Under the pieces are notes generated by a model. That model was not told where the DNA came from. It did not search any database and saw only the letters and a program-made list of their open reading frames with translations. The position numbers were made by a program, and so were the translations under genes. From Thioalbus denitrificans (GTDB taxonomy: Bacteria > Pseudomonadota > Gammaproteobacteria > DSM-26407): a DNA stretch of 64,000 nt. This document shows positions 1-64,000 of this stretch, in pieces. Each line of letters starts with the position of its first letter. The first letter of the stretch is position 1. Location: the NCBI RefSeq assembly GCF_003337735.1, contig NZ_QPJY01000001.1:82150-146149 (forward strand), read 5' to 3'.

Positions 1-392
1 GTCATCTCGCTCACCACCGACCCCAGCACAACCAGCACCACTAAAGCAGGGGATAAGGCAGGCACAAACGCCAGGGGGAGATAGAGGGCGATATCCGAGA
101 CGACGTCGCCCAGTTCGTTCAGCATTCCTCCCAGCGCAGAGACCATCCCGTGCTCGCGGGCAAGCATCCCGTCGATGGCATTCAGCGCCATGCGCAGCAG
201 CAGCGCCAATGGCAGCAGCAGGAGGGGCCAGTGGGAGGTGGGGTTCGAGAGAATGATGGCGCCGGTACCCAGAGACAGTGCGATGGCCACCACAGTCACC
301 TGGTTGGCGCTGACTCCGGCGGAGGCCAGGCGCGAAACGAGGGGGCGTAGCAATGCCTGGAACCGGGGTTTCAGATCATAGACGCTGGGCAT
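1..392 (-). CDS. CDP-alcohol phosphatidyltransferase family protein (YnbA-like), 3' end outside window
   Basis: Integral membrane enzyme of the family that joins a CDP-activated lipid to an alcohol acceptor. Only the first ~130 residues are in the window. The start MPSVYDLKPRF lies at 392 with AAGGA about a dozen bases upstream. Hydrophobic segments flank the family signature DGMLAREHG...GGMLNELGDVVSD (about residues 73-97). The canonical motif is DGx2ARx8Gx3Dx3D; here the first Asp of the second half is Asn (GMLNELGD). From memory this Asn is usual in YnbA-like members rather than a defect. The acceptor alcohol cannot be told from sequence. It reads off the left edge, probably into further lipid genes. 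Confidence 0.82.
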   Translation of the reverse strand, partial: MPSVYDLKPRFQALLRPLVSRLASAGVSANQVTVVAIALSLGTGAIILSNPTSHWPLLLLPLALLLRMALNAIDGMLAREHGMVSALGGMLNELGDVVSDIALYLPLAFVPALSPALVVLVVLGSVVSEM

Positions 393-589
393 GCAGCGAC
401 ATCCTTCCTTGGTCGTGTGTGCCGCGCATCCTGCGCGCCACCTATTCATGTCAGCAAGCTGCTGAATCTATCATCCCAGACGGCAGCGCGGAACCACCCG
501 GCTGCTTCACGCGCGCAGCAGCAGCCAGACGATGATCAGGAGCCCCCGGTCCCGGTGTCCACCAACACTCCCATAAACGCCATGGGTAG

Positions 590-605
590 GTAAGCACTTG
601 CTTAC
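590..605. promoter_or_regulatory. 16-base palindrome GTAAGC-ACTT-GCTTAC, candidate operator
   Basis: Perfect 6-base arms around a 4-base centre. It overlaps the stop codon of the aldo/keto reductase gene and lies about 200 bases upstream of the phosphatidyltransferase start at 392. Its shape resembles operators of TetR-type repressors. A related site with the same TGTAAG...CTTAC arms is found at 62716-62733. Confidence 0.35.
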
Positions 606-1534
606 AGCGCCTCGAAGGCCGCCGCCATCCGCCGCCGCAGCGCCGCATCCGGCAGCGCGCCGCGGAGCGCTCCCATGTTCTCCTCCATGTGGGCCACCTG
701 GGAGGTGGCGGGGATGGCGACGGTGACCGCGGGGTGGGAGACGATGAACTTGAGGAACAACTGGGCCCAGTTGACGCAGCCGATCTCCGCCGCCCAGTCC
801 GGCAACGGCCGGCCGTGCACGGCCCGGAACAGGCGCCCGCCCTGGAACGGCCGGTTGATGATGACGGCGATGCCCCGCTCGGCGGCCAGCGGCAGCAGCC
901 GCGCCTCCGCCTCCCGGTCGGCGATGTTGTAGGTGACCTGCACGAAGTCGAGCGGCTCGGTGCGCAGCAGCCGTTCCAGCTCGGCGTGGCGACGGCCGTG
1001 GGAGGTGGTCACGCCCAGGTAGCGGATCCGCCCCTCGGCCTTCCACTCCTTCAGGACCGGCAGGTGCGTCTCCCGGTCGAGCAGGTTGTGAACCTGCATC
1101 AGGTCAAGACGCGCCACCCCCCACAGCCCGCGGGATCGCTCCATCTGGCGGCTGCCCGCCGCGCGGCCCCGGGTCCAGACCTTGGTGGCGCTGAACAGCG
1201 CGTCGGCTTCGGGAATGCGCTTCAGGCAGTAGCCGAGCGTGGCCTCGGCGCGGCCGTACATGGGCGAGGAGTCGATGAGCGCCCCGCCGCGGGCGAAGAA
1301 GGTGCGCAGGATCGCCACCCGGGTGGCCAGCTCGGCGGTATCGGAACCCACGTCGAAGGTGATCCAGGTGCCCATGCCGATGACCGGCAGGGTCTCGCCA
1401 CTGGCCGGGATGGGCCTGGTGATGATCGGTCCCGGGCCGGCGGCAAGCCCCGGGCCGAGCCACAGCGCCGCGCCCAGTCCGCCGAGCCGGGCCAGGAACG
1501 CCCGCCGGCCCGGAGTGCGAGGTTTCCGCTCCAT
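602..1534 (-). CDS. Tat-exported aldo/keto reductase
   Basis: 310-residue NADPH-type oxidoreductase of the aldo/keto reductase superfamily. The N terminus MERKPRTPGRRAFLARLGG carries a twin-arginine (RRxFL) signal and a hydrophobic stretch ending near AAG (residue ~33), so the protein is probably exported folded. The catalytic tetrad is visible: Asp88 and Tyr93 in LIDSSPMYG, Lys118 in SATKVW, His149 in MQVHN. The barrel continues to residue ~300. It starts 17 bases after the stop of fhs, so the two genes are probably cotranscribed. The same frame stays open further upstream through fhs, but that extension is a shadow of fhs. The substrate is unknown. Confidence 0.85.
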   Translation of the reverse strand: MERKPRTPGRRAFLARLGGLGAALWLGPGLAAGPGPIITRPIPASGETLPVIGMGTWITFDVGSDTAELATRVAILRTFFARGGALIDSSPMYGRAEATLGYCLKRIPEADALFSATKVWTRGRAAGSRQMERSRGLWGVARLDLMQVHNLLDRETHLPVLKEWKAEGRIRYLGVTTSHGRRHAELERLLRTEPLDFVQVTYNIADREAEARLLPLAAERGIAVIINRPFQGGRLFRAVHGRPLPDWAAEIGCVNWAQLFLKFIVSHPAVTVAIPATSQVAHMEENMGALRGALPDAALRRRMAAAFEAL

Positions 1535-1551
1535 GACGCGCCTCCGCGGGA

Positions 1552-3183
1552 TCAGATGCCCAGCACCTCGCCCGACCCGGAGAGATCGATGTGGTGGGCG
1601 GCGGGCTCTGGCGGCAGCCCGGGCATGGTGACGATATCGCCGGTGAGCGCCAGCAGGTAGCCGGCCCCGGCCGCCGCCCGCACCGACTCCACCGGCAGCT
1701 CGAAGCCCTCCGCCTCCGGCCGGCCCGCCTGGCGCGGGTCCCCGGACAGGGTCAGGTGGGGCTTGGCGATGCACACCGGCAGCCGATCGAGGCCGAGGCA
1801 GCGGATCCGCTCCAGGTCCCGGCGGGCGGTACGGCTGAAGTCGAGCCCGCCAGCGCCGTAGATGGTGCGCGCCACCGCCCCGATCTTCGCCTCCGGGCTC
1901 TCCTCCAGCCCGTAGAGAAAGCGTGGCGGAGGCATTGGCCGATCCGCAGCGGCCACCACCGCGTCCGCCAGCGCCCCGGCCCCCGCCCCGCCCTCGGTGA
2001 AGCTGGTGCAGCGCGCCACCGCCAGGCCGCGACCGGCACAGCCCCACTCGATGGCGCGCAGATCGGCCTCGCTGTCGCCCTCGAAGCGGTTGATGGCGAT
2101 GACCGGCTCGAAGCCGAACAGCCGCACACTGCTCACGTGGTGATCCAGGTGCGCCAGGCCGCGCTCGATGTCGCTGACCGGACCCCCGCGAACCGGATCG
2201 CCCCCGCCGTGGAAGCGCAGCGCCCGGGCCGTCACCACCAGCACCACCGCGTGCGGCCAGAGCCCGGAGCTGCGGCACTTGATGTCGAAGAACTTCTCCG
2301 CTCCCAGGTCGAAGCCGAAACCCGCCTCGGTGACCACGTAATCGGCGCGCGCGGCGGCGGCGCGGGTGGCCGTCACGCTGTTGCAGCCGTGGGCGATGTT
2401 GCCGAAGGGGCCGCCGTGGACGAGGGCGGGAACCCCCTCGGTGGACTGCACCAGGTTGGGCAGGATGGCGTCCTGCAGCAGGGCGGCCATGGCCCCGGTG
2501 GCCTGCAGCCGATCGGCGGTGACCGCGTCGCCGGCCCGATCGAAGCCCACCAGGATGCGCCCGAGGCGCGCCTTCAGATCCGGAATGCCCTCCGCCAGGC
2601 AGAGGATCGCCATCACTTCCGATGCGGCGGTGATGTCGAAGCCGTCCTCCCGCGGCACCCCGTTGGTGCGCCCCCCCAGGCCGATGACCGCCTTGCGCAG
2701 CGCCCGGTCGTTCACGTCCAGCACCCGGCGCCAGAACACCTGCCGGTGCTCCAGGTCCAGCTTGCTGTGGAAGTGCACCGCGTTGTCCACCAGCGCCGCC
2801 AGCAGGTTGTGGGCCGAACCCACCGCGTGCATGTCGCCGGTGAAGTGCATGTTGATGCGATCGGAGGGCTCCAGCCGGCTGCGTCCGCCGCCGGTGCCGC
2901 CCCCCTTCACCCCGAAGATGGGCCCCAGCGAGGGCTCGCGCAGCGCCAGCGCCACCCGCCGGCCCGAGCGCCGCAGGCCCTGGGCCAGCCCCACCGAAAC
3001 CGTGGTCTTGCCCTCGCCGCTGCGGGTGGGGTTGATGGCCGAAACCAGGATGATGCGCCCCGGCGGCGCTTCCCCCGGGCGCGGCAGCGCACCCAGGCGC
3101 AGCTTCGCCATCCGGTCCCCGTAGATTATCAGGTCGTCGGGGGCGAGGCCGAGCTCGGCGGCAATCTCCACGATGGGGCGCAT
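1552..3183 (-). CDS. fhs: Formate--tetrahydrofolate ligase
   Basis: Makes 10-formyl-THF from formate, ATP and THF in one-carbon metabolism. 543 residues, close to the usual ~555. The P-loop-like nucleotide motif SGEGKTTVSVGLAQ is near residue 56, followed by the conserved blocks LREPSLGPIFGVKGG (~83), HFTGDMHAVGSAHNLLAA (~113) and GPFGNIAHGCNSV (~258). The ATG at 3183 has AGGAG five bases upstream. It heads an operon with the downstream aldo/keto reductase. Together with a KamA-like enzyme elsewhere it suggests active amino acid and C1 turnover, but that link is loose. Confidence 0.95.
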   Translation of the reverse strand: MRPIVEIAAELGLAPDDLIIYGDRMAKLRLGALPRPGEAPPGRIILVSAINPTRSGEGKTTVSVGLAQGLRRSGRRVALALREPSLGPIFGVKGGGTGGGRSRLEPSDRINMHFTGDMHAVGSAHNLLAALVDNAVHFHSKLDLEHRQVFWRRVLDVNDRALRKAVIGLGGRTNGVPREDGFDITAASEVMAILCLAEGIPDLKARLGRILVGFDRAGDAVTADRLQATGAMAALLQDAILPNLVQSTEGVPALVHGGPFGNIAHGCNSVTATRAAAARADYVVTEAGFGFDLGAEKFFDIKCRSSGLWPHAVVLVVTARALRFHGGGDPVRGGPVSDIERGLAHLDHHVSSVRLFGFEPVIAINRFEGDSEADLRAIEWGCAGRGLAVARCTSFTEGGAGAGALADAVVAAADRPMPPPRFLYGLEESPEAKIGAVARTIYGAGGLDFSRTARRDLERIRCLGLDRLPVCIAKPHLTLSGDPRQAGRPEAEGFELPVESVRAAAGAGYLLALTGDIVTMPGLPPEPAAHHIDLSGSGEVLGI

Positions 3184-3337
3184 TCAGGCTCCTCTCCGGG
3201 TCGAAAGACATTGACTGTAGCTTAGTCCGTGGCAGGGGCCGACGAGCCCCGCTGCTCCACCGGAGTCACCGCCGGGCTCGCCGGCCATCACTGCACCGTG
3301 CACGCTTCATTAGTAAATATAGATACTTAACCGTTGG

Positions 3338-3366
3338 TTGACGGCGCGCCCAACCCGTTCTAGCGT
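3338..3366 (+). promoter_or_regulatory. Candidate sigma-70 promoter TTGACG-17-TAGCGT
   Basis: -35 TTGACG (3338-3343), 17-base spacer, -10 TAGCGT (3361-3366), 64 bases before the hemerythrin-like start at 3431 and divergent from fhs. An AT-rich stretch just upstream (TAGTAAATATAG, from 3311) may also matter. Confidence 0.5.
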
Positions 3367-3430
3367 GAAGGACACAGGGATGAAACCAGAACAATCGGAC
3401 AGCGGGAAAAGCTGCCAGGAGGATGGATTG

Positions 3431-3880
3431 ATGGTCACCTACGAAGCACTGCATCAGCAGAACCACCAGATTACCGAGCTCTCCAACGTGCTCGCCCACC
3501 TGCTCACGGACCGGAGCATGTGCGACACCGGCACCTGCTGCGAGCTCTTCTACCGCTACATGGACATGGTGCATGAACACATGGACGTGGTGGACACCCA
3601 CCTCTACCCACGGCTCATCAAGCACTCCGATACCAAGGTCAACAACCTGGCCAAGGGCTTCATGAACGGCTCGGTCGAGCTGAAGCGCATCATGAACCAG
3701 TACAGCCGCAAGTGGTGCCACCCGCGCCACCACGAGCTGGCCATCGGCGATCGCTACGACTCGTTCATCACGGAAACCCGGGAGATGTTCGACCTCATCC
3801 TCGATCGCATCCAGCGCGAGACCGAGCACCTCTACCCCGTGGTCCGCGAAATCACCGGCGATCACCAGCGCGCGGCCTGA
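3431..3880 (+). CDS. Hemerythrin-like (HHE-type) cytoplasmic protein
   Basis: 149 residues, all helical in character, with the His/acidic spacing of hemerythrin domains: HQQNHQITELSN near the N terminus, HEHMDVVDTHLYPRL in the middle, and RETEHLYPVV at the end. Such proteins bind a diiron centre and sense or carry O2, NO or reactive species. The start MVTYEAL at 3431 was chosen because AGGAGG stands nine bases upstream. An in-frame ATG at 3380 would add 17 residues behind a weaker site. No signal peptide. The gene is divergent from fhs. The exact ligand set was not aligned, so the diiron claim is from family resemblance. Confidence 0.7.
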   Translation: MVTYEALHQQNHQITELSNVLAHLLTDRSMCDTGTCCELFYRYMDMVHEHMDVVDTHLYPRLIKHSDTKVNNLAKGFMNGSVELKRIMNQYSRKWCHPRHHELAIGDRYDSFITETREMFDLILDRIQRETEHLYPVVREITGDHQRAA

Positions 3881-3972
3881 CGGCCGACAGGGAACAGGCA
3901 TGGCGGCCGGCGGTCCGTGGGTGCAATGCCCGCAACCGCCAGCCGCCCGTCATGGGCAGGGACAGAATCGGT

Positions 3973-4380
3973 TCAGTTCCGGGCCGCCACCCGGGGAAGC
4001 AGTCCGCGACCGAGAAGGAAGAACACCCACCAGGTCCCTGTCCGCAGGGTCATCGCGGCAACGGTCCGCATTTCGTAGCGTCCCCCCTGGAGAATGTGCA
4101 CCCCGAACAGGACGAAGACCGCCAGCGTGGCCACGGCGATGAGCAGCGACAGCCACACCGCCCACCGGCCACCCAGCCACAGGCCGATGCCCGCGGCGAT
4201 ATAGGCGAAGCCCGCCAGAAAGTTGAACCAGACCACGAAGCCCACATAGTCCCCGGCCGCCGCCCGGTGGCTTTCCGTCCCGAACAGCACCTGCCCCCCG
4301 GAGACCAGGGTCAGCAGACCGAAGATCAAGGCGATGGCGGCCATAACCCGCAGGCCAATGCGGCGTCCCGATACACCCAT
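3973..4380 (-). CDS. Small four-helix membrane protein, unknown function
   Basis: 135 residues with four clear hydrophobic helices: VMAAIALIFGLLTLVSGG, FVVWFNFLAGFAYIAAG, WAVWLSLLIAVATLAVFVLFG and WWVFFLLGRGLL. The ATG at 4380 (MGVSGRRIG) has a GGGGGA site ten bases upstream; an earlier ATG at 4419 lacks one. No catalytic motif was recognised. It is convergent with the hemerythrin-like gene and divergent from the persulfide dioxygenase gene, so it may share a redox or sulfur context, but that is guesswork. Confidence 0.65.
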   Translation of the reverse strand: MGVSGRRIGLRVMAAIALIFGLLTLVSGGQVLFGTESHRAAAGDYVGFVVWFNFLAGFAYIAAGIGLWLGGRWAVWLSLLIAVATLAVFVLFGVHILQGGRYEMRTVAAMTLRTGTWWVFFLLGRGLLPRVAARN

Positions 4381-4565
4381 GGATCCGATCCCCCTTTCCG
4401 CGCTGATGACGAGGGTCAAACGACGCGGACGTGACGCCTGACCGCTCCTGAGGCTATATCAGATGCCCGACTTTCCAGTAGTTGTTTTTCGCCGCCGCCA
4501 CCTCGGAACCCCGCTCCCCGCCACCCATCAAACCCTTAGGCCCATCGACCCACGGGAGAAACGCC

Positions 4566-5252
4566 ATGCTGTTCCGCCAGCTCTTCGATCGCGAATCCAG
4601 CACCTATACCTACCTGCTGGCCGGTGAGGACTCCACGGAGTGCCTGATCATCGACCCGGTGCGCGAGCAGCTGGAGCGGGATCTGCGGCTGATCCGGGAG
4701 CTGGGGCTGAAGCTGGTGCTGGCGGTGGACACCCACGTGCACGCGGATCACGTGACCGCGCTGGGGCCGCTGCAGGACGCCACCGGCTGCGCCACGGCCA
4801 TGGGTGTGCAGAGCGCGGCGGAGGGCCTGTCGTGGCGCCTGCAGGACGGCCAGCGGCTGGAGGTCGCCGGCCTGGGGCTGACGGCCATATACACCCCGGG
4901 GCACACCGACTGCTCCTACTCGCTGCGACTGCCGGATCGGGTCTTCACGGGCGACACCCTGCTCATTCGCGGCTCGGGGCGGACGGACTTCCAGAACGGG
5001 GACGCGGGCCAGGCCTACGACAGCCTGTTCCGGAAGCTGCTGACGCTGCCGGAGGCGACCCTGGTCTACCCGGCGCACGACTATGACGGCATGACGGTGA
5101 GCACCATCGGCGAGGAGAGGCGCTGCAATCCCCGGCTGCAGGTCGCCTCGCGCGAGGAGTACGTGGCACTGATGAACGGACTGGAGCTGGACCCGCCGCG
5201 CCGGATTGACGAGGCGGTGCCGGCGAACCGGCGCCTGGGGCGGGCGGCTTGA
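4566..5252 (+). CDS. Persulfide dioxygenase, ETHE1-type metallo-beta-lactamase fold
   Basis: Oxidises glutathione persulfide to sulfite with O2 and one mononuclear iron; in bacteria it serves sulfide detoxification or sulfur oxidation. 228 residues. Metal ligands are seen in VDTHVHADH (residues ~54-62) and TPGHTDCSYS (~115). The stretches FTGDTLLIRGSGRTDFQ and VYPAHDYDGMTVSTIGEE match ETHE1 closely. The start MLFRQLFDRES at 4566 has GGAGAA eight bases upstream; the open frame begins earlier but the extension has no coding character. A repeat array follows right after the stop. No rhodanese domain is fused. Confidence 0.9.
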   Translation: MLFRQLFDRESSTYTYLLAGEDSTECLIIDPVREQLERDLRLIRELGLKLVLAVDTHVHADHVTALGPLQDATGCATAMGVQSAAEGLSWRLQDGQRLEVAGLGLTAIYTPGHTDCSYSLRLPDRVFTGDTLLIRGSGRTDFQNGDAGQAYDSLFRKLLTLPEATLVYPAHDYDGMTVSTIGEERRCNPRLQVASREEYVALMNGLELDPPRRIDEAVPANRRLGRAA

Positions 5253-5257
5253 GTACA

Positions 5258-5337
5258 GGGGATAAGGGATAAGGGATAAGGGATAAGGGATAAGGGATAA
5301 GGGATAAGGGATAAGGGATAAGGGATAAGGGATAAGG
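5258..5337. repeat. Tandem heptamer array (GGGATAA), about 11 copies
   Basis: 80 bases of near-perfect 7-base tandem repeat in the spacer between two convergent genes, directly after the persulfide dioxygenase stop. The same word appears as a short degenerate run at 15681-15700, and inverted (CCCTTAT) at 49325-49354. Confidence 0.97.
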
Positions 5338-5407
5338 CGATTGTCGGTCTGCGGATGCAGGCTGTAAACCGGATCCCCCGCCCCGCGGGACGACAGCCTT
5401 CAGGCAT

Positions 5408-6184
5408 TCAGGCGACGAGATGGACGTCGGCGGGAAGCTGGATCTCGGTGGCCACCGGCAGGTGGTCGGATAGGGTCTGGTTGAGCACGTGGACGCTCTT
5501 CACCACCAGGGACTCGGTCACCAGGATGTGGTCGATGCTGCGCTGGGGGTGCCAGCTGGGGAAGGTGTGCAGCTCGGGGCCGGCGGGCCGCAGGCGGGTC
5601 TTGGCGAGCGGACCCTTCTCCCCGTGCAGGCGCGGAAACTGGCAGTTGAGATCACCCATGACGATGACGTGCTCGAAATCCTCCACCACCTCGCGGATAT
5701 AGTGCATCTGCTGGGTGCGCGCCCGCTTGCTCAGCGACAGGTGCATGACCACCAGGATGAGCGGGTTCTCGCGATCCCCGTAACGCACCACCAGCGCGCC
5801 GCGCCCGGGTATGAGGCCGGGCAGCTTGTGGTCCATCACGTCCCGCGGGCGGAACTTGCTGAGCAGGCCGTTGCTGTTCTGGGCCAGCTTGCCGAGGTTG
5901 CGGTTGATCTGCTGGCAGGTGAAGGGGAAACCCGCACGCTCGGCCAGGTACTCGAGCTGGTTGGTGAAGCCGGTGCGGATGCTGCCGGCATCCACCTCCT
6001 GCAGGGCGACCATGTCGAAGCCGCTGATGAGGCCGGCGATGCGATCCAGGTGGGCGAAGCGGGCGTGGTGGGGCAGCACATGCCGCCAGCCGCGGGTGAA
6101 GTAGTGGCGATAGCGCTCGGTGGGTATGCCCACCTGGATGTTGTAGGTGAGCAGCCGCAGGGTCTGGGGAATGTGTTCGGCCAT
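5408..6184 (-). CDS. Endonuclease/exonuclease/phosphatase (EEP) family protein
   Basis: 258-residue Mg-dependent phosphoesterase of the DNase I-like fold. Motifs in order: LLTYNIQVG (Asn, ~11), VALQEVD (catalytic Glu, ~56), VMHLSLSKRAR, VMGDLNCQF (Asp/Asn), IDHILV and LSDHLPVATEI (Asp-His). No signal peptide was found, so it is probably cytoplasmic. The start at 6184 (MAEHIPQ) is preceded by in-frame GTG codons that could also serve. In several gammaproteobacteria an EEP gene follows dsbA, as here (175 bases apart). The substrate is not known; nuclease, lipid phosphatase and sphingomyelinase-like roles all exist in the fold. Confidence 0.8.
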   Translation of the reverse strand: MAEHIPQTLRLLTYNIQVGIPTERYRHYFTRGWRHVLPHHARFAHLDRIAGLISGFDMVALQEVDAGSIRTGFTNQLEYLAERAGFPFTCQQINRNLGKLAQNSNGLLSKFRPRDVMDHKLPGLIPGRGALVVRYGDRENPLILVVMHLSLSKRARTQQMHYIREVVEDFEHVIVMGDLNCQFPRLHGEKGPLAKTRLRPAGPELHTFPSWHPQRSIDHILVTESLVVKSVHVLNQTLSDHLPVATEIQLPADVHLVA

Positions 6185-6359
6185 CACCACTGTTCCAGGA
6201 TTCAGCCCGGAGGCTGCCACGGACACAGGGGAAGCACCGCCCGCAGAACTGCGCGCCTGGACGGACTCGGTCGGCTGAACCACCCTGCCTCCCCCTGGGA
6301 CCCTCTTAGGTGCCTGTCGGACTTGAGTCTGATCTACTGCGCCGGCGGGGCGTTGCGGA

Positions 6360-6998
6360 TCACTTTGCCGCCCCGGTCTCCTTCTGCACCAGGAAATCCA
6401 CCACCCGGAACATGCGCTCACGCCCCTCGGCGAGGGTGGCGCTGGTGCGGTACTTGCCGTTGACGATGATGGCCGGCACCCCATCGATGCCGTACTTCTT
6501 GGTTAAGGATAGCGCCCGCCGGTACTTGCTTTCCACCGTGAAGGAGTTGAACGCCTTGGTGAACTCCTCGGGATCGACGCCGTGCTCGGCGAAGAAGCCC
6601 TGGAGGGACTCCTCGGTGTTGAGATGGCGGTTCTGCTCGTGGATGGCGGCGAACAGCGGCTCGTGGATCCGGTCCAGCACGCCGAGCACCTCGGCGGTGT
6701 AGAAGGCGCGGGCGTGAATCCCCCAGCTCTGGCCGAGGATGGCGGGCATGCGCCGGAACTCCACGTTGTCGGGCTTGGTCGCCAGCCACGCCTGGATCTC
6801 GGGCTCGAGGTGGTAGCAGTGGGGACAGCCGTACCAGAACAGCTCCAGCACCTCCACCTTGTCGGGGTCGTCGGTGGCCTGGGCGGGAGTGACCAGCTGG
6901 TACTCGATGCCTTCGTCGAAGCTCTCGGCCCGGGCCACCTGGCTGAAGGCGAGAAGCGGCAGGAGCAGGGCGAGCAGGAATCGGGGCGTCTTGTTCAT
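6360..6998 (-). CDS. dsbA: Thiol:disulfide interchange protein DsbA
   Basis: Periplasmic thioredoxin-fold oxidase that introduces disulfides into exported proteins. 212 residues with a signal peptide (MNKTPRFLLALLLPLLAFSQVARA, residues 1-24). The active site FWYGCPHCYHLEP is at about residue 53, with the CPHC dipeptide typical of DsbA, and the cis-Pro loop GVPAIIVNGKY is near the C terminus. It follows the c5-c4 cytochrome genes on the same strand, but a strong terminator lies between, so it may have its own promoter. Cytochrome c biogenesis and disulfide exchange are functionally linked. Confidence 0.95.
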   Translation of the reverse strand: MNKTPRFLLALLLPLLAFSQVARAESFDEGIEYQLVTPAQATDDPDKVEVLELFWYGCPHCYHLEPEIQAWLATKPDNVEFRRMPAILGQSWGIHARAFYTAEVLGVLDRIHEPLFAAIHEQNRHLNTEESLQGFFAEHGVDPEEFTKAFNSFTVESKYRRALSLTKKYGIDGVPAIIVNGKYRTSATLAEGRERMFRVVDFLVQKETGAAK

Positions 6999-7204
6999 TT
7001 TCGTGCGTCTCTCTCCACGGGAATCCGGTGTGCCGGCGGCACGACGATACCCCTTGTTAGAGGAGGGGTGTCGGGAATCGTTCCAGCCGGAAGCCGGATA
7101 CTAACCCAAACCACCGGTGCTGACCGCAAAGCGGCACGACCCCGTTGCGGGGCTTCCGCCGCGGCGTCCGCTGAACGCGGCTCCAGGCCGGGATTCGGGG
7201 CCGG

Positions 7205-7236
7205 AAAAACAAAGGGTGGCCCCCGGCCACCCTTTG
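7205..7236 (-). terminator. Rho-independent terminator after the cytochrome c4 gene
   Basis: Perfect 12-base stem CAAAGGGTGGCC / GGCCACCCTTTG with a three-base loop, followed on the minus strand by five T. It begins 26 bases past the cytochrome c4 stop. Confidence 0.92.
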
Positions 7237-7261
7237 CAGGTTCCTCAAACCGCCTGACCGC

Positions 7262-7867
7262 TTACTTCAGGCCGGCCATGTAGGAGGCCACGGCCTCGAT
7301 CTCTGCGTCGGTGAGCTTCATGGCCACATCCCGCATCATGCCGTTGGGATCGTTGCCGCGCACACCGGCCCGGAAATCGTTGAGCTGCTTCTTCACGTAG
7401 TCGGGGTGCTGACCGCCGACCCGGGGGAACCTGGCCTGCGGCATGCCCAGGCCGCTGGCGCCGTGGCAGGCGGTGCAGGCCGCCACGCCGCTGGCGGGGT
7501 TGCCCTGGGTATAGATCTGCTCGCCCTGCTGCACCAGGTCGGGGTTCGCGGCGCCCGGGGCCTGGGTCTGGCTGGAGAAGTAGGCCGCCAGGTCCAGCAC
7601 GTCCTGGTCGTTCAGGGGCGCGACCATGGCCGCCATGGTGGGATCGGTGCGGTTGCCCGCCCTGAAATCGGACAGCTGCTTGACCAGGTAGTCGTAGTGC
7701 TGCCCGGCCAGCTTCGGCCAGATGGGATTCACGCTGTTGCCGTCGGTCATGTGGCAGGCGACACAGGTGGCCGACTTGGTCTTCCCGGCGGTGGCGTCAC
7801 CGGCGGCGTTGGCGCCTCCGGCCACGATCAGGCCCGCCAGAGCGAGCAGGGTAAGTTTCTTCATCAT
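7262..7867 (-). CDS. Cytochrome c4, diheme
   Basis: Periplasmic diheme electron carrier that feeds terminal oxidases. 201 residues: signal peptide (MMKKLTLLALAGLIVAGGANA, residues 1-21), then two homologous halves each with a heme site, CVACH (~35) and CTACH (~131). Axial-ligand Met regions are visible (DPTMAAMVAPL and NGMMRDVAMKL). The C terminus EIEAVASYMAGLK is typical. The gene is 38 bases downstream of the c5-type gene and shares its promoter. The c5-c4-dsbA order beside engB and polA is a conserved gammaproteobacterial neighbourhood. Confidence 0.93.
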   Translation of the reverse strand: MMKKLTLLALAGLIVAGGANAAGDATAGKTKSATCVACHMTDGNSVNPIWPKLAGQHYDYLVKQLSDFRAGNRTDPTMAAMVAPLNDQDVLDLAAYFSSQTQAPGAANPDLVQQGEQIYTQGNPASGVAACTACHGASGLGMPQARFPRVGGQHPDYVKKQLNDFRAGVRGNDPNGMMRDVAMKLTDAEIEAVASYMAGLK

Positions 7868-7905
7868 TGCCCCGAACCTTGCAGTTGAATTAAAGCCCGT
7901 CCGGC

Positions 7906-8214
7906 TTACTGGGACTGGCTCACCATGTAGTCGACGGCAGCCATCAGGTCCTCGTCGGTGCAGTCACCGCAGGTACCGCGCGGCACCATGGCGGTGCCGG
8001 GCTTGCCGTTGAGCGCAACGCCGTGGAGCACGTCCATGCCCTGGGCGATACGCGGAGCCCACGCGGCCTTGTCGCCGAGCTTGGGCGCACCGGCCACACC
8101 GGCGGCATGGCAGGTCTGGCACACCTTGTCGTAAACCGCCTTCCCGTCGGCCGCGACGGCGGTCAGGGAAAGGCTCATGAGACCGGCGGCAGCCAGGATC
8201 GCGAACTTCTTCAT
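7906..8214 (-). CDS. Cytochrome c5-family monoheme protein
   Basis: 102 residues: signal peptide (residues 1-22, ending AVAA), one heme site CQTCH (~32), axial Met in GTAMVPRG, and the extra CGDC pair near residue 83 that marks cytochrome c5. It carries electrons in the periplasm and is probably cotranscribed with the c4 gene. A strong promoter with a leader of about 100 bases precedes it. AGGA stands nine bases upstream of the ATG at 8214. Confidence 0.9.
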   Translation of the reverse strand: MKKFAILAAAGLMSLSLTAVAADGKAVYDKVCQTCHAAGVAGAPKLGDKAAWAPRIAQGMDVLHGVALNGKPGTAMVPRGTCGDCTDEDLMAAVDYMVSQSQ

Positions 8215-8327
8215 AGCGGTAATCCTCCAAATTCTCCCGGTGCGTGCCGTCGTAGCCCGCTGTTGTTGTCGTTACCGGGACAGGGTTAAATGGTAAACTC
8301 CTGTAAACCGATAAAAAATGGCTGACT

Positions 8328-8356
8328 TTTATACCAAGTGGCCACGACCGGGTCAA
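8328..8356 (-). promoter_or_regulatory. Sigma-70 promoter for the c5-c4 cytochrome operon, TTGACC-17-TATAAA
   Basis: Minus strand: -35 TTGACC (8356-8351), 17-base spacer, -10 TATAAA (8333-8328). It points toward the cytochrome genes and lies in the divergent spacer with engB. Confidence 0.75.
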
Positions 8357-8410
8357 CTTGGAGCCGGTCCGGATTGATTCTCCTCATTGACACGGAAGCC
8401 CCTGAACCCA

Positions 8411-9049
8411 ATGCCCCTGAACCCCTTCCGCCAGGCCCGGTTCCTGCTCAGCGCCGCCCAGTTGCGCCAGCTGCCGCCCGACAGCGGCGCCGAGGTGGCC
8501 TTCGCCGGCCGCTCCAACGCCGGCAAGTCGAGCGCGCTGAACGTCATCACCGGCCTCAACAGCCTCGCCCGCATCAGCAAGACCCCGGGCCGGACCCAGC
8601 ACATCAACCTGTTCGAGATCGATGCGGAGCGCCGCCTCGTGGACCTGCCCGGCTACGGCTATGCCAAGGTGCCCGAGGCGATGAAAATCCGCTGGGGCCA
8701 GACCATGGCCCGCTACCTGGAGACCCGGCAGTGCCTGCGGGGGCTGTTCCTGATGATGGACATCCGCCACCCGTTCAAGCCGTTCGACCAGCAGATGCTC
8801 GAATGGTGCCGCGCCCGCGGCATGGCGGTGCATATCCTGCTGACCAAGTCCGACAAGCTGAAGCGCGGTCCCGCGACCACCGCCCTGCAGGCCGTGCGCA
8901 GGACCCTGAAGGCGGAGGCGATGCCGGCCACGGCGCAGCTCTTCTCGGCCCTGAAGCTGACCGGGGTGGAGGAAGCCCGCCTGCAGCTGGCCGAATGGCT
9001 CGGGATCGAACCGGAAGCCGGCCCGCGGGAGAACGCCGGCGGAGCCTGA
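8411..9049 (+). CDS. engB: Ribosome biogenesis GTPase EngB (YihA)
   Basis: Essential GTPase for assembly of the large ribosomal subunit. Motifs: G1 GRSNAGKSSALN (~30), G2 region SKTPGRTQHIN (~53), G3 DLPGYGYAKV (~74), G4 LLTKSDKLKRG (~146), G5 FSALKLTG (~179). The ATG at 8411 (MPLNPFRQARF) fits the family N terminus. A TTG at 8387 in the same frame could start a longer form; neither has a clear ribosome site, so the start is uncertain. It is divergent from the cytochrome operon and convergent with polA and the small RNA candidate. Confidence 0.93.
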   Translation: MPLNPFRQARFLLSAAQLRQLPPDSGAEVAFAGRSNAGKSSALNVITGLNSLARISKTPGRTQHINLFEIDAERRLVDLPGYGYAKVPEAMKIRWGQTMARYLETRQCLRGLFLMMDIRHPFKPFDQQMLEWCRARGMAVHILLTKSDKLKRGPATTALQAVRRTLKAEAMPATAQLFSALKLTGVEEARLQLAEWLGIEPEAGPRENAGGA

Positions 9050-9108
9050 TGCATAACCCAATACTTATCTATCAAGAGGCGAAGATAAGGATTGCGCAAA
9101 CGCCGGAC

Positions 9109-9151
9109 AAAAAAAGACCCCGGTGAGGTCTTGGGGGGGAGGTCCGGGGTC
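9109..9151 (-). terminator. Rho-independent terminator of the candidate small RNA
   Basis: Eight-base stem GACCCCGG/CCGGGGTC (9116-9123 and 9144-9151) and seven T on the minus strand (9115-9109). It would also stop read-through from polA before it reaches engB antisense. Confidence 0.8.
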
Positions 9152-9225
9152 AAGGGCAACCCGGCTTAGGGAGGCCGGGTGGGGTTTCCCGCTCAGGGAG
9201 GGAGCAGCGGGAAGCGCGTCACATT
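9109..9225 (-). ncRNA. Candidate small RNA with three C-rich-loop hairpins, at the E. coli spf position
   Basis: The minus strand between polA and engB can fold into three consecutive hairpins. The first, 9213-9186, has stem UUCCCGCU/AGCGGGAA and loop GCUCCCUCCCUG. The second, 9180-9159, has stem ACCCGGC/GCCGGGU and loop CUCCCUAA. The third, 9151-9116, has stem GACCCCGG/CCGGGGUC and a loop with CCUCCCCCCC, and ends in seven U. All three loops expose CUCCC, complementary to Shine-Dalgarno sequences. In E. coli the order polA, spf (Spot 42), with engB convergent, is the same. No sequence kinship with Spot 42 is claimed. The 5' end is a guess; a GACC-TATC-GGTC repeat lies just upstream at 9243-9254. 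No convincing ORF is present. Confidence 0.6.
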
Positions 9226-9363
9226 GCACACACAGTGAGATAGACCGATAGGTCAGTGCAAAAGTTCCTGCACCGGATGAAATTTTTTAACGGGCGATTT
9301 GGTTCTTTTTAATCAGCGGGTTGGCGCGGAGCCGCGGAAAGGGGCGCGAGAGTTACCGATAGC

Positions 9364-9453
9364 GTGTTCCGTGTTCCGTGTTCCGTGTTCCGTGTTCCGT
9401 GTTCCGTGTTCCGTGTTCCGTGTTCCGTGTTCCGTGTTCCGTGTTCCGTGTTC
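9364..9453. repeat. Tandem heptamer array (GTGTTCC), about 13 copies
   Basis: 90 bases of perfect 7-base repeat in the engB/polA convergent spacer. The same word recurs inverted (GGAACAC) at 15845-15886. Confidence 0.97.
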
Positions 9454-9492
9454 GTCAAGAGCGTCCCGGGAAATCAAGAGCCCGCGCAACCG

Positions 9493-9560
9493 CATCACTC
9501 ATCACTCATCACTCATCACTCATCACTCATCACTCATCACTCATCACTCATCACTCATCA
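9493..9560. repeat. Tandem heptamer array (CATCACT), almost 10 copies
   Basis: 68 bases of perfect 7-base repeat, 39 bases after the GTGTTCC array. No other copy of this word array was noticed in the window. Confidence 0.97.
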
Positions 9561-9650
9561 CGGTGACGAGGAACTGACAACACCCGTACCTGGCGGAGAC
9601 GCCGCCCCCCTCCCGCAAGGGGAGGGGGAGCAGGCCGTGCGGCCTCTCCA

Positions 9651-9746
9651 CGCACTCACGCACTCACGCACTCACGCACTCACGCATTCACGCATTCACG
9701 CATTCACGCATTCACGCATTCACGCACTCACGCAATCACGCAATCA
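9651..9746. repeat. Tandem octamer array (CGCACTCA / CGCATTCA), 12 copies
   Basis: 96 bases of 8-base repeat with C/T variation at one position. The array runs directly into the polA stop codon, whose TGA is part of the last degenerate unit. The same octamer recurs at 15774-15844. Confidence 0.97.
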
Positions 9747-12455
9747 ATGCGCCTCGTCCCAGTTGGCGCCGATGCCTATCTCCACCAGCAGGGGCACCTC
9801 CAGCTCGGCGGCGCCGGTCATGCACTCACGCACCGCTTCGCCGACGGCGTCGATGTCCCCCTCCCCCACTTCGAAGACGAGCTCGTCGTGCACCTGCATG
9901 ATCATGCGGGCGTCCACGCCGGGGTTCTCCTGCAGCCAGGCATCGCAGCGGATCATGGCGCGCTTGATGATGTCCGCGGCGGTGCCCTGCATGGGGGCGT
10001 TGATGGCGGTGCGCTCGGCCGCCTTGCGCCGCTGCAGGTTGCGGGAGTTCACGTCCGGCACGTAGAGACGGCGCCCGGACAGGGTCTCCACGAAGCCCTG
10101 CTCCCGGGCCGCGGCACGGGTGCGCTCCATGAACTCCAGCACCCCGGGGTAGCGGGCGAAGTACTGGTCCATGTAGGTCTGGGCGGCGGCCCGGTCGATG
10201 CCGAGCTGGCGCGCCAGGCCGAAGGCTGACATGCCGTAGATGAGGCCGAAGTTGATGGCCTTGGCGCTGCGGCGCTGCTCGCCGGTGACCTGGTCGAGCG
10301 GCGTGCCGAAGATCTCCGCGGCGGTGGCCTGGTGCACGTCCAGCCCCTGGCCGAAAGCGTCCAGCAGCCCGGGGTCGCGGGAGAGGTGGGCCATGATGCG
10401 CAGCTCGATCTGGGAGTAGTCCGCCGCCAGCAGCCGGCAGCCCGGCGGCGCCACGAAGGCCTGGCGGATGCGCCGCCCCTCCTCGGTCCGCACGGGGATG
10501 TTCTGCAGGTTGGGATCGGAGCTGGAGAGCCGGCCGGTGGCCGCCACCGCCTGGTGGTAGGAGGTGTGCACCCGGCCGGTGACCGGGTTGACCTGCTCGG
10601 GCAGCCGATCGGTGTAGGTGGAGCGCAGCTTGCTCAGCCCCCGGTGCTCGAGGATGAGCCGGGGCAGGGGGAAGTCGAGCGCCAGGTCCTGCAGCACCGA
10701 CTCGGCGGTGGAGGGCTGGCCCTTGGGGGTCTTGGCCAGCACCGGCAGGCCCAGCTTGCCGAACAGGATCTCCTGGATCTGCTTCGGGGAGCCCAGGTTG
10801 AAGGGCTGGCCGGCGGCGGCGCAGGCGGCCTCCTCGAGCTCGTGGATGCGACGGGCCAGCTGGTGGCTCTGGGACCGGAGCATCTCCACGTCCACCAGCA
10901 CGCCGGTGCGCTCCATGCGCGAGAGCACGGGCACCAGGGGCATCTCCACCTCGTGGAACAGCCGCACCAGCGCCGGCACCTCCTCGAGCCGCGGCCACAG
11001 GTTGCGGTGCAGCTGCAGGGTGACATCGGCATCCTCGGCGGCGTAGGGGCCGGCGGTCTCCAGGGGCACCTGGTCGAAGGTGATCTGCTTCGCCCCCTTG
11101 CCGGCCACGTCCTCGTAGTGGATGGTGCGCCGGCCCAGGTACTTCAGCGCCAGGGTGTCCATGTCGTGGCGGTTCTGGGCGCTGTCGAGCACGTAGCTCT
11201 CCAGCATGGTGTCGCAGGCCACGCCGCGCAGCCGGATGCCGTGGTTGGCCAGCACGCTCATGTCGTACTTGAGGTTGTGGCCGAGCTTGGCCCGCCCGGG
11301 GTCCTCCAGCAGCGGCCGCAGACGCTCCAGCACCGCCTCGCGGTCGAGTTGCGCCGGCGCCCCGGGGTAGGCGTGGGCGAGCGGCACGTAGGCGGCCTCC
11401 CCCGGCTCCACGCTGAAGGAGACCCCGACGATCCGCGCCTCCATGTAGGCGAGGCTGGTGGTCTCGGTGTCGAAGGCGAACAGCTCCGCCGCCTCCAGCC
11501 GCGCCAGCCAGGCCTCCAGCGCCGACTCCTCGAGCACCAGGTCGTAGACGGGCGCCTCCGTCCCCTCCCCGCCGGCGCTCTCCCCGCCCCCGTCCGCCTC
11601 CAGCAGCTCCGCGAGCCAGGACTTGAACTCCATGCGCCGGAACCACTCGATGAGCGTCTCGCGGTCGGGTTCGCCCAGGCGGAGCGCTTCCGGGTCCTCG
11701 GGCAGCTCCAGGTCGACGCGGATGGTGGCGAGCCGGCGGGAGAGGGGCAGCCGCTCCAGGCTCGCGCAGAGGTTCTCGCCGGCCTTGCCCTTGATCTCCG
11801 CGGCGTGCTCGACGATGCCGTCCAGGCTGCCGTACTCGGTGAGCCACTTCACCGCCGTCTTCGGCCCCACCTTGGGCACGCCGGGGATGTTGTCGGAGGT
11901 GTCGCCCACCAGGGCCAGGAAGTCGATGATCCGCTCCGGCGGCACCCCGAACTTCTCCTCCACCCCGGCCCGGTCCAGCACGGTGTTGGACATGGTGTTC
12001 ACCAGGGTGACGTGGTCGTTCACCAGCTGGGCCATGTCCTTGTCGCCGGTGGAGATGACCACCGGCTGCCCCGCGGCCGCGGCCCGGGCGGCGAGGGTGC
12101 CGATGACGTCGTCGGCCTCCACGCCCGGCTCCACCAGCAGCGGCAGCCCCAGCGCCCGCACGATGGCGTGCAGCGGCTCCACCTGGGAGGCCAGTTCATC
12201 GGGCATGGGCGGCCGGTTGGCCTTGTACTCGGCGAACAGCTCGTCGCGGAAGGTCTTGCCCCTGGCGTCGAACACCACCGCCATCCGCTCCGGCGCGTAG
12301 TCGGCCAGCAGCCGGCGCAGCATGTTCACCACCCCGTAGACGGCGCCGGTGGGCTCGCCGCGGGAGTTGGTCAATGCCGGCAGGGCGTGGAACGCGCGGT
12401 AGAGGTAGGAGGATCCGTCCACCAGGACGAGGGGTCTGGTCTTGTTTTCGGTCAT
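9744..12455 (-). CDS. polA: DNA polymerase I
   Basis: Repair and Okazaki-fragment polymerase, 903 residues with all three domains. The 5'-3' nuclease domain occupies residues ~1-290 ([38 protein letters not shown]). The 3'-5' exonuclease domain (~310-500) keeps DTETTS and [10 protein letters not shown], so proofreading looks intact. The polymerase domain has motif [13 protein letters not shown], motif [17 protein letters not shown] and motif [11 protein letters not shown]. The stop codon abuts the octamer array, so the 3' untranslated region is repetitive. It is divergent from the DUF2782 gene. Confidence 0.98.
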
Positions 12456-12600
12456 GGAGTCGCCGCGTTCGGACCGGTATCAGGCTTTCGCCTTTTCGCC
12501 GGGGTTGTCTTATGATGGCTGCAGAGGTGCCGGGCCGTTCTCCAGCCGTCGCGGGAGCCGGGCCGCGGCCCATCGGTTAAACGAGATGAAAGGATACACC

Positions 12601-12939
12601 ATGCGCCGAATGGTCTTCGCCCTGTGCCTTGGCGCGCTGCCGCTGATCGCGGCCGCGCAGAATCCCCCCGAGCCCACCCTGGTGGAGCCGCCGCCCACGC
12701 CCGCGCCCATCCAGACCGGCGAGGCGCTGGAGCCGGAGGTGACCATCATCCCCGGTGAGCGCGAAACCATCCAGGAGTACCGCGTCAACGGCATGCTCTA
12801 CATGATCAAGGTGGTGCCCAGCCGCGGACCGGCCTACTTCCTGGTGGACACCGACGGCGACGGCAACCTCGAGACGCGCCGCAACAACCTCGATCCGGGG
12901 CTGCTGATCCCGCGCTGGATCCTGCTGCGCTGGGACTGA
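12601..12939 (+). CDS. DUF2782 small exported protein
   Basis: 112 residues: signal peptide (residues 1-19, ending AAAQ), a Pro-rich linker (PPEPTLVEPPPTPAP), then the conserved block EVTIIPGERETIQEYRVNG, followed by PAYFLVDTDGDGNLETRR and IPRWILLRWD. The family is often found next to polA in gammaproteobacteria, as here; its function is unknown. The ATG at 12601 has AAAGGA seven bases upstream; an ATG at 12586 in frame is less well placed. A periplasmic location is inferred from the signal. Confidence 0.85.
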   Translation: MRRMVFALCLGALPLIAAAQNPPEPTLVEPPPTPAPIQTGEALEPEVTIIPGERETIQEYRVNGMLYMIKVVPSRGPAYFLVDTDGDGNLETRRNNLDPGLLIPRWILLRWD

Positions 12940-13289
12940 CGGCGCCCATTCCCGCGCCCGGCCCGGTCACGGCGGGCGCGCTACCCGCCGATCATCAAGC
13001 GCCCTGCCGCGGCGAACCACCGGGCAGCCCGGGCGCACGGCCGCTGCGCATTGCCGCGACCGGAGCATCCCGCGACCACACCTCGTCCGCCAGGCCGGCC
13101 AGCCCGGGATGAAGGACCGTGCCGTGCCCCTTCCCGATCCGGCCAGGTCCTGAAGGTTCCCCGCGGGCGGCACCGGTATGCGAACCGCGTCACACAGATG
13201 ACCGGGATCGGGCCCCACTTGCGCTCCGCTGTTACAGTCCGGTTTCAGTTTCCACGCCTAACCCCATGCCGGGGGTGGCCCTTTCCGGC

Positions 13290-13500
13290 TTATCCACACA
13301 AGCTGTGGATAACTTTGTGGATGAAATCTGGAAAATGGACCTAAACCGCCCGTACAGCAGTCTTCCGCTCAGATTGGCGAGAAATTAATCACCGCCCTGT
13401 CGCACAGGAAATCAAGCAGTTACTGAATATAATGATTAGCTGATGTTCTGGGCCCATCAAATCGGCCATGACCCGCCCCTGGCCGCCGGATTGTGCATAA
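13290..13500. other. DnaA-box cluster, possible origin or DnaA-titration site
   Basis: TTATCCACA at 13290-13298, its complement TGTGGATAA at 13304-13312, TGTGGATGA (one mismatch) at 13316-13324, and TGTGCATAA (complement of TTATGCACA) at 13492-13500. Three sites match TTATNCACA perfectly. AT-rich DNA lies between and to the right of them. Confidence 0.55.
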
Positions 13501-13622
13501 GTCCACCGTCCCGGCCTCGCCGGAGGCCCCGGCAACTTGGAAATATCCCTAAAATTTTCTGTAAAATCCGCGATATGGAGATGCCGCCGGTAGTGCAGGG
13601 GCGAGCGTCTTTCTGCAATAAT

Positions 13623-13635
13623 GGGAAAATTTCCC
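13623..13635. promoter_or_regulatory. Palindrome GGGAAA-A-TTTCCC upstream of the TRAP genes
   Basis: A perfect 13-base inverted repeat ending 22 bases before the dctQ start codon, a plausible operator. A -10-like TAAAAT lies further upstream, near 13562. Confidence 0.4.
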
Positions 13636-13657
13636 AATAAAGACTGCTGGAGGCGGG

Positions 13658-14203
13658 ATGGAACAAGCTCCCGGTGCCGGACCGGCGCGCATCGTCGGAC
13701 TGGTGAATGGCCTGAGCGAAAGGGTCGGACGCGCCATGTCCTGGCTGACCCTGGCCATGGTGTTGGTGACGTTCGTGGTGGTAATCCTGCGCTACCTGTT
13801 CAACATCGGCTGGATCGCCATGCAGGAAACCGTCACCTGGATGCACGCCCTGGTGTTCATGCTCGGCGCGGCCTACACCCTGCAGCACGACGGCCACGTG
13901 CGGGTCGACATCTTCTACCGCGGCGCGAGCCGCCGCACCAAGGCCTGGGTCGATCTGCTCGGCACGCTGCTGCTGCTGCTGCCCGTCTGCATCTACATCG
14001 GCTGGTTCAGCTGGGGCTACGTGGCCAACTCCTGGGCGGTGCAGGAAGCCTCCCAGGAGACCGGCGGGCTGCCGGGACTCTATCTCCTCAAGAGCTCCAT
14101 GCTGGTCATGGCGGGGCTGCTGATCCTGCAGGGGCTGGCACAGGCACTCACCAGCCTGCTGGTGCTCATGGGCCGCGCGCCGGCCGAAGACGAGGGGGAC
14201 TGA
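13658..14203 (+). CDS. dctQ: TRAP transporter small permease (DctQ)
   Basis: Four-helix membrane subunit of a tripartite ATP-independent periplasmic transporter, 181 residues. Typical sequences are ILRYLFNIGWIAMQETVTW and HALVFMLGAAYTLQHDGHVRVD, then the pair RRTKAWVDLLGTLLLLLPV and SLLVLMGRAP near the end. The start has GGAGG six bases upstream. It is followed four bases after its stop by dctM. The DctQ subtype (long, with QETVTWMHA and GHVRVDIFY) is that paired with TakP/mannitol-type binding proteins. Confidence 0.9.
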   Translation: MEQAPGAGPARIVGLVNGLSERVGRAMSWLTLAMVLVTFVVVILRYLFNIGWIAMQETVTWMHALVFMLGAAYTLQHDGHVRVDIFYRGASRRTKAWVDLLGTLLLLLPVCIYIGWFSWGYVANSWAVQEASQETGGLPGLYLLKSSMLVMAGLLILQGLAQALTSLLVLMGRAPAEDEGD

Positions 14204-14207
14204 AGCC

Positions 14208-15608
14208 ATGCTGGTAATGGAAATGATGTCCCTGCTGCTGTTCATCGCCGTGTGCCTGGTGCTGCTGGCCGGGTTCCCGGTGGCCTTCTCCCTGGCCGGA
14301 ACGGCGCTCGGCTTCGCCTTTATCGGGCAACTCACCGGCACCTTCGACGCCGCCTTCCTGGAGGCCATACCCAACCGCCTGTTCGGCATCATGACCAACG
14401 AGACGCTCATCGCCGTGCCGCTGTTCGTCTTCATGGGGGTCATGCTGGAGCGATCGAAGGTGGCCGAGCAGCTGCTCGACACCATGGCGCTGCTGTTCGG
14501 CCCCCTGCGCGGCGGGCTGGGCATCTCGGTGATGATCGTGGGCATGCTGCTGGCGGCCAGCACCGGCATCGTGGGCGCCACGGTGGTGACCATGGGCCTG
14601 CTGTCGCTGCCCACCATGATCAAGCGCGGCTACGACCCCAAGGTGGCCACCGGCGCCATCTGCGCCTCCGGCACCCTGGGCCAGATCATCCCCCCCTCCA
14701 TCGTGCTGGTGCTGCTCGGCGACGTGATGTCCTCCGCCTACCAGCAGGCGCAGCTCAACATGGGGATCTTCTCGCCGGAAACGGTGTCGGTGGGCGACCT
14801 GTTCGTGGGCGCCCTGCTCCCGGGCCTGCTGCTGGTGGGCATGTACATCCTCTACATCATCGGTGTGGCCATCTTCAAGCCCCAGGCGGTACCGCCCATC
14901 CCGGCCGCGGAGCGCGCCGAGCTCAACCGCAGGGAACTCTTCATCCGCGCCCTCAAGGTGCTGGTGCCGCCGCTGTTCCTCATCGTCGCGGTGCTCGGCT
15001 CCATCATGGGCATCGGCATCCAGGCCACCCCGACCGAGGCCGCCGGCGTGGGCGCCGTGGGCGCCATCATCCTGGCCCTGGCCCAGCGCCAGTTCAGCCT
15101 GGCCATCCTGCGGGAGGTGATGCGCACCACCGTGCAGGTGAGCAGCATGGTGTTCATGATCCTCATCGGCGCCGCGGTCTTCTCCCTGGTGTTCCGCGGC
15201 TTCGGCGGTGACGAGGTGGTGGCGGAAATACTCCACAACCTGCCCGGCGGCGTGTTCGGGGCGGTGCTGGTGGTGATGCTCGTGATGTTCCTGCTGGGGT
15301 TCATCCTCGATTTCATCGAAATCACCTTCGTGGTGGTGCCCATCGTGGGGCCCATCCTGCTGGCCATGGATCTGAACCCGGTGTGGCTGGGCGTCATGAT
15401 CGCCATGAACCTGCAGACCTCCTTCCTCACCCCGCCGTTCGGCTTCTCGCTCTTCTACCTGCGCGGGGTGGCGCCGCCCACCATCACCACCATGCAGATC
15501 TACCGCGGCGTCATGCCCTTCATCGCCATCCAGATCCTGGCCCTGTCGCTGCTCGCCCTCTGGCCGCAGCTGGCCACCTGGCTGCCGAAGGTGGTCTACG
15601 GCGGCTAG
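14208..15608 (+). CDS. dctM: TRAP transporter large permease (DctM)
   Basis: Na+- or H+-coupled transport channel subunit, 466 residues with about 12 hydrophobic helices. Conserved stretches: VPLFVFMGVMLERS (~66), GLGISVMIVGMLLAASTGIVGATVV (two helices, ~100-125), CASGTLGQIIPPSIVLVLLGDV (~155) and FILDFIEITFVVVPIVGPI (~365). It is coupled to dctQ. A UUCG-loop terminator lies just downstream. The cognate binding protein gene dctP is nearby but on the opposite strand. Confidence 0.93.
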   Translation: MLVMEMMSLLLFIAVCLVLLAGFPVAFSLAGTALGFAFIGQLTGTFDAAFLEAIPNRLFGIMTNETLIAVPLFVFMGVMLERSKVAEQLLDTMALLFGPLRGGLGISVMIVGMLLAASTGIVGATVVTMGLLSLPTMIKRGYDPKVATGAICASGTLGQIIPPSIVLVLLGDVMSSAYQQAQLNMGIFSPETVSVGDLFVGALLPGLLLVGMYILYIIGVAIFKPQAVPPIPAAERAELNRRELFIRALKVLVPPLFLIVAVLGSIMGIGIQATPTEAAGVGAVGAIILALAQRQFSLAILREVMRTTVQVSSMVFMILIGAAVFSLVFRGFGGDEVVAEILHNLPGGVFGAVLVVMLVMFLLGFILDFIEITFVVVPIVGPILLAMDLNPVWLGVMIAMNLQTSFLTPPFGFSLFYLRGVAPPTITTMQIYRGVMPFIAIQILALSLLALWPQLATWLPKVVYGG

Positions 15609-15640
15609 CCCGGCGGTTGTCGTATGCCGATCGGATGCAG

Positions 15641-15664
15641 AGGGGCCTTCGGGCCCCTTCGCTT
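15641..15664 (+). terminator. Hairpin terminator after dctM
   Basis: Stem AGGGGCC/GGCCCCT with a TTCG tetraloop (15641-15658), followed by a short, weak T-containing tail. A UUCG loop gives a very stable hairpin. Confidence 0.6.
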
Positions 15665-15699
15665 TCGGTACAGGGCAAAAGGGATAAGGGATAGGGATA

Positions 15700-15770
15700 G
15701 TAGGTGCGGATTCATCCGCACAGCGGCGCCGGATTCGCCGCCCTGCCCGGCCGGATAAATCCGGCCCTAC
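15700..15770. repeat. Pair of GTAG-headed REP-like palindromes facing each other
   Basis: A forward copy GTAGGTGCGGA...TCCGCAC (15700-15721) and an inverted copy of a different palindrome, GGCCGGATAAATCC...CCCTAC (15749-15770; reverse complement starts GTAGGGCCGG), enclose a short G+C-rich hairpin. The GTAG tetranucleotides face outward, as in bacterial interspersed mosaic elements. Confidence 0.75.
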
Positions 15771-15773
15771 ATG

Positions 15774-15886
15774 CACTCACGCATTCACGCACTCACGCAC
15801 TCACGCACTCACGCACTCACGCATTCACGCATTCACGCACTCACGGAACACGGAACACGGAACACGGAACACGGAACACGGAACAC
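15774..15886. repeat. Octamer array (CACTCACG) followed by heptamer array (GGAACAC)
   Basis: About nine 8-base units (15774-15844) pass directly into six 7-base units (15845-15886). Both words also occur in the engB/polA spacer: the octamer in the same orientation, the heptamer inverted. A lone pair of the 9-base word AATCCTGTC follows at about 15891. Confidence 0.95.
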
Positions 15887-15921
15887 CGAATATCCTGTCA
15901 ATCCTGTCGATTCACATGCAC

Positions 15922-15953
15922 AAAAAAGCCCGGCGGGGTCGCCCCCGCCGGGC
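15922..15953 (-). terminator. Rho-independent terminator after dctP
   Basis: An 11-base perfect stem GCCCGGCGGGG/CCCCGCCGGGC with a four-base loop, followed on the minus strand by six T. It starts 22 bases past the dctP stop. Confidence 0.93.
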
Positions 15954-15974
15954 CCTGTTCGGCGCGCGGGCGCC

Positions 15975-17057
15975 TTACAGCATGCGGGCGTTGAGGTAGG
16001 CGCGCTCGGAGACGTTGTGCCAGGCCACGGCCTCGTCGCGGAACTTCACGAACGAATCGTAGACCTTCTTCGAGACGGGGTCCTTCGCGGCCACCTCGGC
16101 CACCACCTCGTCGGAGAGATCCTTGAGCTTCTTCAGCACCTCGTCCGGGAACGGACGCAGGTCCACCTTGTGCTCGTTCACCAGGGTCTGCAGGGCCTGG
16201 TTGTTGCGGGCGGTGAAGTCGGCCAGCATGTCCTGGTTGGCCACCTTGATGGCGTTGGTGACCACGGCCTGCAGGTCCTTCGGCAGCGCCTCGAGGGCGG
16301 CCTTGTTGACGAAGCACTCCAGGGTGGTGCCCGGCTCGTGCCAGCCCGGATAGTAGTAGTGCTTGGCCGCCTTGTAGAGGCCGAAGGCCAGATCGTTGTA
16401 GGGGCCCACCCACTCGGTGGCGTCGATGGCGCCGGAGGTGAGCGCCTGGAAGATCTCGCCGCCCGGCAGGCTCACGGGGGTGCCGCCGGCGCGGGCCAGC
16501 ACTTCGCCACCGAGACCGGGAATGCGCATCTTCAGACCCTTCAGGTCATCGACGCTGTTGATCTGCTTGTTGAACCAGCCGCCCATCTGCACACCGGTGT
16601 TGCCGGCCGCGCCGGGCACCAGGCCGAAGGGGGCGTAGACCTCGTTCCACAGCTCCATGCCGCCGCCGTGGTAGAGCCAGCCGTTCATCTCCTGGGCGGT
16701 GAGGCCGAAGGGCACGGCGGCGAAGAACTGGGCCGCCTCGCTCTTGCCCTTCCAGTAGTAGGCGGCGCCGTGGCCCATCTCGGCGGTGCCCTTGGAAACG
16801 GCATCGAAGATCTCGAACGCCGGCACCAGCTCGCCCGCGCCGTAGACCTTGACCTCGATGCGCCCGCCGCTCATCTCGGTGATGAGCTGGGCGAGGAAGT
16901 TGGCACCGGTACCCAGGCCCGGGAAGTTCTTGGGCCAGGTGGTGACCATCTTCCACTGGACCTTGGTCTGGGCGTGTACGGCGGGCGCACCCACCACGGC
17001 TGTCCCGGCGACCAGGGAGCCGGCACCAAGGGTCTTGACGAAATCCCGACGTTTCAT
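15975..17057 (-). CDS. dctP: TRAP transporter substrate-binding protein (DctP/TakP type), Tat signal
   Basis: Periplasmic solute receptor, 360 residues. The N terminus MKRRDFVKTLGAGS has a twin-arginine signal ending near VHAQ (residue 30). The mature part carries TakP-like landmarks: KMVTTWPKNFPG, GGRIEVKVYGAGELVPAFEI, GLKMRIPGLGGEVLARAGG (the conserved Arg that holds the substrate carboxylate), and GAIDATEWVGPYND. TakP-type proteins bind 2-oxoacids or related carboxylates; the ligand here is not known. AGGAGG is five bases before the ATG. It is convergent with dctQM, whereas TRAP genes usually form one operon; the junction is full of repeats. Confidence 0.92.
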   Translation of the reverse strand: MKRRDFVKTLGAGSLVAGTAVVGAPAVHAQTKVQWKMVTTWPKNFPGLGTGANFLAQLITEMSGGRIEVKVYGAGELVPAFEIFDAVSKGTAEMGHGAAYYWKGKSEAAQFFAAVPFGLTAQEMNGWLYHGGGMELWNEVYAPFGLVPGAAGNTGVQMGGWFNKQINSVDDLKGLKMRIPGLGGEVLARAGGTPVSLPGGEIFQALTSGAIDATEWVGPYNDLAFGLYKAAKHYYYPGWHEPGTTLECFVNKAALEALPKDLQAVVTNAIKVANQDMLADFTARNNQALQTLVNEHKVDLRPFPDEVLKKLKDLSDEVVAEVAAKDPVSKKVYDSFVKFRDEAVAWHNVSERAYLNARML

Positions 17058-17199
17058 GCGTCCTCCTTGCTTCTGGAATTGTTTCTTATAGGGTGTGGGG
17101 TTGTCTGAGCAACAGACTCGGGTTATCGGAACACATCCGGATGATACCCGTCCAGCGCAAAACTTTTAAAGTTTGTACCATGATCGCGAATAACGCGAA

Positions 17200-19374
<2,175 letters not shown>

Positions 19375-19432
19375 CCGCGGATCATATCAGAGCGGGGTGC
19401 CCAAATCGGGCGTTGTGAAGATGCATTTCATT

Positions 19433-19585
19433 AACCGCAGATTTGCATTATTTGCGTGAATTTTTCCTACTGCGAACCGGGCGCCAGGCCAGAAACCAGG
19501 CGTTGAACAAGCCTGAAAAGCCGGTATACCCGCGACTCCCTCCAGGCCGATAACAATCAACGCAAATCAACGTAAATCTGCGGTT
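19433..19585. repeat. Spacer element with inverted ends AACCGCAGATTT / AAATCTGCGGTT
   Basis: A 12-base perfect inverted repeat (19433-19444 and 19574-19585) brackets about 130 bases. The right end is iterated (AATCAACGC AAATCAACGT AAATCTGCGG). It lies between uvrD and the zinc-ribbon-like gene. Its design resembles the elements at 47470-47703 and 61622-61870. Confidence 0.7.
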
Positions 19586-19618
19586 GAACCGACTTTCCGG
19601 CGGCGGCGGGGAAAGGAC

Positions 19619-20077
19619 TCAGATCCAGCGGCGGTTGCGGGCGAGGCCGTGGGCGGGGCTGGCCACGCCCCAGCGGCCGCCGGGCAGTTTGATGCGCTTG
19701 CCACAGCGGGGGCAGGTGGCCTCGGCGGGGGCGTGCTCGATGTCGGCGGCCCAGCCGTGGGCGATCACGATGTGCAGGTCGCGGCCGCCGGGCGGCGGGT
19801 CGCGCAGCAGGGTCACCGCGCCGATGCGCACGGTGATGTCTTCACGCCCACGGGGGTCGGGCACCGGCGCGTGGCAGTAGTCGCACGCCAGCGGCGCGCC
19901 GATCAGGTACTCGCGCACGTGGCGCAGGGCGTGGCGCAGCGCCGGCTTGTAGGTGCGCCCCAGCAGCACCTCCTCCGGCGGTTCGGGAATGCGCCACTCC
20001 CGCTCGTAGAGGGTGCGCGGCTCGCGCCGCTCCAGGGTGAGGCGCCGCCGCAGGCGCCAGTCGGCCCACCAGCCCAT
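19619..20077 (-). CDS. Unknown protein with two CxxC pairs (zinc-ribbon-like)
   Basis: 152 residues, not recognised. A basic N terminus (MGWWADWRLRRRLTLERRE) is followed by a conserved-looking block around LACDYCHAPVPDPRGRE, then VRIGAVTLLRD, HIVIAHGWAADIEHAPAE, ATCPRCGKRIKLPGGRWG. CDYC and CPRC could hold one zinc ion. The ATG overlaps the stop of the DUF748 gene by one base (TGATG), which argues for a real, translationally coupled gene. No signal peptide or membrane helix was seen. Confidence 0.6.
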   Translation of the reverse strand: MGWWADWRLRRRLTLERREPRTLYEREWRIPEPPEEVLLGRTYKPALRHALRHVREYLIGAPLACDYCHAPVPDPRGREDITVRIGAVTLLRDPPPGGRDLHIVIAHGWAADIEHAPAEATCPRCGKRIKLPGGRWGVASPAHGLARNRRWI

Positions 20078-22458
20078 CAGCGCAACTCCAGCTCCACCCG
20101 GTCCGCCGTCCCCGGGTGCCCGCCCGTCTCCCCGCACAGCGCGATGCGCCCGGCGTCCAGCCCCCGCGCCACCAGGGCATCGCGCACGAGCGCGGCCCGG
20201 CGGGCCGCGAGCGCCGCGGGGTCGGGCGCGGCGGGCAACGCCGCCGCCGGATCTGCCGCATCCGCCGCCGGTGGGACGCCGTCACCACCCGCCGGCGGGA
20301 CGGCCGTCGGCGGCGCCGGCACACGGGCCTCGCCGCACAGCAGCAACCCGGCGCGGGGATGCTCGCCGAGCCGCCCGGCCAGCTCCGCCAGGCGCAGGAA
20401 GCCCTCATCGGCGGGCGTCTCCGCTTCCGCCTCGAAGGCCAGCGGCGCCAGGCGCAGCCGCGCCAGCGGCGGACCGTCGGCCGGCTGCAGCGGCCCGAAG
20501 GCCGCCTCCAGCGCCGCCCGCAGGCCGCCGGTCACGCCCTCGGCCAGTCCCGCAGCGCCCGGACCGAGCACCAGGTCCAGCGGCAGCGCCGCCCGGCCGC
20601 CGCGATTCCGCACCAGGTCCAGAACCGCGGGCAGGTCGCGGCCGGCCGCTTCCGTGAAGGGCGCCGCCCCAGCAGACGCCCGCTCCGGTCCCGGCCCCTC
20701 CAGCCACGCCTCGCCCCGGATCGCCACCCCCCCCTCCGCCGGCGCCAGCGAGAAGGCGCCGCCGAGCCGCCCGCCGCCGCCCCCGTAGCCGAGATCGGGC
20801 ACCAGGAGGGGATCGAGGTGCGCCGCCCCGACACTGTCGAGCCGGAGTGTGAGCGCCCACTCACCTGGTTCCGCGAAGGGTGCCAGGGTGCCGCCGAGGT
20901 AGAGCATGCCGGCGTCATCCACGCGGCCGCGCAGCTCCAGGCGGGCCGTGCCGGCGGCGGGATCCAGCCCGGTCAACAGCAGCCCCAGGTCGGTCAAGCC
21001 GGTCTCGAGACCGCCGACGGCCAGGCGCAGGCGGCTGCCGTCCCCCACCTCCACCACCTCCACCCGGACCGGTGGCGGGAGGGCGGCGCCCAGGCCCTGC
21101 AGGCGCCAGCCCCCGGCGCCGGTTCCCAGGGTCAGATCGGCGTCCGCCAGGCGGACCCGCGCCAGGGCGGGCGCTGCGCCGCTGGGCAGGAACAGCCCCT
21201 CCAGCTCCACGTTCCCGAGCCGTGCCGGAGTGGCCTGTCCCGGCTCCGTGGCGATGGCCTCCGGCAGGCGCATGCGGCCGATGCGCAGGCCGGCGCCGGC
21301 GGTTCCGGACAGGCCCCAGAAGCCGAGCGCTGCGGCTTCCACCCGGCCGCCGTCCCAGCTCAGCACCGGGTGTTCGAGGCGGCCGTCGCCGCGCACCGAC
21401 CAGTCCGCCTCCGCCGAGACCGCGTCCAGCTCGCCCTCCCAGGCGAGGGACCCGGCCTCGAGGCCCACGCCGGTCCCGGCGTCGCGCAGGCGCAGCGGCG
21501 CCAGGCGGACCTGGCCCCGGGCCAGCGCCCACCACGCACCCTCACCGTCCAGCCGCAGCCGCAGGGTCCCCTCCCAGCGGCCGCCGCCGGCCGCGCTCCA
21601 GGCCGCGGTCTCCGCCTCCGCGCCGTCCAGGTCGAGGGCGCCGTCCAGCGACAGCTCCCACTCGCCGGCGTTGCGATCGAAGCGGGCCTCCAGGCTCCCG
21701 TCCAGGGCCAGCGCGCCCCGGGGCGGCGACCCGCCGGCCCCGGCCGCCTCCAGCCCCGGCACGGCGGCCAGCGGCAGCCCGACCACGCGGATGCCGCCCT
21801 TGAGCCCGGGGCGCCGGTTCAGGGGATCGGCCCGGCCCTCCGACTGCAGCCGCCCCTCGCCCAGGCGCAGGTTGAGGGAGTAGCGGGGCAGTGCGAACGC
21901 CGCCGGATCGAGGTGCTCCAGGTAGCCGTTCTCCAGGTGCAGGACCTGCCCGGATCCGGCCCCGGGCAGGTGGATATCGATGGCCGTCGCGGTGAGATTG
22001 GTCAGCACCGGCCAGGGCAGGGCGCGCCAGCGGGACAGGGGTTCACCGCCCACCAGCCACTCCCCGTCGCGCCGCTCCAGCCGCACCTGCCCGGTTCCGA
22101 GCGCCAGGCGGCTGAGGGCGGGCTCACCGGCCAGCAGCCGATCCCAGTCCAGCTGCAGGCTGCCGGTGGCCAGCTGCAGCAGCGGCGCCGATGCCGGCCC
22201 CACCCGCAGGCCGCTGACGGTGAAAGTGCCGCTGACGGGATCGAGCGCCACCTCGTCCACCGCCACGGGCTGGCCGGTGAAGCGCTCCAGCCCGTAGCGC
22301 AGCGCCTTGGGCAGCGCCAGCGGGAGGAGCGCGTAGCCGATGGCGGCCAGGGCCAGCAGCAGGAGCAGGAAGCGGAAGAAGCGCCACAGGGGCCCGGGAC
22401 GTGCACGGCGCCGGCGGCGGCCGCTCTCGGGAATGAACCGGTCCTCGGGTCTGGGCAT
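20077..22458 (-). CDS. DUF748 family, AsmA-like membrane-anchored envelope protein
   Basis: 793 residues from the start at 22458 (MPRPEDRFIPE). A basic cytoplasmic tail (RRRRRARPG) precedes one membrane helix (FFRFLLLLLALAAIGYALL, ~20-40), then a very long beta-rich periplasmic part. The order of blocks matches DUF748/AsmA-like proteins: GQPVAVDEVALDPVSGTFTVSG near the helix, and the C-terminal LVARGLDAGRIALCGE-type ending with RVELELR. AsmA-like proteins form lipid-transfer bridges between membranes; applying that here is inference. It is unusually rich in Ala, Gly and Leu. An upstream in-frame ATG at 22539 adds residues without coding character. Confidence 0.72.
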   Translation of the reverse strand: MPRPEDRFIPESGRRRRRARPGPLWRFFRFLLLLLALAAIGYALLPLALPKALRYGLERFTGQPVAVDEVALDPVSGTFTVSGLRVGPASAPLLQLATGSLQLDWDRLLAGEPALSRLALGTGQVRLERRDGEWLVGGEPLSRWRALPWPVLTNLTATAIDIHLPGAGSGQVLHLENGYLEHLDPAAFALPRYSLNLRLGEGRLQSEGRADPLNRRPGLKGGIRVVGLPLAAVPGLEAAGAGGSPPRGALALDGSLEARFDRNAGEWELSLDGALDLDGAEAETAAWSAAGGGRWEGTLRLRLDGEGAWWALARGQVRLAPLRLRDAGTGVGLEAGSLAWEGELDAVSAEADWSVRGDGRLEHPVLSWDGGRVEAAALGFWGLSGTAGAGLRIGRMRLPEAIATEPGQATPARLGNVELEGLFLPSGAAPALARVRLADADLTLGTGAGGWRLQGLGAALPPPVRVEVVEVGDGSRLRLAVGGLETGLTDLGLLLTGLDPAAGTARLELRGRVDDAGMLYLGGTLAPFAEPGEWALTLRLDSVGAAHLDPLLVPDLGYGGGGGRLGGAFSLAPAEGGVAIRGEAWLEGPGPERASAGAAPFTEAAGRDLPAVLDLVRNRGGRAALPLDLVLGPGAAGLAEGVTGGLRAALEAAFGPLQPADGPPLARLRLAPLAFEAEAETPADEGFLRLAELAGRLGEHPRAGLLLCGEARVPAPPTAVPPAGGDGVPPAADAADPAAALPAAPDPAALAARRAALVRDALVARGLDAGRIALCGETGGHPGTADRVELELR

Positions 22459-22696
22459 GAAGGCGTCGGGCAACGGGTGGCAGATAACGGGGGCCGGCGA
22501 ACCAATGTCCCCGTGGCCCCCCGACGATGACAGCCCCAATCATAGGACAGTTGGGCGGTCGGAGCACAAACCTATCGGGGCGACAGGTCAATGGGCGGGG
22601 GATCCCCTGGGCGGCGGGGGCGCCTCAACACCTTCCTGCCTTATCCGTTCCTGTACTCCGTTCATTCGTTATCCGTCCTCCGTCCCGCAGGGTCCC

Positions 22697-25090
22697 TCAA
22701 TGGGGCACCGACTCCGCCAGGGGCCGGAACTGCAGGCCGTAGAACATCTCCAGGTAGCGGCGGGTCTCGTCGCGGTCGAGGTTGGTGACGTACTTCCAGA
22801 AGCCGTAGATGCGCGACAGGGTCATCATCCGCTCGGCGTAGAGCGACCAGGTGTAGCGGCTCATGACCCGCTGCACGGCGCCGCGGGAGAGCGCCTCCCA
22901 GCGGCCGGGGTCGCGGTCGCAGTGCTCCATGAAATCGGCCAGCAGCTCGGCGGCGTTCTCACCGTGGTTGGGATCGATGTGGAAGCCGGAGACGCCGTGC
23001 TCGATGATCTCCAGCGGACCGCCGTAGCGGGTGGCGAAGGTGGGCAGGCCCGAGGTCATGGCCTCGATGACGGTCAGGCCGAAGGCCTCGAACAGGGCCG
23101 GCTGCACGAACACCCCGCGGCGATCGGCCACCCAGCGGTAGAGCTCGCCGGAGAGGCTCTTGTCCAGGTGGGTGCCGAGCCAGCGCACCTGGCCATCGAG
23201 GCCGTGCTCGTCCATCAGCTGGTGCATGCGCCCGATCTGCTCCTGCTCCTCGCGATCGCCGGAGCGGGAGGGATCCACGTGGCCGGCCACCACCAGCAGG
23301 TTGGCCGCGCCGCGCAGCCGCTCGCTCTCGGCGTACCACTGCACCAGCCCGGTGATGTTCTTGATCCGGTCCAGGCGCGCCATGGTGAAGATCAGCGGCC
23401 GGTCCGGGTCCTCGAAGCGGCCGCGGGCGTCGTCGCGCTCGCCCGCCACCAGCGCCTCGATCTCCGGGTGCAGGTCGGTCAGCCGCCGCTCCTGCTCGTT
23501 GTAGGGGAAGTAGATCGCCGCGTCGGCGCCCGGGGAGACGATGTTGAACTTGGGATCGAACACGTCGATGCCGTTCACCACCCGGTAGAGCCCCGGCATG
23601 GTGAAGGTGGAGTAGCTCTCGTACTGGCCGATGCTGTCGGACTTGCCCGCGATCTCCTGGTAGCTGCTGGTGATGATGAAGTCCGCCGCGTTCATGGCAA
23701 TGAGGTCGGCGGTGAACTGGCAGGCGAAGTGATACTGCTCCTCGTTGTCGTGCCAGTAGAGATCGGAGTAGAGGTACTTCGACTTCTCCAGGGCGTGGGC
23801 GATGTTGCACTGGGTCACCTTGAGCCGCTGGGAGAGCAGGGTGGCCACCAGGTTGCCGTCGGAGTAGTTGCCGATGATGAGATCGGGCCGCCCGTGCAGC
23901 TCGGCGCAGATCTCCTTCTCCACGTCATGGGCGAAGCGCTCCAGGTAGGGCCAGATGTCGAAGCGGGAGACCCACTGGGGCAGCACCTCGCCGCTGTCGG
24001 TGCGGAACGGCACCCGCAGGATGCGGGCGCTGCGGGTGCCCACGATGGGCTCCAGGCGCTGGTCGCAGGTGGTGTCGCCGGCCTCGGGAATGAGCCGGGT
24101 GATCACCAGGATCTGGGGCTCGATATCCAGCCCCTGCTGGGCGATGCGCTTGCGCATCTCCTGCTCCAGGGCCCGGACCTGGTCGAGGATGTAGACCACC
24201 TGGCCGCCGGTGTCGGGCAGCCCCAGCACGTTGGCCTGGCCGAAGTAGCCGTGGGGGGAGAGGATCGCCAGCTTGAAGATCATGGGGATGCGGCCGAGGA
24301 AGCGCTCCAGCACCTCCGGGGCCGGGGCCTCGAGGATGTCGGTGAGCAGCCCCAGGGTGTCGCGCATGCGCTCCACGGTATCGCCCCAGCCGGGCTCGAA
24401 GCCGAGCTCCTGCAGGGTATGGCCCACCCGCTCCCAGCCCGCCTCCTGCGGCTGCGCGGCGAGGTAGTCCTCGGCCCGGCGCAGCACCCGGCGCAGCCCG
24501 CCGACGTCCTTCACCCGGTCGTTGAGCATGAGCTGCCGGCCCTGGACCTGGTGGACGCGCAGGAAGTCGAGCAGCCGCTGGTCCCCCATGCCCAGCCCCT
24601 GGAACAGCTGGCTGGAGAGGCGGCGGTTGAGGAACTCCACCCCGCGGCCGATGGAGCGGGACTCCTGCAGCTTGAAGAACTCGCGGTTGAAGGGGGCGAG
24701 ATCCACCTCCACCACCCAGGGCGCGTCGCCGTCGGGCTTGCCCTGCACCAGCCGTTCCTTGAAGGCCAGGAACTCCGCGGCGCTGATCTCCTCGTGCAGC
24801 TTCTGCTCCACGTTGAAGCGGTGGAAGTACCAGCGCGCCACCCGCGGGCGGATGGCGGTGTAGAGCCAGGGCGGGTCGAGCACCGCCTCCTGGGCCGCCC
24901 CCACGATGCGCCCGAGCTCGGAGCGGCGCATCTCCTCGCCCGACTCGCCCTGCCCGGCGCAGAAGTGTTCGAAGCCGTCCCAGAGATCGGAGCGCAACAG
25001 GAAGGTGCGGCCGATCCCCTGGTAGCTGCGCAGGAGCTGGTAGAGGGGATCCTGGTAGTCCTCCAGCAGTTGTTCGAGGGTCCAGATCAC
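22697..25090 (-). CDS. Sucrose synthase
   Basis: GT4 glycosyltransferase that reversibly converts sucrose and a nucleoside diphosphate to NDP-glucose and fructose. 797 residues, near the ~800 of plant and bacterial enzymes. The N-terminal regulatory region spans residues ~1-260. The catalytic core starts at [14 protein letters not shown] and has [18 protein letters not shown], the 'IGNYSDGN' block, [36 protein letters not shown] and the E-x7-E retaining motif in [17 protein letters not shown]. The start is GTG at 25090, overlapping the SPS stop (GTGA). As last gene of the operon it probably balances sucrose synthesis and breakdown. Confidence 0.95.
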
Positions 25091-27255
25091 GACGCTTCAG
25101 CCTCCTCGTCCGGCAGGCGGACGTCTCCCAGGAAATCGTAGTGGTCGATGGCCTCCAGGATACCCGCGGCATGGTCGCCCGCGGCGAAGTAGACCCGCGG
25201 ATCGTCCCGGAGATGCTCCAGCTCCCCGCTGTAGTTCGCCACCACCACGCCCAGCACCGAGCCGCCCAGCATCTCCTCGTCGTTGCCGGAGTCGCCGGCC
25301 ACCAGCATCCGTTCCAGCGGCAAGCCCCACTTGTTGGCCAGGTAGCGCAGCGCCAGGCCCTTGGAGGCCCGCACCGGGAGGATGTCGAGAAAGGCGTCGA
25401 AGGAGTAGATCAGCTTGGCGTGCAGGTCGAGCCGGCGCAGGTGGGCCCGCACCTTCGTCAGCCCCGGCCAGGCGGCGGGATCCACCAGGTAGCTGATCTT
25501 GTGGATGGACTGCTCGCGGGCGGGCTGCGGGCGCAGCCCCGGAATCTTCTTCATCGCCGCGCGCAGGGCTTCCGGGTCCCAGCGGTAGTCGATGTGGCGG
25601 TACCAGCCCGGGTCCTGGGACTGGCGGCCGCTGTAGTGGATCTCGCTGCCGACGCCGCTGATGAGCACGTCCGGGACGGGGATGTCGTGCTGGCGCAGCA
25701 GCTTCAGCGCCGCATCGGTGCTGCGCCCGGTGGCCACCCCGAAGCCCACCCGGCCGCCGCTCGCGCGCAGCCGCTCCACCAGGGTGCGCAGCGCCCCCTC
25801 GTCCCCGCCCACCAGGGTGTTGTCCAGGCCGCACACCAGCAGCCGGTCGATGCTGGGCAGCCGGCTCTTGACCCGGCCCGGCTCCCGCCGCCGCGGCTTG
25901 CCCTCGCGCAGGACGCGCCGCACCGACTTGAGGTAGCTGGCGACGTGGCTCTCCCAGGTGTAGTGGCGGTGGGCGCCGCGGATGCCGTTGTCCGACCACT
26001 GGCGCCAGCGCCGGGGATCGGTGAGCCCCTTGAGCAGCGCCGTGGCGATGGCGTCGGCGTCGAGCGGATTCACCAGCGTTCCGTTGCGGCAGTTGGCGAT
26101 GATGTCCCGCGGGCCGCCGTCCTCGGTGGCCACCAGCGGCAGCCCGCAGCCCGCCGCCTCGATGAGGGTGAGGCCGAAGGGCTCGGTGAGGGCCGGGTTG
26201 ACGAACACCCCCTTGCGCCGCGCCGCCAGCCGGTAGAGATCGGGCACGTCGGCGGCCTTGTGGTGCTTGGGGTAGGCCACCCGCCCGTAGAGATCGTAGC
26301 GGTCGATGTCCAGCAGAAGCTGGCGCAGCACCCGCCGCGCGCCTGTGTCCATCTGGGTGATGTCGTCGCGGTTGCCCGCCACCACCACCAGGTTGGCCGC
26401 CTGCCGCAGCTCGGCGTTCTCGCCGTAGGCGCGCACCAGGGTGGCGATGTTCTTGCGCTCGTCGGGCCTCGAGAGGGCCAGGATCATCGGCCGGGCCGGG
26501 TGGCGCAGGAAGCGCGCCAGCTCCGCGGCGATGGGCGGGTCGGGCTCGCCCCGGCGCGGCGGGTGGAAGCGGGAGAGGTCCACCCCGGGCGGAATCACCC
26601 GCTTGCGCTTGGGATGGTAGTTCTCGTAGGCGCTGTACTGGGTCTCCACCTCCTGCTGGGTGCTCACCACCACCAGGCTGGCGTTGCCCAGCGCGATCTC
26701 CTCGGCCTCGATGCGCCGGCTCATGTTGTACTGGGACTCGACGCTCTCCTCGCTGAGCCCCTTCTCCAGCAGCCGCCGGCGCTTCTCGCGCCCGAGCGAG
26801 TGGCCGGTGTGCACCAGCGGCACCCCCAGCAGCTGGGCCAGGCGCGCTCCCGCCAGGCCCGCGTCGGCGTAGTGGCTGTGCACCAGGTCGGGGGTGCGGC
26901 CCACGCCGCGCAGGTGCTGCAGGGCGTTGTCCACGAAGCTGTCGAGGTGGGGCCAGAGCACCTCCTTGCGCAGGTAGCGGCGCGGCCCGAAGGGGATGCG
27001 CACGATGCGCGCGCCCTCGCCCAGATCCTCCACCGGCTCGGCGTAGTCGGGGGAGACCTTCTGGTCGATGACCCGCCGGGTGAGGAGGTCCACCCGCTCC
27101 ACCTGGGGATGGCGGGCCAGCGCCCGGGCCAGCTCCACCACGTAGAGCACCTGGCCGCCGGTGTCGGCGTCGCGGCCGAGCTCCATGTCGTGGCCGCGGA
27201 TGAGGCCGTGCAGGCTGACCAGGACGATATAGAGGCCGCGCTCGGGTTCGCTCAT
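25087..27255 (-). CDS. Sucrose-phosphate synthase with C-terminal HAD (SPP-like) domain, nucleophile Asp missing
   Basis: 722 residues. The N-terminal GT4 domain (1-~460) makes sucrose-6-phosphate from NDP-glucose and fructose-6-phosphate: [89 protein letters not shown]. The C-terminal HAD domain (~480-700) resembles sucrose-phosphate phosphatase and keeps [11 protein letters not shown] and the acidic loop [10 protein letters not shown]. Its first motif reads [10 protein letters not shown] where active phosphatases have D-x-D: the nucleophile Asp is Gly (codon GGC). The phosphatase may thus be inactive, leaving the last step to another enzyme. Start and stop overlap both neighbours (ATGA, GTGA). 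Confidence 0.92.
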
Positions 27256-28190
27256 CCGTTCCAGTTCTCCAGGTGGCGGCGGTAGAGTTCGCGATCGGGC
27301 GCGGTGGCGCCGCGCTGGGCGCAGATGGCCGAGGCGAACTGCAGGGCCCGCTCGAGAATGGCGGGCAGGGGCCAGCCGCGGACGAGGCCGAGCAGGGTCA
27401 CGGCGCTGAAGGCGTCGCCCGCCCCCACCGTGTCCACCAGGCCGGTGACCGGCGCGGCCGGGGCGCTGTGCTCCACCCCCGGGGCCAGCACCACGGCGCC
27501 GGCGTCGCCGCGGGTGATCACCAGCACCTCCACCCCCAGCGCCTCCCGCTCGGGCTCGCCCGCCGCGGCCACCGCCCCGGCATTGTCGAGCGTCCCGCGC
27601 GGCACGCCGGCCAGCAGCGCCAGCTCGTCGTCGTTGAGCTTCACCCAGCGCGCGCCGCGCAGCCGCGCCCGCGCCCCCTCGCGGTCCCACCAGGGCGCGC
27701 GCAGGTTCACGTCCACGAACGCGGGCAGCCCGCGGCCGGGGGCGCGCAGCGCGTCCAGGGCGCGGGCGGAGCCGGCCCGGGCGGCCAGGGTGCCGTGGTA
27801 GAGCAGCCCCCCGTCGGCGCCTTCCAGCGCCGCGCCGAGCGCGGCGGGGTCGATATGATCGTAGGCCTGGTCGGGGCAGATGTCGAAGCTGGGCTGGCCG
27901 CCCTCGATGCGCACCTCCACCGTGCCGGTGGGGTGGGCGGCGTCGCGCTGCAGGCCGCCGCGGTCCATGCCCCACGCCTCCATGGCCGCCAGCACCCGCT
28001 CGCCCAGGGCGTCGGTGCCGATGCGGCTCAGGAACAGGGGCGCGAGGCCGAACCCCTGCAGGTGCCAGGCCACGTTGAAGGGTGCGCCGCCGAGCACGGC
28101 GCTGCCATCCTCGAAGCGATCGAACAGGACCTCGCCGAAGATGAGGGGGCGGCCCGACGGAGCACCGCCGGGTGCGCTGGCCGTCGTCAT
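27252..28190 (-). CDS. PfkB-family fructokinase
   Basis: Sugar kinase, 312 residues, probably phosphorylating the fructose released by sucrose synthase. PfkB signatures are present: VLGGAPFNVAWHLQGFG (~33-50) near the N terminus, FVDVNLRAPWW and KLNDDELALLAG in the middle, and the catalytic GLVDTVGAGDAFSAV (Asp base in GAGD) near residue 255. It is the first gene of the fructokinase-SPS-sucrose synthase operon and overlaps SPS by ATGA. The three-gene set is known from methylotrophs and ammonia oxidisers that make sucrose as an osmolyte or carbon store. Confidence 0.9.
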   Translation of the reverse strand: MTTASAPGGAPSGRPLIFGEVLFDRFEDGSAVLGGAPFNVAWHLQGFGLAPLFLSRIGTDALGERVLAAMEAWGMDRGGLQRDAAHPTGTVEVRIEGGQPSFDICPDQAYDHIDPAALGAALEGADGGLLYHGTLAARAGSARALDALRAPGRGLPAFVDVNLRAPWWDREGARARLRGARWVKLNDDELALLAGVPRGTLDNAGAVAAAGEPEREALGVEVLVITRGDAGAVVLAPGVEHSAPAAPVTGLVDTVGAGDAFSAVTLLGLVRGWPLPAILERALQFASAICAQRGATAPDRELYRRHLENWNG

Positions 28191-28342
28191 CGCTGGTGTG
28201 CCTCCATCCCGCGCGGCCGGTGACCCTTCACCGGCCCTTTCGTCTTCCGGATTCTCTCTGCCGTGTCCGGACTCAGCATAACAGCCGTCCGCCGGCGGTT
28301 GTACCGTCCGGCCGCAGGGTCATTGCCGCCGGGTCCGCGCCC

Positions 28343-29725
28343 TCAGGCCCGCTCCACGCCGGCGGCACGGCACATGGCCTGGTACTCGTCCTGGAAGAAG
28401 AACTTCTCCTCGCCGAAGGCGGGTCGCAGCTGGTCCAGCCAGGCCGCCTTCTCGTCGTAGTGGGCGAAGAAGGGACGCTGCACCCAGTCGGCGTTGCGGG
28501 CCTGGATGAAGCGCAGCACGAACACCTTCTCGCCCGCCACCTCGGTGACCCCCTGCACCTCCACCTTGCCCGGGCCGGCGCTCATGGAGGGGCCGCGGGC
28601 GGTGCGGGCCAGGCCGGAGACCTGCTGCATGGCGTCGCGGTAGATCTCCCAGGTGCGCGCCAGCGGCACCTCGAAGTAGTGGCGCGCGCCGGTGTCGCGC
28701 TCCACGAACAGGTAGTAGGGCACGATGCCGAGATGCACCTGGGTGCGCCACATGCGCGCCCACACCCCGGCGTCGTCGTTGATGTGGGAGAGCAGCGGGC
28801 CCTGGGCGCGGATCACCGCGCCAGTGTCGCGGATGCGGCGGATCGCCTCCCGCGACACCGCCGGCTCCAGCTCGCGCCAGTGGTTGTAGTGGGCCATCAC
28901 CGCCACGTGCTTGCCGGCGTCGACCATGCGCTCCAGCAGGCGCAGCAGGTCATCGGCGTCGGCATCGCTGACGAAGCGCTGGGGCCAGAAGGTCAGCGCC
29001 TTGGTGCCGATGCGGATGTTCTGCACGTGCTCGAAGCCCGGCGCCAGCAGCGGCTCCAGGTACTGGGCCAGGTTGCGGGTCTTCATCACCATCGGGTCGC
29101 CGCCGGTGAGCAGCAGGTCGCTCACCCGCGGGTTCCCGGCCAGGTACTCGTGCAGGTGGCCCGCCTCGTTGGCGGCGAAGCGCAGCTCCTTGTCGCCCAC
29201 GAACTGGGCCCAGCGGAAGCAGAAGCTGCAGTAGGCGTGGCAGGTCTGGCCCTGACTGGGGAAGAACAGCACCGTCTCGTTGTACTTGTGCTGCATCCCC
29301 TCCAGCATCTGCTCGCCCACCCTGGGGACGTTCAGCGCCTGCTGGCCCGCCGGGTGGGGATTGAGCTCCTCGCGCAGCATGCGGGCCTGCGCCACCAGCG
29401 CGGCGTTGTCGGCCCCGGCGCGCAACAGCTTCAGCATCGCCTCCATCTGGTGGGGCAGCAGCATCTCGGGCTGCGGGAAGACCAGCCGGAACAGGGGATC
29501 GTCGGGCACGTTGTCCCAGTCGATGAGCTCGTCGAGCACGAACTGGTTGACCCGGAACGGCAGCACCTTGGCCACCGCCCGCATGGCCTCGCGCTGCTCC
29601 TCCGGCAGCGCCCTGAGCTGCGGGATCTGGTCCCAGTGGCGCTCGGTGAACACCCGGTAGCGGGCGGCGTCCACCGCGCCGGGAACGGCGGGCGCGCGTC
29701 GGTCGAGTCCGGCGACCATGGTCAT
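28343..29725 (-). CDS. Lysine 2,3-aminomutase-like radical SAM protein (KamA/YodO family)
   Basis: 460 residues. Radical SAM cluster motif CHAYCSFCF (CxxxCxxC) at about 160, in the context LFFPSQGQTCHAYC; then LLLTGGDPMVM and IRIGTKAL. A Lys in SAGPGKVEVQG (~400) sits where aminomutases bind PLP. Family members turn L-lysine (or glutamate) into the beta-amino acid; with an acetyltransferase (AblB) they make the osmolyte N-acetyl-beta-lysine. No ablB is adjacent, so the substrate and purpose are open. AGGAGG stands eight bases before the ATG. It lies 152 bases upstream of the fructokinase start, same strand. Confidence 0.82.
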   Translation of the reverse strand: MTMVAGLDRRAPAVPGAVDAARYRVFTERHWDQIPQLRALPEEQREAMRAVAKVLPFRVNQFVLDELIDWDNVPDDPLFRLVFPQPEMLLPHQMEAMLKLLRAGADNAALVAQARMLREELNPHPAGQQALNVPRVGEQMLEGMQHKYNETVLFFPSQGQTCHAYCSFCFRWAQFVGDKELRFAANEAGHLHEYLAGNPRVSDLLLTGGDPMVMKTRNLAQYLEPLLAPGFEHVQNIRIGTKALTFWPQRFVSDADADDLLRLLERMVDAGKHVAVMAHYNHWRELEPAVSREAIRRIRDTGAVIRAQGPLLSHINDDAGVWARMWRTQVHLGIVPYYLFVERDTGARHYFEVPLARTWEIYRDAMQQVSGLARTARGPSMSAGPGKVEVQGVTEVAGEKVFVLRFIQARNADWVQRPFFAHYDEKAAWLDQLRPAFGEEKFFFQDEYQAMCRAAGVERA

Positions 29726-30308
29726 AGGCGATCCTCCTGTCTTGCAATGCGTTGCGTGGCGGCGTGACGGGAGCCGCGCCCGGCGGGTCCCCTGGACCTG
29801 CCGGCGGCTGCCTGGCTCACGACCGCTAAATAGTTCGTCAGCAGCGCCCCGCGGGGCGCCAGGGGAAGGGGTGCACGACTATCGGGTAACGCCCGGGCCG
29901 GTCCGTGCTGCCGGCGGCGGGCCTGACGATTGCCGGGGCGAGGCGGCGGGCGATGCGCCCGCGCAGAGTTCCTGCGGCTCCGCGGCGAAGTAGCGGAATC
30001 TTAACATAAATCGGCCACGGGTTCCGACCCGGGCCCCAAACGCCGGAGAGGACAGGCTAGCGCGGGATTGTTGCATTCCCTTGACCGCGGGGTGGATCGG
30101 TCTGACAGTTCAGCTCACCGCCGCCGCGCAAACTCGACCGCCATGCAATGACTCCATAGCCACACCCGCTGCGCTTGGCCCATTCCGCCCGTTGATACAT
30201 ACCTATCAGGATTTATCAATTCATGAGAGATTGATAAATAAACACCGGGGGACTAGCATATTTATCGATATGGGAAGAATTGATAGAAACTGAGCCAAAT
30301 CCATCACC
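29726..30308. other. 583-base divergent spacer between the KamA-like and Fic genes
   Basis: The left two thirds are G+C rich, without a coding frame I trust. From about 30180 the DNA turns AT-rich and holds the inverted repeat and promoter of the Fic gene. The change of composition marks the left border of the accessory region. Confidence 0.55.
30212..30259 (+). promoter_or_regulatory. Inverted repeat TTTATCAAT...ATTGATAAA overlapping a promoter for the Fic gene
   Basis: Perfect 9-base arms (30212-30220 and 30230-30238) with a 9-base spacer. The right arm contains TTGATA (30231-30236), a -35 hexamer with TAGCAT as -10 (30254-30259) after 17 bases. A bound repressor would block this promoter. 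The start codon is 50 bases downstream of the -10. Confidence 0.6.
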
Positions 30309-31634
30309 ATGAAGCCGCTCGTCCCACCCCCCCCACCGGAGAAGCTGCTGGCATCGTGCCCCCACGATATCTTGTTGCGCCTGTTCCGGGAGGTGGGCAC
30401 AACTCACCAGGGGCGCTACCTCCACTGGGACAAGCTCCGTCATCTGACCCCGCCGGAGGAATTGTCAGCCGAGGAGTGGTGGCTGGGGATCAAGCTGGCC
30501 CGTCACCAGCAATTCCGTACCATTCCCCTGCGCGATCTCAAGGGAGAGCCGTTTCGCTATACGCTGCCCGACTGTGTCCTGAAGAAGCTGCATCACATCG
30601 ACAGCCTGGCGAGCGGCCGTCTCGCGTTGAGCGGGCAGGTGGCCACGGAGGAAAACCGGGACCGCTTCATATTCAACTCCCTGGTGGAGGAGGCCATCAC
30701 CTCCAGCCAGCTCGAGGGGGCCAGCACCACGCGCCAGGTGGCGGCCGACATGATCCGCTACGAACGCCGCCCGCGCGACAAGAGCGAGCGGATGATCCTC
30801 AACAACTATCTCGCCATGCAGTCGGTGCGCGAAGTGAAGAACCGGCCACTGGACTTCGCCGGACTGATGTCACTGCATCGGACGCTGACCGCCGAGACGC
30901 TCGAGGATCCTTCCGCCGCCGGCCGTATCCAGCAGCCGGGCGACAAACGGGTCGAGGTGGTGGATCACCGCTCCCGGCACGTGCTTCACACCCCCCCGCT
31001 GGCCGAGACACTACAGAAGCGCATGGGAACCCTCATCGCCTTCGCCAACAGCGAAGGCGATGAGGCGGAATTCATGCACCCCGTGATACGCGCCATCACC
31101 CTCCACTTCTGGCTGGCCTACGAGCACCCGTTCGTGGACGGCAACGGCCGCACCGCACGCGCCCTCTTCTACCGGACCATGCTGCAGCACGGCTACTGGC
31201 TGTTCGAGTTCATCTCCATCTCGCGCATCCTGAAGCGGGCCCCCGCCAGGTATGCCCGCGCGTTCCTGGAGACGGAGAGCGACGACAACGACCTGACCTA
31301 CTTCATCATCCACCAGCTGGGGGTCATCGAACAGGCACTCGACGACCTGGAAACCTATCTCGCCCGCAAGGCATCGCAACTGAATCGACTGGAGCAGCGG
31401 CTGCGGCGCTCCGACCTGAACCACCGCCAGATCGCCCTGCTCTCCCATGCCATCCGCCACCCCGGGCACGCGTACACGGTGAAGTCCCACCAGAACAGCC
31501 ACGGCGTCGCCTACGCCACCGCCCGGGCCGACCTGATCCAGCTGGCGGAAGCCGGCCTGATGATTCAACGACGAATCGGCAAGAAAACCCTGGAGTTCAT
31601 CGCACCGGACGACCTGGAAGAGCGGATTCGCTAG
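30309..31634 (+). CDS. Fic-family protein (class II, N-terminal inhibitory motif)
   Basis: Probable AMP-transferase/deAMPylase, 441 residues. The Fic core has the active-site loop HPFVDGNGRTARALFYR (catalytic His ~273). The auto-inhibitory helix SSQLEGAST (S-x3-E-G, ~137) is in the same chain upstream of the core, which defines class II. The N-terminal ~100 residues precede a typical Fic_N region; the C terminus has a winged-helix-like segment (AYTVKSHQNSHGVAYATARADLI split over two helices). ATG at 30309, no strong ribosome site. Targets are unknown. It may be a stress regulator or a defence-linked toxin. Confidence 0.85.
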   Translation: MKPLVPPPPPEKLLASCPHDILLRLFREVGTTHQGRYLHWDKLRHLTPPEELSAEEWWLGIKLARHQQFRTIPLRDLKGEPFRYTLPDCVLKKLHHIDSLASGRLALSGQVATEENRDRFIFNSLVEEAITSSQLEGASTTRQVAADMIRYERRPRDKSERMILNNYLAMQSVREVKNRPLDFAGLMSLHRTLTAETLEDPSAAGRIQQPGDKRVEVVDHRSRHVLHTPPLAETLQKRMGTLIAFANSEGDEAEFMHPVIRAITLHFWLAYEHPFVDGNGRTARALFYRTMLQHGYWLFEFISISRILKRAPARYARAFLETESDDNDLTYFIIHQLGVIEQALDDLETYLARKASQLNRLEQRLRRSDLNHRQIALLSHAIRHPGHAYTVKSHQNSHGVAYATARADLIQLAEAGLMIQRRIGKKTLEFIAPDDLEERIR

Positions 31635-31654
31635 CGCCCGGCGTCAGCCCGTGT

Positions 31655-31733
31655 GATGGGCACGCTGCGCTTTGCCCATCCTACGGGGTGTCTCGATGCA
31701 ATTGTAGGATGGGCAAAGCGCAGCGTGCCCATC
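31655..31733. repeat. Inverted pair of 30-base REP palindromes (left of the RAYT gene)
   Basis: Copies at 31655-31684 (inverted) and 31704-31733 (direct) of a unit starting GTAGGATGGGCAAAGCGC and ending GCCCATC, separated by 19 bases. The two copies are exact inverted complements over 30 bases, and each is internally palindromic (GATGGGC...GCCCATC). They lie between the stop codons of the Fic gene and the transposase gene. Confidence 0.95.
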
Positions 31734-31765
31734 AACCCGACCGCAATCGCCCGCCCCGCGTCGCC

Positions 31766-32290
31766 CTACTCCCCCGCCACGACCTGCAAACCCGGCGGCT
31801 CGCCGGCCCCCCAGCCGGGCGCGTAAACCCCGCGCTCGACCCAGCGCGAGAACGAACTGTAGGGCCACCCCGCGGGGCTGTCCACGTAACCGTGCTTCAC
31901 CGGGTTGTAATGGATGTAATCCATGTGCCGCGCCCAATCCGCCTCGTCCCGGATGGTGTGCTCCCAGAAGCGGCGCTGCCAGATTCCCTTCTCCCGTTTC
32001 CGTGCCTGGGAGGGGGAGGCGGGCGCGGCCGGGAGGGCGCTGGAGAAGGCGCGCTTGAGCACCATCCAGCGCCGCGAGTAGTCGCTGTCGCCGTCGGGCA
32101 GGCGCCACAGCGTGTGGAGATGATCGGGAAGCACGACGATGGCCTCGATGACGAAGGGATAGCGGCTGCGCACGAGGCGGAAGGCGGCCCGCAGGGCCTC
32201 GATGTGGTCCACCAGGAGCGGCCGGCGGTGCTGGGTGACCACGGTGAAAAAGCAGGTGCCGCCCGGTTGGCGGTGACGTCGGTAGTCCAT
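31766..32290 (-). CDS. REP-associated tyrosine transposase (RAYT)
   Basis: 174-residue single-strand transposase of the Y1/HUH class related to IS200. HUH motif in VVLPDHLHTLWRLP (His57, His59); the family's YIHYNPVKHGYV block (residues 125-136) contains the catalytic Tyr, probably Y125. The start MDYRRHRQPGG at 32290 fits the family; a longer in-frame extension runs into the right REP palindrome and is rejected. Such proteins bind and process REP hairpins with a 5' GTAG, and here both flanks carry exactly such pairs. It is a domesticated dispersal enzyme rather than a classic insertion sequence: no terminal structure beyond the REPs was seen. Confidence 0.92.
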   Translation of the reverse strand: MDYRRHRQPGGTCFFTVVTQHRRPLLVDHIEALRAAFRLVRSRYPFVIEAIVVLPDHLHTLWRLPDGDSDYSRRWMVLKRAFSSALPAAPASPSQARKREKGIWQRRFWEHTIRDEADWARHMDYIHYNPVKHGYVDSPAGWPYSSFSRWVERGVYAPGWGAGEPPGLQVVAGE

Positions 32291-32320
32291 TACCGGTGTT
32301 CTCCCTGTGTGAGCATTTCT

Positions 32321-32462
32321 GATGGGCACGCTGCGCTTTGCCCATCCTACGGGATGTCTCCCGTGGCAATTGCAGGAGGGGCATCCATCAAAACCCTTAC
32401 CCCTCCCATATAGGGCATCCCTCGGAACAATTGTAGGATGGGCAAAGCGCAGCGTGCCCATC
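32321..32462. repeat. Inverted pair of REP palindromes (right of the RAYT gene)
   Basis: Copies at 32321-32350 (inverted) and 32433-32462 (direct), identical in sequence to those at 31655-31733. The intervening 82 bases keep similar linker words (TGTCTC...AATTG), with a further degenerate partial copy. Confidence 0.95.
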
Positions 32463-32490
32463 AACCCGTCCATTGACGTGCCGGCCCGCC

Positions 32491-33036
32491 CTACCGCTCC
32501 CCCAGCAGGCTACGCGGCTCGATCAGCACCGTCGCCTCGGCGTTGCCCAGCCACACCTGCCCCTCCTGCACCGTGCACTGCAGGCGCATCGTGCGGCTCA
32601 CCAGCCCGGCCAGGGCGCGGGTCGCCTCCTGGGGCAGGTCGAACACCCGCAGGTTGTCGAGCCGCTCCAGCTCCCGGGCGTTGCGCTCCCACCACTGCCC
32701 GGCGGTGCGGCCGCCGTAGGTGTAAAGCACCACCTGCCGCGCCCGGCCGCAGGCCCGGCGCAGGCGTCGCGCGTCGGGTAGGCCCACGTCGATCCAGAGC
32801 CGGATCTCCTCGTCCAGGCTGCGCTCCCAGAGCGCCGGCTCGTCGTCGGCGCACAGCCCCTTGGTGAACTGCAGCGCCTCGCCGGCGTGGAGCGCGAAGG
32901 CCAGCAGCCGCACCATCATCCGCTCGTCGGTCTCCGAGGGGTGGCGCGCCAGGGTCAGGGCGTGGTCGGCGTAGTGGTTGCGGTCCATGTCCGCAATCTG
33001 CAGCTCGGCCTTGAAGATGGTGGCGGTGAGGGCCAT
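32491..33036 (-). CDS. yaeQ: YaeQ family protein
   Basis: 181 residues, full length for the family. The start MALTATIFKAELQIADMDR and the blocks YADHALTLARHPSETDERMM, LDEEIRLWIDVGLPD and RQVVLYTYGG are the family hallmarks. The fold is related to PD-(D/E)xK nucleases, and the acidic and Lys residues it keeps suggest some nucleic-acid role, but the biochemical function is not established. It looks like a native core gene placed next to the transposase. G+C content is high. Confidence 0.92.
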   Translation of the reverse strand: MALTATIFKAELQIADMDRNHYADHALTLARHPSETDERMMVRLLAFALHAGEALQFTKGLCADDEPALWERSLDEEIRLWIDVGLPDARRLRRACGRARQVVLYTYGGRTAGQWWERNARELERLDNLRVFDLPQEATRALAGLVSRTMRLQCTVQEGQVWLGNAEATVLIEPRSLLGER

Positions 33037-33092
33037 GGGCGAGAACCGGGTTGGCTGTGGGGCGGCCAGTGTAACCGGGCCGGAGGGAAAGG

Positions 33093-34355
33093 TCAGGGAT
33101 TCCGGCCCGGCGCGGGGGCGCCCCCGCCCATCCCGGCCAGGTGCAGCCAGAAGCGCTCGCGCAGGCCCCGGGGCGGCAGCCGCAGATGGGCGTGCTCGCG
33201 CATCATGTCGGCCCACAGCGGCTCGATGAAGTGGTAGGTGATCCAGCGCTCCAGGTCGTGATAGCGGTCGTAGCCCCGGGGCGTCAGCACCAGCGCCCCG
33301 GCCTCCCGGCGCAGGATGCCGGCCCCGCGCAGCAACCCCAGCAGCCCCCGCAGCAGCCGCTGGCGGGGGTAGAGCACCCCGAAGCGGCGGGGGTCGACGC
33401 GCCCCGTGTAGGCCTGCCAGAACAGGTAGTAGGCGGCCGACTTCAGCCGCGACAGGGACGCCAGGCGGGCGATGGGCAGCTCGCCGTCGGCGATCCGTTC
33501 GATGTAGGCGGGGACCGAGAAGTGGTTGAGGAAGAACAGCCCGCCGGTGAAGGAGCCCGCACCGGCCCCGCAGCCAAGGTAGAACTCGCGGGTGATGGAG
33601 GTGTAGTTGGCGGCGTCCCGCCGGTTGAAGGTCCACACCGAGCGCCGCTCGTAGCCGTGGCGCCGGGCCAGGGCCTCCGCCTGGCGCAGGACCCGATGCT
33701 CCCTGCCGGGCTGGTGGCGCACCTTGCCGAAGGGGGTGTAGCCGAAGCGCATCAGCGGGTAGGTGGAAACCTGCTCCACCCCCGCCCGGAAGCAGTGCTC
33801 CAGGTCCCGCAGGAAGACCGACGCCTCGCCGAAGGCGGCGTCGAAGATGAGGTCCACGTCCACGCAGTCGAACTGCCCGGCGGTCGCTTCCAGGGCGCGG
33901 AAGTTCTCCGCCACCGTGTTGGGCCGCTTCAGGTGCGCCAGCACCGCGGCGTCGAAGGACTGGACGCCGAGACTCAGGTAGTTGACGCCCATCGCCCGCA
34001 GCCGGGCGACGTTCTCCGGGGTGGCGTGGCCCGGCAGCACCTCGATGGCCCGCTCCCCGGCGACGGGAATCCGCGCCAGGAGGGGGGCCAGTTCAGCGAG
34101 GCAGAGGGTCGGCGTCCCGCCGCCGATGTAGAGGGAGGTGAAGGGCCCCGCCGCGTGGGCCAGGTAGCCGTCGATCTCCCGCCCCAGGGCCTCGACGTAG
34201 CGCCCCGCGAGCGCCCGGTCGAGGAGCACCTTGTTGTAGGGGCAGAAGGGGCAGAGGGTCTCGCAGAAGGGGACGTGCAGATAGAGCCCCGGCCGGCTGG
34301 TGAAGGAGGCCATCACCGCCCCGGCGGCGGCGGCCGGCAGGGGCGGATTGAACAT
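33093..34355 (-). CDS. HemN/HemW-like radical SAM protein
   Basis: About 420 residues from ATG 34355 (MFNPPLPAAAAG). Radical SAM motif CETLCPFCPY (CxxxCxxC, ~30), then SLYIGGGTPTL and INYLSLGVQSF-like text (VNYLSLGVQSFD), as in coproporphyrinogen oxidases of the HemN/HemW group. HemN has a further Cys two positions after the third; here that position is Tyr (CPFCPY), so true HemN activity is doubtful. The C-terminal winged-helix part is present. The start is uncertain: ATGs at 34313, 34400 and 34421 are also in frame, the last overlapping the divergent gene. It pairs head to head with another radical SAM gene. Confidence 0.78.
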   Translation of the reverse strand: MFNPPLPAAAAGAVMASFTSRPGLYLHVPFCETLCPFCPYNKVLLDRALAGRYVEALGREIDGYLAHAAGPFTSLYIGGGTPTLCLAELAPLLARIPVAGERAIEVLPGHATPENVARLRAMGVNYLSLGVQSFDAAVLAHLKRPNTVAENFRALEATAGQFDCVDVDLIFDAAFGEASVFLRDLEHCFRAGVEQVSTYPLMRFGYTPFGKVRHQPGREHRVLRQAEALARRHGYERRSVWTFNRRDAANYTSITREFYLGCGAGAGSFTGGLFFLNHFSVPAYIERIADGELPIARLASLSRLKSAAYYLFWQAYTGRVDPRRFGVLYPRQRLLRGLLGLLRGAGILRREAGALVLTPRGYDRYHDLERWITYHFIEPLWADMMREHAHLRLPPRGLRERFWLHLAGMGGGAPAPGRNP

Positions 34356-34414
34356 TCCCGCCCCTGTGGAATACTTGTCGGTAAGGTCCGCTGCTCGCAT
34401 CGGGAGATTGGCCC

Positions 34415-35329
34415 ATGGCAAACCCGGCAGCCGGTTCCGGGAACGGAAAGCTGTCCCGCCTCCTCGACTATAGCAGCACCGCCTGGGCGTTCCTCGTCGC
34501 CCGGCGCAACCGGCCCTTCATCCTGGGGCTGGTGATCACGGACATCTGCAACCTCGCCTGCCGCCACTGCCGGGTGGCGAACGTCCACAACGCCTCGATG
34601 ACCTTAGAGGAGGTGCGCGGGCACCTGCAGCGGCAGTACGACCGGGGCGTCCGCTACCTCTACCTGGAGGGCGGCGAGCCCTACCTGTGGCGGGACGGCG
34701 ACCGCCGCCTGCCCGACATCGTCCGCCTCGCCCGGCGAATCGGCTACTACCGCGTCCACGTCTACACCAACGGCACCGTGCCGCTCGACGAGAGCCCCGA
34801 CTTCACCTGGGTCAGCATCGACGGCCTCGGCGAGACCTTCCGGACCATCCGCGGCATCCCCGTGGACCACGTGCTCGACCACCTGCGCCGTTTCAAAGGC
34901 CGCGGCGGCATCGTCTACACCGTCAACACCCTCAACCGGGGACACACGGGCGAGTTCCTCGAATTCATGCAGCGGGAATTCCCGGGCCGGCGGGTGATGT
35001 TCTACCTCCACACCCCCTACTACGGGAAGGACGAGCTGCTCCTCTCCCGGGCGCAGCGGCGCGAAACCATCGAGACCCTCATCGCCCACAAGCGCGCGGG
35101 CCTGCCGGTGATGAACTCGAAAGCCGGCCTCCGGGCCCTGGCGAGCGGCAACTACTTCCACCCCACCAACCTGTGGAAGGTCATCGACACCACCGGCGAG
35201 TACCCCTGCTGCCGCGCCATCGGCAACCCGGAGGTGTGCGCAGAGTGCGGCTACGCCACCTGCGCGGAGATCGTGTTGGCGCGGAACGGGCGGATTGGGC
35301 CTGTTGTTGGGTTGTTGGGGATGTATTGA
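34415..35329 (+). CDS. Radical SAM protein with C-terminal cysteine cluster
   Basis: 304 residues. Cluster motif CNLACRHCR (~48) in the context VITDICNLAC; GGEP-type loop in YLYLEGGEPYLW; then VYTNGT and VSIDGLGETF. The last 40 residues contain CCRAIGNPEVCAECGYATC, a Cys-rich segment like the auxiliary-cluster (SPASM/Twitch) regions of peptide- or substrate-modifying enzymes. GGGAGA is eight bases before the ATG. It is divergent from the HemN/HemW-like gene with a short shared control region. No precursor peptide gene was found nearby. The substrate is unknown. Confidence 0.78.
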   Translation: MANPAAGSGNGKLSRLLDYSSTAWAFLVARRNRPFILGLVITDICNLACRHCRVANVHNASMTLEEVRGHLQRQYDRGVRYLYLEGGEPYLWRDGDRRLPDIVRLARRIGYYRVHVYTNGTVPLDESPDFTWVSIDGLGETFRTIRGIPVDHVLDHLRRFKGRGGIVYTVNTLNRGHTGEFLEFMQREFPGRRVMFYLHTPYYGKDELLLSRAQRRETIETLIAHKRAGLPVMNSKAGLRALASGNYFHPTNLWKVIDTTGEYPCCRAIGNPEVCAECGYATCAEIVLARNGRIGPVVGLLGMY

Positions 35330-35388
35330 GCCATGTGCCGCTTGGCGGTACTCACACGTTACGAGAGGCCTTACAGACCCTGACTGCT

Positions 35389-35426
35389 GTTCTCAACCGG
35401 GCAACAAAAGTAGCCCGTTTGAGAAC
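35389..35426. terminator. Hairpin between convergent genes, likely bidirectional terminator
   Basis: Arms GTTCTCAACCGGGC (35389-35402) and GCCCGTTTGAGAAC (35413-35426), 14 bases with one mismatch and a 10-base loop. There is no clear T tract on either side, so termination strength is uncertain. Confidence 0.5.
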
Positions 35427-35433
35427 AACATAA

Positions 35434-36450
35434 TCACTCTTCCCCTTCGTCCAGAACCTCCGGCACATAGACGCGACGGAGCGGCAAGAGCCCCTTGTAG
35501 GGTGAGTCGAACTGCTCATAGTGCTGGAAGATGAGTGACACCAGCTCCTCTCCATCAATCAACCGCAGATTGCTTTTCGACTTGGCAAAGTTCCGGGCCT
35601 GTGCGGTAAATGTTCCGAGCGTTACGAGCAATCCGAACTCCTTCTCGCCCACCTTGCCATAGAGAGCGGAGACAACCGGATCGCCGATGCTTCCCTCGGA
35701 GCTCTTCACCTGCACTTTCACAATGGGTGGTTCGAACCCAAGCTCGTCCTTGTGGGCAACGATGTCGATTCCGCCATCCGGACCTGCGGAAGAAATGCGG
35801 GTCCGGTAGCCCATGGTGTTGAGGAGCTGCGCGACAAAGTCCGCAAACGGATGGCCCTTTACCTCCTGCGCAAGGCGTTTGAGTACGAAGTCCCTGGTTG
35901 TCTCCTCGATATCCTTGGCGACCGCGGCGACGGACTCGTCCTTGCTGACTTGAGGTGCATCAAGCCGTCCTTCGAGCGCCAACCGAAATTCGTCCGCGTA
36001 ATTCTTTACCAGGAAAAGACTCATGGCCGAACCAATTTCGTAAAGTGCCCCCTGGGTGAACTTGGAGCGTGGCACGGCACGCAGCCACTTGGCCGGCCGC
36101 ATATGGGGATAGCTTGGCTCCAGCTTGGAGTCGAAATGGTATCCACCTTCGATACGACCGATATGTACCTTTCGATCCTGCTTCGATGGGTAAACCACCA
36201 GATCACCCGGCTTCATCTCGTGGGCAAAGCGAAATGTCTGGCCAGCGATGCTCGGAATGGCGCCAGGCTTCTTGTCTGGGAACACTTCCGCAACACGCGC
36301 CTTGAATGCCTCCCGATCAGGGGCAATCCCGGACAAGTCGCCCAGTTTGCTCCAGCCGATGGCTATCCGATTCTTCTTCAGAAAGAGCGTGTCGGCATCA
36401 CCGGTCTTGCCCGCGTGTATTCCCCAGATCGTCGTTTCCTTGTTTTCCAC
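35434..36450 (-). CDS. Mrr-like restriction endonuclease
   Basis: 338 residues. The N-terminal ~140 residues (ETTIWGIHAGKTGDADTLFL, RFAHEMKPGDLVVYPSKQDR) resemble the PUA/EVE-like sensing module of Mrr-type enzymes. The C-terminal PD-(D/E)xK nuclease is clear: HPFADFVAQLLNTMGYRTR, then PDGGIDIVAHKD, and VKVQVKSSEG, giving catalytic D...QxK. Such enzymes cut modified or foreign DNA (type IV-like). The start is GTG at 36450, chosen for GGGAGGG just upstream; the open frame runs back to an ATG at 36483. It is the last gene of the hsd/CBASS run, 107 bases after the HNH gene. Confidence 0.82.
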   Translation of the reverse strand: MENKETTIWGIHAGKTGDADTLFLKKNRIAIGWSKLGDLSGIAPDREAFKARVAEVFPDKKPGAIPSIAGQTFRFAHEMKPGDLVVYPSKQDRKVHIGRIEGGYHFDSKLEPSYPHMRPAKWLRAVPRSKFTQGALYEIGSAMSLFLVKNYADEFRLALEGRLDAPQVSKDESVAAVAKDIEETTRDFVLKRLAQEVKGHPFADFVAQLLNTMGYRTRISSAGPDGGIDIVAHKDELGFEPPIVKVQVKSSEGSIGDPVVSALYGKVGEKEFGLLVTLGTFTAQARNFAKSKSNLRLIDGEELVSLIFQHYEQFDSPYKGLLPLRRVYVPEVLDEGEE

Positions 36451-36557
36451 GATTCCCTCCCGACACCCATCAGAGATCAACACCGCGACTGCTGGTCATG
36501 AAGAACTGGTTCCGCCGCTGCAATCACGGCCAAGATGACCGGCCAATGGCCAACCTA

Positions 36558-37481
36558 TTATTGGGCCATGAACCGCTCATAGCGCCGCTCAAGCAGCACC
36601 GGGCTGGGTCGCTTGGCGGCATTTCTCGGCACGATCAGTTGCCTGCCATGCATTTCCTTCAGACCGTGCAACAGCATGGGTCCGTCGCTCTCTTCCAGGA
36701 TGTCTCGTCGGACTTCCACCACATAATCCGGCCTCACCCCGACGAAACTCCGGTCAAAGGCCGCGTGGTGCAGCTTGCACAAGGACAGGCCGTTGGTGAC
36801 GATGGGATCGCCCCCCGGCTCTCCATCGGGAATAATGTGCGCCGCATCAAGCAGTTCGGCGTGCTTCAGCCGGCACATGGCACACTGCTCATGGTAGGCC
36901 TCCAACACCCGCTCCCGGAAGGCGCGCTGGTGCACCCGCTGGCGGACGGTTGCCGTGATGTAGGCCCTGCGCAGTTCGCCCGAATCCTCTCTCACCCCAT
37001 CAGGAATAAACGCTTCACCTGGCGAGTAGAGCGAGGTGTTCGCATCGTCCGCCTGCACGGTGAAGGTCAGGCGTTCGGGATTATCACCGACGATAAAGAC
37101 GGGCCAGAGCGCCAGGTACTTCCCCTTCACCACCTGGTAGAAGTAGACCAGCGGCATGCGCAGGCGCATTGCCTCCCGGAGGCCACGGTTATCCCGATGC
37201 CCGGGATCGGTCCCCCGGTAGCGGTATTGAATGAGTGATTCCGTGAGATAGCCGTCGTCATAGGGACCATTGGGAATCGTGGTTATGGAGATGGGGATAT
37301 CGAGAACCGCCGGTTTGAAGATGCCCTGGGGTCCGAGGAGCGGGACGCGGTGTCCTTCGAATTCAAAACCCTGCGCAAGGAGGGTTCGTGGCAGAACATC
37401 TCCGTGCCTATCCACCTGCCTCTCCAACCAGCTGAAGGCCTCCCGGCGGACCAGCGCATCGTGCCGGCCGGCGCCTATCAC
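36558..37481 (-). CDS. HNH endonuclease with N-terminal DNA-recognition-like domain
   Basis: 307 residues. The C-terminal HNH nuclease (~190-250) has EQCAMCRLKHAELLDAAHII and NGLSLCKLHHAAFDR, with CxxC and CxxH zinc ligands and the AAHI catalytic His. The N-terminal half has SLIQYRYRGTDPGHRDNRGL and PLVYFYQVVKGKYLALWPVF, a block I know from stand-alone restriction-type HNH enzymes whose recognised base modification is unclear. The start ATG overlaps the hsdM stop (ATGA), so its expression is tied to the methyltransferase. It could be a modification-dependent nuclease complementing the type I system. Confidence 0.8.
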   Translation of the reverse strand: MIGAGRHDALVRREAFSWLERQVDRHGDVLPRTLLAQGFEFEGHRVPLLGPQGIFKPAVLDIPISITTIPNGPYDDGYLTESLIQYRYRGTDPGHRDNRGLREAMRLRMPLVYFYQVVKGKYLALWPVFIVGDNPERLTFTVQADDANTSLYSPGEAFIPDGVREDSGELRRAYITATVRQRVHQRAFRERVLEAYHEQCAMCRLKHAELLDAAHIIPDGEPGGDPIVTNGLSLCKLHHAAFDRSFVGVRPDYVVEVRRDILEESDGPMLLHGLKEMHGRQLIVPRNAAKRPSPVLLERRYERFMAQ

Positions 37482-38980
37482 GCAACTTCCTCCGCCACGC
37501 CATTGCCCAGATCGTTGGCAATCTCCCGGAACTGCGCCAGGGCCGCCTCCAGATCCTCGACGATCTCCTGTGCAATGACCTCGGGGGCCGGCAGATTCTC
37601 GGTATCGGAGAGGGATTCGTCCCGGAGCCAGAAGATATCCAGGCTCGCCTTGTCGCGGGCGACAAGCTCCTTGTAGTCATAGGCGCGCCAGCGACCGTCC
37701 GGTTTCCGCTTCTCGCTCCAGGTGGCCTTGCGGTCGTGGCGGTTGTCCGGGTTGAAGCAGCGGACGAACTCCTCCAGATCCTCACGCCTGAGGGGATTAG
37801 TCTTCAGGGTGAAGTGGATATTGGTGCGCAGGTCGTAGATCCAGAGTTTCCGCGTCCACGGCTTCTCCGAGGCGGGCTTCTTGTCGAAGAAGAGCACGTT
37901 CGCCTTCACACCCTGGGCGTAGAACAGGCCGGTGGGCAGGCGCAGCAGGGTATGGACATCGCACTCGTGGAGCAGCTTGCGGCGGATGGTTTCGCCGGCG
38001 CCGCCCTCGAACAGCACATTGTCGGGCACCACCACGGCGGCGCGGCCGTTCTGCTTGAGCAGCGTCTTCACATGTTGGACGAAGTTGAGCTGCTTGTTGG
38101 AGGTGGTGGTCCAGAAGTCATCGCGCTCGATGGTGTCGCGCTCCCTGGTGACCTTACCCTCCTCACCCACGATGGTAGTGCTGCTCTTCTTGCCGAAGGG
38201 CGGATTGGTGAGCACCAAGTCAAAGCGATCGCCGGGGTCGGCAGCTAGCGAGTCGCCCACCACGATGGGCTCGAAGTCCTGGCTACCGATGCCGTGCAGC
38301 AGCATGTTCATGGCGCACAGCCGCGCAGTGGCCTGCACCAGTTCCCAGCCCTTGAAAGTTTCCTCTTTGAGCTTGGTCTTCTGTGGCTTGGTCAGGTTGA
38401 GGTTGTGCTTCACCACATAGTCGTGGGCCGCGAGAAGAAAGCCACCAGTGCCGCAGGCCGGGTCGCTAACGGTCTCCCCGGGTTTCGGGGCCATGACATC
38501 CACAATCGCCTGGATCAGCGGGCGCGGGGTGAAGTACTGGCCGGCGCCGGACTTGGTGTCCTGGGCGTTCTTCTCCAGCAGCCCTTCATAGGCGTCGCCC
38601 TTCACATCGGCGCTCATCGACACCCACTGTTCCTTGTCGATGAGATCGACCACCAGCCGCCGCAGCTTGGCCGGGTCCTGGAATTTGTTCTGCGACTTGT
38701 TGAAGATCAGCCCGAGCAGGCCCTTCTTGTTACCCAGCGCCTCTAGGGTGTGGCGATAGTGATCGAACAGCTCGTCGCCGTCTTTCTTGATGAGGCTTGG
38801 CCAACCGTACTGCTCCGGCACCGGGCTCTTCTGGTTGTACGGTGCCCTGGTGCGCTCGTCGGCCATCTTGAGGAACAGCAGATAGGTGAGCTGTTCGACG
38901 TAGTCGCCGTAGGACATGCCGTCGTCGCGCAGGACATTGCAGTAGTTCCAGAGTTTTTGGACGATGTTTGAAGTATTCAT
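37478..38980 (-). CDS. hsdM: Type I restriction-modification methyltransferase subunit HsdM
   Basis: N6-adenine methyltransferase subunit, 500 residues. The N-terminal helical HsdM_N domain (NIVQKLWNYCNVLRDDGMSY) is followed by the SAM-binding motif VSDPACGTGGFLLAAHDYV (~165) and the catalytic LTNPPFGKKSS (~245). Together with HsdS it protects and recognises DNA. It starts 13 bases after the stop of the nucleotidyltransferase gene and overlaps the HNH gene (ATGA). In usual type I operons hsdM directly adjoins hsdS; here a capV-cdn pair stands between them. Confidence 0.95.
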   Translation of the reverse strand: MNTSNIVQKLWNYCNVLRDDGMSYGDYVEQLTYLLFLKMADERTRAPYNQKSPVPEQYGWPSLIKKDGDELFDHYRHTLEALGNKKGLLGLIFNKSQNKFQDPAKLRRLVVDLIDKEQWVSMSADVKGDAYEGLLEKNAQDTKSGAGQYFTPRPLIQAIVDVMAPKPGETVSDPACGTGGFLLAAHDYVVKHNLNLTKPQKTKLKEETFKGWELVQATARLCAMNMLLHGIGSQDFEPIVVGDSLAADPGDRFDLVLTNPPFGKKSSTTIVGEEGKVTRERDTIERDDFWTTTSNKQLNFVQHVKTLLKQNGRAAVVVPDNVLFEGGAGETIRRKLLHECDVHTLLRLPTGLFYAQGVKANVLFFDKKPASEKPWTRKLWIYDLRTNIHFTLKTNPLRREDLEEFVRCFNPDNRHDRKATWSEKRKPDGRWRAYDYKELVARDKASLDIFWLRDESLSDTENLPAPEVIAQEIVEDLEAALAQFREIANDLGNGVAEEVA

Positions 38981-38993
38981 CAGACGTTACTGT

Positions 38994-40019
38994 CTAGTAC
39001 AAAATTCGTGCTTCTTCGAGTTTGCGGAAGCTGCGCGCCAACCCCTGTCTGATGTCTCGCAAGAGCCCATGTACTTCCCGCCGAAGCTCATCGAGACCTC
39101 TAAACGATGCCCCGTCTTCACAAAATATCTTTCTAGTTCCGTTTGGGACGGATAAGGACATCGCATAAGCTTGATCCTGCGAAAGGTAATCAAGCCAATT
39201 CGCAGCTTTTTCCACGAGCAAAAGCTCTTGACCCGATGGAACCATCCAATGGTACTGCGGGGCTGCCCAGGCAACGGATGCTATGTCATAGCTAGAAAAT
39301 CTAACCGGTTCATCGGCATCGTATTTTAAGGACTTGAGTAGACGTATTACCTTGCGCAGATTTCCTATCTCTTCCTGATCACGCTCATGTATGCGAGCAT
39401 TGTGCAAAAAAGGTTTATTACTAATTCTCTTTCTTGCGTCTTTATCAAGCACCGAGACGCCGCGATAATGCGCGCCGTGGCCTGCCTTGTACTCCGGGGT
39501 TTCCAGCCAACTCGAAAAAACCACATCTATTTTTCGACGTAAGGAGCCGCCGGAGATGGCCACGGCCTTTGAACCGCTACAGTCCACAGTGGCCTTCGGA
39601 TACGCCCTGATGAGGGCATCTTCAGCAAATCCCCTTAGATCTAATAGATCCTGAAGCGGATCGCCCTTATATGGGCTAGATGGTTGAAGCGGATGCTCAA
39701 GCGATACGAATCGAGTCTCGATTACAAGAAGATCAATATCACTGTGTGCTTTGATGTGCGTGTCAGAGGTCACTGACCCCTGATGTTCGAACTCCACCTT
39801 CCGGCTGACGGCGTCATATCCTGTTACAAGTTGGCCTTGAATACGATCACTTTCTGCAAAGGTGTTGTTCGTGTACTCGGGGTCAATAGGCAGCATCGCA
39901 CCAACTGCGTACCGCACCGCATCATCTTCATCCAAGCGCTCATATACCTCATTGACCGCTTTCGCCAAATGCATCTGGGGATCGATACGCCTCGCTCGTA
40001 ATTTGTCTACTCTAGCCAT
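38994..40019 (-). CDS. cGAS/DncV-like nucleotidyltransferase (CD-NTase), CBASS signal synthase
   Basis: 341 residues with a DNA polymerase beta-type fold. The hallmark is GSVTSDTHIKAHSDIDLLVI: GS at 81-82, then catalytic D94 and D96, with the third acid D165 in RRKIDVVFSSW. A helical C-terminal part (~215-341) follows, as in CD-NTases and OAS proteins. Such enzymes make cyclic (oligo)nucleotides on phage infection. The clade and product cannot be told from sequence reading. The ATG at 40019 lies inside the end of capV (eight-base overlap). G+C is visibly lower than in hsdM; for example 23 of the 60 bases at 39361-39420 are G or C. Alternative: another MNT/CCA-like transferase, less likely given the partner. 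Confidence 0.82.
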   Translation of the reverse strand: MARVDKLRARRIDPQMHLAKAVNEVYERLDEDDAVRYAVGAMLPIDPEYTNNTFAESDRIQGQLVTGYDAVSRKVEFEHQGSVTSDTHIKAHSDIDLLVIETRFVSLEHPLQPSSPYKGDPLQDLLDLRGFAEDALIRAYPKATVDCSGSKAVAISGGSLRRKIDVVFSSWLETPEYKAGHGAHYRGVSVLDKDARKRISNKPFLHNARIHERDQEEIGNLRKVIRLLKSLKYDADEPVRFSSYDIASVAWAAPQYHWMVPSGQELLLVEKAANWLDYLSQDQAYAMSLSVPNGTRKIFCEDGASFRGLDELRREVHGLLRDIRQGLARSFRKLEEARILY

Positions 40020-40950
40020 GATTAACTCCAAATAATTTAGCGAGCGCCTGCTCTTGAGTTCCGAACGCCTCCCGCCCAAGTTCGAACAACTTTCTAAGCA
40101 TCTTCGGATCAGATTCCAAGAGGTCGGTAGCCAGTGATGTATCCCTATAGACCCCATTCACCCTCACAGTGGAAACGTCCTCGAAAGTTAACTTCCTCAG
40201 TATCTCAACTGTGTTCGAATTACTCTCTAGCGTCGCTTCAAGAAGTTGTATTGGCCACACAGACTTCGCAAAGTCCCACCAATGCTTTTTCACGGGGAAG
40301 TCCCCTGTACCTATTGCACAAAGCCGTATGTCTTGGCGTTTAATTGACAGTGCTCGTTCCGCATCAATCAGGGCAAACATGCTAGGGTTGTTTGCGACAA
40401 AACCACCGTCTATTACTTCCACTTCGACGTCATCGATTGTCAGTTTTCGTTTTTCGAAAAACGGCGCAGCTGCTGAGGAAGCCAGCAGACACTCATGGAG
40501 TGGAACCCCAAAGCCGGGGACAAATGTTGCTTTACGCCCCTGAGCCAGTTCGGCATTACTCTTAAAAATTAGAGGCCGTCTATGATCAGTGCGGGTTGCC
40601 ACTATCGCCAGCATGCAGCGCGCGTCAGAGAATTCACATTCTCCGAATTCCTCTTTGGCGACATCTTCTAACGCAGCTGTCCGCCCATTCGTAGTACGGC
40701 ATGACATGACACGTGGAATGAACTCCATGTACCTCTCAAAGGTTTGCTTGGCTGTGTAACCTGTCGCAAGATAAGTGGCGATAATTGCCCCCGTACTTGT
40801 TCCGTACATCAATTCAAAATGCACGGAGAGCTTTTTCCCCAATTGCGCTTCAATCTCCGCGAGGGCACCAAGAGTAAATGCCCCTCGCGAGCCACCTCCA
40901 TCAAGTGTCAAGATCGAGAAGGGCTGCCCGTTAAGCTGTACTTCATCCAT
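40012..40950 (-). CDS. Patatin-like phospholipase, CapV-type CBASS effector
   Basis: 312 residues. Oxyanion loop DGGGSRG (17-23), nucleophile elbow GTSTG (Ser52) and catalytic Asp181 in VIDGGFVANNP are all intact. Family knowledge: CapV phospholipases are switched on by cyclic dinucleotides and destroy the inner membrane, killing the infected cell. The direct pairing with a CD-NTase identifies the role. The ATG at 40950 overlaps the hsdS stop by eight bases (ATGGATGA), so it is translated by coupling with hsdS. An ATG at 40968 inside hsdS is also in frame. G+C is low relative to the core genes. No ubiquitin-like Cap2/Cap3 genes are adjacent, so this would be a minimal type I CBASS. Confidence 0.87.
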   Translation of the reverse strand: MDEVQLNGQPFSILTLDGGGSRGAFTLGALAEIEAQLGKKLSVHFELMYGTSTGAIIATYLATGYTAKQTFERYMEFIPRVMSCRTTNGRTAALEDVAKEEFGECEFSDARCMLAIVATRTDHRRPLIFKSNAELAQGRKATFVPGFGVPLHECLLASSAAAPFFEKRKLTIDDVEVEVIDGGFVANNPSMFALIDAERALSIKRQDIRLCAIGTGDFPVKKHWWDFAKSVWPIQLLEATLESNSNTVEILRKLTFEDVSTVRVNGVYRDTSLATDLLESDPKMLRKLFELGREAFGTQEQALAKLFGVNHG

Positions 40951-42346
40951 GGCAGACTCTACCCACAAATGATCGGCTTAGAATTGCTTGTCGCAAGCGC
41001 TCTGCGCGCTGGAGGTTGGCGTCCACTTGGGCCTCGGTCACGCGCAGGAGGGATAGGCGACGGTCGACTTCGGCGACGATGCGCTGTTGTTCGGCGATGG
41101 GAGGAACGGCTACAGAGGCAGCACGCACGTCTTCCAGATTCAAGGTCTTGCGCGCCACTTCATGGGACTTTGAAGTCATCTCAACGACCTTGGCCGGATT
41201 CCGAAACCATATTTCAAACCAGTTAGCATCAACTTCCACTGCAAGCGGGACAACACCCACCGCACGCGCAACGTTGGCCCCCTTGAGAGCATCCTGCACC
41301 AATGCTGTCCTTCCGATAGCGCCAACAAGCGTGATCAGGAATTCGCCACCCACGAGTCTTGTACGAGGATACTTGGCAGCGATCGCTGGCGATATTCTCT
41401 TAAGTGCATCAAGGTCGACTTGACCATCATCAATATCACCAACGCGAATAAAAGGGATTCCGTCTGCCAAGTCATCTCCGGGCTGCAACACACCGTATGC
41501 GCAAGGTCGGTTAGCTAGATTGAGTTGTTCCACTGTTGCCCACACCCACCCCTCCGGCAATTCGGGCAGGTCGGTGGTGTCGGGCGCGGCGGGTTCTTTG
41601 TATTTGCCCTTCCCTTTCCACTGGCTGCGGCGGGTTTCGAGGATGCGTTGCAGGAGTTCGGCGCCGTTTTCGTAGCTGCGGCCTTCGCGGCGGGCGAGTT
41701 CGGCTTCGGTTTCGACGAGGCGGCCTTCAACGGCGGCTTTGAGGACTGCGGCCTTGTAGCGCTTGAGATTGGCCTTGACACGCTTGAGGTTGGCGACGGC
41801 TTCATCGAGGCGGGAGAACTGTTTTTCTATTTCCGCGACGATGCGTCTTTGTTGGTCGAGGGGTGCAACAGGTATCGGCACCTGAGCAAGCTTTGAAGCG
41901 TTCACATTAGGAACAGCGATTCCTGCTTTGCTCGCTCCGATTGCCTCCCAATACGATGGACTCTTGAGATAGTAATAAAAATACTTTATGTCGATTCCAG
42001 TTTTTGGACGAAACCGAATCAAGTATGAAGCGAAAACAGCTCGCTCAGGTTTGTTGATGAGGAAACTCACCCCGATCGAACCGGCACGGGAAATCAGAAT
42101 ATCGTCCGTCTCAACCAGATACTTCTCAACATCTTCAGGTACCTCTGTGCAATAAGGCACTGACGACCAATCAACAGAGCCTGAAGTTATATCGGTCGTT
42201 CGGAGGAGCTTCAGCTCACCAGTTTCGTGGTTAGCCTTTGTTGTCCAACCGTATTGCGGCTTTTCTGAAACAGCACCAAGCGTTGACCACTCCCACCCAG
42301 CGGGGAGGCCATTTGCTAGTGGGACTGCGCTATCGTTGCAACTCAT
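40943..42346 (-). CDS. hsdS: Type I specificity subunit HsdS, shortened C terminus
   Basis: 467 residues, two target-recognition domains. TRD1 starts at LPAGWEWSTLGAVSEKPQYG and ends with the conserved region VPIPVAPLDQQRRIVAEIEK; TRD2 starts at LPELPEGWVWATVEQL and ends at VAVPPIAEQQRIVAEVDRRL. The TRDs are AT-richer than the central conserved helix, as usual for swapped TRDs. The protein stops at LRQAILSRSFVGRVCHG; most HsdS proteins continue with a tail like GELVPQDP plus ~15-20 residues. The missing tail coincides with the start of capV. The start overlaps the hsdR stop (ATGA). Confidence 0.92.
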   Translation of the reverse strand: MSCNDSAVPLANGLPAGWEWSTLGAVSEKPQYGWTTKANHETGELKLLRTTDITSGSVDWSSVPYCTEVPEDVEKYLVETDDILISRAGSIGVSFLINKPERAVFASYLIRFRPKTGIDIKYFYYYLKSPSYWEAIGASKAGIAVPNVNASKLAQVPIPVAPLDQQRRIVAEIEKQFSRLDEAVANLKRVKANLKRYKAAVLKAAVEGRLVETEAELARREGRSYENGAELLQRILETRRSQWKGKGKYKEPAAPDTTDLPELPEGWVWATVEQLNLANRPCAYGVLQPGDDLADGIPFIRVGDIDDGQVDLDALKRISPAIAAKYPRTRLVGGEFLITLVGAIGRTALVQDALKGANVARAVGVVPLAVEVDANWFEIWFRNPAKVVEMTSKSHEVARKTLNLEDVRAASVAVPPIAEQQRIVAEVDRRLSLLRVTEAQVDANLQRAERLRQAILSRSFVGRVCHG

Positions 42347-45252
42347 GCTGCTAACATCTCATTCAGCTCTTCAATGATCGCGTTCAGCTTGTCGCCGAAC
42401 AGTTGATAGACCTTGCCCAATCCGCCCTCCTGAGCGAACGGAGCGTACTCGAAATCCTCCGGTTCGATGCCAAGATTGGCAGCGATGTGGTCGCGGATCA
42501 TTTCGAGCCATCTGATTTGCTCTGGGGAGAAGCGAGTTGCTGCAACCCCACCCTCACCCTTGCCCTCTCCCCTGCCCTCTCCCTGAGGGAGAGGGGGTTG
42601 GGAAGCCAGCCATGCCCTGAAGTTGGCGTTGACGCGTTCGGGGAACGGGATGAGTTCGTTGTCCTGGTGGATGGCAAATCTCACCAACGAGACGAGGTCG
42701 GTGAGGATGCGATTGCCGCCTACTCCGCGCACCTTCGATCTTTCCAGTGCAGCATAGGCACCCCAGAGCTGCGACTTGTCCCAGAGGTGTGGCGGCTTCT
42801 GGATGGCGTCGGCCAGTTCCTGGACGGCCTCCAGGGTGAGGCGGTGCTTGTAGGGTTTGCTGTAGAGCACTTGCAGGGCGGTGATTTCATCCTTGTGCTC
42901 CTGGATGAACTGCTCGAAGGACTGGACCATGCCTTTGGCGCGGTCGAGGGCTTCGGGGGAGAAGGTGGCTTCGAGCACTTCATCGGCACTGACGATATCG
43001 ATGACGACTTCGTTTTTCTTCTTGGTCGCAATGATGAGCTCTCGCAACTCAGGATCGTTCAACGGTTTGATGGCGTCGAGGATGATCTCCCGGCGCGCGG
43101 TGTTGATAGCCTGGTCGGTAATCGGCTTGTCGTCGTCGGGAGCGATGCCCAGATCCGCCCTGGCTTGTTCGAGGTGGCGGTCCGGGTTCAGGGCGGCGAC
43201 GATGCGGTGGCTGAGTTCCTTTACACTCAGGCCGCCGGAAAGCGCGCGGATTCGATCGTCGTCCTCCGCACTCATGCGGTGCTCCATGCGGGCGAGGCGG
43301 CCGGCGAGCGAGGTGAGCACATCGTCCTCGGTGTTGCCGAAGGCGACCGCCTGCATCAGTTTTTCGAAGCTGACGGTGGGCTTCTGCTCCATGGGGCGCG
43401 AGTCGGTTTTGTCGCGCTCGCAGACACCGACGGCGTCGACGATGACGAAGTGGTCCTTGACCTTGGCGTCGGGAGTGACGCTCTGCAGATCATCGGGCTT
43501 GATCACGCGCACGCCGCGGCCCTTCATCTGCTCGAAGAAGGCGCGGGATTTGACCGCGCGCATGAACAGGACCACTTCCACCGCCTTGATGTCAGTGCCG
43601 GTGGCAATCATGTCCACGGTCACCGCGATGCGCGGCATGGGACTGGTGCGGAACTCGTTGATGAGGTCCTTCGGCTTCGCGCCGGTGGTGCGGTAGGTGA
43701 TCTTCTGGGCGAAGTCGTTCCCCTTGCCGAACTCCTCGCGCACGATCTCGACGATGTTCTCGGCGTGGGCGTCGTCCTTGGCGAAGATGAGGGTCTTGGG
43801 CACCCACTCGCGGCCGGGGAAGATTTCAGTGAAGAGCTTGTCGCGGTAGGTCTGGATGATCTTGCGGATCTGGTCCGGAGCGACCACGTCGCGGTCGAGC
43901 TGGTTGGGATCGTAGCTGAAATCGTCGTCGAGCTGTTCCCAGCGCTTCCTGCGGGTGTCGCGCTCCTGAATCTGCACCGAGTAGCCCGCCTCAACCTCGG
44001 AGCCCTGTTCGGTGATGGCGGTGCGGATGCGGTAGACGTCGTAGTTGACGTTGACCCCGTCGGCCACGGCCATCTCGTGGTTGTATTCCATCACCAGGTT
44101 CTGGTGGAAGAAACCGAACGTCTGCTTGCTGGGCGTGGCAGTGAGGCCGATGAGGTAGGCGTCGAAGTATTCCAGCACCTGCGCCCAGAGGTTGTAGATG
44201 GAGCGGTGGCACTCGTCGGTGACGATGACATCGAAGCTCTCGATGGGGATGGCCGGGTTGTACTCGATGGGCTCGGGCTGTTTGAACAGGCCGCCGAGCT
44301 GGTCCACCGATTCTTCTTCCAGCTCATCCGGCAGCTCCTTGCCTTTGAGCATGGAGTACATGCGCTGGATGGTGCTGATGCAGACCCGTGCGGTGGTATC
44401 GAGGGTGTTGCTCGTTAGGCGCTGGACGATGTACTCCTCGGTGAACTTGAAGTTGTTGTAGGGCGAGGCGTACTGCTGGAACTCCTTCAGCGTCTGGTCG
44501 CCGAGGTTGCCGCGGTCCACCAGGAACAGCACGCGCCGGGCGCCGGTAAACTTGATGAGCCGGTAGATGAAGGAGATGGCGGTGAAGGTTTTGCCCGAGC
44601 CGGTGGCCATCTGAATGAGGGCGCGGGGGCGGTTTTCCCGCAACGACTTTTCCAGGTTCTCGATGGCCGTCACCTGCGCCGGCCAGAGCCCTTCTGTGAC
44701 GAGCGGCGGCAGATGGGCAATGCGGGCAAGGAGGGTCTGGGCGCTGTAGACCGGATGATCCTCTGCCGCCTTGGGCACCTCACCCCCATCCGGGCCTTCC
44801 CCTTGGGAGGGGGAAGAGGTGACTACGAAGGCGTCGGCAAGCCAGGTTGCCAGCATCTCGGGTCGGTGGAAGGCGAAGACCGGGCGGGAGCGGGGCTGGG
44901 GGTCGAGGCCGTTGGTGAAGCGCGTCTCCACGCCAGTGGACTGGTAGGCGAAGGGCAGGGGATTGCCCCAGCGCGGCAGGCCGTCGGGCAGGCCATGAGT
45001 GTACTTGTCCGACTGGGTCTCGACGCCGGTGAGGGTGACACCCGCCTTCTTGGCCTCGATGACACCGGCCGCCTGACCGTCCAAGTAGAGCAGGTAGTCG
45101 GCGAAGCCGTAGCCGCTCTTCAGGGAAAACTCCCGGATAGCGACACCCCGGGCAGCCTGGATGTTGGCCGCACCGGCATCCTGCACCTGCCAACCGGCCG
45201 CCTGCAGAAGCTTGTCGATGGTCTCCCTGGCGCTGCGCTCCAGCTCAGCCAT
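42343..45252 (-). CDS. hsdR: Type I restriction subunit HsdR (EcoEI-like)
   Basis: 969 residues from ATG 45252 (MAELERSARETIDKLL), with GGGAGGG a little upstream. The N-terminal nuclease (GYGFADYLLYLDGQAAGVIE then AKK: D...ExK) is followed by an SF2 motor: Walker A MATGSGKTFTAI, VTDECHRSIYN, LTATPSKQTFG, VDMIATGTDIKAVEVVLF. The C-terminal EcoEI-type domain binds the methylase. Two repeat-derived low-complexity inserts lie in frame: SSPSQGEGPDGGEVPK (~150) and PPLPQGEGRGEGKGEGG (~900). They sit in linkers and do not break motifs. It is the first gene of the defence run. Confidence 0.93.
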   Translation of the reverse strand: MAELERSARETIDKLLQAAGWQVQDAGAANIQAARGVAIREFSLKSGYGFADYLLYLDGQAAGVIEAKKAGVTLTGVETQSDKYTHGLPDGLPRWGNPLPFAYQSTGVETRFTNGLDPQPRSRPVFAFHRPEMLATWLADAFVVTSSPSQGEGPDGGEVPKAAEDHPVYSAQTLLARIAHLPPLVTEGLWPAQVTAIENLEKSLRENRPRALIQMATGSGKTFTAISFIYRLIKFTGARRVLFLVDRGNLGDQTLKEFQQYASPYNNFKFTEEYIVQRLTSNTLDTTARVCISTIQRMYSMLKGKELPDELEEESVDQLGGLFKQPEPIEYNPAIPIESFDVIVTDECHRSIYNLWAQVLEYFDAYLIGLTATPSKQTFGFFHQNLVMEYNHEMAVADGVNVNYDVYRIRTAITEQGSEVEAGYSVQIQERDTRRKRWEQLDDDFSYDPNQLDRDVVAPDQIRKIIQTYRDKLFTEIFPGREWVPKTLIFAKDDAHAENIVEIVREEFGKGNDFAQKITYRTTGAKPKDLINEFRTSPMPRIAVTVDMIATGTDIKAVEVVLFMRAVKSRAFFEQMKGRGVRVIKPDDLQSVTPDAKVKDHFVIVDAVGVCERDKTDSRPMEQKPTVSFEKLMQAVAFGNTEDDVLTSLAGRLARMEHRMSAEDDDRIRALSGGLSVKELSHRIVAALNPDRHLEQARADLGIAPDDDKPITDQAINTARREIILDAIKPLNDPELRELIIATKKKNEVVIDIVSADEVLEATFSPEALDRAKGMVQSFEQFIQEHKDEITALQVLYSKPYKHRLTLEAVQELADAIQKPPHLWDKSQLWGAYAALERSKVRGVGGNRILTDLVSLVRFAIHQDNELIPFPERVNANFRAWLASQPPLPQGEGRGEGKGEGGVAATRFSPEQIRWLEMIRDHIAANLGIEPEDFEYAPFAQEGGLGKVYQLFGDKLNAIIEELNEMLAA
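42546..42606. repeat. Small palindromic repeat inserted in frame in hsdR (3' part)
   Basis: The core palindrome CCCTCTCCC...GGGAGAGGG lies at 42575-42595, preceded by CCCTCACCCTTGCCCTCTCC. On the coding strand it reads as a Gly/Glu/Pro-rich linker. This is a widely scattered bacterial spacer repeat, here within a gene. Confidence 0.75.
44779..44820. repeat. Second small palindromic repeat in frame in hsdR (5' part)
   Basis: CACCTCACCCCCATCCGGGC followed by CTTCCCC...GGGGAAG; read by hsdR as a SSPSQGEGPDGGEV linker between the nuclease and motor domains. Confidence 0.7.
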
Positions 45253-45592
45253 TGGTGGGCTGCCCTCCCTGGTGTGGGACTTTTTCCCACAGGACTTTAG
45301 CAGAGATGCGGGGTGAATATCGCCGATCTCCCTGAATCGTGTGGGATATTTCACACTCGGGTAGGGGGCGATGACGGATGAAGAGACCTTAACCCGTATT
45401 TCTCTCCATTCCACTGCGGCGGCGGCCCCTTTCTCGCCGTGAAGGGGCGCCATACCCCGGCCAGATAAATCTGGCCCTACGTCGTGTCGGCTACGCCGGC
45501 GCGGGATTCGGTCCGTGCCACGGTCACGCGGGCACCTCGGCGCCCGCGCTTCACTCCACGGTGAGAGATCCGGGCTATCCGGTTCGCCTGCC
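45253..45592. other. 340-base spacer between glmS and hsdR, with a GTAG-type REP
   Basis: Contains the hsdR leader and, at 45459-45480, an inverted copy of the CCAGATAAATCTGG...CCCTAC palindrome (reverse complement starts GTAGGGCC), the same family as 15749-15770. No gene seen. Probably also the glmS 3' region. Confidence 0.6.
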
Positions 45593-47422
45593 CTACTCCA
45601 CCGTCACCGCCTTCGCCAGGTTCCGCGGCTGGTCCACGTCGGTGCCCTTGAACACGGCGGCGTGGTAGGCCAGGAGCTGGAGGGGGACGGTGAAGACGAT
45701 GGGGGAGATGGCGTCGTGGACGGGGGCGACGGGGAGGACTTCGACGCCGGGGCCGGACTGGATGCCGGTGTGCTCGTCGGCGAAGACGATGAGCTCGCCG
45801 CCGCGGGCGCGGACTTCCTGGAGGTTGGAGCGCAGTTTCTCCAGCAGCTCGTTGTTGGGGGCCACGGCCACCACGGGCATGTCGGCGTCCACCAGGGCCA
45901 GGGGGCCGTGCTTGAGCTCGCCGGCGGGGTAGGCCTCGGCGTGGATGTAGGAGATCTCCTTGAGCTTGAGCGCGCCTTCCATGGCCACCGGGTAGTGGGC
46001 GCCGCGGCCGAGGAACAGCGCGTGGTGCTTGTCGGTGAAGCGCTCGGCGATGGCGCGGATCTCGTCGTTGAGGCCCAACACCTCCTCGATGCGCCCGGGC
46101 AGCTCCCGGAGCTCCCGCACCAGGTGGGCGGCGCTGGTGGCGTCCAGGGCGTGGCGGCGGCCCAGCGCCAGGGTGAGCAGCATCAGCGCCACCAGCTGGG
46201 TGGTGAAGGCCTTGGTGGAGGCCACCCCGATCTCGGGGCCGGCGCGGGTCATCAGCACCAGGTCGGCCTCCCGCACGAGCGAGCTCTCGGGGACGTTGCA
46301 GATGGCGAGGGTGGCGCGGTAGCCCAGCGTGCGCGCCTCGCGCAGGGCGGCCAGGGTGTCGGCGGTCTCGCCGGACTGGGAGATGGCCACGAACAGGGCG
46401 TCGGCGGGCACCACCGGGCGGCGGTAGCGGAACTCGCTCGCCACCTCCACGTGGCAGGGGACGCCGGCCAGCCCCTCCAGCCAGTAGCGGGCCACCTGGC
46501 CGGCGTGGAAGCTGGTGCCGCAGGCGATGATGTGCACCGAGCGCACGCCGTCGAAGATATCCGGGGCTGTGGTGCCGAAGCTCTCCTCCAGCAGCCGGTC
46601 GTCCACCAGCCGCCCCTCCAGGGTCTCGGCCACGGCGGCGGGCTGCTCGAAGATCTCCTTGAGCATGTAGTGGCGGTACTCGCCCCGCTCCACCGCGTCG
46701 GCGGTGAGCTCGGTGGTGCGCACGGGCCGCTCCACCGCCGCACCGTCGTTGTAGACCCGGAAGCCGTCGCGGCCCAGATCCACCACGTCGCCCTCCTCCA
46801 GGAAGGCGAAGCGCTGGGTCACCGGCAGCAGCGCCCCCACGTCGGAGGCGATGAAGTGCTCGCCGATGCCCGCGCCCACCACCAGCGGGCTGCCGCTGCG
46901 GGCGGCCACCAGCCGGCCCGGCTCGTCCACGCTCACCACGCCCAGGGCGTAGGCGCCGCGCAGCACCGCCACCGCGGCGGTCACGGCGGCCAGCAGGCCG
47001 CTGCCGCCGGAGAGCTCGCGGTGGACGAGGTGGGCGATCACCTCGGTGTCGGTGTCGGAGGTGAAGGCGTAGCCCGCCGCCTCCAGCTCGGCGCGCAGCT
47101 CGGCGTGGTTCTCGATGATGCCGTTGTGGACCACCACCACCCGCTCGCCGGAGACATGGGGGTGGGCGTTGTTCTCCGTGGGCGCGCCGTGGGTGGCCCA
47201 GCGGGTGTGGGCCACGCCGGTGGTGCCGGCGATGGGCTCCCGGGCGAGCCGGTCGGCCAGGCTCCGCACCTTGCCCACCGCGCGCAGGCGCTGCAGCGCG
47301 CCGTCGGGGCCCAGCACAGCCATTCCCGCCGAGTCGTAGCCGCGGTACTCCAGCCGCCGCAGCCCCTCGAGCAGGATCGGCGCCACGTCCCGCTGCGCCA
47401 CCGCACCCACGATTCCACACAT
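45593..47422 (-). CDS. glmS: Glutamine--fructose-6-phosphate aminotransferase (isomerizing)
   Basis: First step of UDP-GlcNAc synthesis, 609 residues, the usual length. The N-terminal Ntn-hydrolase half starts [13 protein letters not shown], so Cys2 becomes the nucleophile; THTR-type block [10 protein letters not shown] and [11 protein letters not shown] follow. Two SIS domains ([23 protein letters not shown]; then [27 protein letters not shown]) bind fructose-6-phosphate, and the end [12 protein letters not shown] is the conserved tail. It lies downstream of glmU on the same strand. No glmS ribozyme was seen upstream. Confidence 0.97.
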
Positions 47423-47469
47423 GATCGCTTCCTCTTCGCCTGGTCCCGGTTACGCCTGGAAAGAATATT

Positions 47470-47703
47470 AATAGACAGGATTTACAGGATTCACAGGATT
47501 TAGTTTTGAGCCCGGAACAGGATGGGGTCCCGGGGCGACCCGCAAGACTGTGAACAATCAGCCGCCTGCAGACAAAGCCTGGCCAGACGGAAAGTACCGG
47601 GTTGATGGACTCTCCCGGTATTCACCGAGTCCCGGCATCGGCGCCACCGGTTATCTGTCAGCCCCAAATCCCCATCCTGTAAATCCTGTCAATCCTGTCT
47701 ATT
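47470..47703. repeat. Spacer element with 30-base inverted ends made of 9-base words
   Basis: The left end AATAGACAGGATTTACAGG... (47470-47499) and the right end (47674-47703, reverse complement AATAGACAGGATTGACAGG...) are inverted repeats with two mismatches. Each end is three iterations of ACAGGATTN. It fills most of the glmU-glmS spacer and reaches to the glmU stop. Confidence 0.85.
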
Positions 47704-49089
47704 TCAAGTCTTCTTCTTGGCCGGCCGCTTCCAGCCGCTGACGGTGCGCTGGGGGGCACGGCTCAGGGTGAGGCCGCCCGGGGGGACGTCCCGGGTGATG
47801 GTGGAGCCGGCGCCGATGGTGGCGTCATCGCCCACGCTCACGGGAGCCACCAGCTGGGTGTCGGAGCCGACGAACACGCGGTCGCCGATGACGGTCTTGT
47901 GCTTGTGGGCGCCGTCGTAGTTGCAGGTGATGGTGCCGGCGCCGATGTTCACCCCGCGGCCGATGTCGCTGTCGCCCACGTAGGCGAGGTGGTTGATCTT
48001 GCTGCCCTCGCCCACCAGCGACTGCTTGATCTCCACGAAGTTGCCCACGTGCACCCCGGCGGCGAGCTCGGCCCCGGGCCGAAGCCGGGCGAAGGGGCCG
48101 ATGCGGCTGCCGGCGCCCACCGCCGCCGACTCGATCACCGAGTGGGCGCGGATCTCGGCGCCCGCGCCGATGCGGCAGTCGCACAGCACGCAGCCCGGGC
48201 CGACATATACGCCCTCGCCCAGCGTCACCTCGCCCTCGATGACCACGTTCACGTCGATGACCACGTCGCGCCCGGCGGTGAGCTTGCCCCGGACATCGAA
48301 GCGATCCGGGTCGAGCAGGGTCACGCCCGCCGCCATCAGCGCCTCGGCCTGGCGGCGCTGGAAGGCGCGCTCGAGCCGGGCGAGCTGGGCCCGGGTGTTG
48401 ACCCCGAGCACCTCCTCCACCGCCGCCGGGCCGCCCACCTGCACCGCGACGCCCTCCTCCACCGCCAGGGCGATGAGGTCGGTGAGGTAGTACTCGCCCT
48501 GGGCGTTGTCGTTGCCGAGCCGCGGCAGCCAGAGGCCGAGCAGCCCCGCGGGCAGGGCCATGATGCCGGTGTTCACCTCGCGGATGGCGCGCTGTTCGGG
48601 AGTGGCGTCCTTCTCCTCCACGATGCCGGTGACGTTGCCGCCGGTGTCGCGCAGGATGCGGCCGTAGCCGGCGGGGTCGTCCAGCTCGACGGTGAGCAGC
48701 GCCAGGTGGTTGCCGGCGCAGGCGGCGAGCAGCCGCTCCAGGGTCTCCGGGGCGATGAGGGGCACGTCGCCGTAGAGAATCAGCACCGTCTCGTCGACCC
48801 CGAGCAGGGGCAGGGCCTGGGCCACGGCGTGGCCGGTGCCGAGCTGCTCGGCCTGCTCGGCCCAGCCAAGGTCGGCGTCGGGGAAGGCGGCCTGGACCCG
48901 GTCGCCGCCGTGACCGTGCACCACCACGATGCGCCGGGCCGCCAGCGCCCGGGCGGCGTCGATGACGTGGCCCAGCAGCGGCCGGCCCGCCAGGGGATGG
49001 AGCACCTTGGGCAGGCGCGAACGCATGCGGCTGCCCTCGCCGGCGGCGAGGATCACCACGCTCAGGGGGCGGTCCGTGTCCCGGTTCAT
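47704..49089 (-). CDS. glmU: Bifunctional GlmU (GlcN-1-P acetyltransferase / GlcNAc-1-P uridyltransferase)
   Basis: Last two steps of UDP-GlcNAc synthesis, 461 residues. The N-terminal uridyltransferase begins [20 protein letters not shown] and has [13 protein letters not shown] and [10 protein letters not shown]. The C-terminal left-handed beta-helix has hexapeptide repeats and the acetyl-CoA site region [20 protein letters not shown] then YVGDSDIG, ending [22 protein letters not shown] at 49089; a longer open frame from 49155 is without support. Placed right upstream of glmS, consistent with one pathway. Confidence 0.97.
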
Positions 49090-49163
49090 TCGCGGCGTTC
49101 TCCGTGCTGAGTGGTAATGGGTGCTCTGCGTCGCCGGCTCAGCGGCCGGTTCCATGGCACGTT

Positions 49164-49323
49164 CGGTGCGCGGCGCACCTTCCGGGCGGCGGAATCGTGC
49201 GGATGAATCCGCACCTACGCAGCCGTTTGTCCCGTGGCCGTTCTCCGTTACCCGCTCCGGTGCATACGGTGCGCGCGGCGCACCCTGCGGGCGACGGGAT
49301 TGTGCGGATGAATCCGCACCTAC
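49164..49323. repeat. Two tandem copies of a composite palindromic repeat ending in CCTAC
   Basis: Two units of about 55 bases, each with GGTGCGCGGCGCACC-type palindrome, a G+C-rich linker, then GTGCGGATGAATCC...CACCTAC (49197-49218 and 49302-49323). On the minus strand each starts with GTAG, the same family as 15700-15721. Confidence 0.8.
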
Positions 49324-49324
49324 G

Positions 49325-49354
49325 CCCTTTATCCCTTATCCCTTATCCCTTATC
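49325..49354. repeat. Short heptamer array (CCCTTAT), about 4 copies
   Basis: Inverted version of the GGGATAA array at 5258-5337. It stands 12 bases before the slyD stop codon. Confidence 0.9.
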
Positions 49355-49365
49355 CAATCCCCACC

Positions 49366-49851
49366 TCAGTGGGTCGTGCAGACCCCGGCGGGCTGGTCCG
49401 GCACGCCGGCGGCGATCTCCTCGGGGGTGGCGTCGCGCACGTCGGTCACCTCCACCACGAAGCGCAGGGTCTTGCCGGCGAAGGGGTGGTTGCCGTCCAC
49501 GGTGAGCCGATCGTTCTCGATCCGGGAGACGATGAAGGTGCGGGTCTCGCCGCGGTCGTTCTGCATCTCCACCTGGGCGCCCACGTAGCGCACCTCGGGC
49601 GGGACATTGTCGATGTCGTCGGTGAAGGTGAGGTCCGGGTCGTGGAGGCCGAAGCCCTGCTCGGGGCTGAGGATGACCTCCACGGTGTCACCCACCTCGC
49701 AGCCGTCGAGGCGCTTCTCCACCTGCTCGATGAGCTGGGAGCCGACGCCGTGGACGTAGCCGATGGGCAGGTCCGAGCGCTCGAGTATCTCCCCCTCCTC
49801 GCTCAGGATGGAGTAGGTGACGTACACCGCCTTGTTCTTCGCAACCTTCAT
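49366..49851 (-). CDS. slyD: FKBP-type peptidyl-prolyl isomerase, SlyD-like
   Basis: 161-residue cytoplasmic chaperone-isomerase. FKBP core VYVTYSILSEEGEILERSD, GYVHGVGSQLIEQVEKRLDG, GDTVEVILSPEQGFGLHDP; the inserted IF (chaperone) loop lies around DDIDNVPPEVRYVGAQVEM; then NHPFAGKTLRFVVEV. The His/Cys-rich metal-binding tail of E. coli SlyD is reduced to CTTH. It lies downstream of atpC but beyond a terminator, so it is probably its own unit. Confidence 0.9.
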   Translation of the reverse strand: MKVAKNKAVYVTYSILSEEGEILERSDLPIGYVHGVGSQLIEQVEKRLDGCEVGDTVEVILSPEQGFGLHDPDLTFTDDIDNVPPEVRYVGAQVEMQNDRGETRTFIVSRIENDRLTVDGNHPFAGKTLRFVVEVTDVRDATPEEIAAGVPDQPAGVCTTH

Positions 49852-49875
49852 GATTCAAAACCCCTGATAGACGAA

Positions 49876-49898
49876 ACGGGCGACCAAAGGTCGCCCGT
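49876..49898 (-). terminator. Terminator hairpin at the end of the atp operon
   Basis: Perfect stem ACGGGCGACC/GGTCGCCCGT with a three-base loop, 36 bases past atpC. The downstream tail on the minus strand (TTCGTC) is T-poor. Confidence 0.75.
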
Positions 49899-49934
49899 CC
49901 CATTGTCCTGCAAATCCGCCCGGAGCGGAACCGT

Positions 49935-50360
49935 CTACCGGCCCAGCTTCTTGCGGAGCTTCTGGATGGTCTGCAGCTGCGCCACCGCCTCGGCCAGCTC
50001 GGCCTGGGCCTTGGCGAAGTCGAAGTCGGACCTCTTGTCCGCCAGCATCTGCTCGGCCCGCTTCTTGGCCTCCAGCGCCTGGGCCTCGTCCAGGTCGTGG
50101 GCCCGCTCGGCGGTATCCGCCAGCACCGTCACGGCGTGGGGCTGCACTTCCAGCATCCCCCCGGAGATGTAGAACATCTCCTCCTCGCCGTGCTCGTCCC
50201 GCACCCGCACCTGCCCCGGCTTGAGGCGGCTGAGCAGGGGCGCGTGGCGGGGCGCGATGCCCACCTCGCCCATCTCGGCGGGGGCGAACACCATGGTGGC
50301 GGTGCCGGAGAAGATCCCCCGTTCTGCGCTCACGATGTCGACGTGAATGGTCATGGCCAT
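49935..50360 (-). CDS. atpC: ATP synthase subunit epsilon
   Basis: Central-stalk subunit of F1, 141 residues. The N-terminal beta-sandwich is seen in [20 protein letters not shown] and [18 protein letters not shown], with [20 protein letters not shown]; the C-terminal helical hairpin ([15 protein letters not shown] onward) can inhibit ATP hydrolysis. Last gene of the atp operon, 27 bases after atpD. Confidence 0.97.
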
Positions 50361-50387
50361 GTATAGCCTCCGTTCAGTGGCTCAGCC

Positions 50388-52689
<2,302 letters not shown>

Positions 52690-52756
52690 GCTTCCGCTCT
52701 CGCTTCTGGACCTGGGCGGGTCGGGGCCGTCCCGCACGGGACGGCCCCGGCGGCCG

Positions 52757-54301
<1,545 letters not shown>

Positions 54302-54401
54302 AGCGGTCTTCCTTTGTGCGTGACGGGCGTGTGGGGCGGAGCTTCCCGGGAGCCGGGGCGCTGGTGCGCGGCCCGCTGCCCTCACCCATGTAGTCTTTTG
54401 C

Positions 54402-54938
54402 CTAGATACCCAGTTGGCTCGCCAGCTGCTCGATGCGTCCCCGCAGGGAGCCGTCGATGACCTTGTCGCCGACGCGCACCAAGACACCACCGATGAGGTC
54501 TTCGTCCACCCGGCTGGAGAGGTTCACCGCCTTGCCGAACCGCTTCGCGAGCGCCTCGGCGAGCTGCGCCTGTTCCGCCTCCTGGAGCGGGAAGGCGGAA
54601 ATCACCTCCACGTCCACGCGGGACTCGGCCTCCTTCTTCAGCTCCTCGAACTGCGCGGCGATCTCCGGCAGCAGGCCCTGGCGCTTGTTCTCCACCAGGG
54701 TGCGGAGGAAATTCATGCCGTTGGCGTCCAGCCGCTCTCCGCAGAGCTCGAGCAGCAGCGCGCTGGCACGCTCGGGACCCCCCTTGGGGTTGCGTTCCAG
54801 CGCCAGCATGCCGGGGTCCTGCACCACCACGGCGGCGAAGGCCAGCATTTCCGACCACTCGGCGAGGCGGCCGGCCTTCTGCGCGAAGCGGAAGGCGGCA
54901 ACCGCGTAGGGTCTGGCTACGGTATTTTTTTCAGCCAT
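54402..54938 (-). CDS. atpH: ATP synthase subunit delta
   Basis: Peripheral-stalk subunit linking F1 to the b subunits, 178 residues. Family features: [20 protein letters not shown] at the N terminus and the conserved end [20 protein letters not shown] followed by [17 protein letters not shown]. Ten bases separate it from atpF. Confidence 0.96.
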
Positions 54939-54948
54939 CGTTCATGCC

Positions 54949-55419
54949 CTAGAGCTGGGCCGCCACGTCCTTGAGGAGGCGTTCGTGGTCAGCGGCGTTG
55001 ACTTCCTTCTCGAGCACCTTGCGGGCACCCACGACCGCCAGCTGGACGACCTGGCCGCGCAGTTCGTCGCGCGCCCGGCTCATCTCCTGGCCGATCTCGG
55101 AACGCGCCGCTTCCAGGAGCCGCTGCCCCTCGTCGCGGGCCTGGCCCTTGGCCTCTTCCACGATCTCGTTGCCGCGCTTCTGGGCCTGGGAGATGATCTC
55201 GGCGGCCTGGCGCTTGGCCTCCACGAGCACTTCCTTGGCGTGGTTCTCCGCCAGTTCGCGCTCCTTCAGCCCACGCTCGGCGGCAGCCAGCCCGTCGGCA
55301 ATCTTGGTCTTGCGGTCGTTCAGGGCCTGCATGATGGGAGGCCAAACAAACTTCATGCAGAACCAGACAAACACAAAGAACGCAATCGACTGGCCAATCA
55401 GGGTTGCGTTGAAGTTCAT
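54949..55419 (-). CDS. atpF: ATP synthase subunit b
   Basis: Peripheral stator, 156 residues: one N-terminal membrane helix ([20 protein letters not shown]) and a long charged coiled coil ([20 protein letters not shown] onward) reaching to subunit delta. It begins [10 protein letters not shown], typical of proteobacteria. A single b gene is present, so the stator should be a b2 homodimer. Confidence 0.97.
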
Positions 55420-55485
55420 GTCCGTTCCCTATATCGAAGATGGACGGTCGTGTGTGTCGCTACAGCGTCGGGTCGGAGACCGCTC

Positions 55486-55728
<243 letters not shown>

Positions 55729-55757
55729 CTAGAGACAGGTTGGATACGAAAGAGAAA

Positions 55758-56997
<1,240 letters not shown>

Positions 56998-57089
56998 GCG
57001 TGATTGCCTGCGCGAGCCTCGCGGCGCTTGTCTGCCTGTCTTTTCCAGCGTGACAAGAGTCCCAAACCCGGGTCTGTCAGCGGCGCCGA

Positions 57090-57118
57090 AGTATAGCCCC
57101 ATGCACTTATGGGGTCAA
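57090..57118 (-). promoter_or_regulatory. atp operon promoter TTGACC-17-TATACT with inverted repeat in the spacer
   Basis: Minus strand: -35 TTGACC (57118-57113), 17 bases, -10 TATACT (57095-57090), 93 bases before the atpI start. The spacer contains CCCCAT-AAGTGC-ATGGGG, 6-base inverted arms between the two hexamers. Upstream the DNA is AT-rich (57120-57180), like an UP element. Confidence 0.8.
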
Positions 57119-57194
57119 TGTGCCACTAAAAATCTTTTATATAAGCGTATTAGTTAAATCAAACATACCATTGCCATATGACAGCTTTCCCGGG

Positions 57195-58064
57195 CTACTT
57201 GATGTGCCCGAGAATGCCGTCCAGTTCGTCCAGGCTGTTGTAGGCGATGACCAGCTTGCCCTTGCCCTTGTTGCCGTGATCGATGCGCACCGCGGCGCCG
57301 AGCCGCTCGGAGAGGCGCTCCTGCAGGCGGCGGATGTCCGGATCGGGCGCCCGCGGGGCGGCCTTCGGCTTCTCGCTCTGCAGCCGCCGCACCAGGTGCT
57401 CGGTCTCGCGCACCGACAGCCCCCGCGCCGCCACCGTGCGCGCCGCCTCGCTCTGCTTCTCGCCGGCGAGGCCGAGCAGGGCGCGGGCATGGCCCATTTC
57501 GAGATCGCCGTGCTCCAGCAGCAGCGCCACGTCGGGGTTGAGGGTGAGCAGGCGCAGCAGGTTGGTGACCGCGGCGCGGGAGCGCCCCACCGCCTCGGCC
57601 ACCTGCTGGTGGGTCATGCCGAACTCGTCGATGAGCCGCTGCAGGGCGGTGGCCTCCTCCATGGGGTTGAGGTTCTCGCGCTGGATGTTCTCGATCAGCG
57701 CCATCGCCACGGCGATCTCGTCGGACACGTCGCGCACCACCGCGGGGATGGTGTCCTTGCCGGCCAGCTGGGAGGCGCGCCAGCGCCGCTCGCCGGCGAT
57801 GATCTCGAACCGCCCGCCGCCGATGGGGCGCACCACGATGGGCTGCACCACGCCCTGGGCGCGGATGGAGGCGGCCAGCTCCTCCAGCGCCTCGGGGTGC
57901 ATGTCCTTGCGGGGCTGGTACTTGCCGCGCTGGACCAGGTCCAGCCCCAGGTGGCGCAGCTCGTTCTCGGGCGCGGCCGCGGCGCTGTCGCCGCGCGGCG
58001 CCGGCGCGGCGCTGCCCAGCAGGGCGTCCAGCCCCCGGCCCAGTCCCCGTTTCTTCACACTCAT
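57195..58064 (-). CDS. parB: Chromosome partitioning protein ParB
   Basis: parS-binding CTP-dependent clamp, 289 residues. N terminus KKRGLGRGLDALLGS (ParA-stimulating); then QYQPRK-like GKYQPRKDMHPEALEELAAS, IIAGERRWRASQLAG (CTP site with GERR), AMALIENIQRENLNPMEEA, and the helix-turn-helix MTHQQVAEAVGRSRAAVTNL. No perfect parS (TGTTTCACGTGAAACA) was noticed in the window. Confidence 0.97.
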   Translation of the reverse strand: MSVKKRGLGRGLDALLGSAAPAPRGDSAAAAPENELRHLGLDLVQRGKYQPRKDMHPEALEELAASIRAQGVVQPIVVRPIGGGRFEIIAGERRWRASQLAGKDTIPAVVRDVSDEIAVAMALIENIQRENLNPMEEATALQRLIDEFGMTHQQVAEAVGRSRAAVTNLLRLLTLNPDVALLLEHGDLEMGHARALLGLAGEKQSEAARTVAARGLSVRETEHLVRRLQSEKPKAAPRAPDPDIRRLQERLSERLGAAVRIDHGNKGKGKLVIAYNSLDELDGILGHIK

Positions 58065-58128
58065 GGCTGTCTTGTCCTCTCCTGGCGCCGGCTCGCGTAC
58101 CCCGCCGTGCTGATCAATTCAGGAAACC

Positions 58129-58926
58129 TCAACCGGTGCCGGTCCCGGCCGGCTCGGCCGCCGCCTCGTGGCGGCGCAGCATCTCCCCGGCCAGGGCCAT
58201 GTAGGCCACCGACCCGCGGGAGAGGCGATCATAGACCAGCGCCGGCAGGCCGTGGCTCGGCGCCTCGGCCAGGCGCACGTTGCGCGGCACGACGGTGCGG
58301 TAGACGCGATCGCCGAAGTGGCCGATGAGCTGGCGCGAGACGTCGATGGCCAGCCGGTTGCGCGGATCGTACATGGTGCGCAGCAGCCCCTCGATCTCGA
58401 GCCCGGGATTGACCGCGGCGCGGATCTTCTCGATGGTGTTCATGAGCGCCGTCAGCCCTTCCAGCGCGTAGTACTCGCACTGCATCGGGATCAGCACCGC
58501 GTCGGCCGCCACCAGCGCGTTGACGGTCAGCATGTTCAGCGCCGGCGGGCAGTCGATGATGATGTAGTCGTAGCGCGCGCGCACCGTGCCCAGGGCATGG
58601 CGCAGGCGCCGTTCGCGGCCCTCGAGATCCAGCAGCTGCACCTCGGCGCCGGTGAGATCGCCGTTGGCGGGCAGCAGGTGGAAGGGGGCCGAGTCGAGCT
58701 TGAGCAGGGCCTGGTCCATGGCCGCCTCGCCCAGCAGCACGTCGTAGCTGGTCAGCTCCAGCGACTCCCGCGGCACGCCGCAGCCCTGGGTGGCGTTGCC
58801 CTGGGGATCCATGTCCACCAGCAGGACCGTCCGCCCGGCCTCGGCCAGCGAGGCGGCCAGGTTGACGCAGGTGGTGGTCTTGCCCACCCCGCCCTTCTGG
58901 TTGGTTACCGCGATGATCCTGCCCAT
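58129..58926 (-). CDS. parA: Chromosome partitioning ATPase ParA (Soj)
   Basis: Deviant Walker ATPase, 265 residues: [20 protein letters not shown] (Walker A with signature Lys), LLVDMDPQGNATQG, and YDYIIIDCPPALNMLTVNAL. Its ATG overlaps the rsmG stop by one base (TGATG). It works with ParB to position the origin region. Confidence 0.97.
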   Translation of the reverse strand: MGRIIAVTNQKGGVGKTTTCVNLAASLAEAGRTVLLVDMDPQGNATQGCGVPRESLELTSYDVLLGEAAMDQALLKLDSAPFHLLPANGDLTGAEVQLLDLEGRERRLRHALGTVRARYDYIIIDCPPALNMLTVNALVAADAVLIPMQCEYYALEGLTALMNTIEKIRAAVNPGLEIEGLLRTMYDPRNRLAIDVSRQLIGHFGDRVYRTVVPRNVRLAEAPSHGLPALVYDRLSRGSVAYMALAGEMLRRHEAAAEPAGTGTG

Positions 58927-59606
58927 CAGCCAGTCTCCCCCCCCGTCTCCGGGCCGTAATTCAAAACCACCAGGTGGCGCTCCGCCGCCAGCCCCGGCAC
59001 CTGCAGCCGCTCCACCGCGGCCACTGTGAAGCCCGGCGGCAGCCCGCCCAGCTCCGCTTCCGGCAGGGTGCCCTTCATGGCCAGCCACACGCCGTCCGGA
59101 CAGGCCAGCGCGCGGGTCTGGCGCAGCCAGTCGCCAAGCGCCGCATAAGCCCGTGAAACCACCGTATTGAAACACGCCGCGGGCCGGTACGCCTCAACCC
59201 GGGACCATACCACGTGCACGTTGCCCAGGCCGAGCTCGGTCGCCGCCTGGGCGACGAAGCGGGTCTTCTTGCCGTTGCTGTCCAGCAGCTCGAAGGTCCA
59301 GTCCGGGCGGGCCAGCGCCAGGGGGATGCCCGGCAGCCCCGCGCCGGTGCCCACGTCCAGCACCCGCGGCCCCCGCAGGTGGGGCAGCACCGCCAGGCTG
59401 TCGAGCAGGTGGCGCACCACCATCTCCCCCGGCGCGGTGACGGCGGTGAGGTTGTAGGCGCGGTTCCAGCGCGCGAGCAGGCGCAGGTAGTCCAGCAGCG
59501 GCGCGGCCAGCCCCGGCGCCAGCGCCAGCCGCTCCAGGCCGCGCACCAGCGTCGCCTCCGCCGCGGCCCACGCGGCCGCCCCCGCCTCAGGCGCTCTTGC
59601 GCTCAT
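58926..59606 (-). CDS. rsmG: 16S rRNA (guanine527-N7)-methyltransferase
   Basis: 226 residues. SAM-binding motif [18 protein letters not shown] (~80), [20 protein letters not shown], and [13 protein letters not shown]. The start at 59606 overlaps the end of mnmG by 20 bases, so it is translated after mnmG. N-terminal extension [18 protein letters not shown] is Ala-rich; an internal start is possible. Confidence 0.95.
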
Positions 59607-61482
59607 CGAGGCTGCGCCGTTTCTTCAGATGGACCAGCAGCAGGGAGACCGCCGCCGGGGTCACCCCGGGCACCCGCGCCGCCTGGCCCAGGGTGGCCGG
59701 GCGCGCGGCGGCCAGCTTCTGGCGCACCTCGTTGGAGAGGCCGTGGACGCTATCATAGTCCAGGTCGGCCGGCAGCGGCTGGGACTCGTAGCGCAGCTGG
59801 CGGGCGATCTCCGCGCCCTGGCGCTCGATGTAGCCGGCGTACTTCACCTGCACCTCCACCTGCTCCGCCACCGCCGGGTGAAGCGGCTCCGGGATCAGCC
59901 CCGGCAGCTCGTGCAGCCGGGCCAGCTCGATGCCGGGCCGGCGCAGCAGCTCCTCGAGCCGGTACTCCCGCGTGAGCGGCTGGCCCAGCAGCGGCTCCAG
60001 GGCCCGGGCCGCGTCGCTGCCGGGCCGCACCCAGGTCTCGTGCAGGCGCCGCTGCTCGCGCCCGATGGCCTCGCGCTTGGCGCGGAAGGCGTCCCAGCGC
60101 GCCGCGTCCACCAGCCCCAGGTCGTGGCCGATCCCGGTCAGGCGGAGATCGGCGTTGTCCTCCCGCAGCAGCAGGCGGTACTCGGCGCGGCTGGTGAACA
60201 TGCGGTAGGGCTCGGAGGTGCCGCGGGTGATGAGGTCATCCACCAGCACGCCCAGGTAGGCCTGGTCGCGGCGCGGCCACCAGGGCTCCCGCCCCTGCAC
60301 CGCCAGCGCCGCGTTGAGCCCCGCCAGCAGCCCCTGGGCGGCGGCCTCCTCGTAGCCGGTGGTGCCGTTGATCTGGCCGGCGAACCAGAGCCCGGGGACG
60401 AACTTTGTCTGCAGGGTGGGCTCGAGATCGCGGGGATCGAAGAAGTCGTACTCGATGGCGTAGCCCGGGCGGGTGATGTGGGCCCGCTCCAGGCCGCGGA
60501 TGGAGCGCACCAGCGCCAGCTGGATGTCGAAGGGCAGCGAGGTGGAGATGCCGTTGGGGTAGATCTCGTGGGTGTCGAGCCCCTCGGGCTCGAGGAAGAT
60601 CTGGTGCGAGTCGCGATCGGCGAAGCGCACGATCTTGTCCTCGATGGAGGGGCAGTAGCGCGGCCCCACCCCCTCGATGACCCCGGTGTAGAGGGGCGAG
60701 CGGTCCATGCCGCCGCGGATGATGTCGTGGGTGGCGGCGTTGGTGCGGGTGATGTGGCAGGGCACTTGGCGCGGATGCTCGGCGGCGTCGCCCAGGAACG
60801 AGAATACCGGCACCGGGGTGTCGCCGGGCTGCACCTCGAGGGCGTCCCAGTCGATGCTGCGCCCGTCCAGCCGCGGCGGCGTGCCGGTCTTCAGCCGCTC
60901 CACCCGGAACGGCAGCTCGCGCAGGCGCGCGGCCAGGGTCACCGAGGGCGGGTCGCCGGCGCGCCCGCCGGGGTGGTTGGCCAGCCCCACGTGGATCCGC
61001 CCGCCGAGGAAGGTGCCCACGGTGAGCACCACGGCCGGGGCGTGGAAGCGCAGCCCCATCTGGGTGACCACCCCCGCCACCCGCCCGCCGTCGAGGATCA
61101 GGTCGTCCACGGCCTGCTGGAACAGGGTGAGGTTGGGCTGGTTCTCCAGCGCCGCGCGCACCGCCCGCTTGTAGAGCGCGCGGTCGGCCTGGGCGCGGGT
61201 GGCGCGCACTGCCGGTCCCTTGCGGGCGTTGAGCACCCGGAACTGGATCCCGGCCCGGTCGATGGCCCGGGCCATCAGCCCGCCGAGGGCGTCGATCTCC
61301 CGCACCAGGTGACCCTTGCCGATGCCGCCGATGGCCGGGTTGCAGGACATCTGGCCGAGGGTCTCGATGTTGTGGGTGAGCAGCAGCGTGCGCGCGCCGA
61401 GCCGCGCGGCGGCCAGCGCGGCCTCCGTGCCGGCGTGCCCGCCGCCCACCACGATCACATCGAAACGCTCAGTGAAGTCCAT
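59587..61482 (-). CDS. mnmG: tRNA uridine-5-carboxymethylaminomethyl modification enzyme MnmG (GidA)
   Basis: FAD- and folate-dependent partner of MnmE that modifies wobble U34, 631 residues. FAD site [21 protein letters not shown] at the N terminus; conserved [20 protein letters not shown] (~45), MYCPS-type [17 protein letters not shown] and [20 protein letters not shown]. The C-terminal MnmE-binding helical part ([31 protein letters not shown]) is intact. Confidence 0.98.
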
Positions 61483-62039
61483 GCCGAATCAGCAAGTTAA
61501 AAATCGGGATCGGCCATTATAGAGTCTCGGGGCCGGATTGTAACCGGGGTGGCGGCCAACCCCGCCGCAGTTTCTTCTATTCACCACGGGGACACGGAGA
61601 AAGACCGTAAAGACGTGTTATCCACAGATTACGCAGATTACACAGATGGTTTTCCGGTTCGATCAGTCGGGTGTCGCGGACTGCTGCGGCGTTGCGCTCG
61701 CTTGAAAGGGTGCCTGCCCTTCCTGCACCGGCGCGCCTTGCATCTGACCGGGCGGCGACTCGCTGCATGGGCCTCCAAGAGTGGCGCAGCACACCAGACC
61801 ACCCGGTGCCAGGCGCAACAACGTGGAAGACCCTATCTCTTTTAATCTGCGCAATCTGCGTAATCTGCGGATATCCTCTCTTTCGCTTTTCAACCCGTGC
61901 CCTGACGCAGGCGGCGGGGGATTTGACCCAGTGCCGGCGCCGGGGCCGGCCGCAAGTCCCTGATTTGCCGTCCGCCGTTGCCTGGCATCGACATTGCAGA
62001 CCGGTTTCCCGTCCGCACACTGCACAGGGAAGCGCTGCC
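61483..62039. other. 557-base spacer upstream of mnmG, with one DnaA box and an inverted-end repeat
   Basis: TTATCCACA at 61618-61626 is a perfect DnaA box in the place where E. coli has oriC, but I see only one. Most of the rest is the repeat element at 61622-61870. No coding frame is trusted; an open frame from 61671 is an upstream extension of the regulator gene. Confidence 0.6.
61622..61870. repeat. Spacer element with inverted ends made of 9-base words (CAGATTACG / AATCTGCGT)
   Basis: Left end CCACAGATTACGCAGATTAC... (61622-61648), right end AATCTGCGCAATCTGCGTAA... (61843-61870). The ends are imperfect inverted repeats of about 26 bases, each three iterations of a 9-base word. Same architecture as 47470-47703. 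Confidence 0.75.
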
Positions 62040-62720
62040 ATGGATTGCCTGCCCACCTTTCCCGTCCGCCGCGCCTGCGGCGGGCTCCCCTGCGGGGCGT
62101 GTCCCCTCGGTCCCCTCCATGCCGGCGGCCTGGAGGTGGAGAGCCGCTACGTGCCCGAGGGCTTGCGCCTCTACCGGGCCGGGGAGCCGGGCGAGCACTT
62201 CTACCACCTGGTCCGGGGCCAGCTGAAGCTGGTCTGCTACCTCCCCGACGGGCAGCAGCGCATCGTGCGCCTGCTCGGGCCCGGGGACCTGTTCGGGCTG
62301 GAGGTCCTGCTGGACACCGGCTATCGGCACCACGCCTGGGTGGTCCGCGGCGCCCTGCTCTGCCGGCTGCCGGCGGCGGCGGTGCGCCGCGCCGCCGATG
62401 CCGATCCGGCGCTGAAGTGGAACCTGCTGGGCCACTGGCAGCGGGCGCTGGAGGCGGCGGACACCTGGCTGACCCGCTTCGCCACCGGCACCGCCCGCCA
62501 GCGGGTGGCGCGGATGCTGCTGTGGTTCGCCGAGCGCGGCCACGGCCGGCTGGAGATCGACTTCACCCGCGAGGAGATGGGGGCGATCCTGGGGCTGACC
62601 GCGGAGACGGTGAGCCGGGTGATGGCCGAGTTCCAGCGCGGCGGCGGCCTGCGCCGCCGGGGCCGCAGCGGGCTGAGCTGCGACTGCCGCCAGCTGGCCC
62701 GGATGGCCGGCGAGATGTAA
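62040..62720 (+). CDS. Crp/Fnr-family transcription regulator with N-terminal cysteines
   Basis: 226 residues. N terminus with Cys3, Cys13, Cys18 and Cys21 (RRACGGLPCGACPLGPL); then a cyclic-nucleotide-type beta-barrel (RAGEPGEHFYHLVRGQLKLV, RIVRLLGPGDLFGLEVLL), a long helix, and an HTH TREEMGAILGLTAETVSRVM whose recognition helix has the FNR-type E-x2-SR. The Cys spacing differs from FNR (C-x2-C-x5-C), so an Fe-S sensor is possible but unproven. ATG at 62040 with AGGGAAG nine bases upstream. It lies between mnmG and mnmE on the opposite strand. Confidence 0.85.
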   Translation: MDCLPTFPVRRACGGLPCGACPLGPLHAGGLEVESRYVPEGLRLYRAGEPGEHFYHLVRGQLKLVCYLPDGQQRIVRLLGPGDLFGLEVLLDTGYRHHAWVVRGALLCRLPAAAVRRAADADPALKWNLLGHWQRALEAADTWLTRFATGTARQRVARMLLWFAERGHGRLEIDFTREEMGAILGLTAETVSRVMAEFQRGGGLRRRGRSGLSCDCRQLARMAGEM

Positions 62721-62733
62721 GCGCTTACTTACA
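62716..62733. promoter_or_regulatory. TGTAAGC...CTTACA inverted site, candidate operator
   Basis: GTAAGCGCTTAC is a perfect 12-base palindrome at 62717-62728 and continues to an 18-base TGTAAG...CTTACA frame. It overlaps the stop codon of the Crp/Fnr-family gene. Related in arms to 590-605. Confidence 0.35.
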
Positions 62734-62787
62734 CTTTAACGCCCGGGTTTAGGGCAACGGCGACCTGCGCCGTCGTCCCGGCAGGGC

Positions 62788-64000
62788 CTACTTGCCGATG
62801 CAGAAGCTGGCGAAGATCCGGCCCAGCAGATCCTCGGAGCCGAAGGCGCCGGTAATCTCCGCCAGGGTATCCTGGGCCAGGCGCAGTTCCTCGGCCAGCA
62901 GCTCGCCGGCGCGCGCCTCGGCCAGCTGGACCCGGCCCCGGGCGAGCGCCGCGCGCGCCGCCGCCAGCGCCTCCAGGTGCCGGCGCCGGGCCATGAACCC
63001 GCCCTCCCCGGCGCTGGCGCTGAAGCCCATCGCCTGCTCCAGGTGCCGGCGCAGCGCCTCGATGCCCTCGCCGCTGCTGGCGCTCAGGCGCACCACCGGC
63101 GCGCCCCGCTCCTCCCCCGCCCCGGCCGCGCCGCCGCTGAGATCGATCTTGTTGCGCACCACGGTCAGCGCGGGGCCCCGGGGCAGGCGGGCGAGGATCG
63201 CCTCGTCGGCCGCCGTCACCCCGGTGCGGTCGTCCACCACCAGCAGCACCCGGTCCGCCTGGCCGATGGCCTCCCAGGCCCGGCGGATGCCCTCCCGCTC
63301 CACCCGGTCCTCGCTCTCGCGCAGGCCGGCGGTGTCGATGACGTGCAGGGGCATACCGTCGAGCAGGATGTGCTCGCGCAGAATGTCCCGGGTGGTGCCC
63401 GGAATCTCGGTCACGATGGCCGATTCGCGCCCCGCCAGGGCGTTGAGCAGGCTCGACTTGCCGGCGTTGGGCTGGCCGGCGATCACCACCGTCATCCCCT
63501 CGCGCAGCAGGCTGCCCTGGCGGGCGGCGTCCAGCACCCCGTCCAGCCGGGCGGCGAGGCCGTCCAGCTCCCCCAGCACGTGGCCGTCGGCGAGGAAGTC
63601 GATCTCCTCCTCGGGAAAGTCGATGGCCGCCTCCACGTACATGCGCAGCTGCACCAGGGACTCCACCAGGGCGTGCACGCGCTGGGAGAACTCCCCCTGC
63701 AGGGAGCGCAGGGCGGAGCGGGCGGCCTGCTCCGAGGCGCTGTCGATGAGGTCGGCGATGGCCTCGGCCTGGGCCAGGTCGATCTTGTCGTTGAGGAAGG
63801 CCCGTTCGCTGAATTCGCCGGGGCGGGCCGGGCGCACCCCTTCGGCCAGCACCCGCCGCAGCAGCAGGTCCATCACCACGGGCCCGCCGTGGCCCTGGAG
63901 CTCGAGGACATCCTCGCCGGTGAAGGAGTGGGGAGCGGGGAAGTAGAGGGCCAGGCCCATGTCCAGGACGCCGCCGTCGCGGTCGCGGAACGGCAGGTAC
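62788..64000 (-). CDS. mnmE: tRNA modification GTPase MnmE, 5' end outside window
   Basis: Partner of MnmG. About 403 C-terminal residues are present; the frame continues through the right edge ([15 protein letters not shown]...). The THF-binding region is partly cut. Helical domain, then G1 [14 protein letters not shown] (~184 from the first internal Met), G2 IPGTTRD, G3 [11 protein letters not shown]4 [10 protein letters not shown], and the family C terminus CIGK with the essential Cys. Separated from mnmG by the regulator gene. Confidence 0.97.

Follow-up and report, generated by a model that had tools for sequence, protein, structure and literature searches.

A C-rich-loop small RNA with a sigma-E-type promoter between polA and engB in Thioalbus denitrificans, and its likely kinship with ErsA, anti-hemB and sX13

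In Escherichia coli, the spacer between polA and yihA holds spf, the gene for the small RNA Spot 42. A small RNA gene also lies between convergent polA and engB in the 64-kb window of Thioalbus denitrificans considered here (the window is the whole stretch of DNA that was analysed), which raises the question of what this RNA is and how it relates to Spot 42. A preliminary description, made from the same DNA, had likened the gene order polA, RNA, engB to E. coli polA-spf-yihA, and gene calls and the E. coli locus confirm that the two orders are equal. It had given no strand; the RNA is encoded on the minus strand (Table 1). Its span of 9109-9225 keeps its 3′ end; at the 5′ end, the promoter position predicts a start near 9233, ~8 nt upstream of 9225. 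The RNA ends 59 nt past the engB stop codon on the opposite strand, with zero overlap with engB, and polA is ~500 nt away.

Table 1. Features of the polA-engB region in the window
Feature	Position	Strand	Basis
-35 element GGAACTT of sigma-E/AlgU-type promoter	9262..9268	minus	consensus; unique in window
-10 element GTCTAT, 16 nt after -35 element	9240..9245	minus	consensus
Small RNA gene, ~125 nt	9109..9233	minus	5′ end inferred from promoter; 3′ end from terminator U run
Hairpin 1: 8-bp stem, 12-nt loop GCUCCCUCCCUG (loop 9205-9194)	9186..9213	minus	fold and covariation
Hairpin 2: 7-bp stem, loop CUCCCUAA (loop 9173-9166)	9159..9180	minus	fold and alignment
Hairpin 3, terminator stem: 8 bp, GACCCCGG/CCGGGGUC	9116..9151	minus	fold and alignment
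Terminator U7 run	9109..9115	minus	read from sequence and fold
polA, DNA polymerase I; upstream neighbour, same strand as RNA	9744..12455	minus	Pfam DNA_pol_A 538 bits
engB/yihA/ysxC GTPase; downstream neighbour, convergent	8387..9049	plus	Pfam MMR_HSR1 and closest EngB-scan matches

The minimum free energy fold of the minus strand from 9225 to 9109 consists of three hairpins (-41.9 kcal/mol, z -2.8), each with CUCCC in its loop; the loop of the third, ACCUCCCCCCCAAGACCUCA (20 nt, 9143-9124), contains CCUCCCCCCC. Hairpin 1 (CCUCCCUGAG) is the most conserved block of the RNA. Three hairpins within 110 nt, each with a stem of at least 6 and CUCCC in the loop, occur once in the window, at the RNA locus, and 0 times on the plus strand, while first-order Markov shuffles of the window gave a mean of 0.04 such triplets per strand and a maximum of 1 in 100. 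The succession of three CUCCC-loop hairpins, the last a seven-U terminator, was thus read correctly at the outset; it is borne out by the fold and is rare in shuffles. A plus-strand reading was tried and set aside; it has a stable fold, but its loops are G-rich and it has no U run and no promoter. Reading of the sequence revealed no small ORF of note inside the RNA.

A test named beforehand for the RNA, that polA-engB spacers of relatives should show compensatory changes in the stems along with fixed C-rich loops, was passed. Because hairpin 1 was misaligned when RNAalifold was run on MAFFT alignments, the analysis used alignments fitted to a covariance model (A3 and A4). In A4, 90.1% of pair cells are standard pairs vs 54.0% at best after sliding by one column, and the covariation score is 0.599 vs 0.186 in shuffles; changes on both sides occur in 23-24 of 25 pairs (A4, A3), including all eight pairs of the hairpin 1 stem, and A3 gives the same picture as A4. 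Alignments fitted to a model are biased toward paired cells, and members were therefore also folded singly: 96% form at least three hairpins vs 33% of shuffled copies, and 88% have at least two C-rich loops vs 8%. Loop 1 contains CUCCC in 63 of 77 members compared to 12.4 expected when letters are shuffled within each loop. The RNA is a real, conserved small-RNA gene.

The distribution of the RNA was followed with a covariance model, R1, built from nine gamma sequences (alignment A2) with no beta sequence in the seed. R1 scores 91.5 bits on the window (9218-9110), which is not an independent score since the window is in the seed; the Rfam anti-hemB model also picks the window RNA. A scan for EngB led to 80 named loci in Chromatiales, Thiotrichales-like and beta genomes; the same RNA design is present downstream of engB, on the strand opposite to engB, in most of them, and R1 matches nearly all 80, beta loci included, at about E 1e-9 to 1e-3. 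In an even sample of 229 genomes from the class Gammaproteobacteria (as defined by GTDB, which counts beta genomes in it), 123 have R1 matches at E<=0.01, 97 of these below 1e-6. In the same genomes the Rfam cut-off is passed by anti-hemB in 11, sX13 in 2, ErsA in 1 and Spot 42 in 0, and ~90 of the 97 genomes with strong R1 matches have no above-cut-off match to any of the four. Outside the class, R1 found no genome better than 5e-5 in a 150-genome sample of the phylum; because such matches reach 5e-5, E-values of 1e-3 to 1e-4 are no proof alone. The best match outside the class (L196) has neither polA nor engB next to it in the fetched flank, and a match within the class (L198) is a lone terminator-like hairpin; both were rejected as being at noise level. 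The L196 element (1497-1616) resembles a C-rich-loop RNA, and several genomes from its family have weak R1 matches. The single genus mate (G001) has no nucleotide match; its assembly is fragmented, and the search for engB found nothing there either.

The neighbours of these matches define the locus more closely. Of the best R1 matches per genome (E<1e-4), 58 are downstream of and antisense to engB within 400 nt; the median gap to the EngB match is ~25 nt, measured from its end, and in some genomes the gap is zero. Most fetched matches away from engB adjoin polA on its downstream side and in the same orientation, and these include the ErsA of G162, which is beside polA alone, and both sX13 loci. 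The RNA seems to stay beside polA or engB, whichever of them a genome keeps, and the window RNA has the three covarying C-rich-loop hairpins beside polA and/or engB by which the R1/R2 family is defined. About fifteen R1 matches have neither gene in the fetched stretch; strong matches of this kind (L131, L133, L134, L135, L136, L140, L149, L154, L155, L162 and L164) are possibly copies that have moved to other neighbours. At further loci the RNA is at its usual place on the other strand (L141, L142, L156 and L159, and the beta loci L034, L040, L062, L065, L071 and L073), an apparent in-place inversion of the gene in several lineages.

The best clue to the function of the RNA is a putative sigma-E-type promoter that the preliminary description missed. 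GGAACTT-N16-GTCTAT is the sole site of such quality on both strands of the window, and no sigma-70 promoter was found near the RNA. The same genome encodes an RpoE equivalog (326 bits, cut-off 236) and Hfq (106 bits), and a similar site, CGAACTC-N16-GTCTAC, occurs upstream of its rpoE. Across the family, promoters were scored as GGAACTT-N15..18-TCT(A/G)A in the 110 nt upstream, with a pass at a score of at least 10 of 12. This was reached by 102 of 153 family members vs 4.8 expected in shuffles, and the -10 element is mostly 18-29 nt ahead of hairpin 1. Approximately one-third of the members have no good sigma-E match. By subset, the promoter was found in 45 of 73 members in class genomes (mostly one per family), in 49 of 57 mostly beta loci (many closely related) and in 7 of 22 named gamma loci (extra tandem copies included).

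An Rfam scan of the whole window found no family at its cut-off. When the threshold is relaxed, anti-hemB (RF02837) comes out best, at 9213-9109 with all three hairpins covered, and its 35.3 bits are below the gathering score of 49.5 bits (E 8.9e-7 over 361 bases; E 2.4e-6 at the same score over the T. denitrificans genome). It is followed by alpha-r14, sX13 (RF02232, 17.5 bits) and ErsA (RF01719, 15.3 bits), all at noise level on the window; the gathering score of both sX13 and ErsA is 50 bits, and the ErsA model has no match in the same genome at E<=0.001. When 20 engB-side loci were scanned with Rfam, the anti-hemB cut-off was passed by nine (beta as far as named; 11 matches), and the gamma loci among the 20 gave no match above any Rfam cut-off. 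The link to anti-hemB (also known as Burkholderia RNA 7) is nevertheless strong in structure and place. Hairpin 1 is nearly identical (CCUCCCUGAGCGGG), the terminator is of the same type, and the anti-hemB RNAs of beta relatives adjoin engB in antisense orientation as the window RNA does (engB end 9049, RNA end 9109). The beta RNAs differ in a second hairpin that has an A/U-rich stem and no C loop, and they have engB as neighbour and no polA in the fetched flank. The link to ErsA (Pseudomon-1) is also strong. ErsA is between polA and engB on the same strand in three loci (L194, L195 and L200), which is the position of the window RNA; it has a C-rich loop in its terminator hairpin and a sigma-E/sigma-22-type promoter (TGAACTT/A-N17-TCAGA or TCATA), a type recognized by consensus only at 9268-9240 in the window; and R1 and R2 match ErsA loci at the bases where the Rfam ErsA model does. 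Unlike the window RNA, ErsA has another sequence in its first hairpin, and the CCUCCCUGAG block is absent. The link to the sX13 RNAs of Xanthomonadaceae is moderate: both they and the window RNA have three C-rich-loop hairpins downstream of polA, whereas the two sX13 loci that were read have no sigma-E-type site and do not adjoin engB.

These likenesses could have arisen by convergence, with several independent C-rich-loop RNAs at polA-engB and the window RNA homologous to the Chromatiales-type and beta RNAs and not to ErsA or sX13. Rfam keeps the families separate, the window is at noise level with the ErsA and sX13 models, the first hairpin of ErsA looks different, and the locus seems prone to acquiring small RNAs. 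Besides Spot 42, it holds the alpha-r7 RNAs of another class, Alphaproteobacteria, which resemble the window RNA by published description only: three stem-loops, C-rich motifs and a position at the polA locus (PMC3771888). Convergence is nevertheless unlikely. The covariance model R2, built from 88 members with ErsA and sX13 left out, matches both sX13 loci (36.4 and 34.6 bits) and all five tested ErsA-type loci (31.6-36.3 bits) at the positions where Rfam places them, four of the five being confirmed by Rfam. These scores of 31-36 bits are near the level of a single C-rich terminator elsewhere (L196, 31.8 bits), and the sX13 and ErsA links therefore rest mainly on locus, architecture, promoter (for ErsA) and bridging sequences. 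Such bridges exist: four tandem copies in one locus (G171:C33) jointly match R1, anti-hemB, ErsA and sX13, and other loci match two or three models (G065:C130, G083:C1, G137:C11, G144 and G156). ErsA and the window RNA also have both neighbours and the promoter type in common. Most likely, then, one old family holds ErsA, anti-hemB and sX13.

The authors of the sX13 study had already pointed to other RNAs at the polA locus (PMC3771888), and our literature search found no paper treating both sX13 and ErsA. The window RNA had been called undescribed, which is right in that most of the family is absent from Rfam and wrong in that RNAs of the same kind at this locus are known as ErsA, sX13 and, on the engB side, anti-hemB. 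It is ordinary in mechanism and a member of a broad, mostly unannotated family that links three known RNAs, most of them under one promoter type; a regulator that is widespread in the class thus goes unannotated. Joining the three families would make results on one, such as the sigma-22 control of ErsA and the loop mutations of sX13, testable in the others. It also predicts that, in beta genomes, anti-hemB serves as an envelope-stress RNA rather than as an antisense RNA of hemB, and the sigma-E-type promoter in most beta loci indicates that the name anti-hemB is probably misleading. Anti-hemB has been seen as a 105-nt RNA in Burkholderia biofilms, and in B. cenocepacia (as ncS04) neither osmotic stress nor low pH nor other conditions changed it (PMC5688073).

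The proposal that the RNA is a functional replacement of Spot 42, that is, a carbon-metabolism RNA that took the spf position in this lineage, does not fit its distribution. The Spot 42 model (RF00021) matches in none of the 229 class genomes, that of T. denitrificans included, with a positive E. coli control, whereas the C-rich RNA is the common occupant, present in about half. Spot 42 seems to be the exception at the polA-engB position because it was found in none of the sampled genomes. Its gathering score of 80 bits is not reached in the window, and it is not listed among the window's Rfam matches even at the relaxed threshold. The two RNAs do share position, orientation with polA and a strong GCCCC...GGGGC terminator, and spf is the top R1 match in 250 kb of E. 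coli (20.7 bits, E 0.0017), which would favour a replacement. However, R2 ranks spf second to an unrelated site, so that the relation of spf to the two models is not separable from noise, the promoter in the window is of the sigma-E type, and replacement is very improbable. The loops of Spot 42 are not C-rich, and the earlier observation that the two RNAs differ in design is upheld by this difference and by the lack of an Rfam Spot 42 match in the window. A tentative alternative history is that one ancestral sigma-E-controlled C-rich RNA at polA-engB, in the last common ancestor of Gammaproteobacteria (beta included), gave rise to ErsA, sX13, anti-hemB and perhaps even Spot 42, and that it was rewired toward E. 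coli from envelope stress to carbon control with its place and terminator kept. Joining the families would make the origin of Spot 42 at its position a testable question.

It might also be supposed that the hairpins are mere stacked terminators of polA (and engB), with no functional RNA between the convergent genes. Hairpin 3 with its U7 run is indeed a good terminator downstream of polA in a region of that kind. Against this, the loop sequences are conserved although termination does not need them, a promoter of defined type is conserved at a fixed distance upstream, and the U run serves the minus strand only, with no terminator-like site found on the plus strand of the region. Moreover, polA is some distance away here, in some genomes the RNA is flipped or apart from polA, and ErsA, sX13 and anti-hemB are expressed RNAs (PMC7565897, PMC3771888, PMC5688073), which leaves the terminator explanation little credibility. 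Least credible of all is a cis-antisense RNA on engB (or on hemB in beta genomes), as the Rfam name implies and as the antisense placement directly downstream of engB, at zero distance from the engB match in some genomes, could suggest, since the window RNA does not overlap engB and other genomes have the RNA beside polA with no engB near.

We therefore consider it likely that the window RNA is a trans-acting envelope-stress RNA of ~125 nt, transcribed from its own sigma-E-type promoter and blocking G-rich ribosome-binding sites with its C-rich loops, and that it belongs to an old polA-engB family across Gammaproteobacteria (GTDB sense, beta included) together with ErsA, anti-hemB and, most likely, sX13. 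Structure, covariation, conserved loops, locus, promoter consensus and the presence of RpoE and Hfq were computed here. From ErsA and sX13 we infer expression under envelope stress, pairing with ribosome-binding sites and repression. ErsA is strictly sigma-22 dependent (PMC7565897) and targets algC, amrZ and oprD (PMC7565897; PMC5819304), and sX13 represses mRNAs through C-rich loops acting on G-rich motifs, as shown by mutation, in an Hfq-independent manner (PMC3771888). By analogy, envelope stress would free RpoE, which, to judge from the promoter consensus and ErsA, would transcribe the RNA from the sigma-E (RpoE/AlgU)-type promoter, and transcription would end at the third hairpin. The CUCCC/CCCC stretches of the loops would then be available for pairing with G-rich (GGAGG/GGGAG) ribosome-binding sites, which may block translation of selected mRNAs, as with sX13 and ErsA. 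That the C-rich loops are likely pairing sites for ribosome-binding sites had been suggested from the start, and loop conservation and the same two analogues support it as likely. Within the few start regions of the window, five matches of at least eight pairs to the loops were found, too weak a signal to single out targets.

At several loci the RNA is repeated in tandem, with as many as four or five copies, as in other multi-copy small RNAs (L146 2551-3290 in G171, L011 4149-5533, L029 3642-4262, L030 3650-3867, L013, L164 and L157). Spacers in the window also contain perfect or near-perfect 7-/8-bp tandem repeats (GGGATAA, CGTGTTC, CATCACT, CACGCACT, GCACTCAC, CACGGAA and TTATCCC), with arrays at 5259-5337, 9363-9453, 9493-9561, 9649-9746, 15773-15890 and 49329-49355. 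Three repeat kinds are present between the RNA and polA, and the pure heptamer arrays are unusually dense.

Follow-up and report, generated by a model that had tools for sequence, protein, structure and literature searches.

How does a pair of CBASS genes come to lie between the specificity and the methylase gene of a type I restriction-modification (R-M) operon, and does this position tie the two defenses to each other? The question arises from a 64,000-nucleotide stretch of the Thioalbus denitrificans genome, analyzed here as a whole and referred to as the window, for which an initial annotation had proposed that a patatin and a nucleotidyltransferase gene are embedded at an exceptional location within an hsd operon. 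Following the evaluation outlined below, we consider it likely that the window harbors an intact R-S-M operon with a two-gene type I CBASS as swappable cargo between hsdS and hsdM (S-M slot), constituting a layered defense whose two arms are probably co-transcribed and mechanistically independent.

Gene content and layout of the operon

The ORF list of the window revealed a run of seven genes on the minus strand (35434-45252) in the order hsdR-hsdS-capV-cdn-hsdM-HNH-Mrr. The coordinates bear out the gene order claimed before, including all overlaps and the gap. The span originally assigned to it (36558-45252) covers hsdR to HNH, but omits the Mrr gene named in the same claim. The run begins with hsdR, encoding the restriction subunit (42343-45252; ATG start, 969 aa), which shares a 4-bp ATGA overlap with the specificity subunit gene hsdS (40943-42346; 467 aa). 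The latter overlaps by 8 bp with capV, the gene of a CapV-type patatin phospholipase as CBASS effector (40012-40950; 312 aa), and this in turn by 8 bp with cdn, the gene of a clade E CD-NTase as CBASS cyclase (38994-40019; 341 aa). The starts of these two genes were placed at ATG 40950 and ATG 40019, matching the homologues; those in the mechanical ORF list lie more upstream. A gap of 13 bp separates cdn from the DNA methylase subunit gene hsdM (37478-38980; 500 aa), which overlaps by 4 bp with an HNH nuclease gene (36558-37481; GTG start, 307 aa). After a further 74 bp, the run ends with the gene of an Mrr-type nuclease (PDC-S02; 35434-36483; 349 aa, GTG start as listed). Outside of this run, a tRNA-Thr call at 47186-47283 was rejected as false, being located inside glmS on the opposite strand.

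HsdR matched the Pfam families EcoEI_R_C (1.5e-41), ResIII, and HSDR_N, with intact Walker A, DECH, and E-A-K nuclease motifs. HsdM (PADLOC MTase_I, 6e-206) carries intact DPACGTGG and NPPFG motifs, and HsdS was recognized as PADLOC Specificity_I (7e-99). With all three subunits present and their motifs intact, the type I R-M operon of gene order R-S-M looks intact and its R-M genes are unbroken, a point on which the initial annotation had made its proposal depend. The two nucleases following hsdM were assigned on the basis of Pfam HNH_2 (1.7e-8) as well as Mrr_cat (7e-27) and PADLOC PDC-S02 (6e-139), respectively.

Composition of the CBASS pair

CapV was identified by Pfam Patatin (1.8e-24) and PADLOC Effector (2e-98) and retains the Ser-Asp dyad previously ascribed to it (S52 in GTSTG and D181 in DGG). 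Its closest solved relative is the cUMP-AMP-activated phospholipase 9iom (2e-75), and its scores lie under the cut-offs of the curated NCBIfam models for CBASS/DS2 lipases (NF053870, 333 bits with a cut-off of 400; NF041079, 120 bits with a cut-off of 200). For Cdn, a search against Pfam returned no match, so that its identity derives from dedicated libraries and fold only. PADLOC Cyclase (7e-104) identified it as a clade E CD-NTase, and the best 14 PDB matches of its AlphaFold model (pLDDT 91.9) are all CdnE (E 3e-20 to 2e-10). Thus, profile as well as fold searches keep the protein within the CD-NTases (CdnE), a placement that the earlier proposal required. The active site consists of G81-S82 (GS motif) together with D94, D96, and D165, the latter being the three acids claimed before, and is invariant in 37 sequences. 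In addition, the lid residues N201/H206 align with N169/H174 of ClCdnE, an indication that the acceptor site takes uridine. As judged from these alignments, which stop short of the Lid-3 motif, the product is probably a cyclic dinucleotide with uridine.

Neither Cap2/Cap3 nor HORMA/TRIP13 partners were found in the operon, the neighbors being hsd genes, HNH, and Mrr. Combined with the protein identities and the fold, this fits the claimed two-gene type I CBASS. In common with type I systems comprising a CapV-type patatin and a clade E CD-NTase, the pair consists of two overlapping genes, patatin then cyclase, with intact active sites. It differs by its location inside an hsd operon and by its cyclase group: about 70 of 80 Cdn relatives have an upstream partner of ~200 aa, all five partners tested were Cap15, and close relatives sit with Cap15 outside R-M operons. 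Going by sequence, capV-cdn is a mixed type I CBASS, joining a patatin to a cyclase from the Cap15-paired group, and provides a testable case of signal/receptor matching in CBASS.

Such a cyclase-patatin combination is rare elsewhere, so that the signal need not fit the receptor. The pair might be a recent insertion, non-functional or mismatched by a signal unfit for the patatin and merely not yet lost, a reading favored by the rare combination and by the restriction to a single genome. It is nevertheless unlikely, considering that all frames are open with the catalytic residues intact, that both families are also paired in two Pedobacter genomes, and that the predicted uridine signal suits a relative of a cUMP-AMP-activated effector.

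The S-M slot in relatives and in published systems

The location between hsdS and hsdM proved to be less exceptional than claimed. Within this hsdR-S-M family, the S-M gap is filled by other genes in 26 out of 27 relatives, with AbiE, DarTG (relative L151), Fic, Schlafen, GmrSD, Septu-like, Dazbog-like, TIR, and reverse transcriptase genes among the occupants; it is thus a standard cargo slot. CBASS was absent from the S-M gap of every other copy sampled (27 relatives). As other defense genes are found in the same gap of related operons, what is new here is capV-cdn as the occupant of an already known swap slot, and not the kind of system.

In the window, the slot extends on the minus strand from the conserved 3' end of hsdS to the hsdM start codon (38981-40975), as defined by DNA break points: homology to four close relatives (L140, L143, L158, and L172) ends near the hsdS stop codon and restarts exactly at the start codon of hsdM. 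The third-position GC content (GC3) amounts to 0.49-0.55 in hsdS, capV, and cdn compared with 0.84-0.85 in hsdR and hsdM. In the sister genome L196, the assembly of which is fragmented, hsdR to hsdM were lost as a single block and HNH was kept. This suggests a swappable cargo slot bounded by the end of hsdS and the start codon of hsdM, with modules being exchanged, perhaps along with hsdS. Several occupants are without known function, making the slot a sequence handle for the discovery of defense genes. It further allows a direct test of joint action by R-M and abortive systems.

Intervening ORFs have been described for the hsd loci of C. jejuni, termed mlo in S-M and rlo in R-S position (Miller et al. 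2005, cited in PMC5183652). The R-S-M order and the extra ORFs in S-M position are shared with the window, and capV-cdn, lying between hsdS and hsdM of one operon, are intervening ORFs of this type. They differ in being recognizable as CBASS, whereas no functions for mlo are given in PMC5183652. An abortive-type module within a type I R-M operon is also known from an EPEC island controlled by RptR; its DarTG2 is, however, found between hsdS and hsdR (PMC12255303). Likewise, the two-gene defense module TgvAB is embedded in the type I operon of V. cholerae VPI-2, differing by its hsdR-hsdS position and by its action as type IV restriction instead of cyclic-nucleotide signaling (PMC11411939).

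The exact arrangement was not found to recur. A cyclase-alignment scan of 84,980 species genomes, based on two peptide patterns and therefore possibly missing diverged copies, kept 80 loci, in none of which the cyclase is flanked by hsd genes of a single operon; a few show MTase or HsdS matches that are weak and lie several kb off. Viral contigs contributed four cyclase loci, none with hsd genes, and a search for CapV in 369 genomes of the class (E 1e-45) returned the window's own copy only. The initial annotation had named an arrangement unique to one strain with broken R-M as a counterargument; within our sample the order is indeed confined to one genome, its R-M being unbroken. In the literature searched (with thin coverage of subscription papers and bioRxiv-only preprints), type I R-M operons carry toxin-antitoxin and type IV modules, and none of the reports describes CBASS inside an hsd operon.

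Probable layered defense and possible dependence on R-M

The placement of CBASS inside the R-M operon could also reflect a functional dependence, the CBASS being wired to R-M and firing upon its inhibition or failure. The precedent is PrrC, a suicide effector likewise encoded within a type I locus (EcoprrI), which is switched on by inhibition of the R-M enzyme, this trigger being a feature of PrrC (PMC12707154). The cyclase would then respond to the subunits of R-M, to its cut products, or to an anti-restriction protein of a phage. We regard such wiring as quite improbable. Many unrelated modules occupy the same slot, which implies no common contact with R-M; the close cyclase relatives are found with Cap15 outside R-M operons; and a known CdnE03 cyclase senses a phage RNA (PMC10686824). 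Still more doubtful is the extended version, in which a blocked or overwhelmed R-M sets off the cyclase, with the S-M slot being a general socket by which type I R-M enzymes would recruit exchangeable suicide effectors answering R-M failure. Lastly, that cargo resides between hsdS and hsdM mainly because its loss would break the methylase and be selected against, with defense synergy being secondary, agrees with the many toxin-antitoxin or abortive modules among the cargos and the clean slot borders, but is highly improbable, given that the block loss with HNH kept in the sister genome shows cargo retention not to be strict, that losing type I R-M generally costs less than losing type II, and that this idea largely overlaps with the swappable-cargo reading.

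According to the favored reading of a layered defense with swappable cargo, infection would be sensed by the cyclase, leading to a cyclic dinucleotide, probably containing uridine. This would switch on the patatin, and the resulting membrane attack would halt phage spread. Separately, R-M would cut incoming unmethylated DNA. Both systems are probably encoded on one transcript, with translation coupled by the short overlaps, and each would retain its own mechanism. The pair would have arrived as cargo beside hsdS and would be replaceable as such, the conserved hsdR and hsdM acting as recombination arms. From gene order alone, R-M could act first with the suicide arm following, and the two could be coupled in their regulation, as proposed initially.

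Upstream region and transcription

A scan confined to sigma-70 among the promoter types detected no promoter- or terminator-like sites above chance inside the operon, and R-M and CBASS are probably co-transcribed. No RptR-like gene is present among the listed operon ORFs, hsdR being the first gene. RptR-controlled islands, in contrast, have rptR as first ORF as well as TAGCTA promoter repeats, and the palindromes of the window are of another kind. These two palindromes, GTGTGAAATATCCCACAC (45339-45356) and GTGGGAAAAAGTCCCAC (45274-45290), are located upstream of hsdR on the minus strand (45274-45356 in total). Because they are absent from more distant relatives, an operator common to the whole R-M family was rejected. 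An operator regulon was rejected as well, since GTGGGAAAAAGTCCCAC has one perfect copy in the genome and matches with one mismatch are no commoner than those of the backward control. Both palindromes are kept in the sister genome L196 and are possible operators of the operon.

Operon architecture

The seven operon genes lie on the minus strand with intact open reading frames throughout: hsdR (45252-42343), hsdS (42346-40943), the patatin gene capV (40950-40012), the NTase gene cdn (40019-38994), hsdM (38980-37478), an HNH nuclease gene (37481-36558) and an Mrr-type gene (36483-35434). From hsdR to cdn, consecutive genes overlap by 4, 8 and 8 bp; cdn and hsdM are 13 bp apart, hsdM and HNH overlap by 4 bp, and Mrr follows HNH after 74 bp, in agreement with the order and overlaps of the initial annotation. 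All but cdn (6/7) were identified directly by profile searches. The first ~180 residues of the HNH protein (36558-37481) matched no Pfam family; its C-terminal part is similar to phosphorothioate-dependent HNH enzymes, so the protein may be a modification-dependent nuclease.

The hsdS-hsdM junction as a variable cargo site

Relatives of this hsdM occur in 31 of the 369 class-sample genomes and in 15 of the 399 phylum-sample genomes, each figure including the window's own genome. From 40 fetched regions, 27 carried hsdS and hsdM on one contig, and in 26 of these the junction is occupied, with a spacing of at least 592 bp (for fragmentary hsdS genes, the lengths are approximate). In L183, hsdS lies directly against hsdM with a 4-bp overlap, its negative gap in the survey being a hit-extension artefact. 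The cargo differs in nearly every relative: Schlafen/AlbA_2 (L140, L154, L179), AbiE (L141, L143, L158), Fic (L145, L150, L186), GmrSD (L143, L153), DUF3800 (L155, L178), Bro-N (L147), DarTG (L151), reverse transcriptase (L174), DUF4917 (L177), HEPN (L181), TIR (L182), Abi_2 (L184), an Mrr-like domain (L172) and NucS-like (L157), as well as, according to PADLOC, Dazbog-like (L144), PDC-M28 (L148), PtuA/Septu-like (L187), and ThsB (L182). L141 and L186, with the hsdS end off contig or undetected, count as cargo upstream of hsdM only. In L182, the ThsB-like TIR protein of Thoeris (5446-6393) is the sole cargo ORF, and no ThsA was seen in the S-M gap. Plasmid-borne copies from named species were consistent with this survey, hosting DUF262 (Gemmobacter), a HIRAN protein plus a second ORF (Rhodococcus), and an AAA ATPase (Roseomonas); S and M are adjacent on a Vibrio campbellii plasmid.

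The junction is thus not the unusual site for extra genes it was initially taken for, the more so as ORFs in the same position as capV-cdn, between hsdS and hsdM, are already described for C. jejuni (mlo genes; PMC5183652). Further precedents are DarTG2 between hsdS and hsdR in EPEC, a site termed a potential recombination hotspot (PMC12255303), tgvAB inside a type I operon of V. cholerae (PMC11411939), and PrrC, the classical suicide gene of a type I locus (PMC12707154). CBASS as hsd-operon cargo was not found in the literature searched; given these precedents, we rate it as a variation on a known arrangement, with CBASS as the new cargo. The proposed hsdS-patatin-NTase-hsdM order holds for the window, and tblastn detected neither capV nor cdn in the S-M gap of any other sampled copy.

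DNA alignment of the window with L140, L143, L158, and L172 revealed homology through hsdR and the conserved hsdS segments. In the two relatives whose hsdS end could be aligned (L140, L172), homology stops at 40976 (33 bp short of the hsdS stop) or just ahead of it; all four align again from the first hsdM base, 38980. GC3 is high in hsdR (0.84) and hsdM (0.85) and lower in hsdS (0.55), capV and cdn (both 0.49). In the simplest reading, hsdS and the cargo would have been swapped between conserved hsdR and hsdM arms.

A mixed cyclase-effector pair

The NTase has no Pfam match; PADLOC nevertheless places it among CBASS cyclases (7e-104). Its nearest enzymes by sequence are CdnE 6wt9 and 6wt8, and the best 14 Foldseek matches in the PDB to its AlphaFold model (37 relatives, mean pLDDT 91.9) are all CdnE enzymes, confirming the proposed CD-NTase identity. 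G81-S82, D94, D96, D165, and N201 are invariant in the alignment, N201 and H206 aligning with the ClCdnE lid residues N169 and H174. As uridine at the acceptor site is chosen in clade E by the lid-1 Asn (PMC10442399), a uridine-containing product is predicted, the prediction stopping short of the second base.

The patatin retains GTSTG (S52) and DGG (D181), so that the catalytic residues originally reported are present in both proteins (S52/D181; D94/D96/D165). Its nearest solved relative is the cUMP-AMP-activated phospholipase 9iom (2.4e-75), which fits the uridine signal predicted for the cyclase. Scoring 333 bits against NCBIfam DS2_1, below the 400-bit cut-off, it is by profile a relative of DS2_1 rather than a called member.

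Of the 80 genome loci that the cyclase retrieved, ~70 carry an ORF of roughly 175-265 aa directly upstream, in most cases with two predicted TM segments and identified as Cap15 (PF18153) in five of five tested. Plasmid relatives of the patatin (40-44% identical) adjoin a different NTase of ~295 aa. Judged by sequence, the window pair is hence mixed, coupling a Cap15-type cyclase with a DS2_1-like patatin. Both families are also neighbours in two Pedobacter genomes (L054, L066), in reversed order relative to the window and with no hsd genes nearby; there, at about 7400-11916, AbiL-like AAA and partner genes are followed by the cyclase and patatin families. The 8-bp overlap at the cdn start, beginning ATGGCTAG, recurs at the Cap15-cdn junction of two other regions (L012, L034).

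Proposed mode of action

The operon would be read as one transcript. Upon infection, the cyclase would emit a uridine-containing signal activating the patatin, which in turn would damage the membrane, with R-M acting separately. A guard mechanism, with CBASS coupled to R-M and firing when the latter is inhibited or failing, appears improbable: the slot's varied and unrelated occupants argue that no specific contact between R-M and cargo is needed. We therefore prefer independent layering of the two systems.

Sister genome and operon surroundings

The one other genome of the genus compared (L196) matches the window in the flanking glmS (97% nucleotide identity) and radical-SAM gene (96%), and lacks hsdR through hsdM as one block, together with whatever cargo the slot held at the time. 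It retains the hsdR promoter region, both palindromes located upstream of hsdR (45274-45356), and about 78 bp of hsdR, which run in frame into the final ~33 bp of hsdM across 3-4 bp of microhomology (a provisional junction in a fragmented assembly); HNH (97%) comes next. The fusion, at 9930-10030, joins the first ~26 hsdR codons to the last ~10 hsdM codons in a 36-aa ORF, which extends to the HNH overlap and may keep HNH translated. A 1698-aa helicase-type ORF replaces Mrr.

No regulator gene was recognised within the operon. It lies directly downstream of glmS, the classical Tn7 attachment spot (45453-45593), and defence-type genes occupy the same spot in the sister genome. A second, separate CBASS, apparently of type II, is encoded elsewhere in the window's own genome (L204, 3712-7941; G000:C2, about 20.7-24.9 kb); its patatin, 380-aa cyclase and E1-E2 protein genes precede a 169-aa ORF, possibly Cap3.
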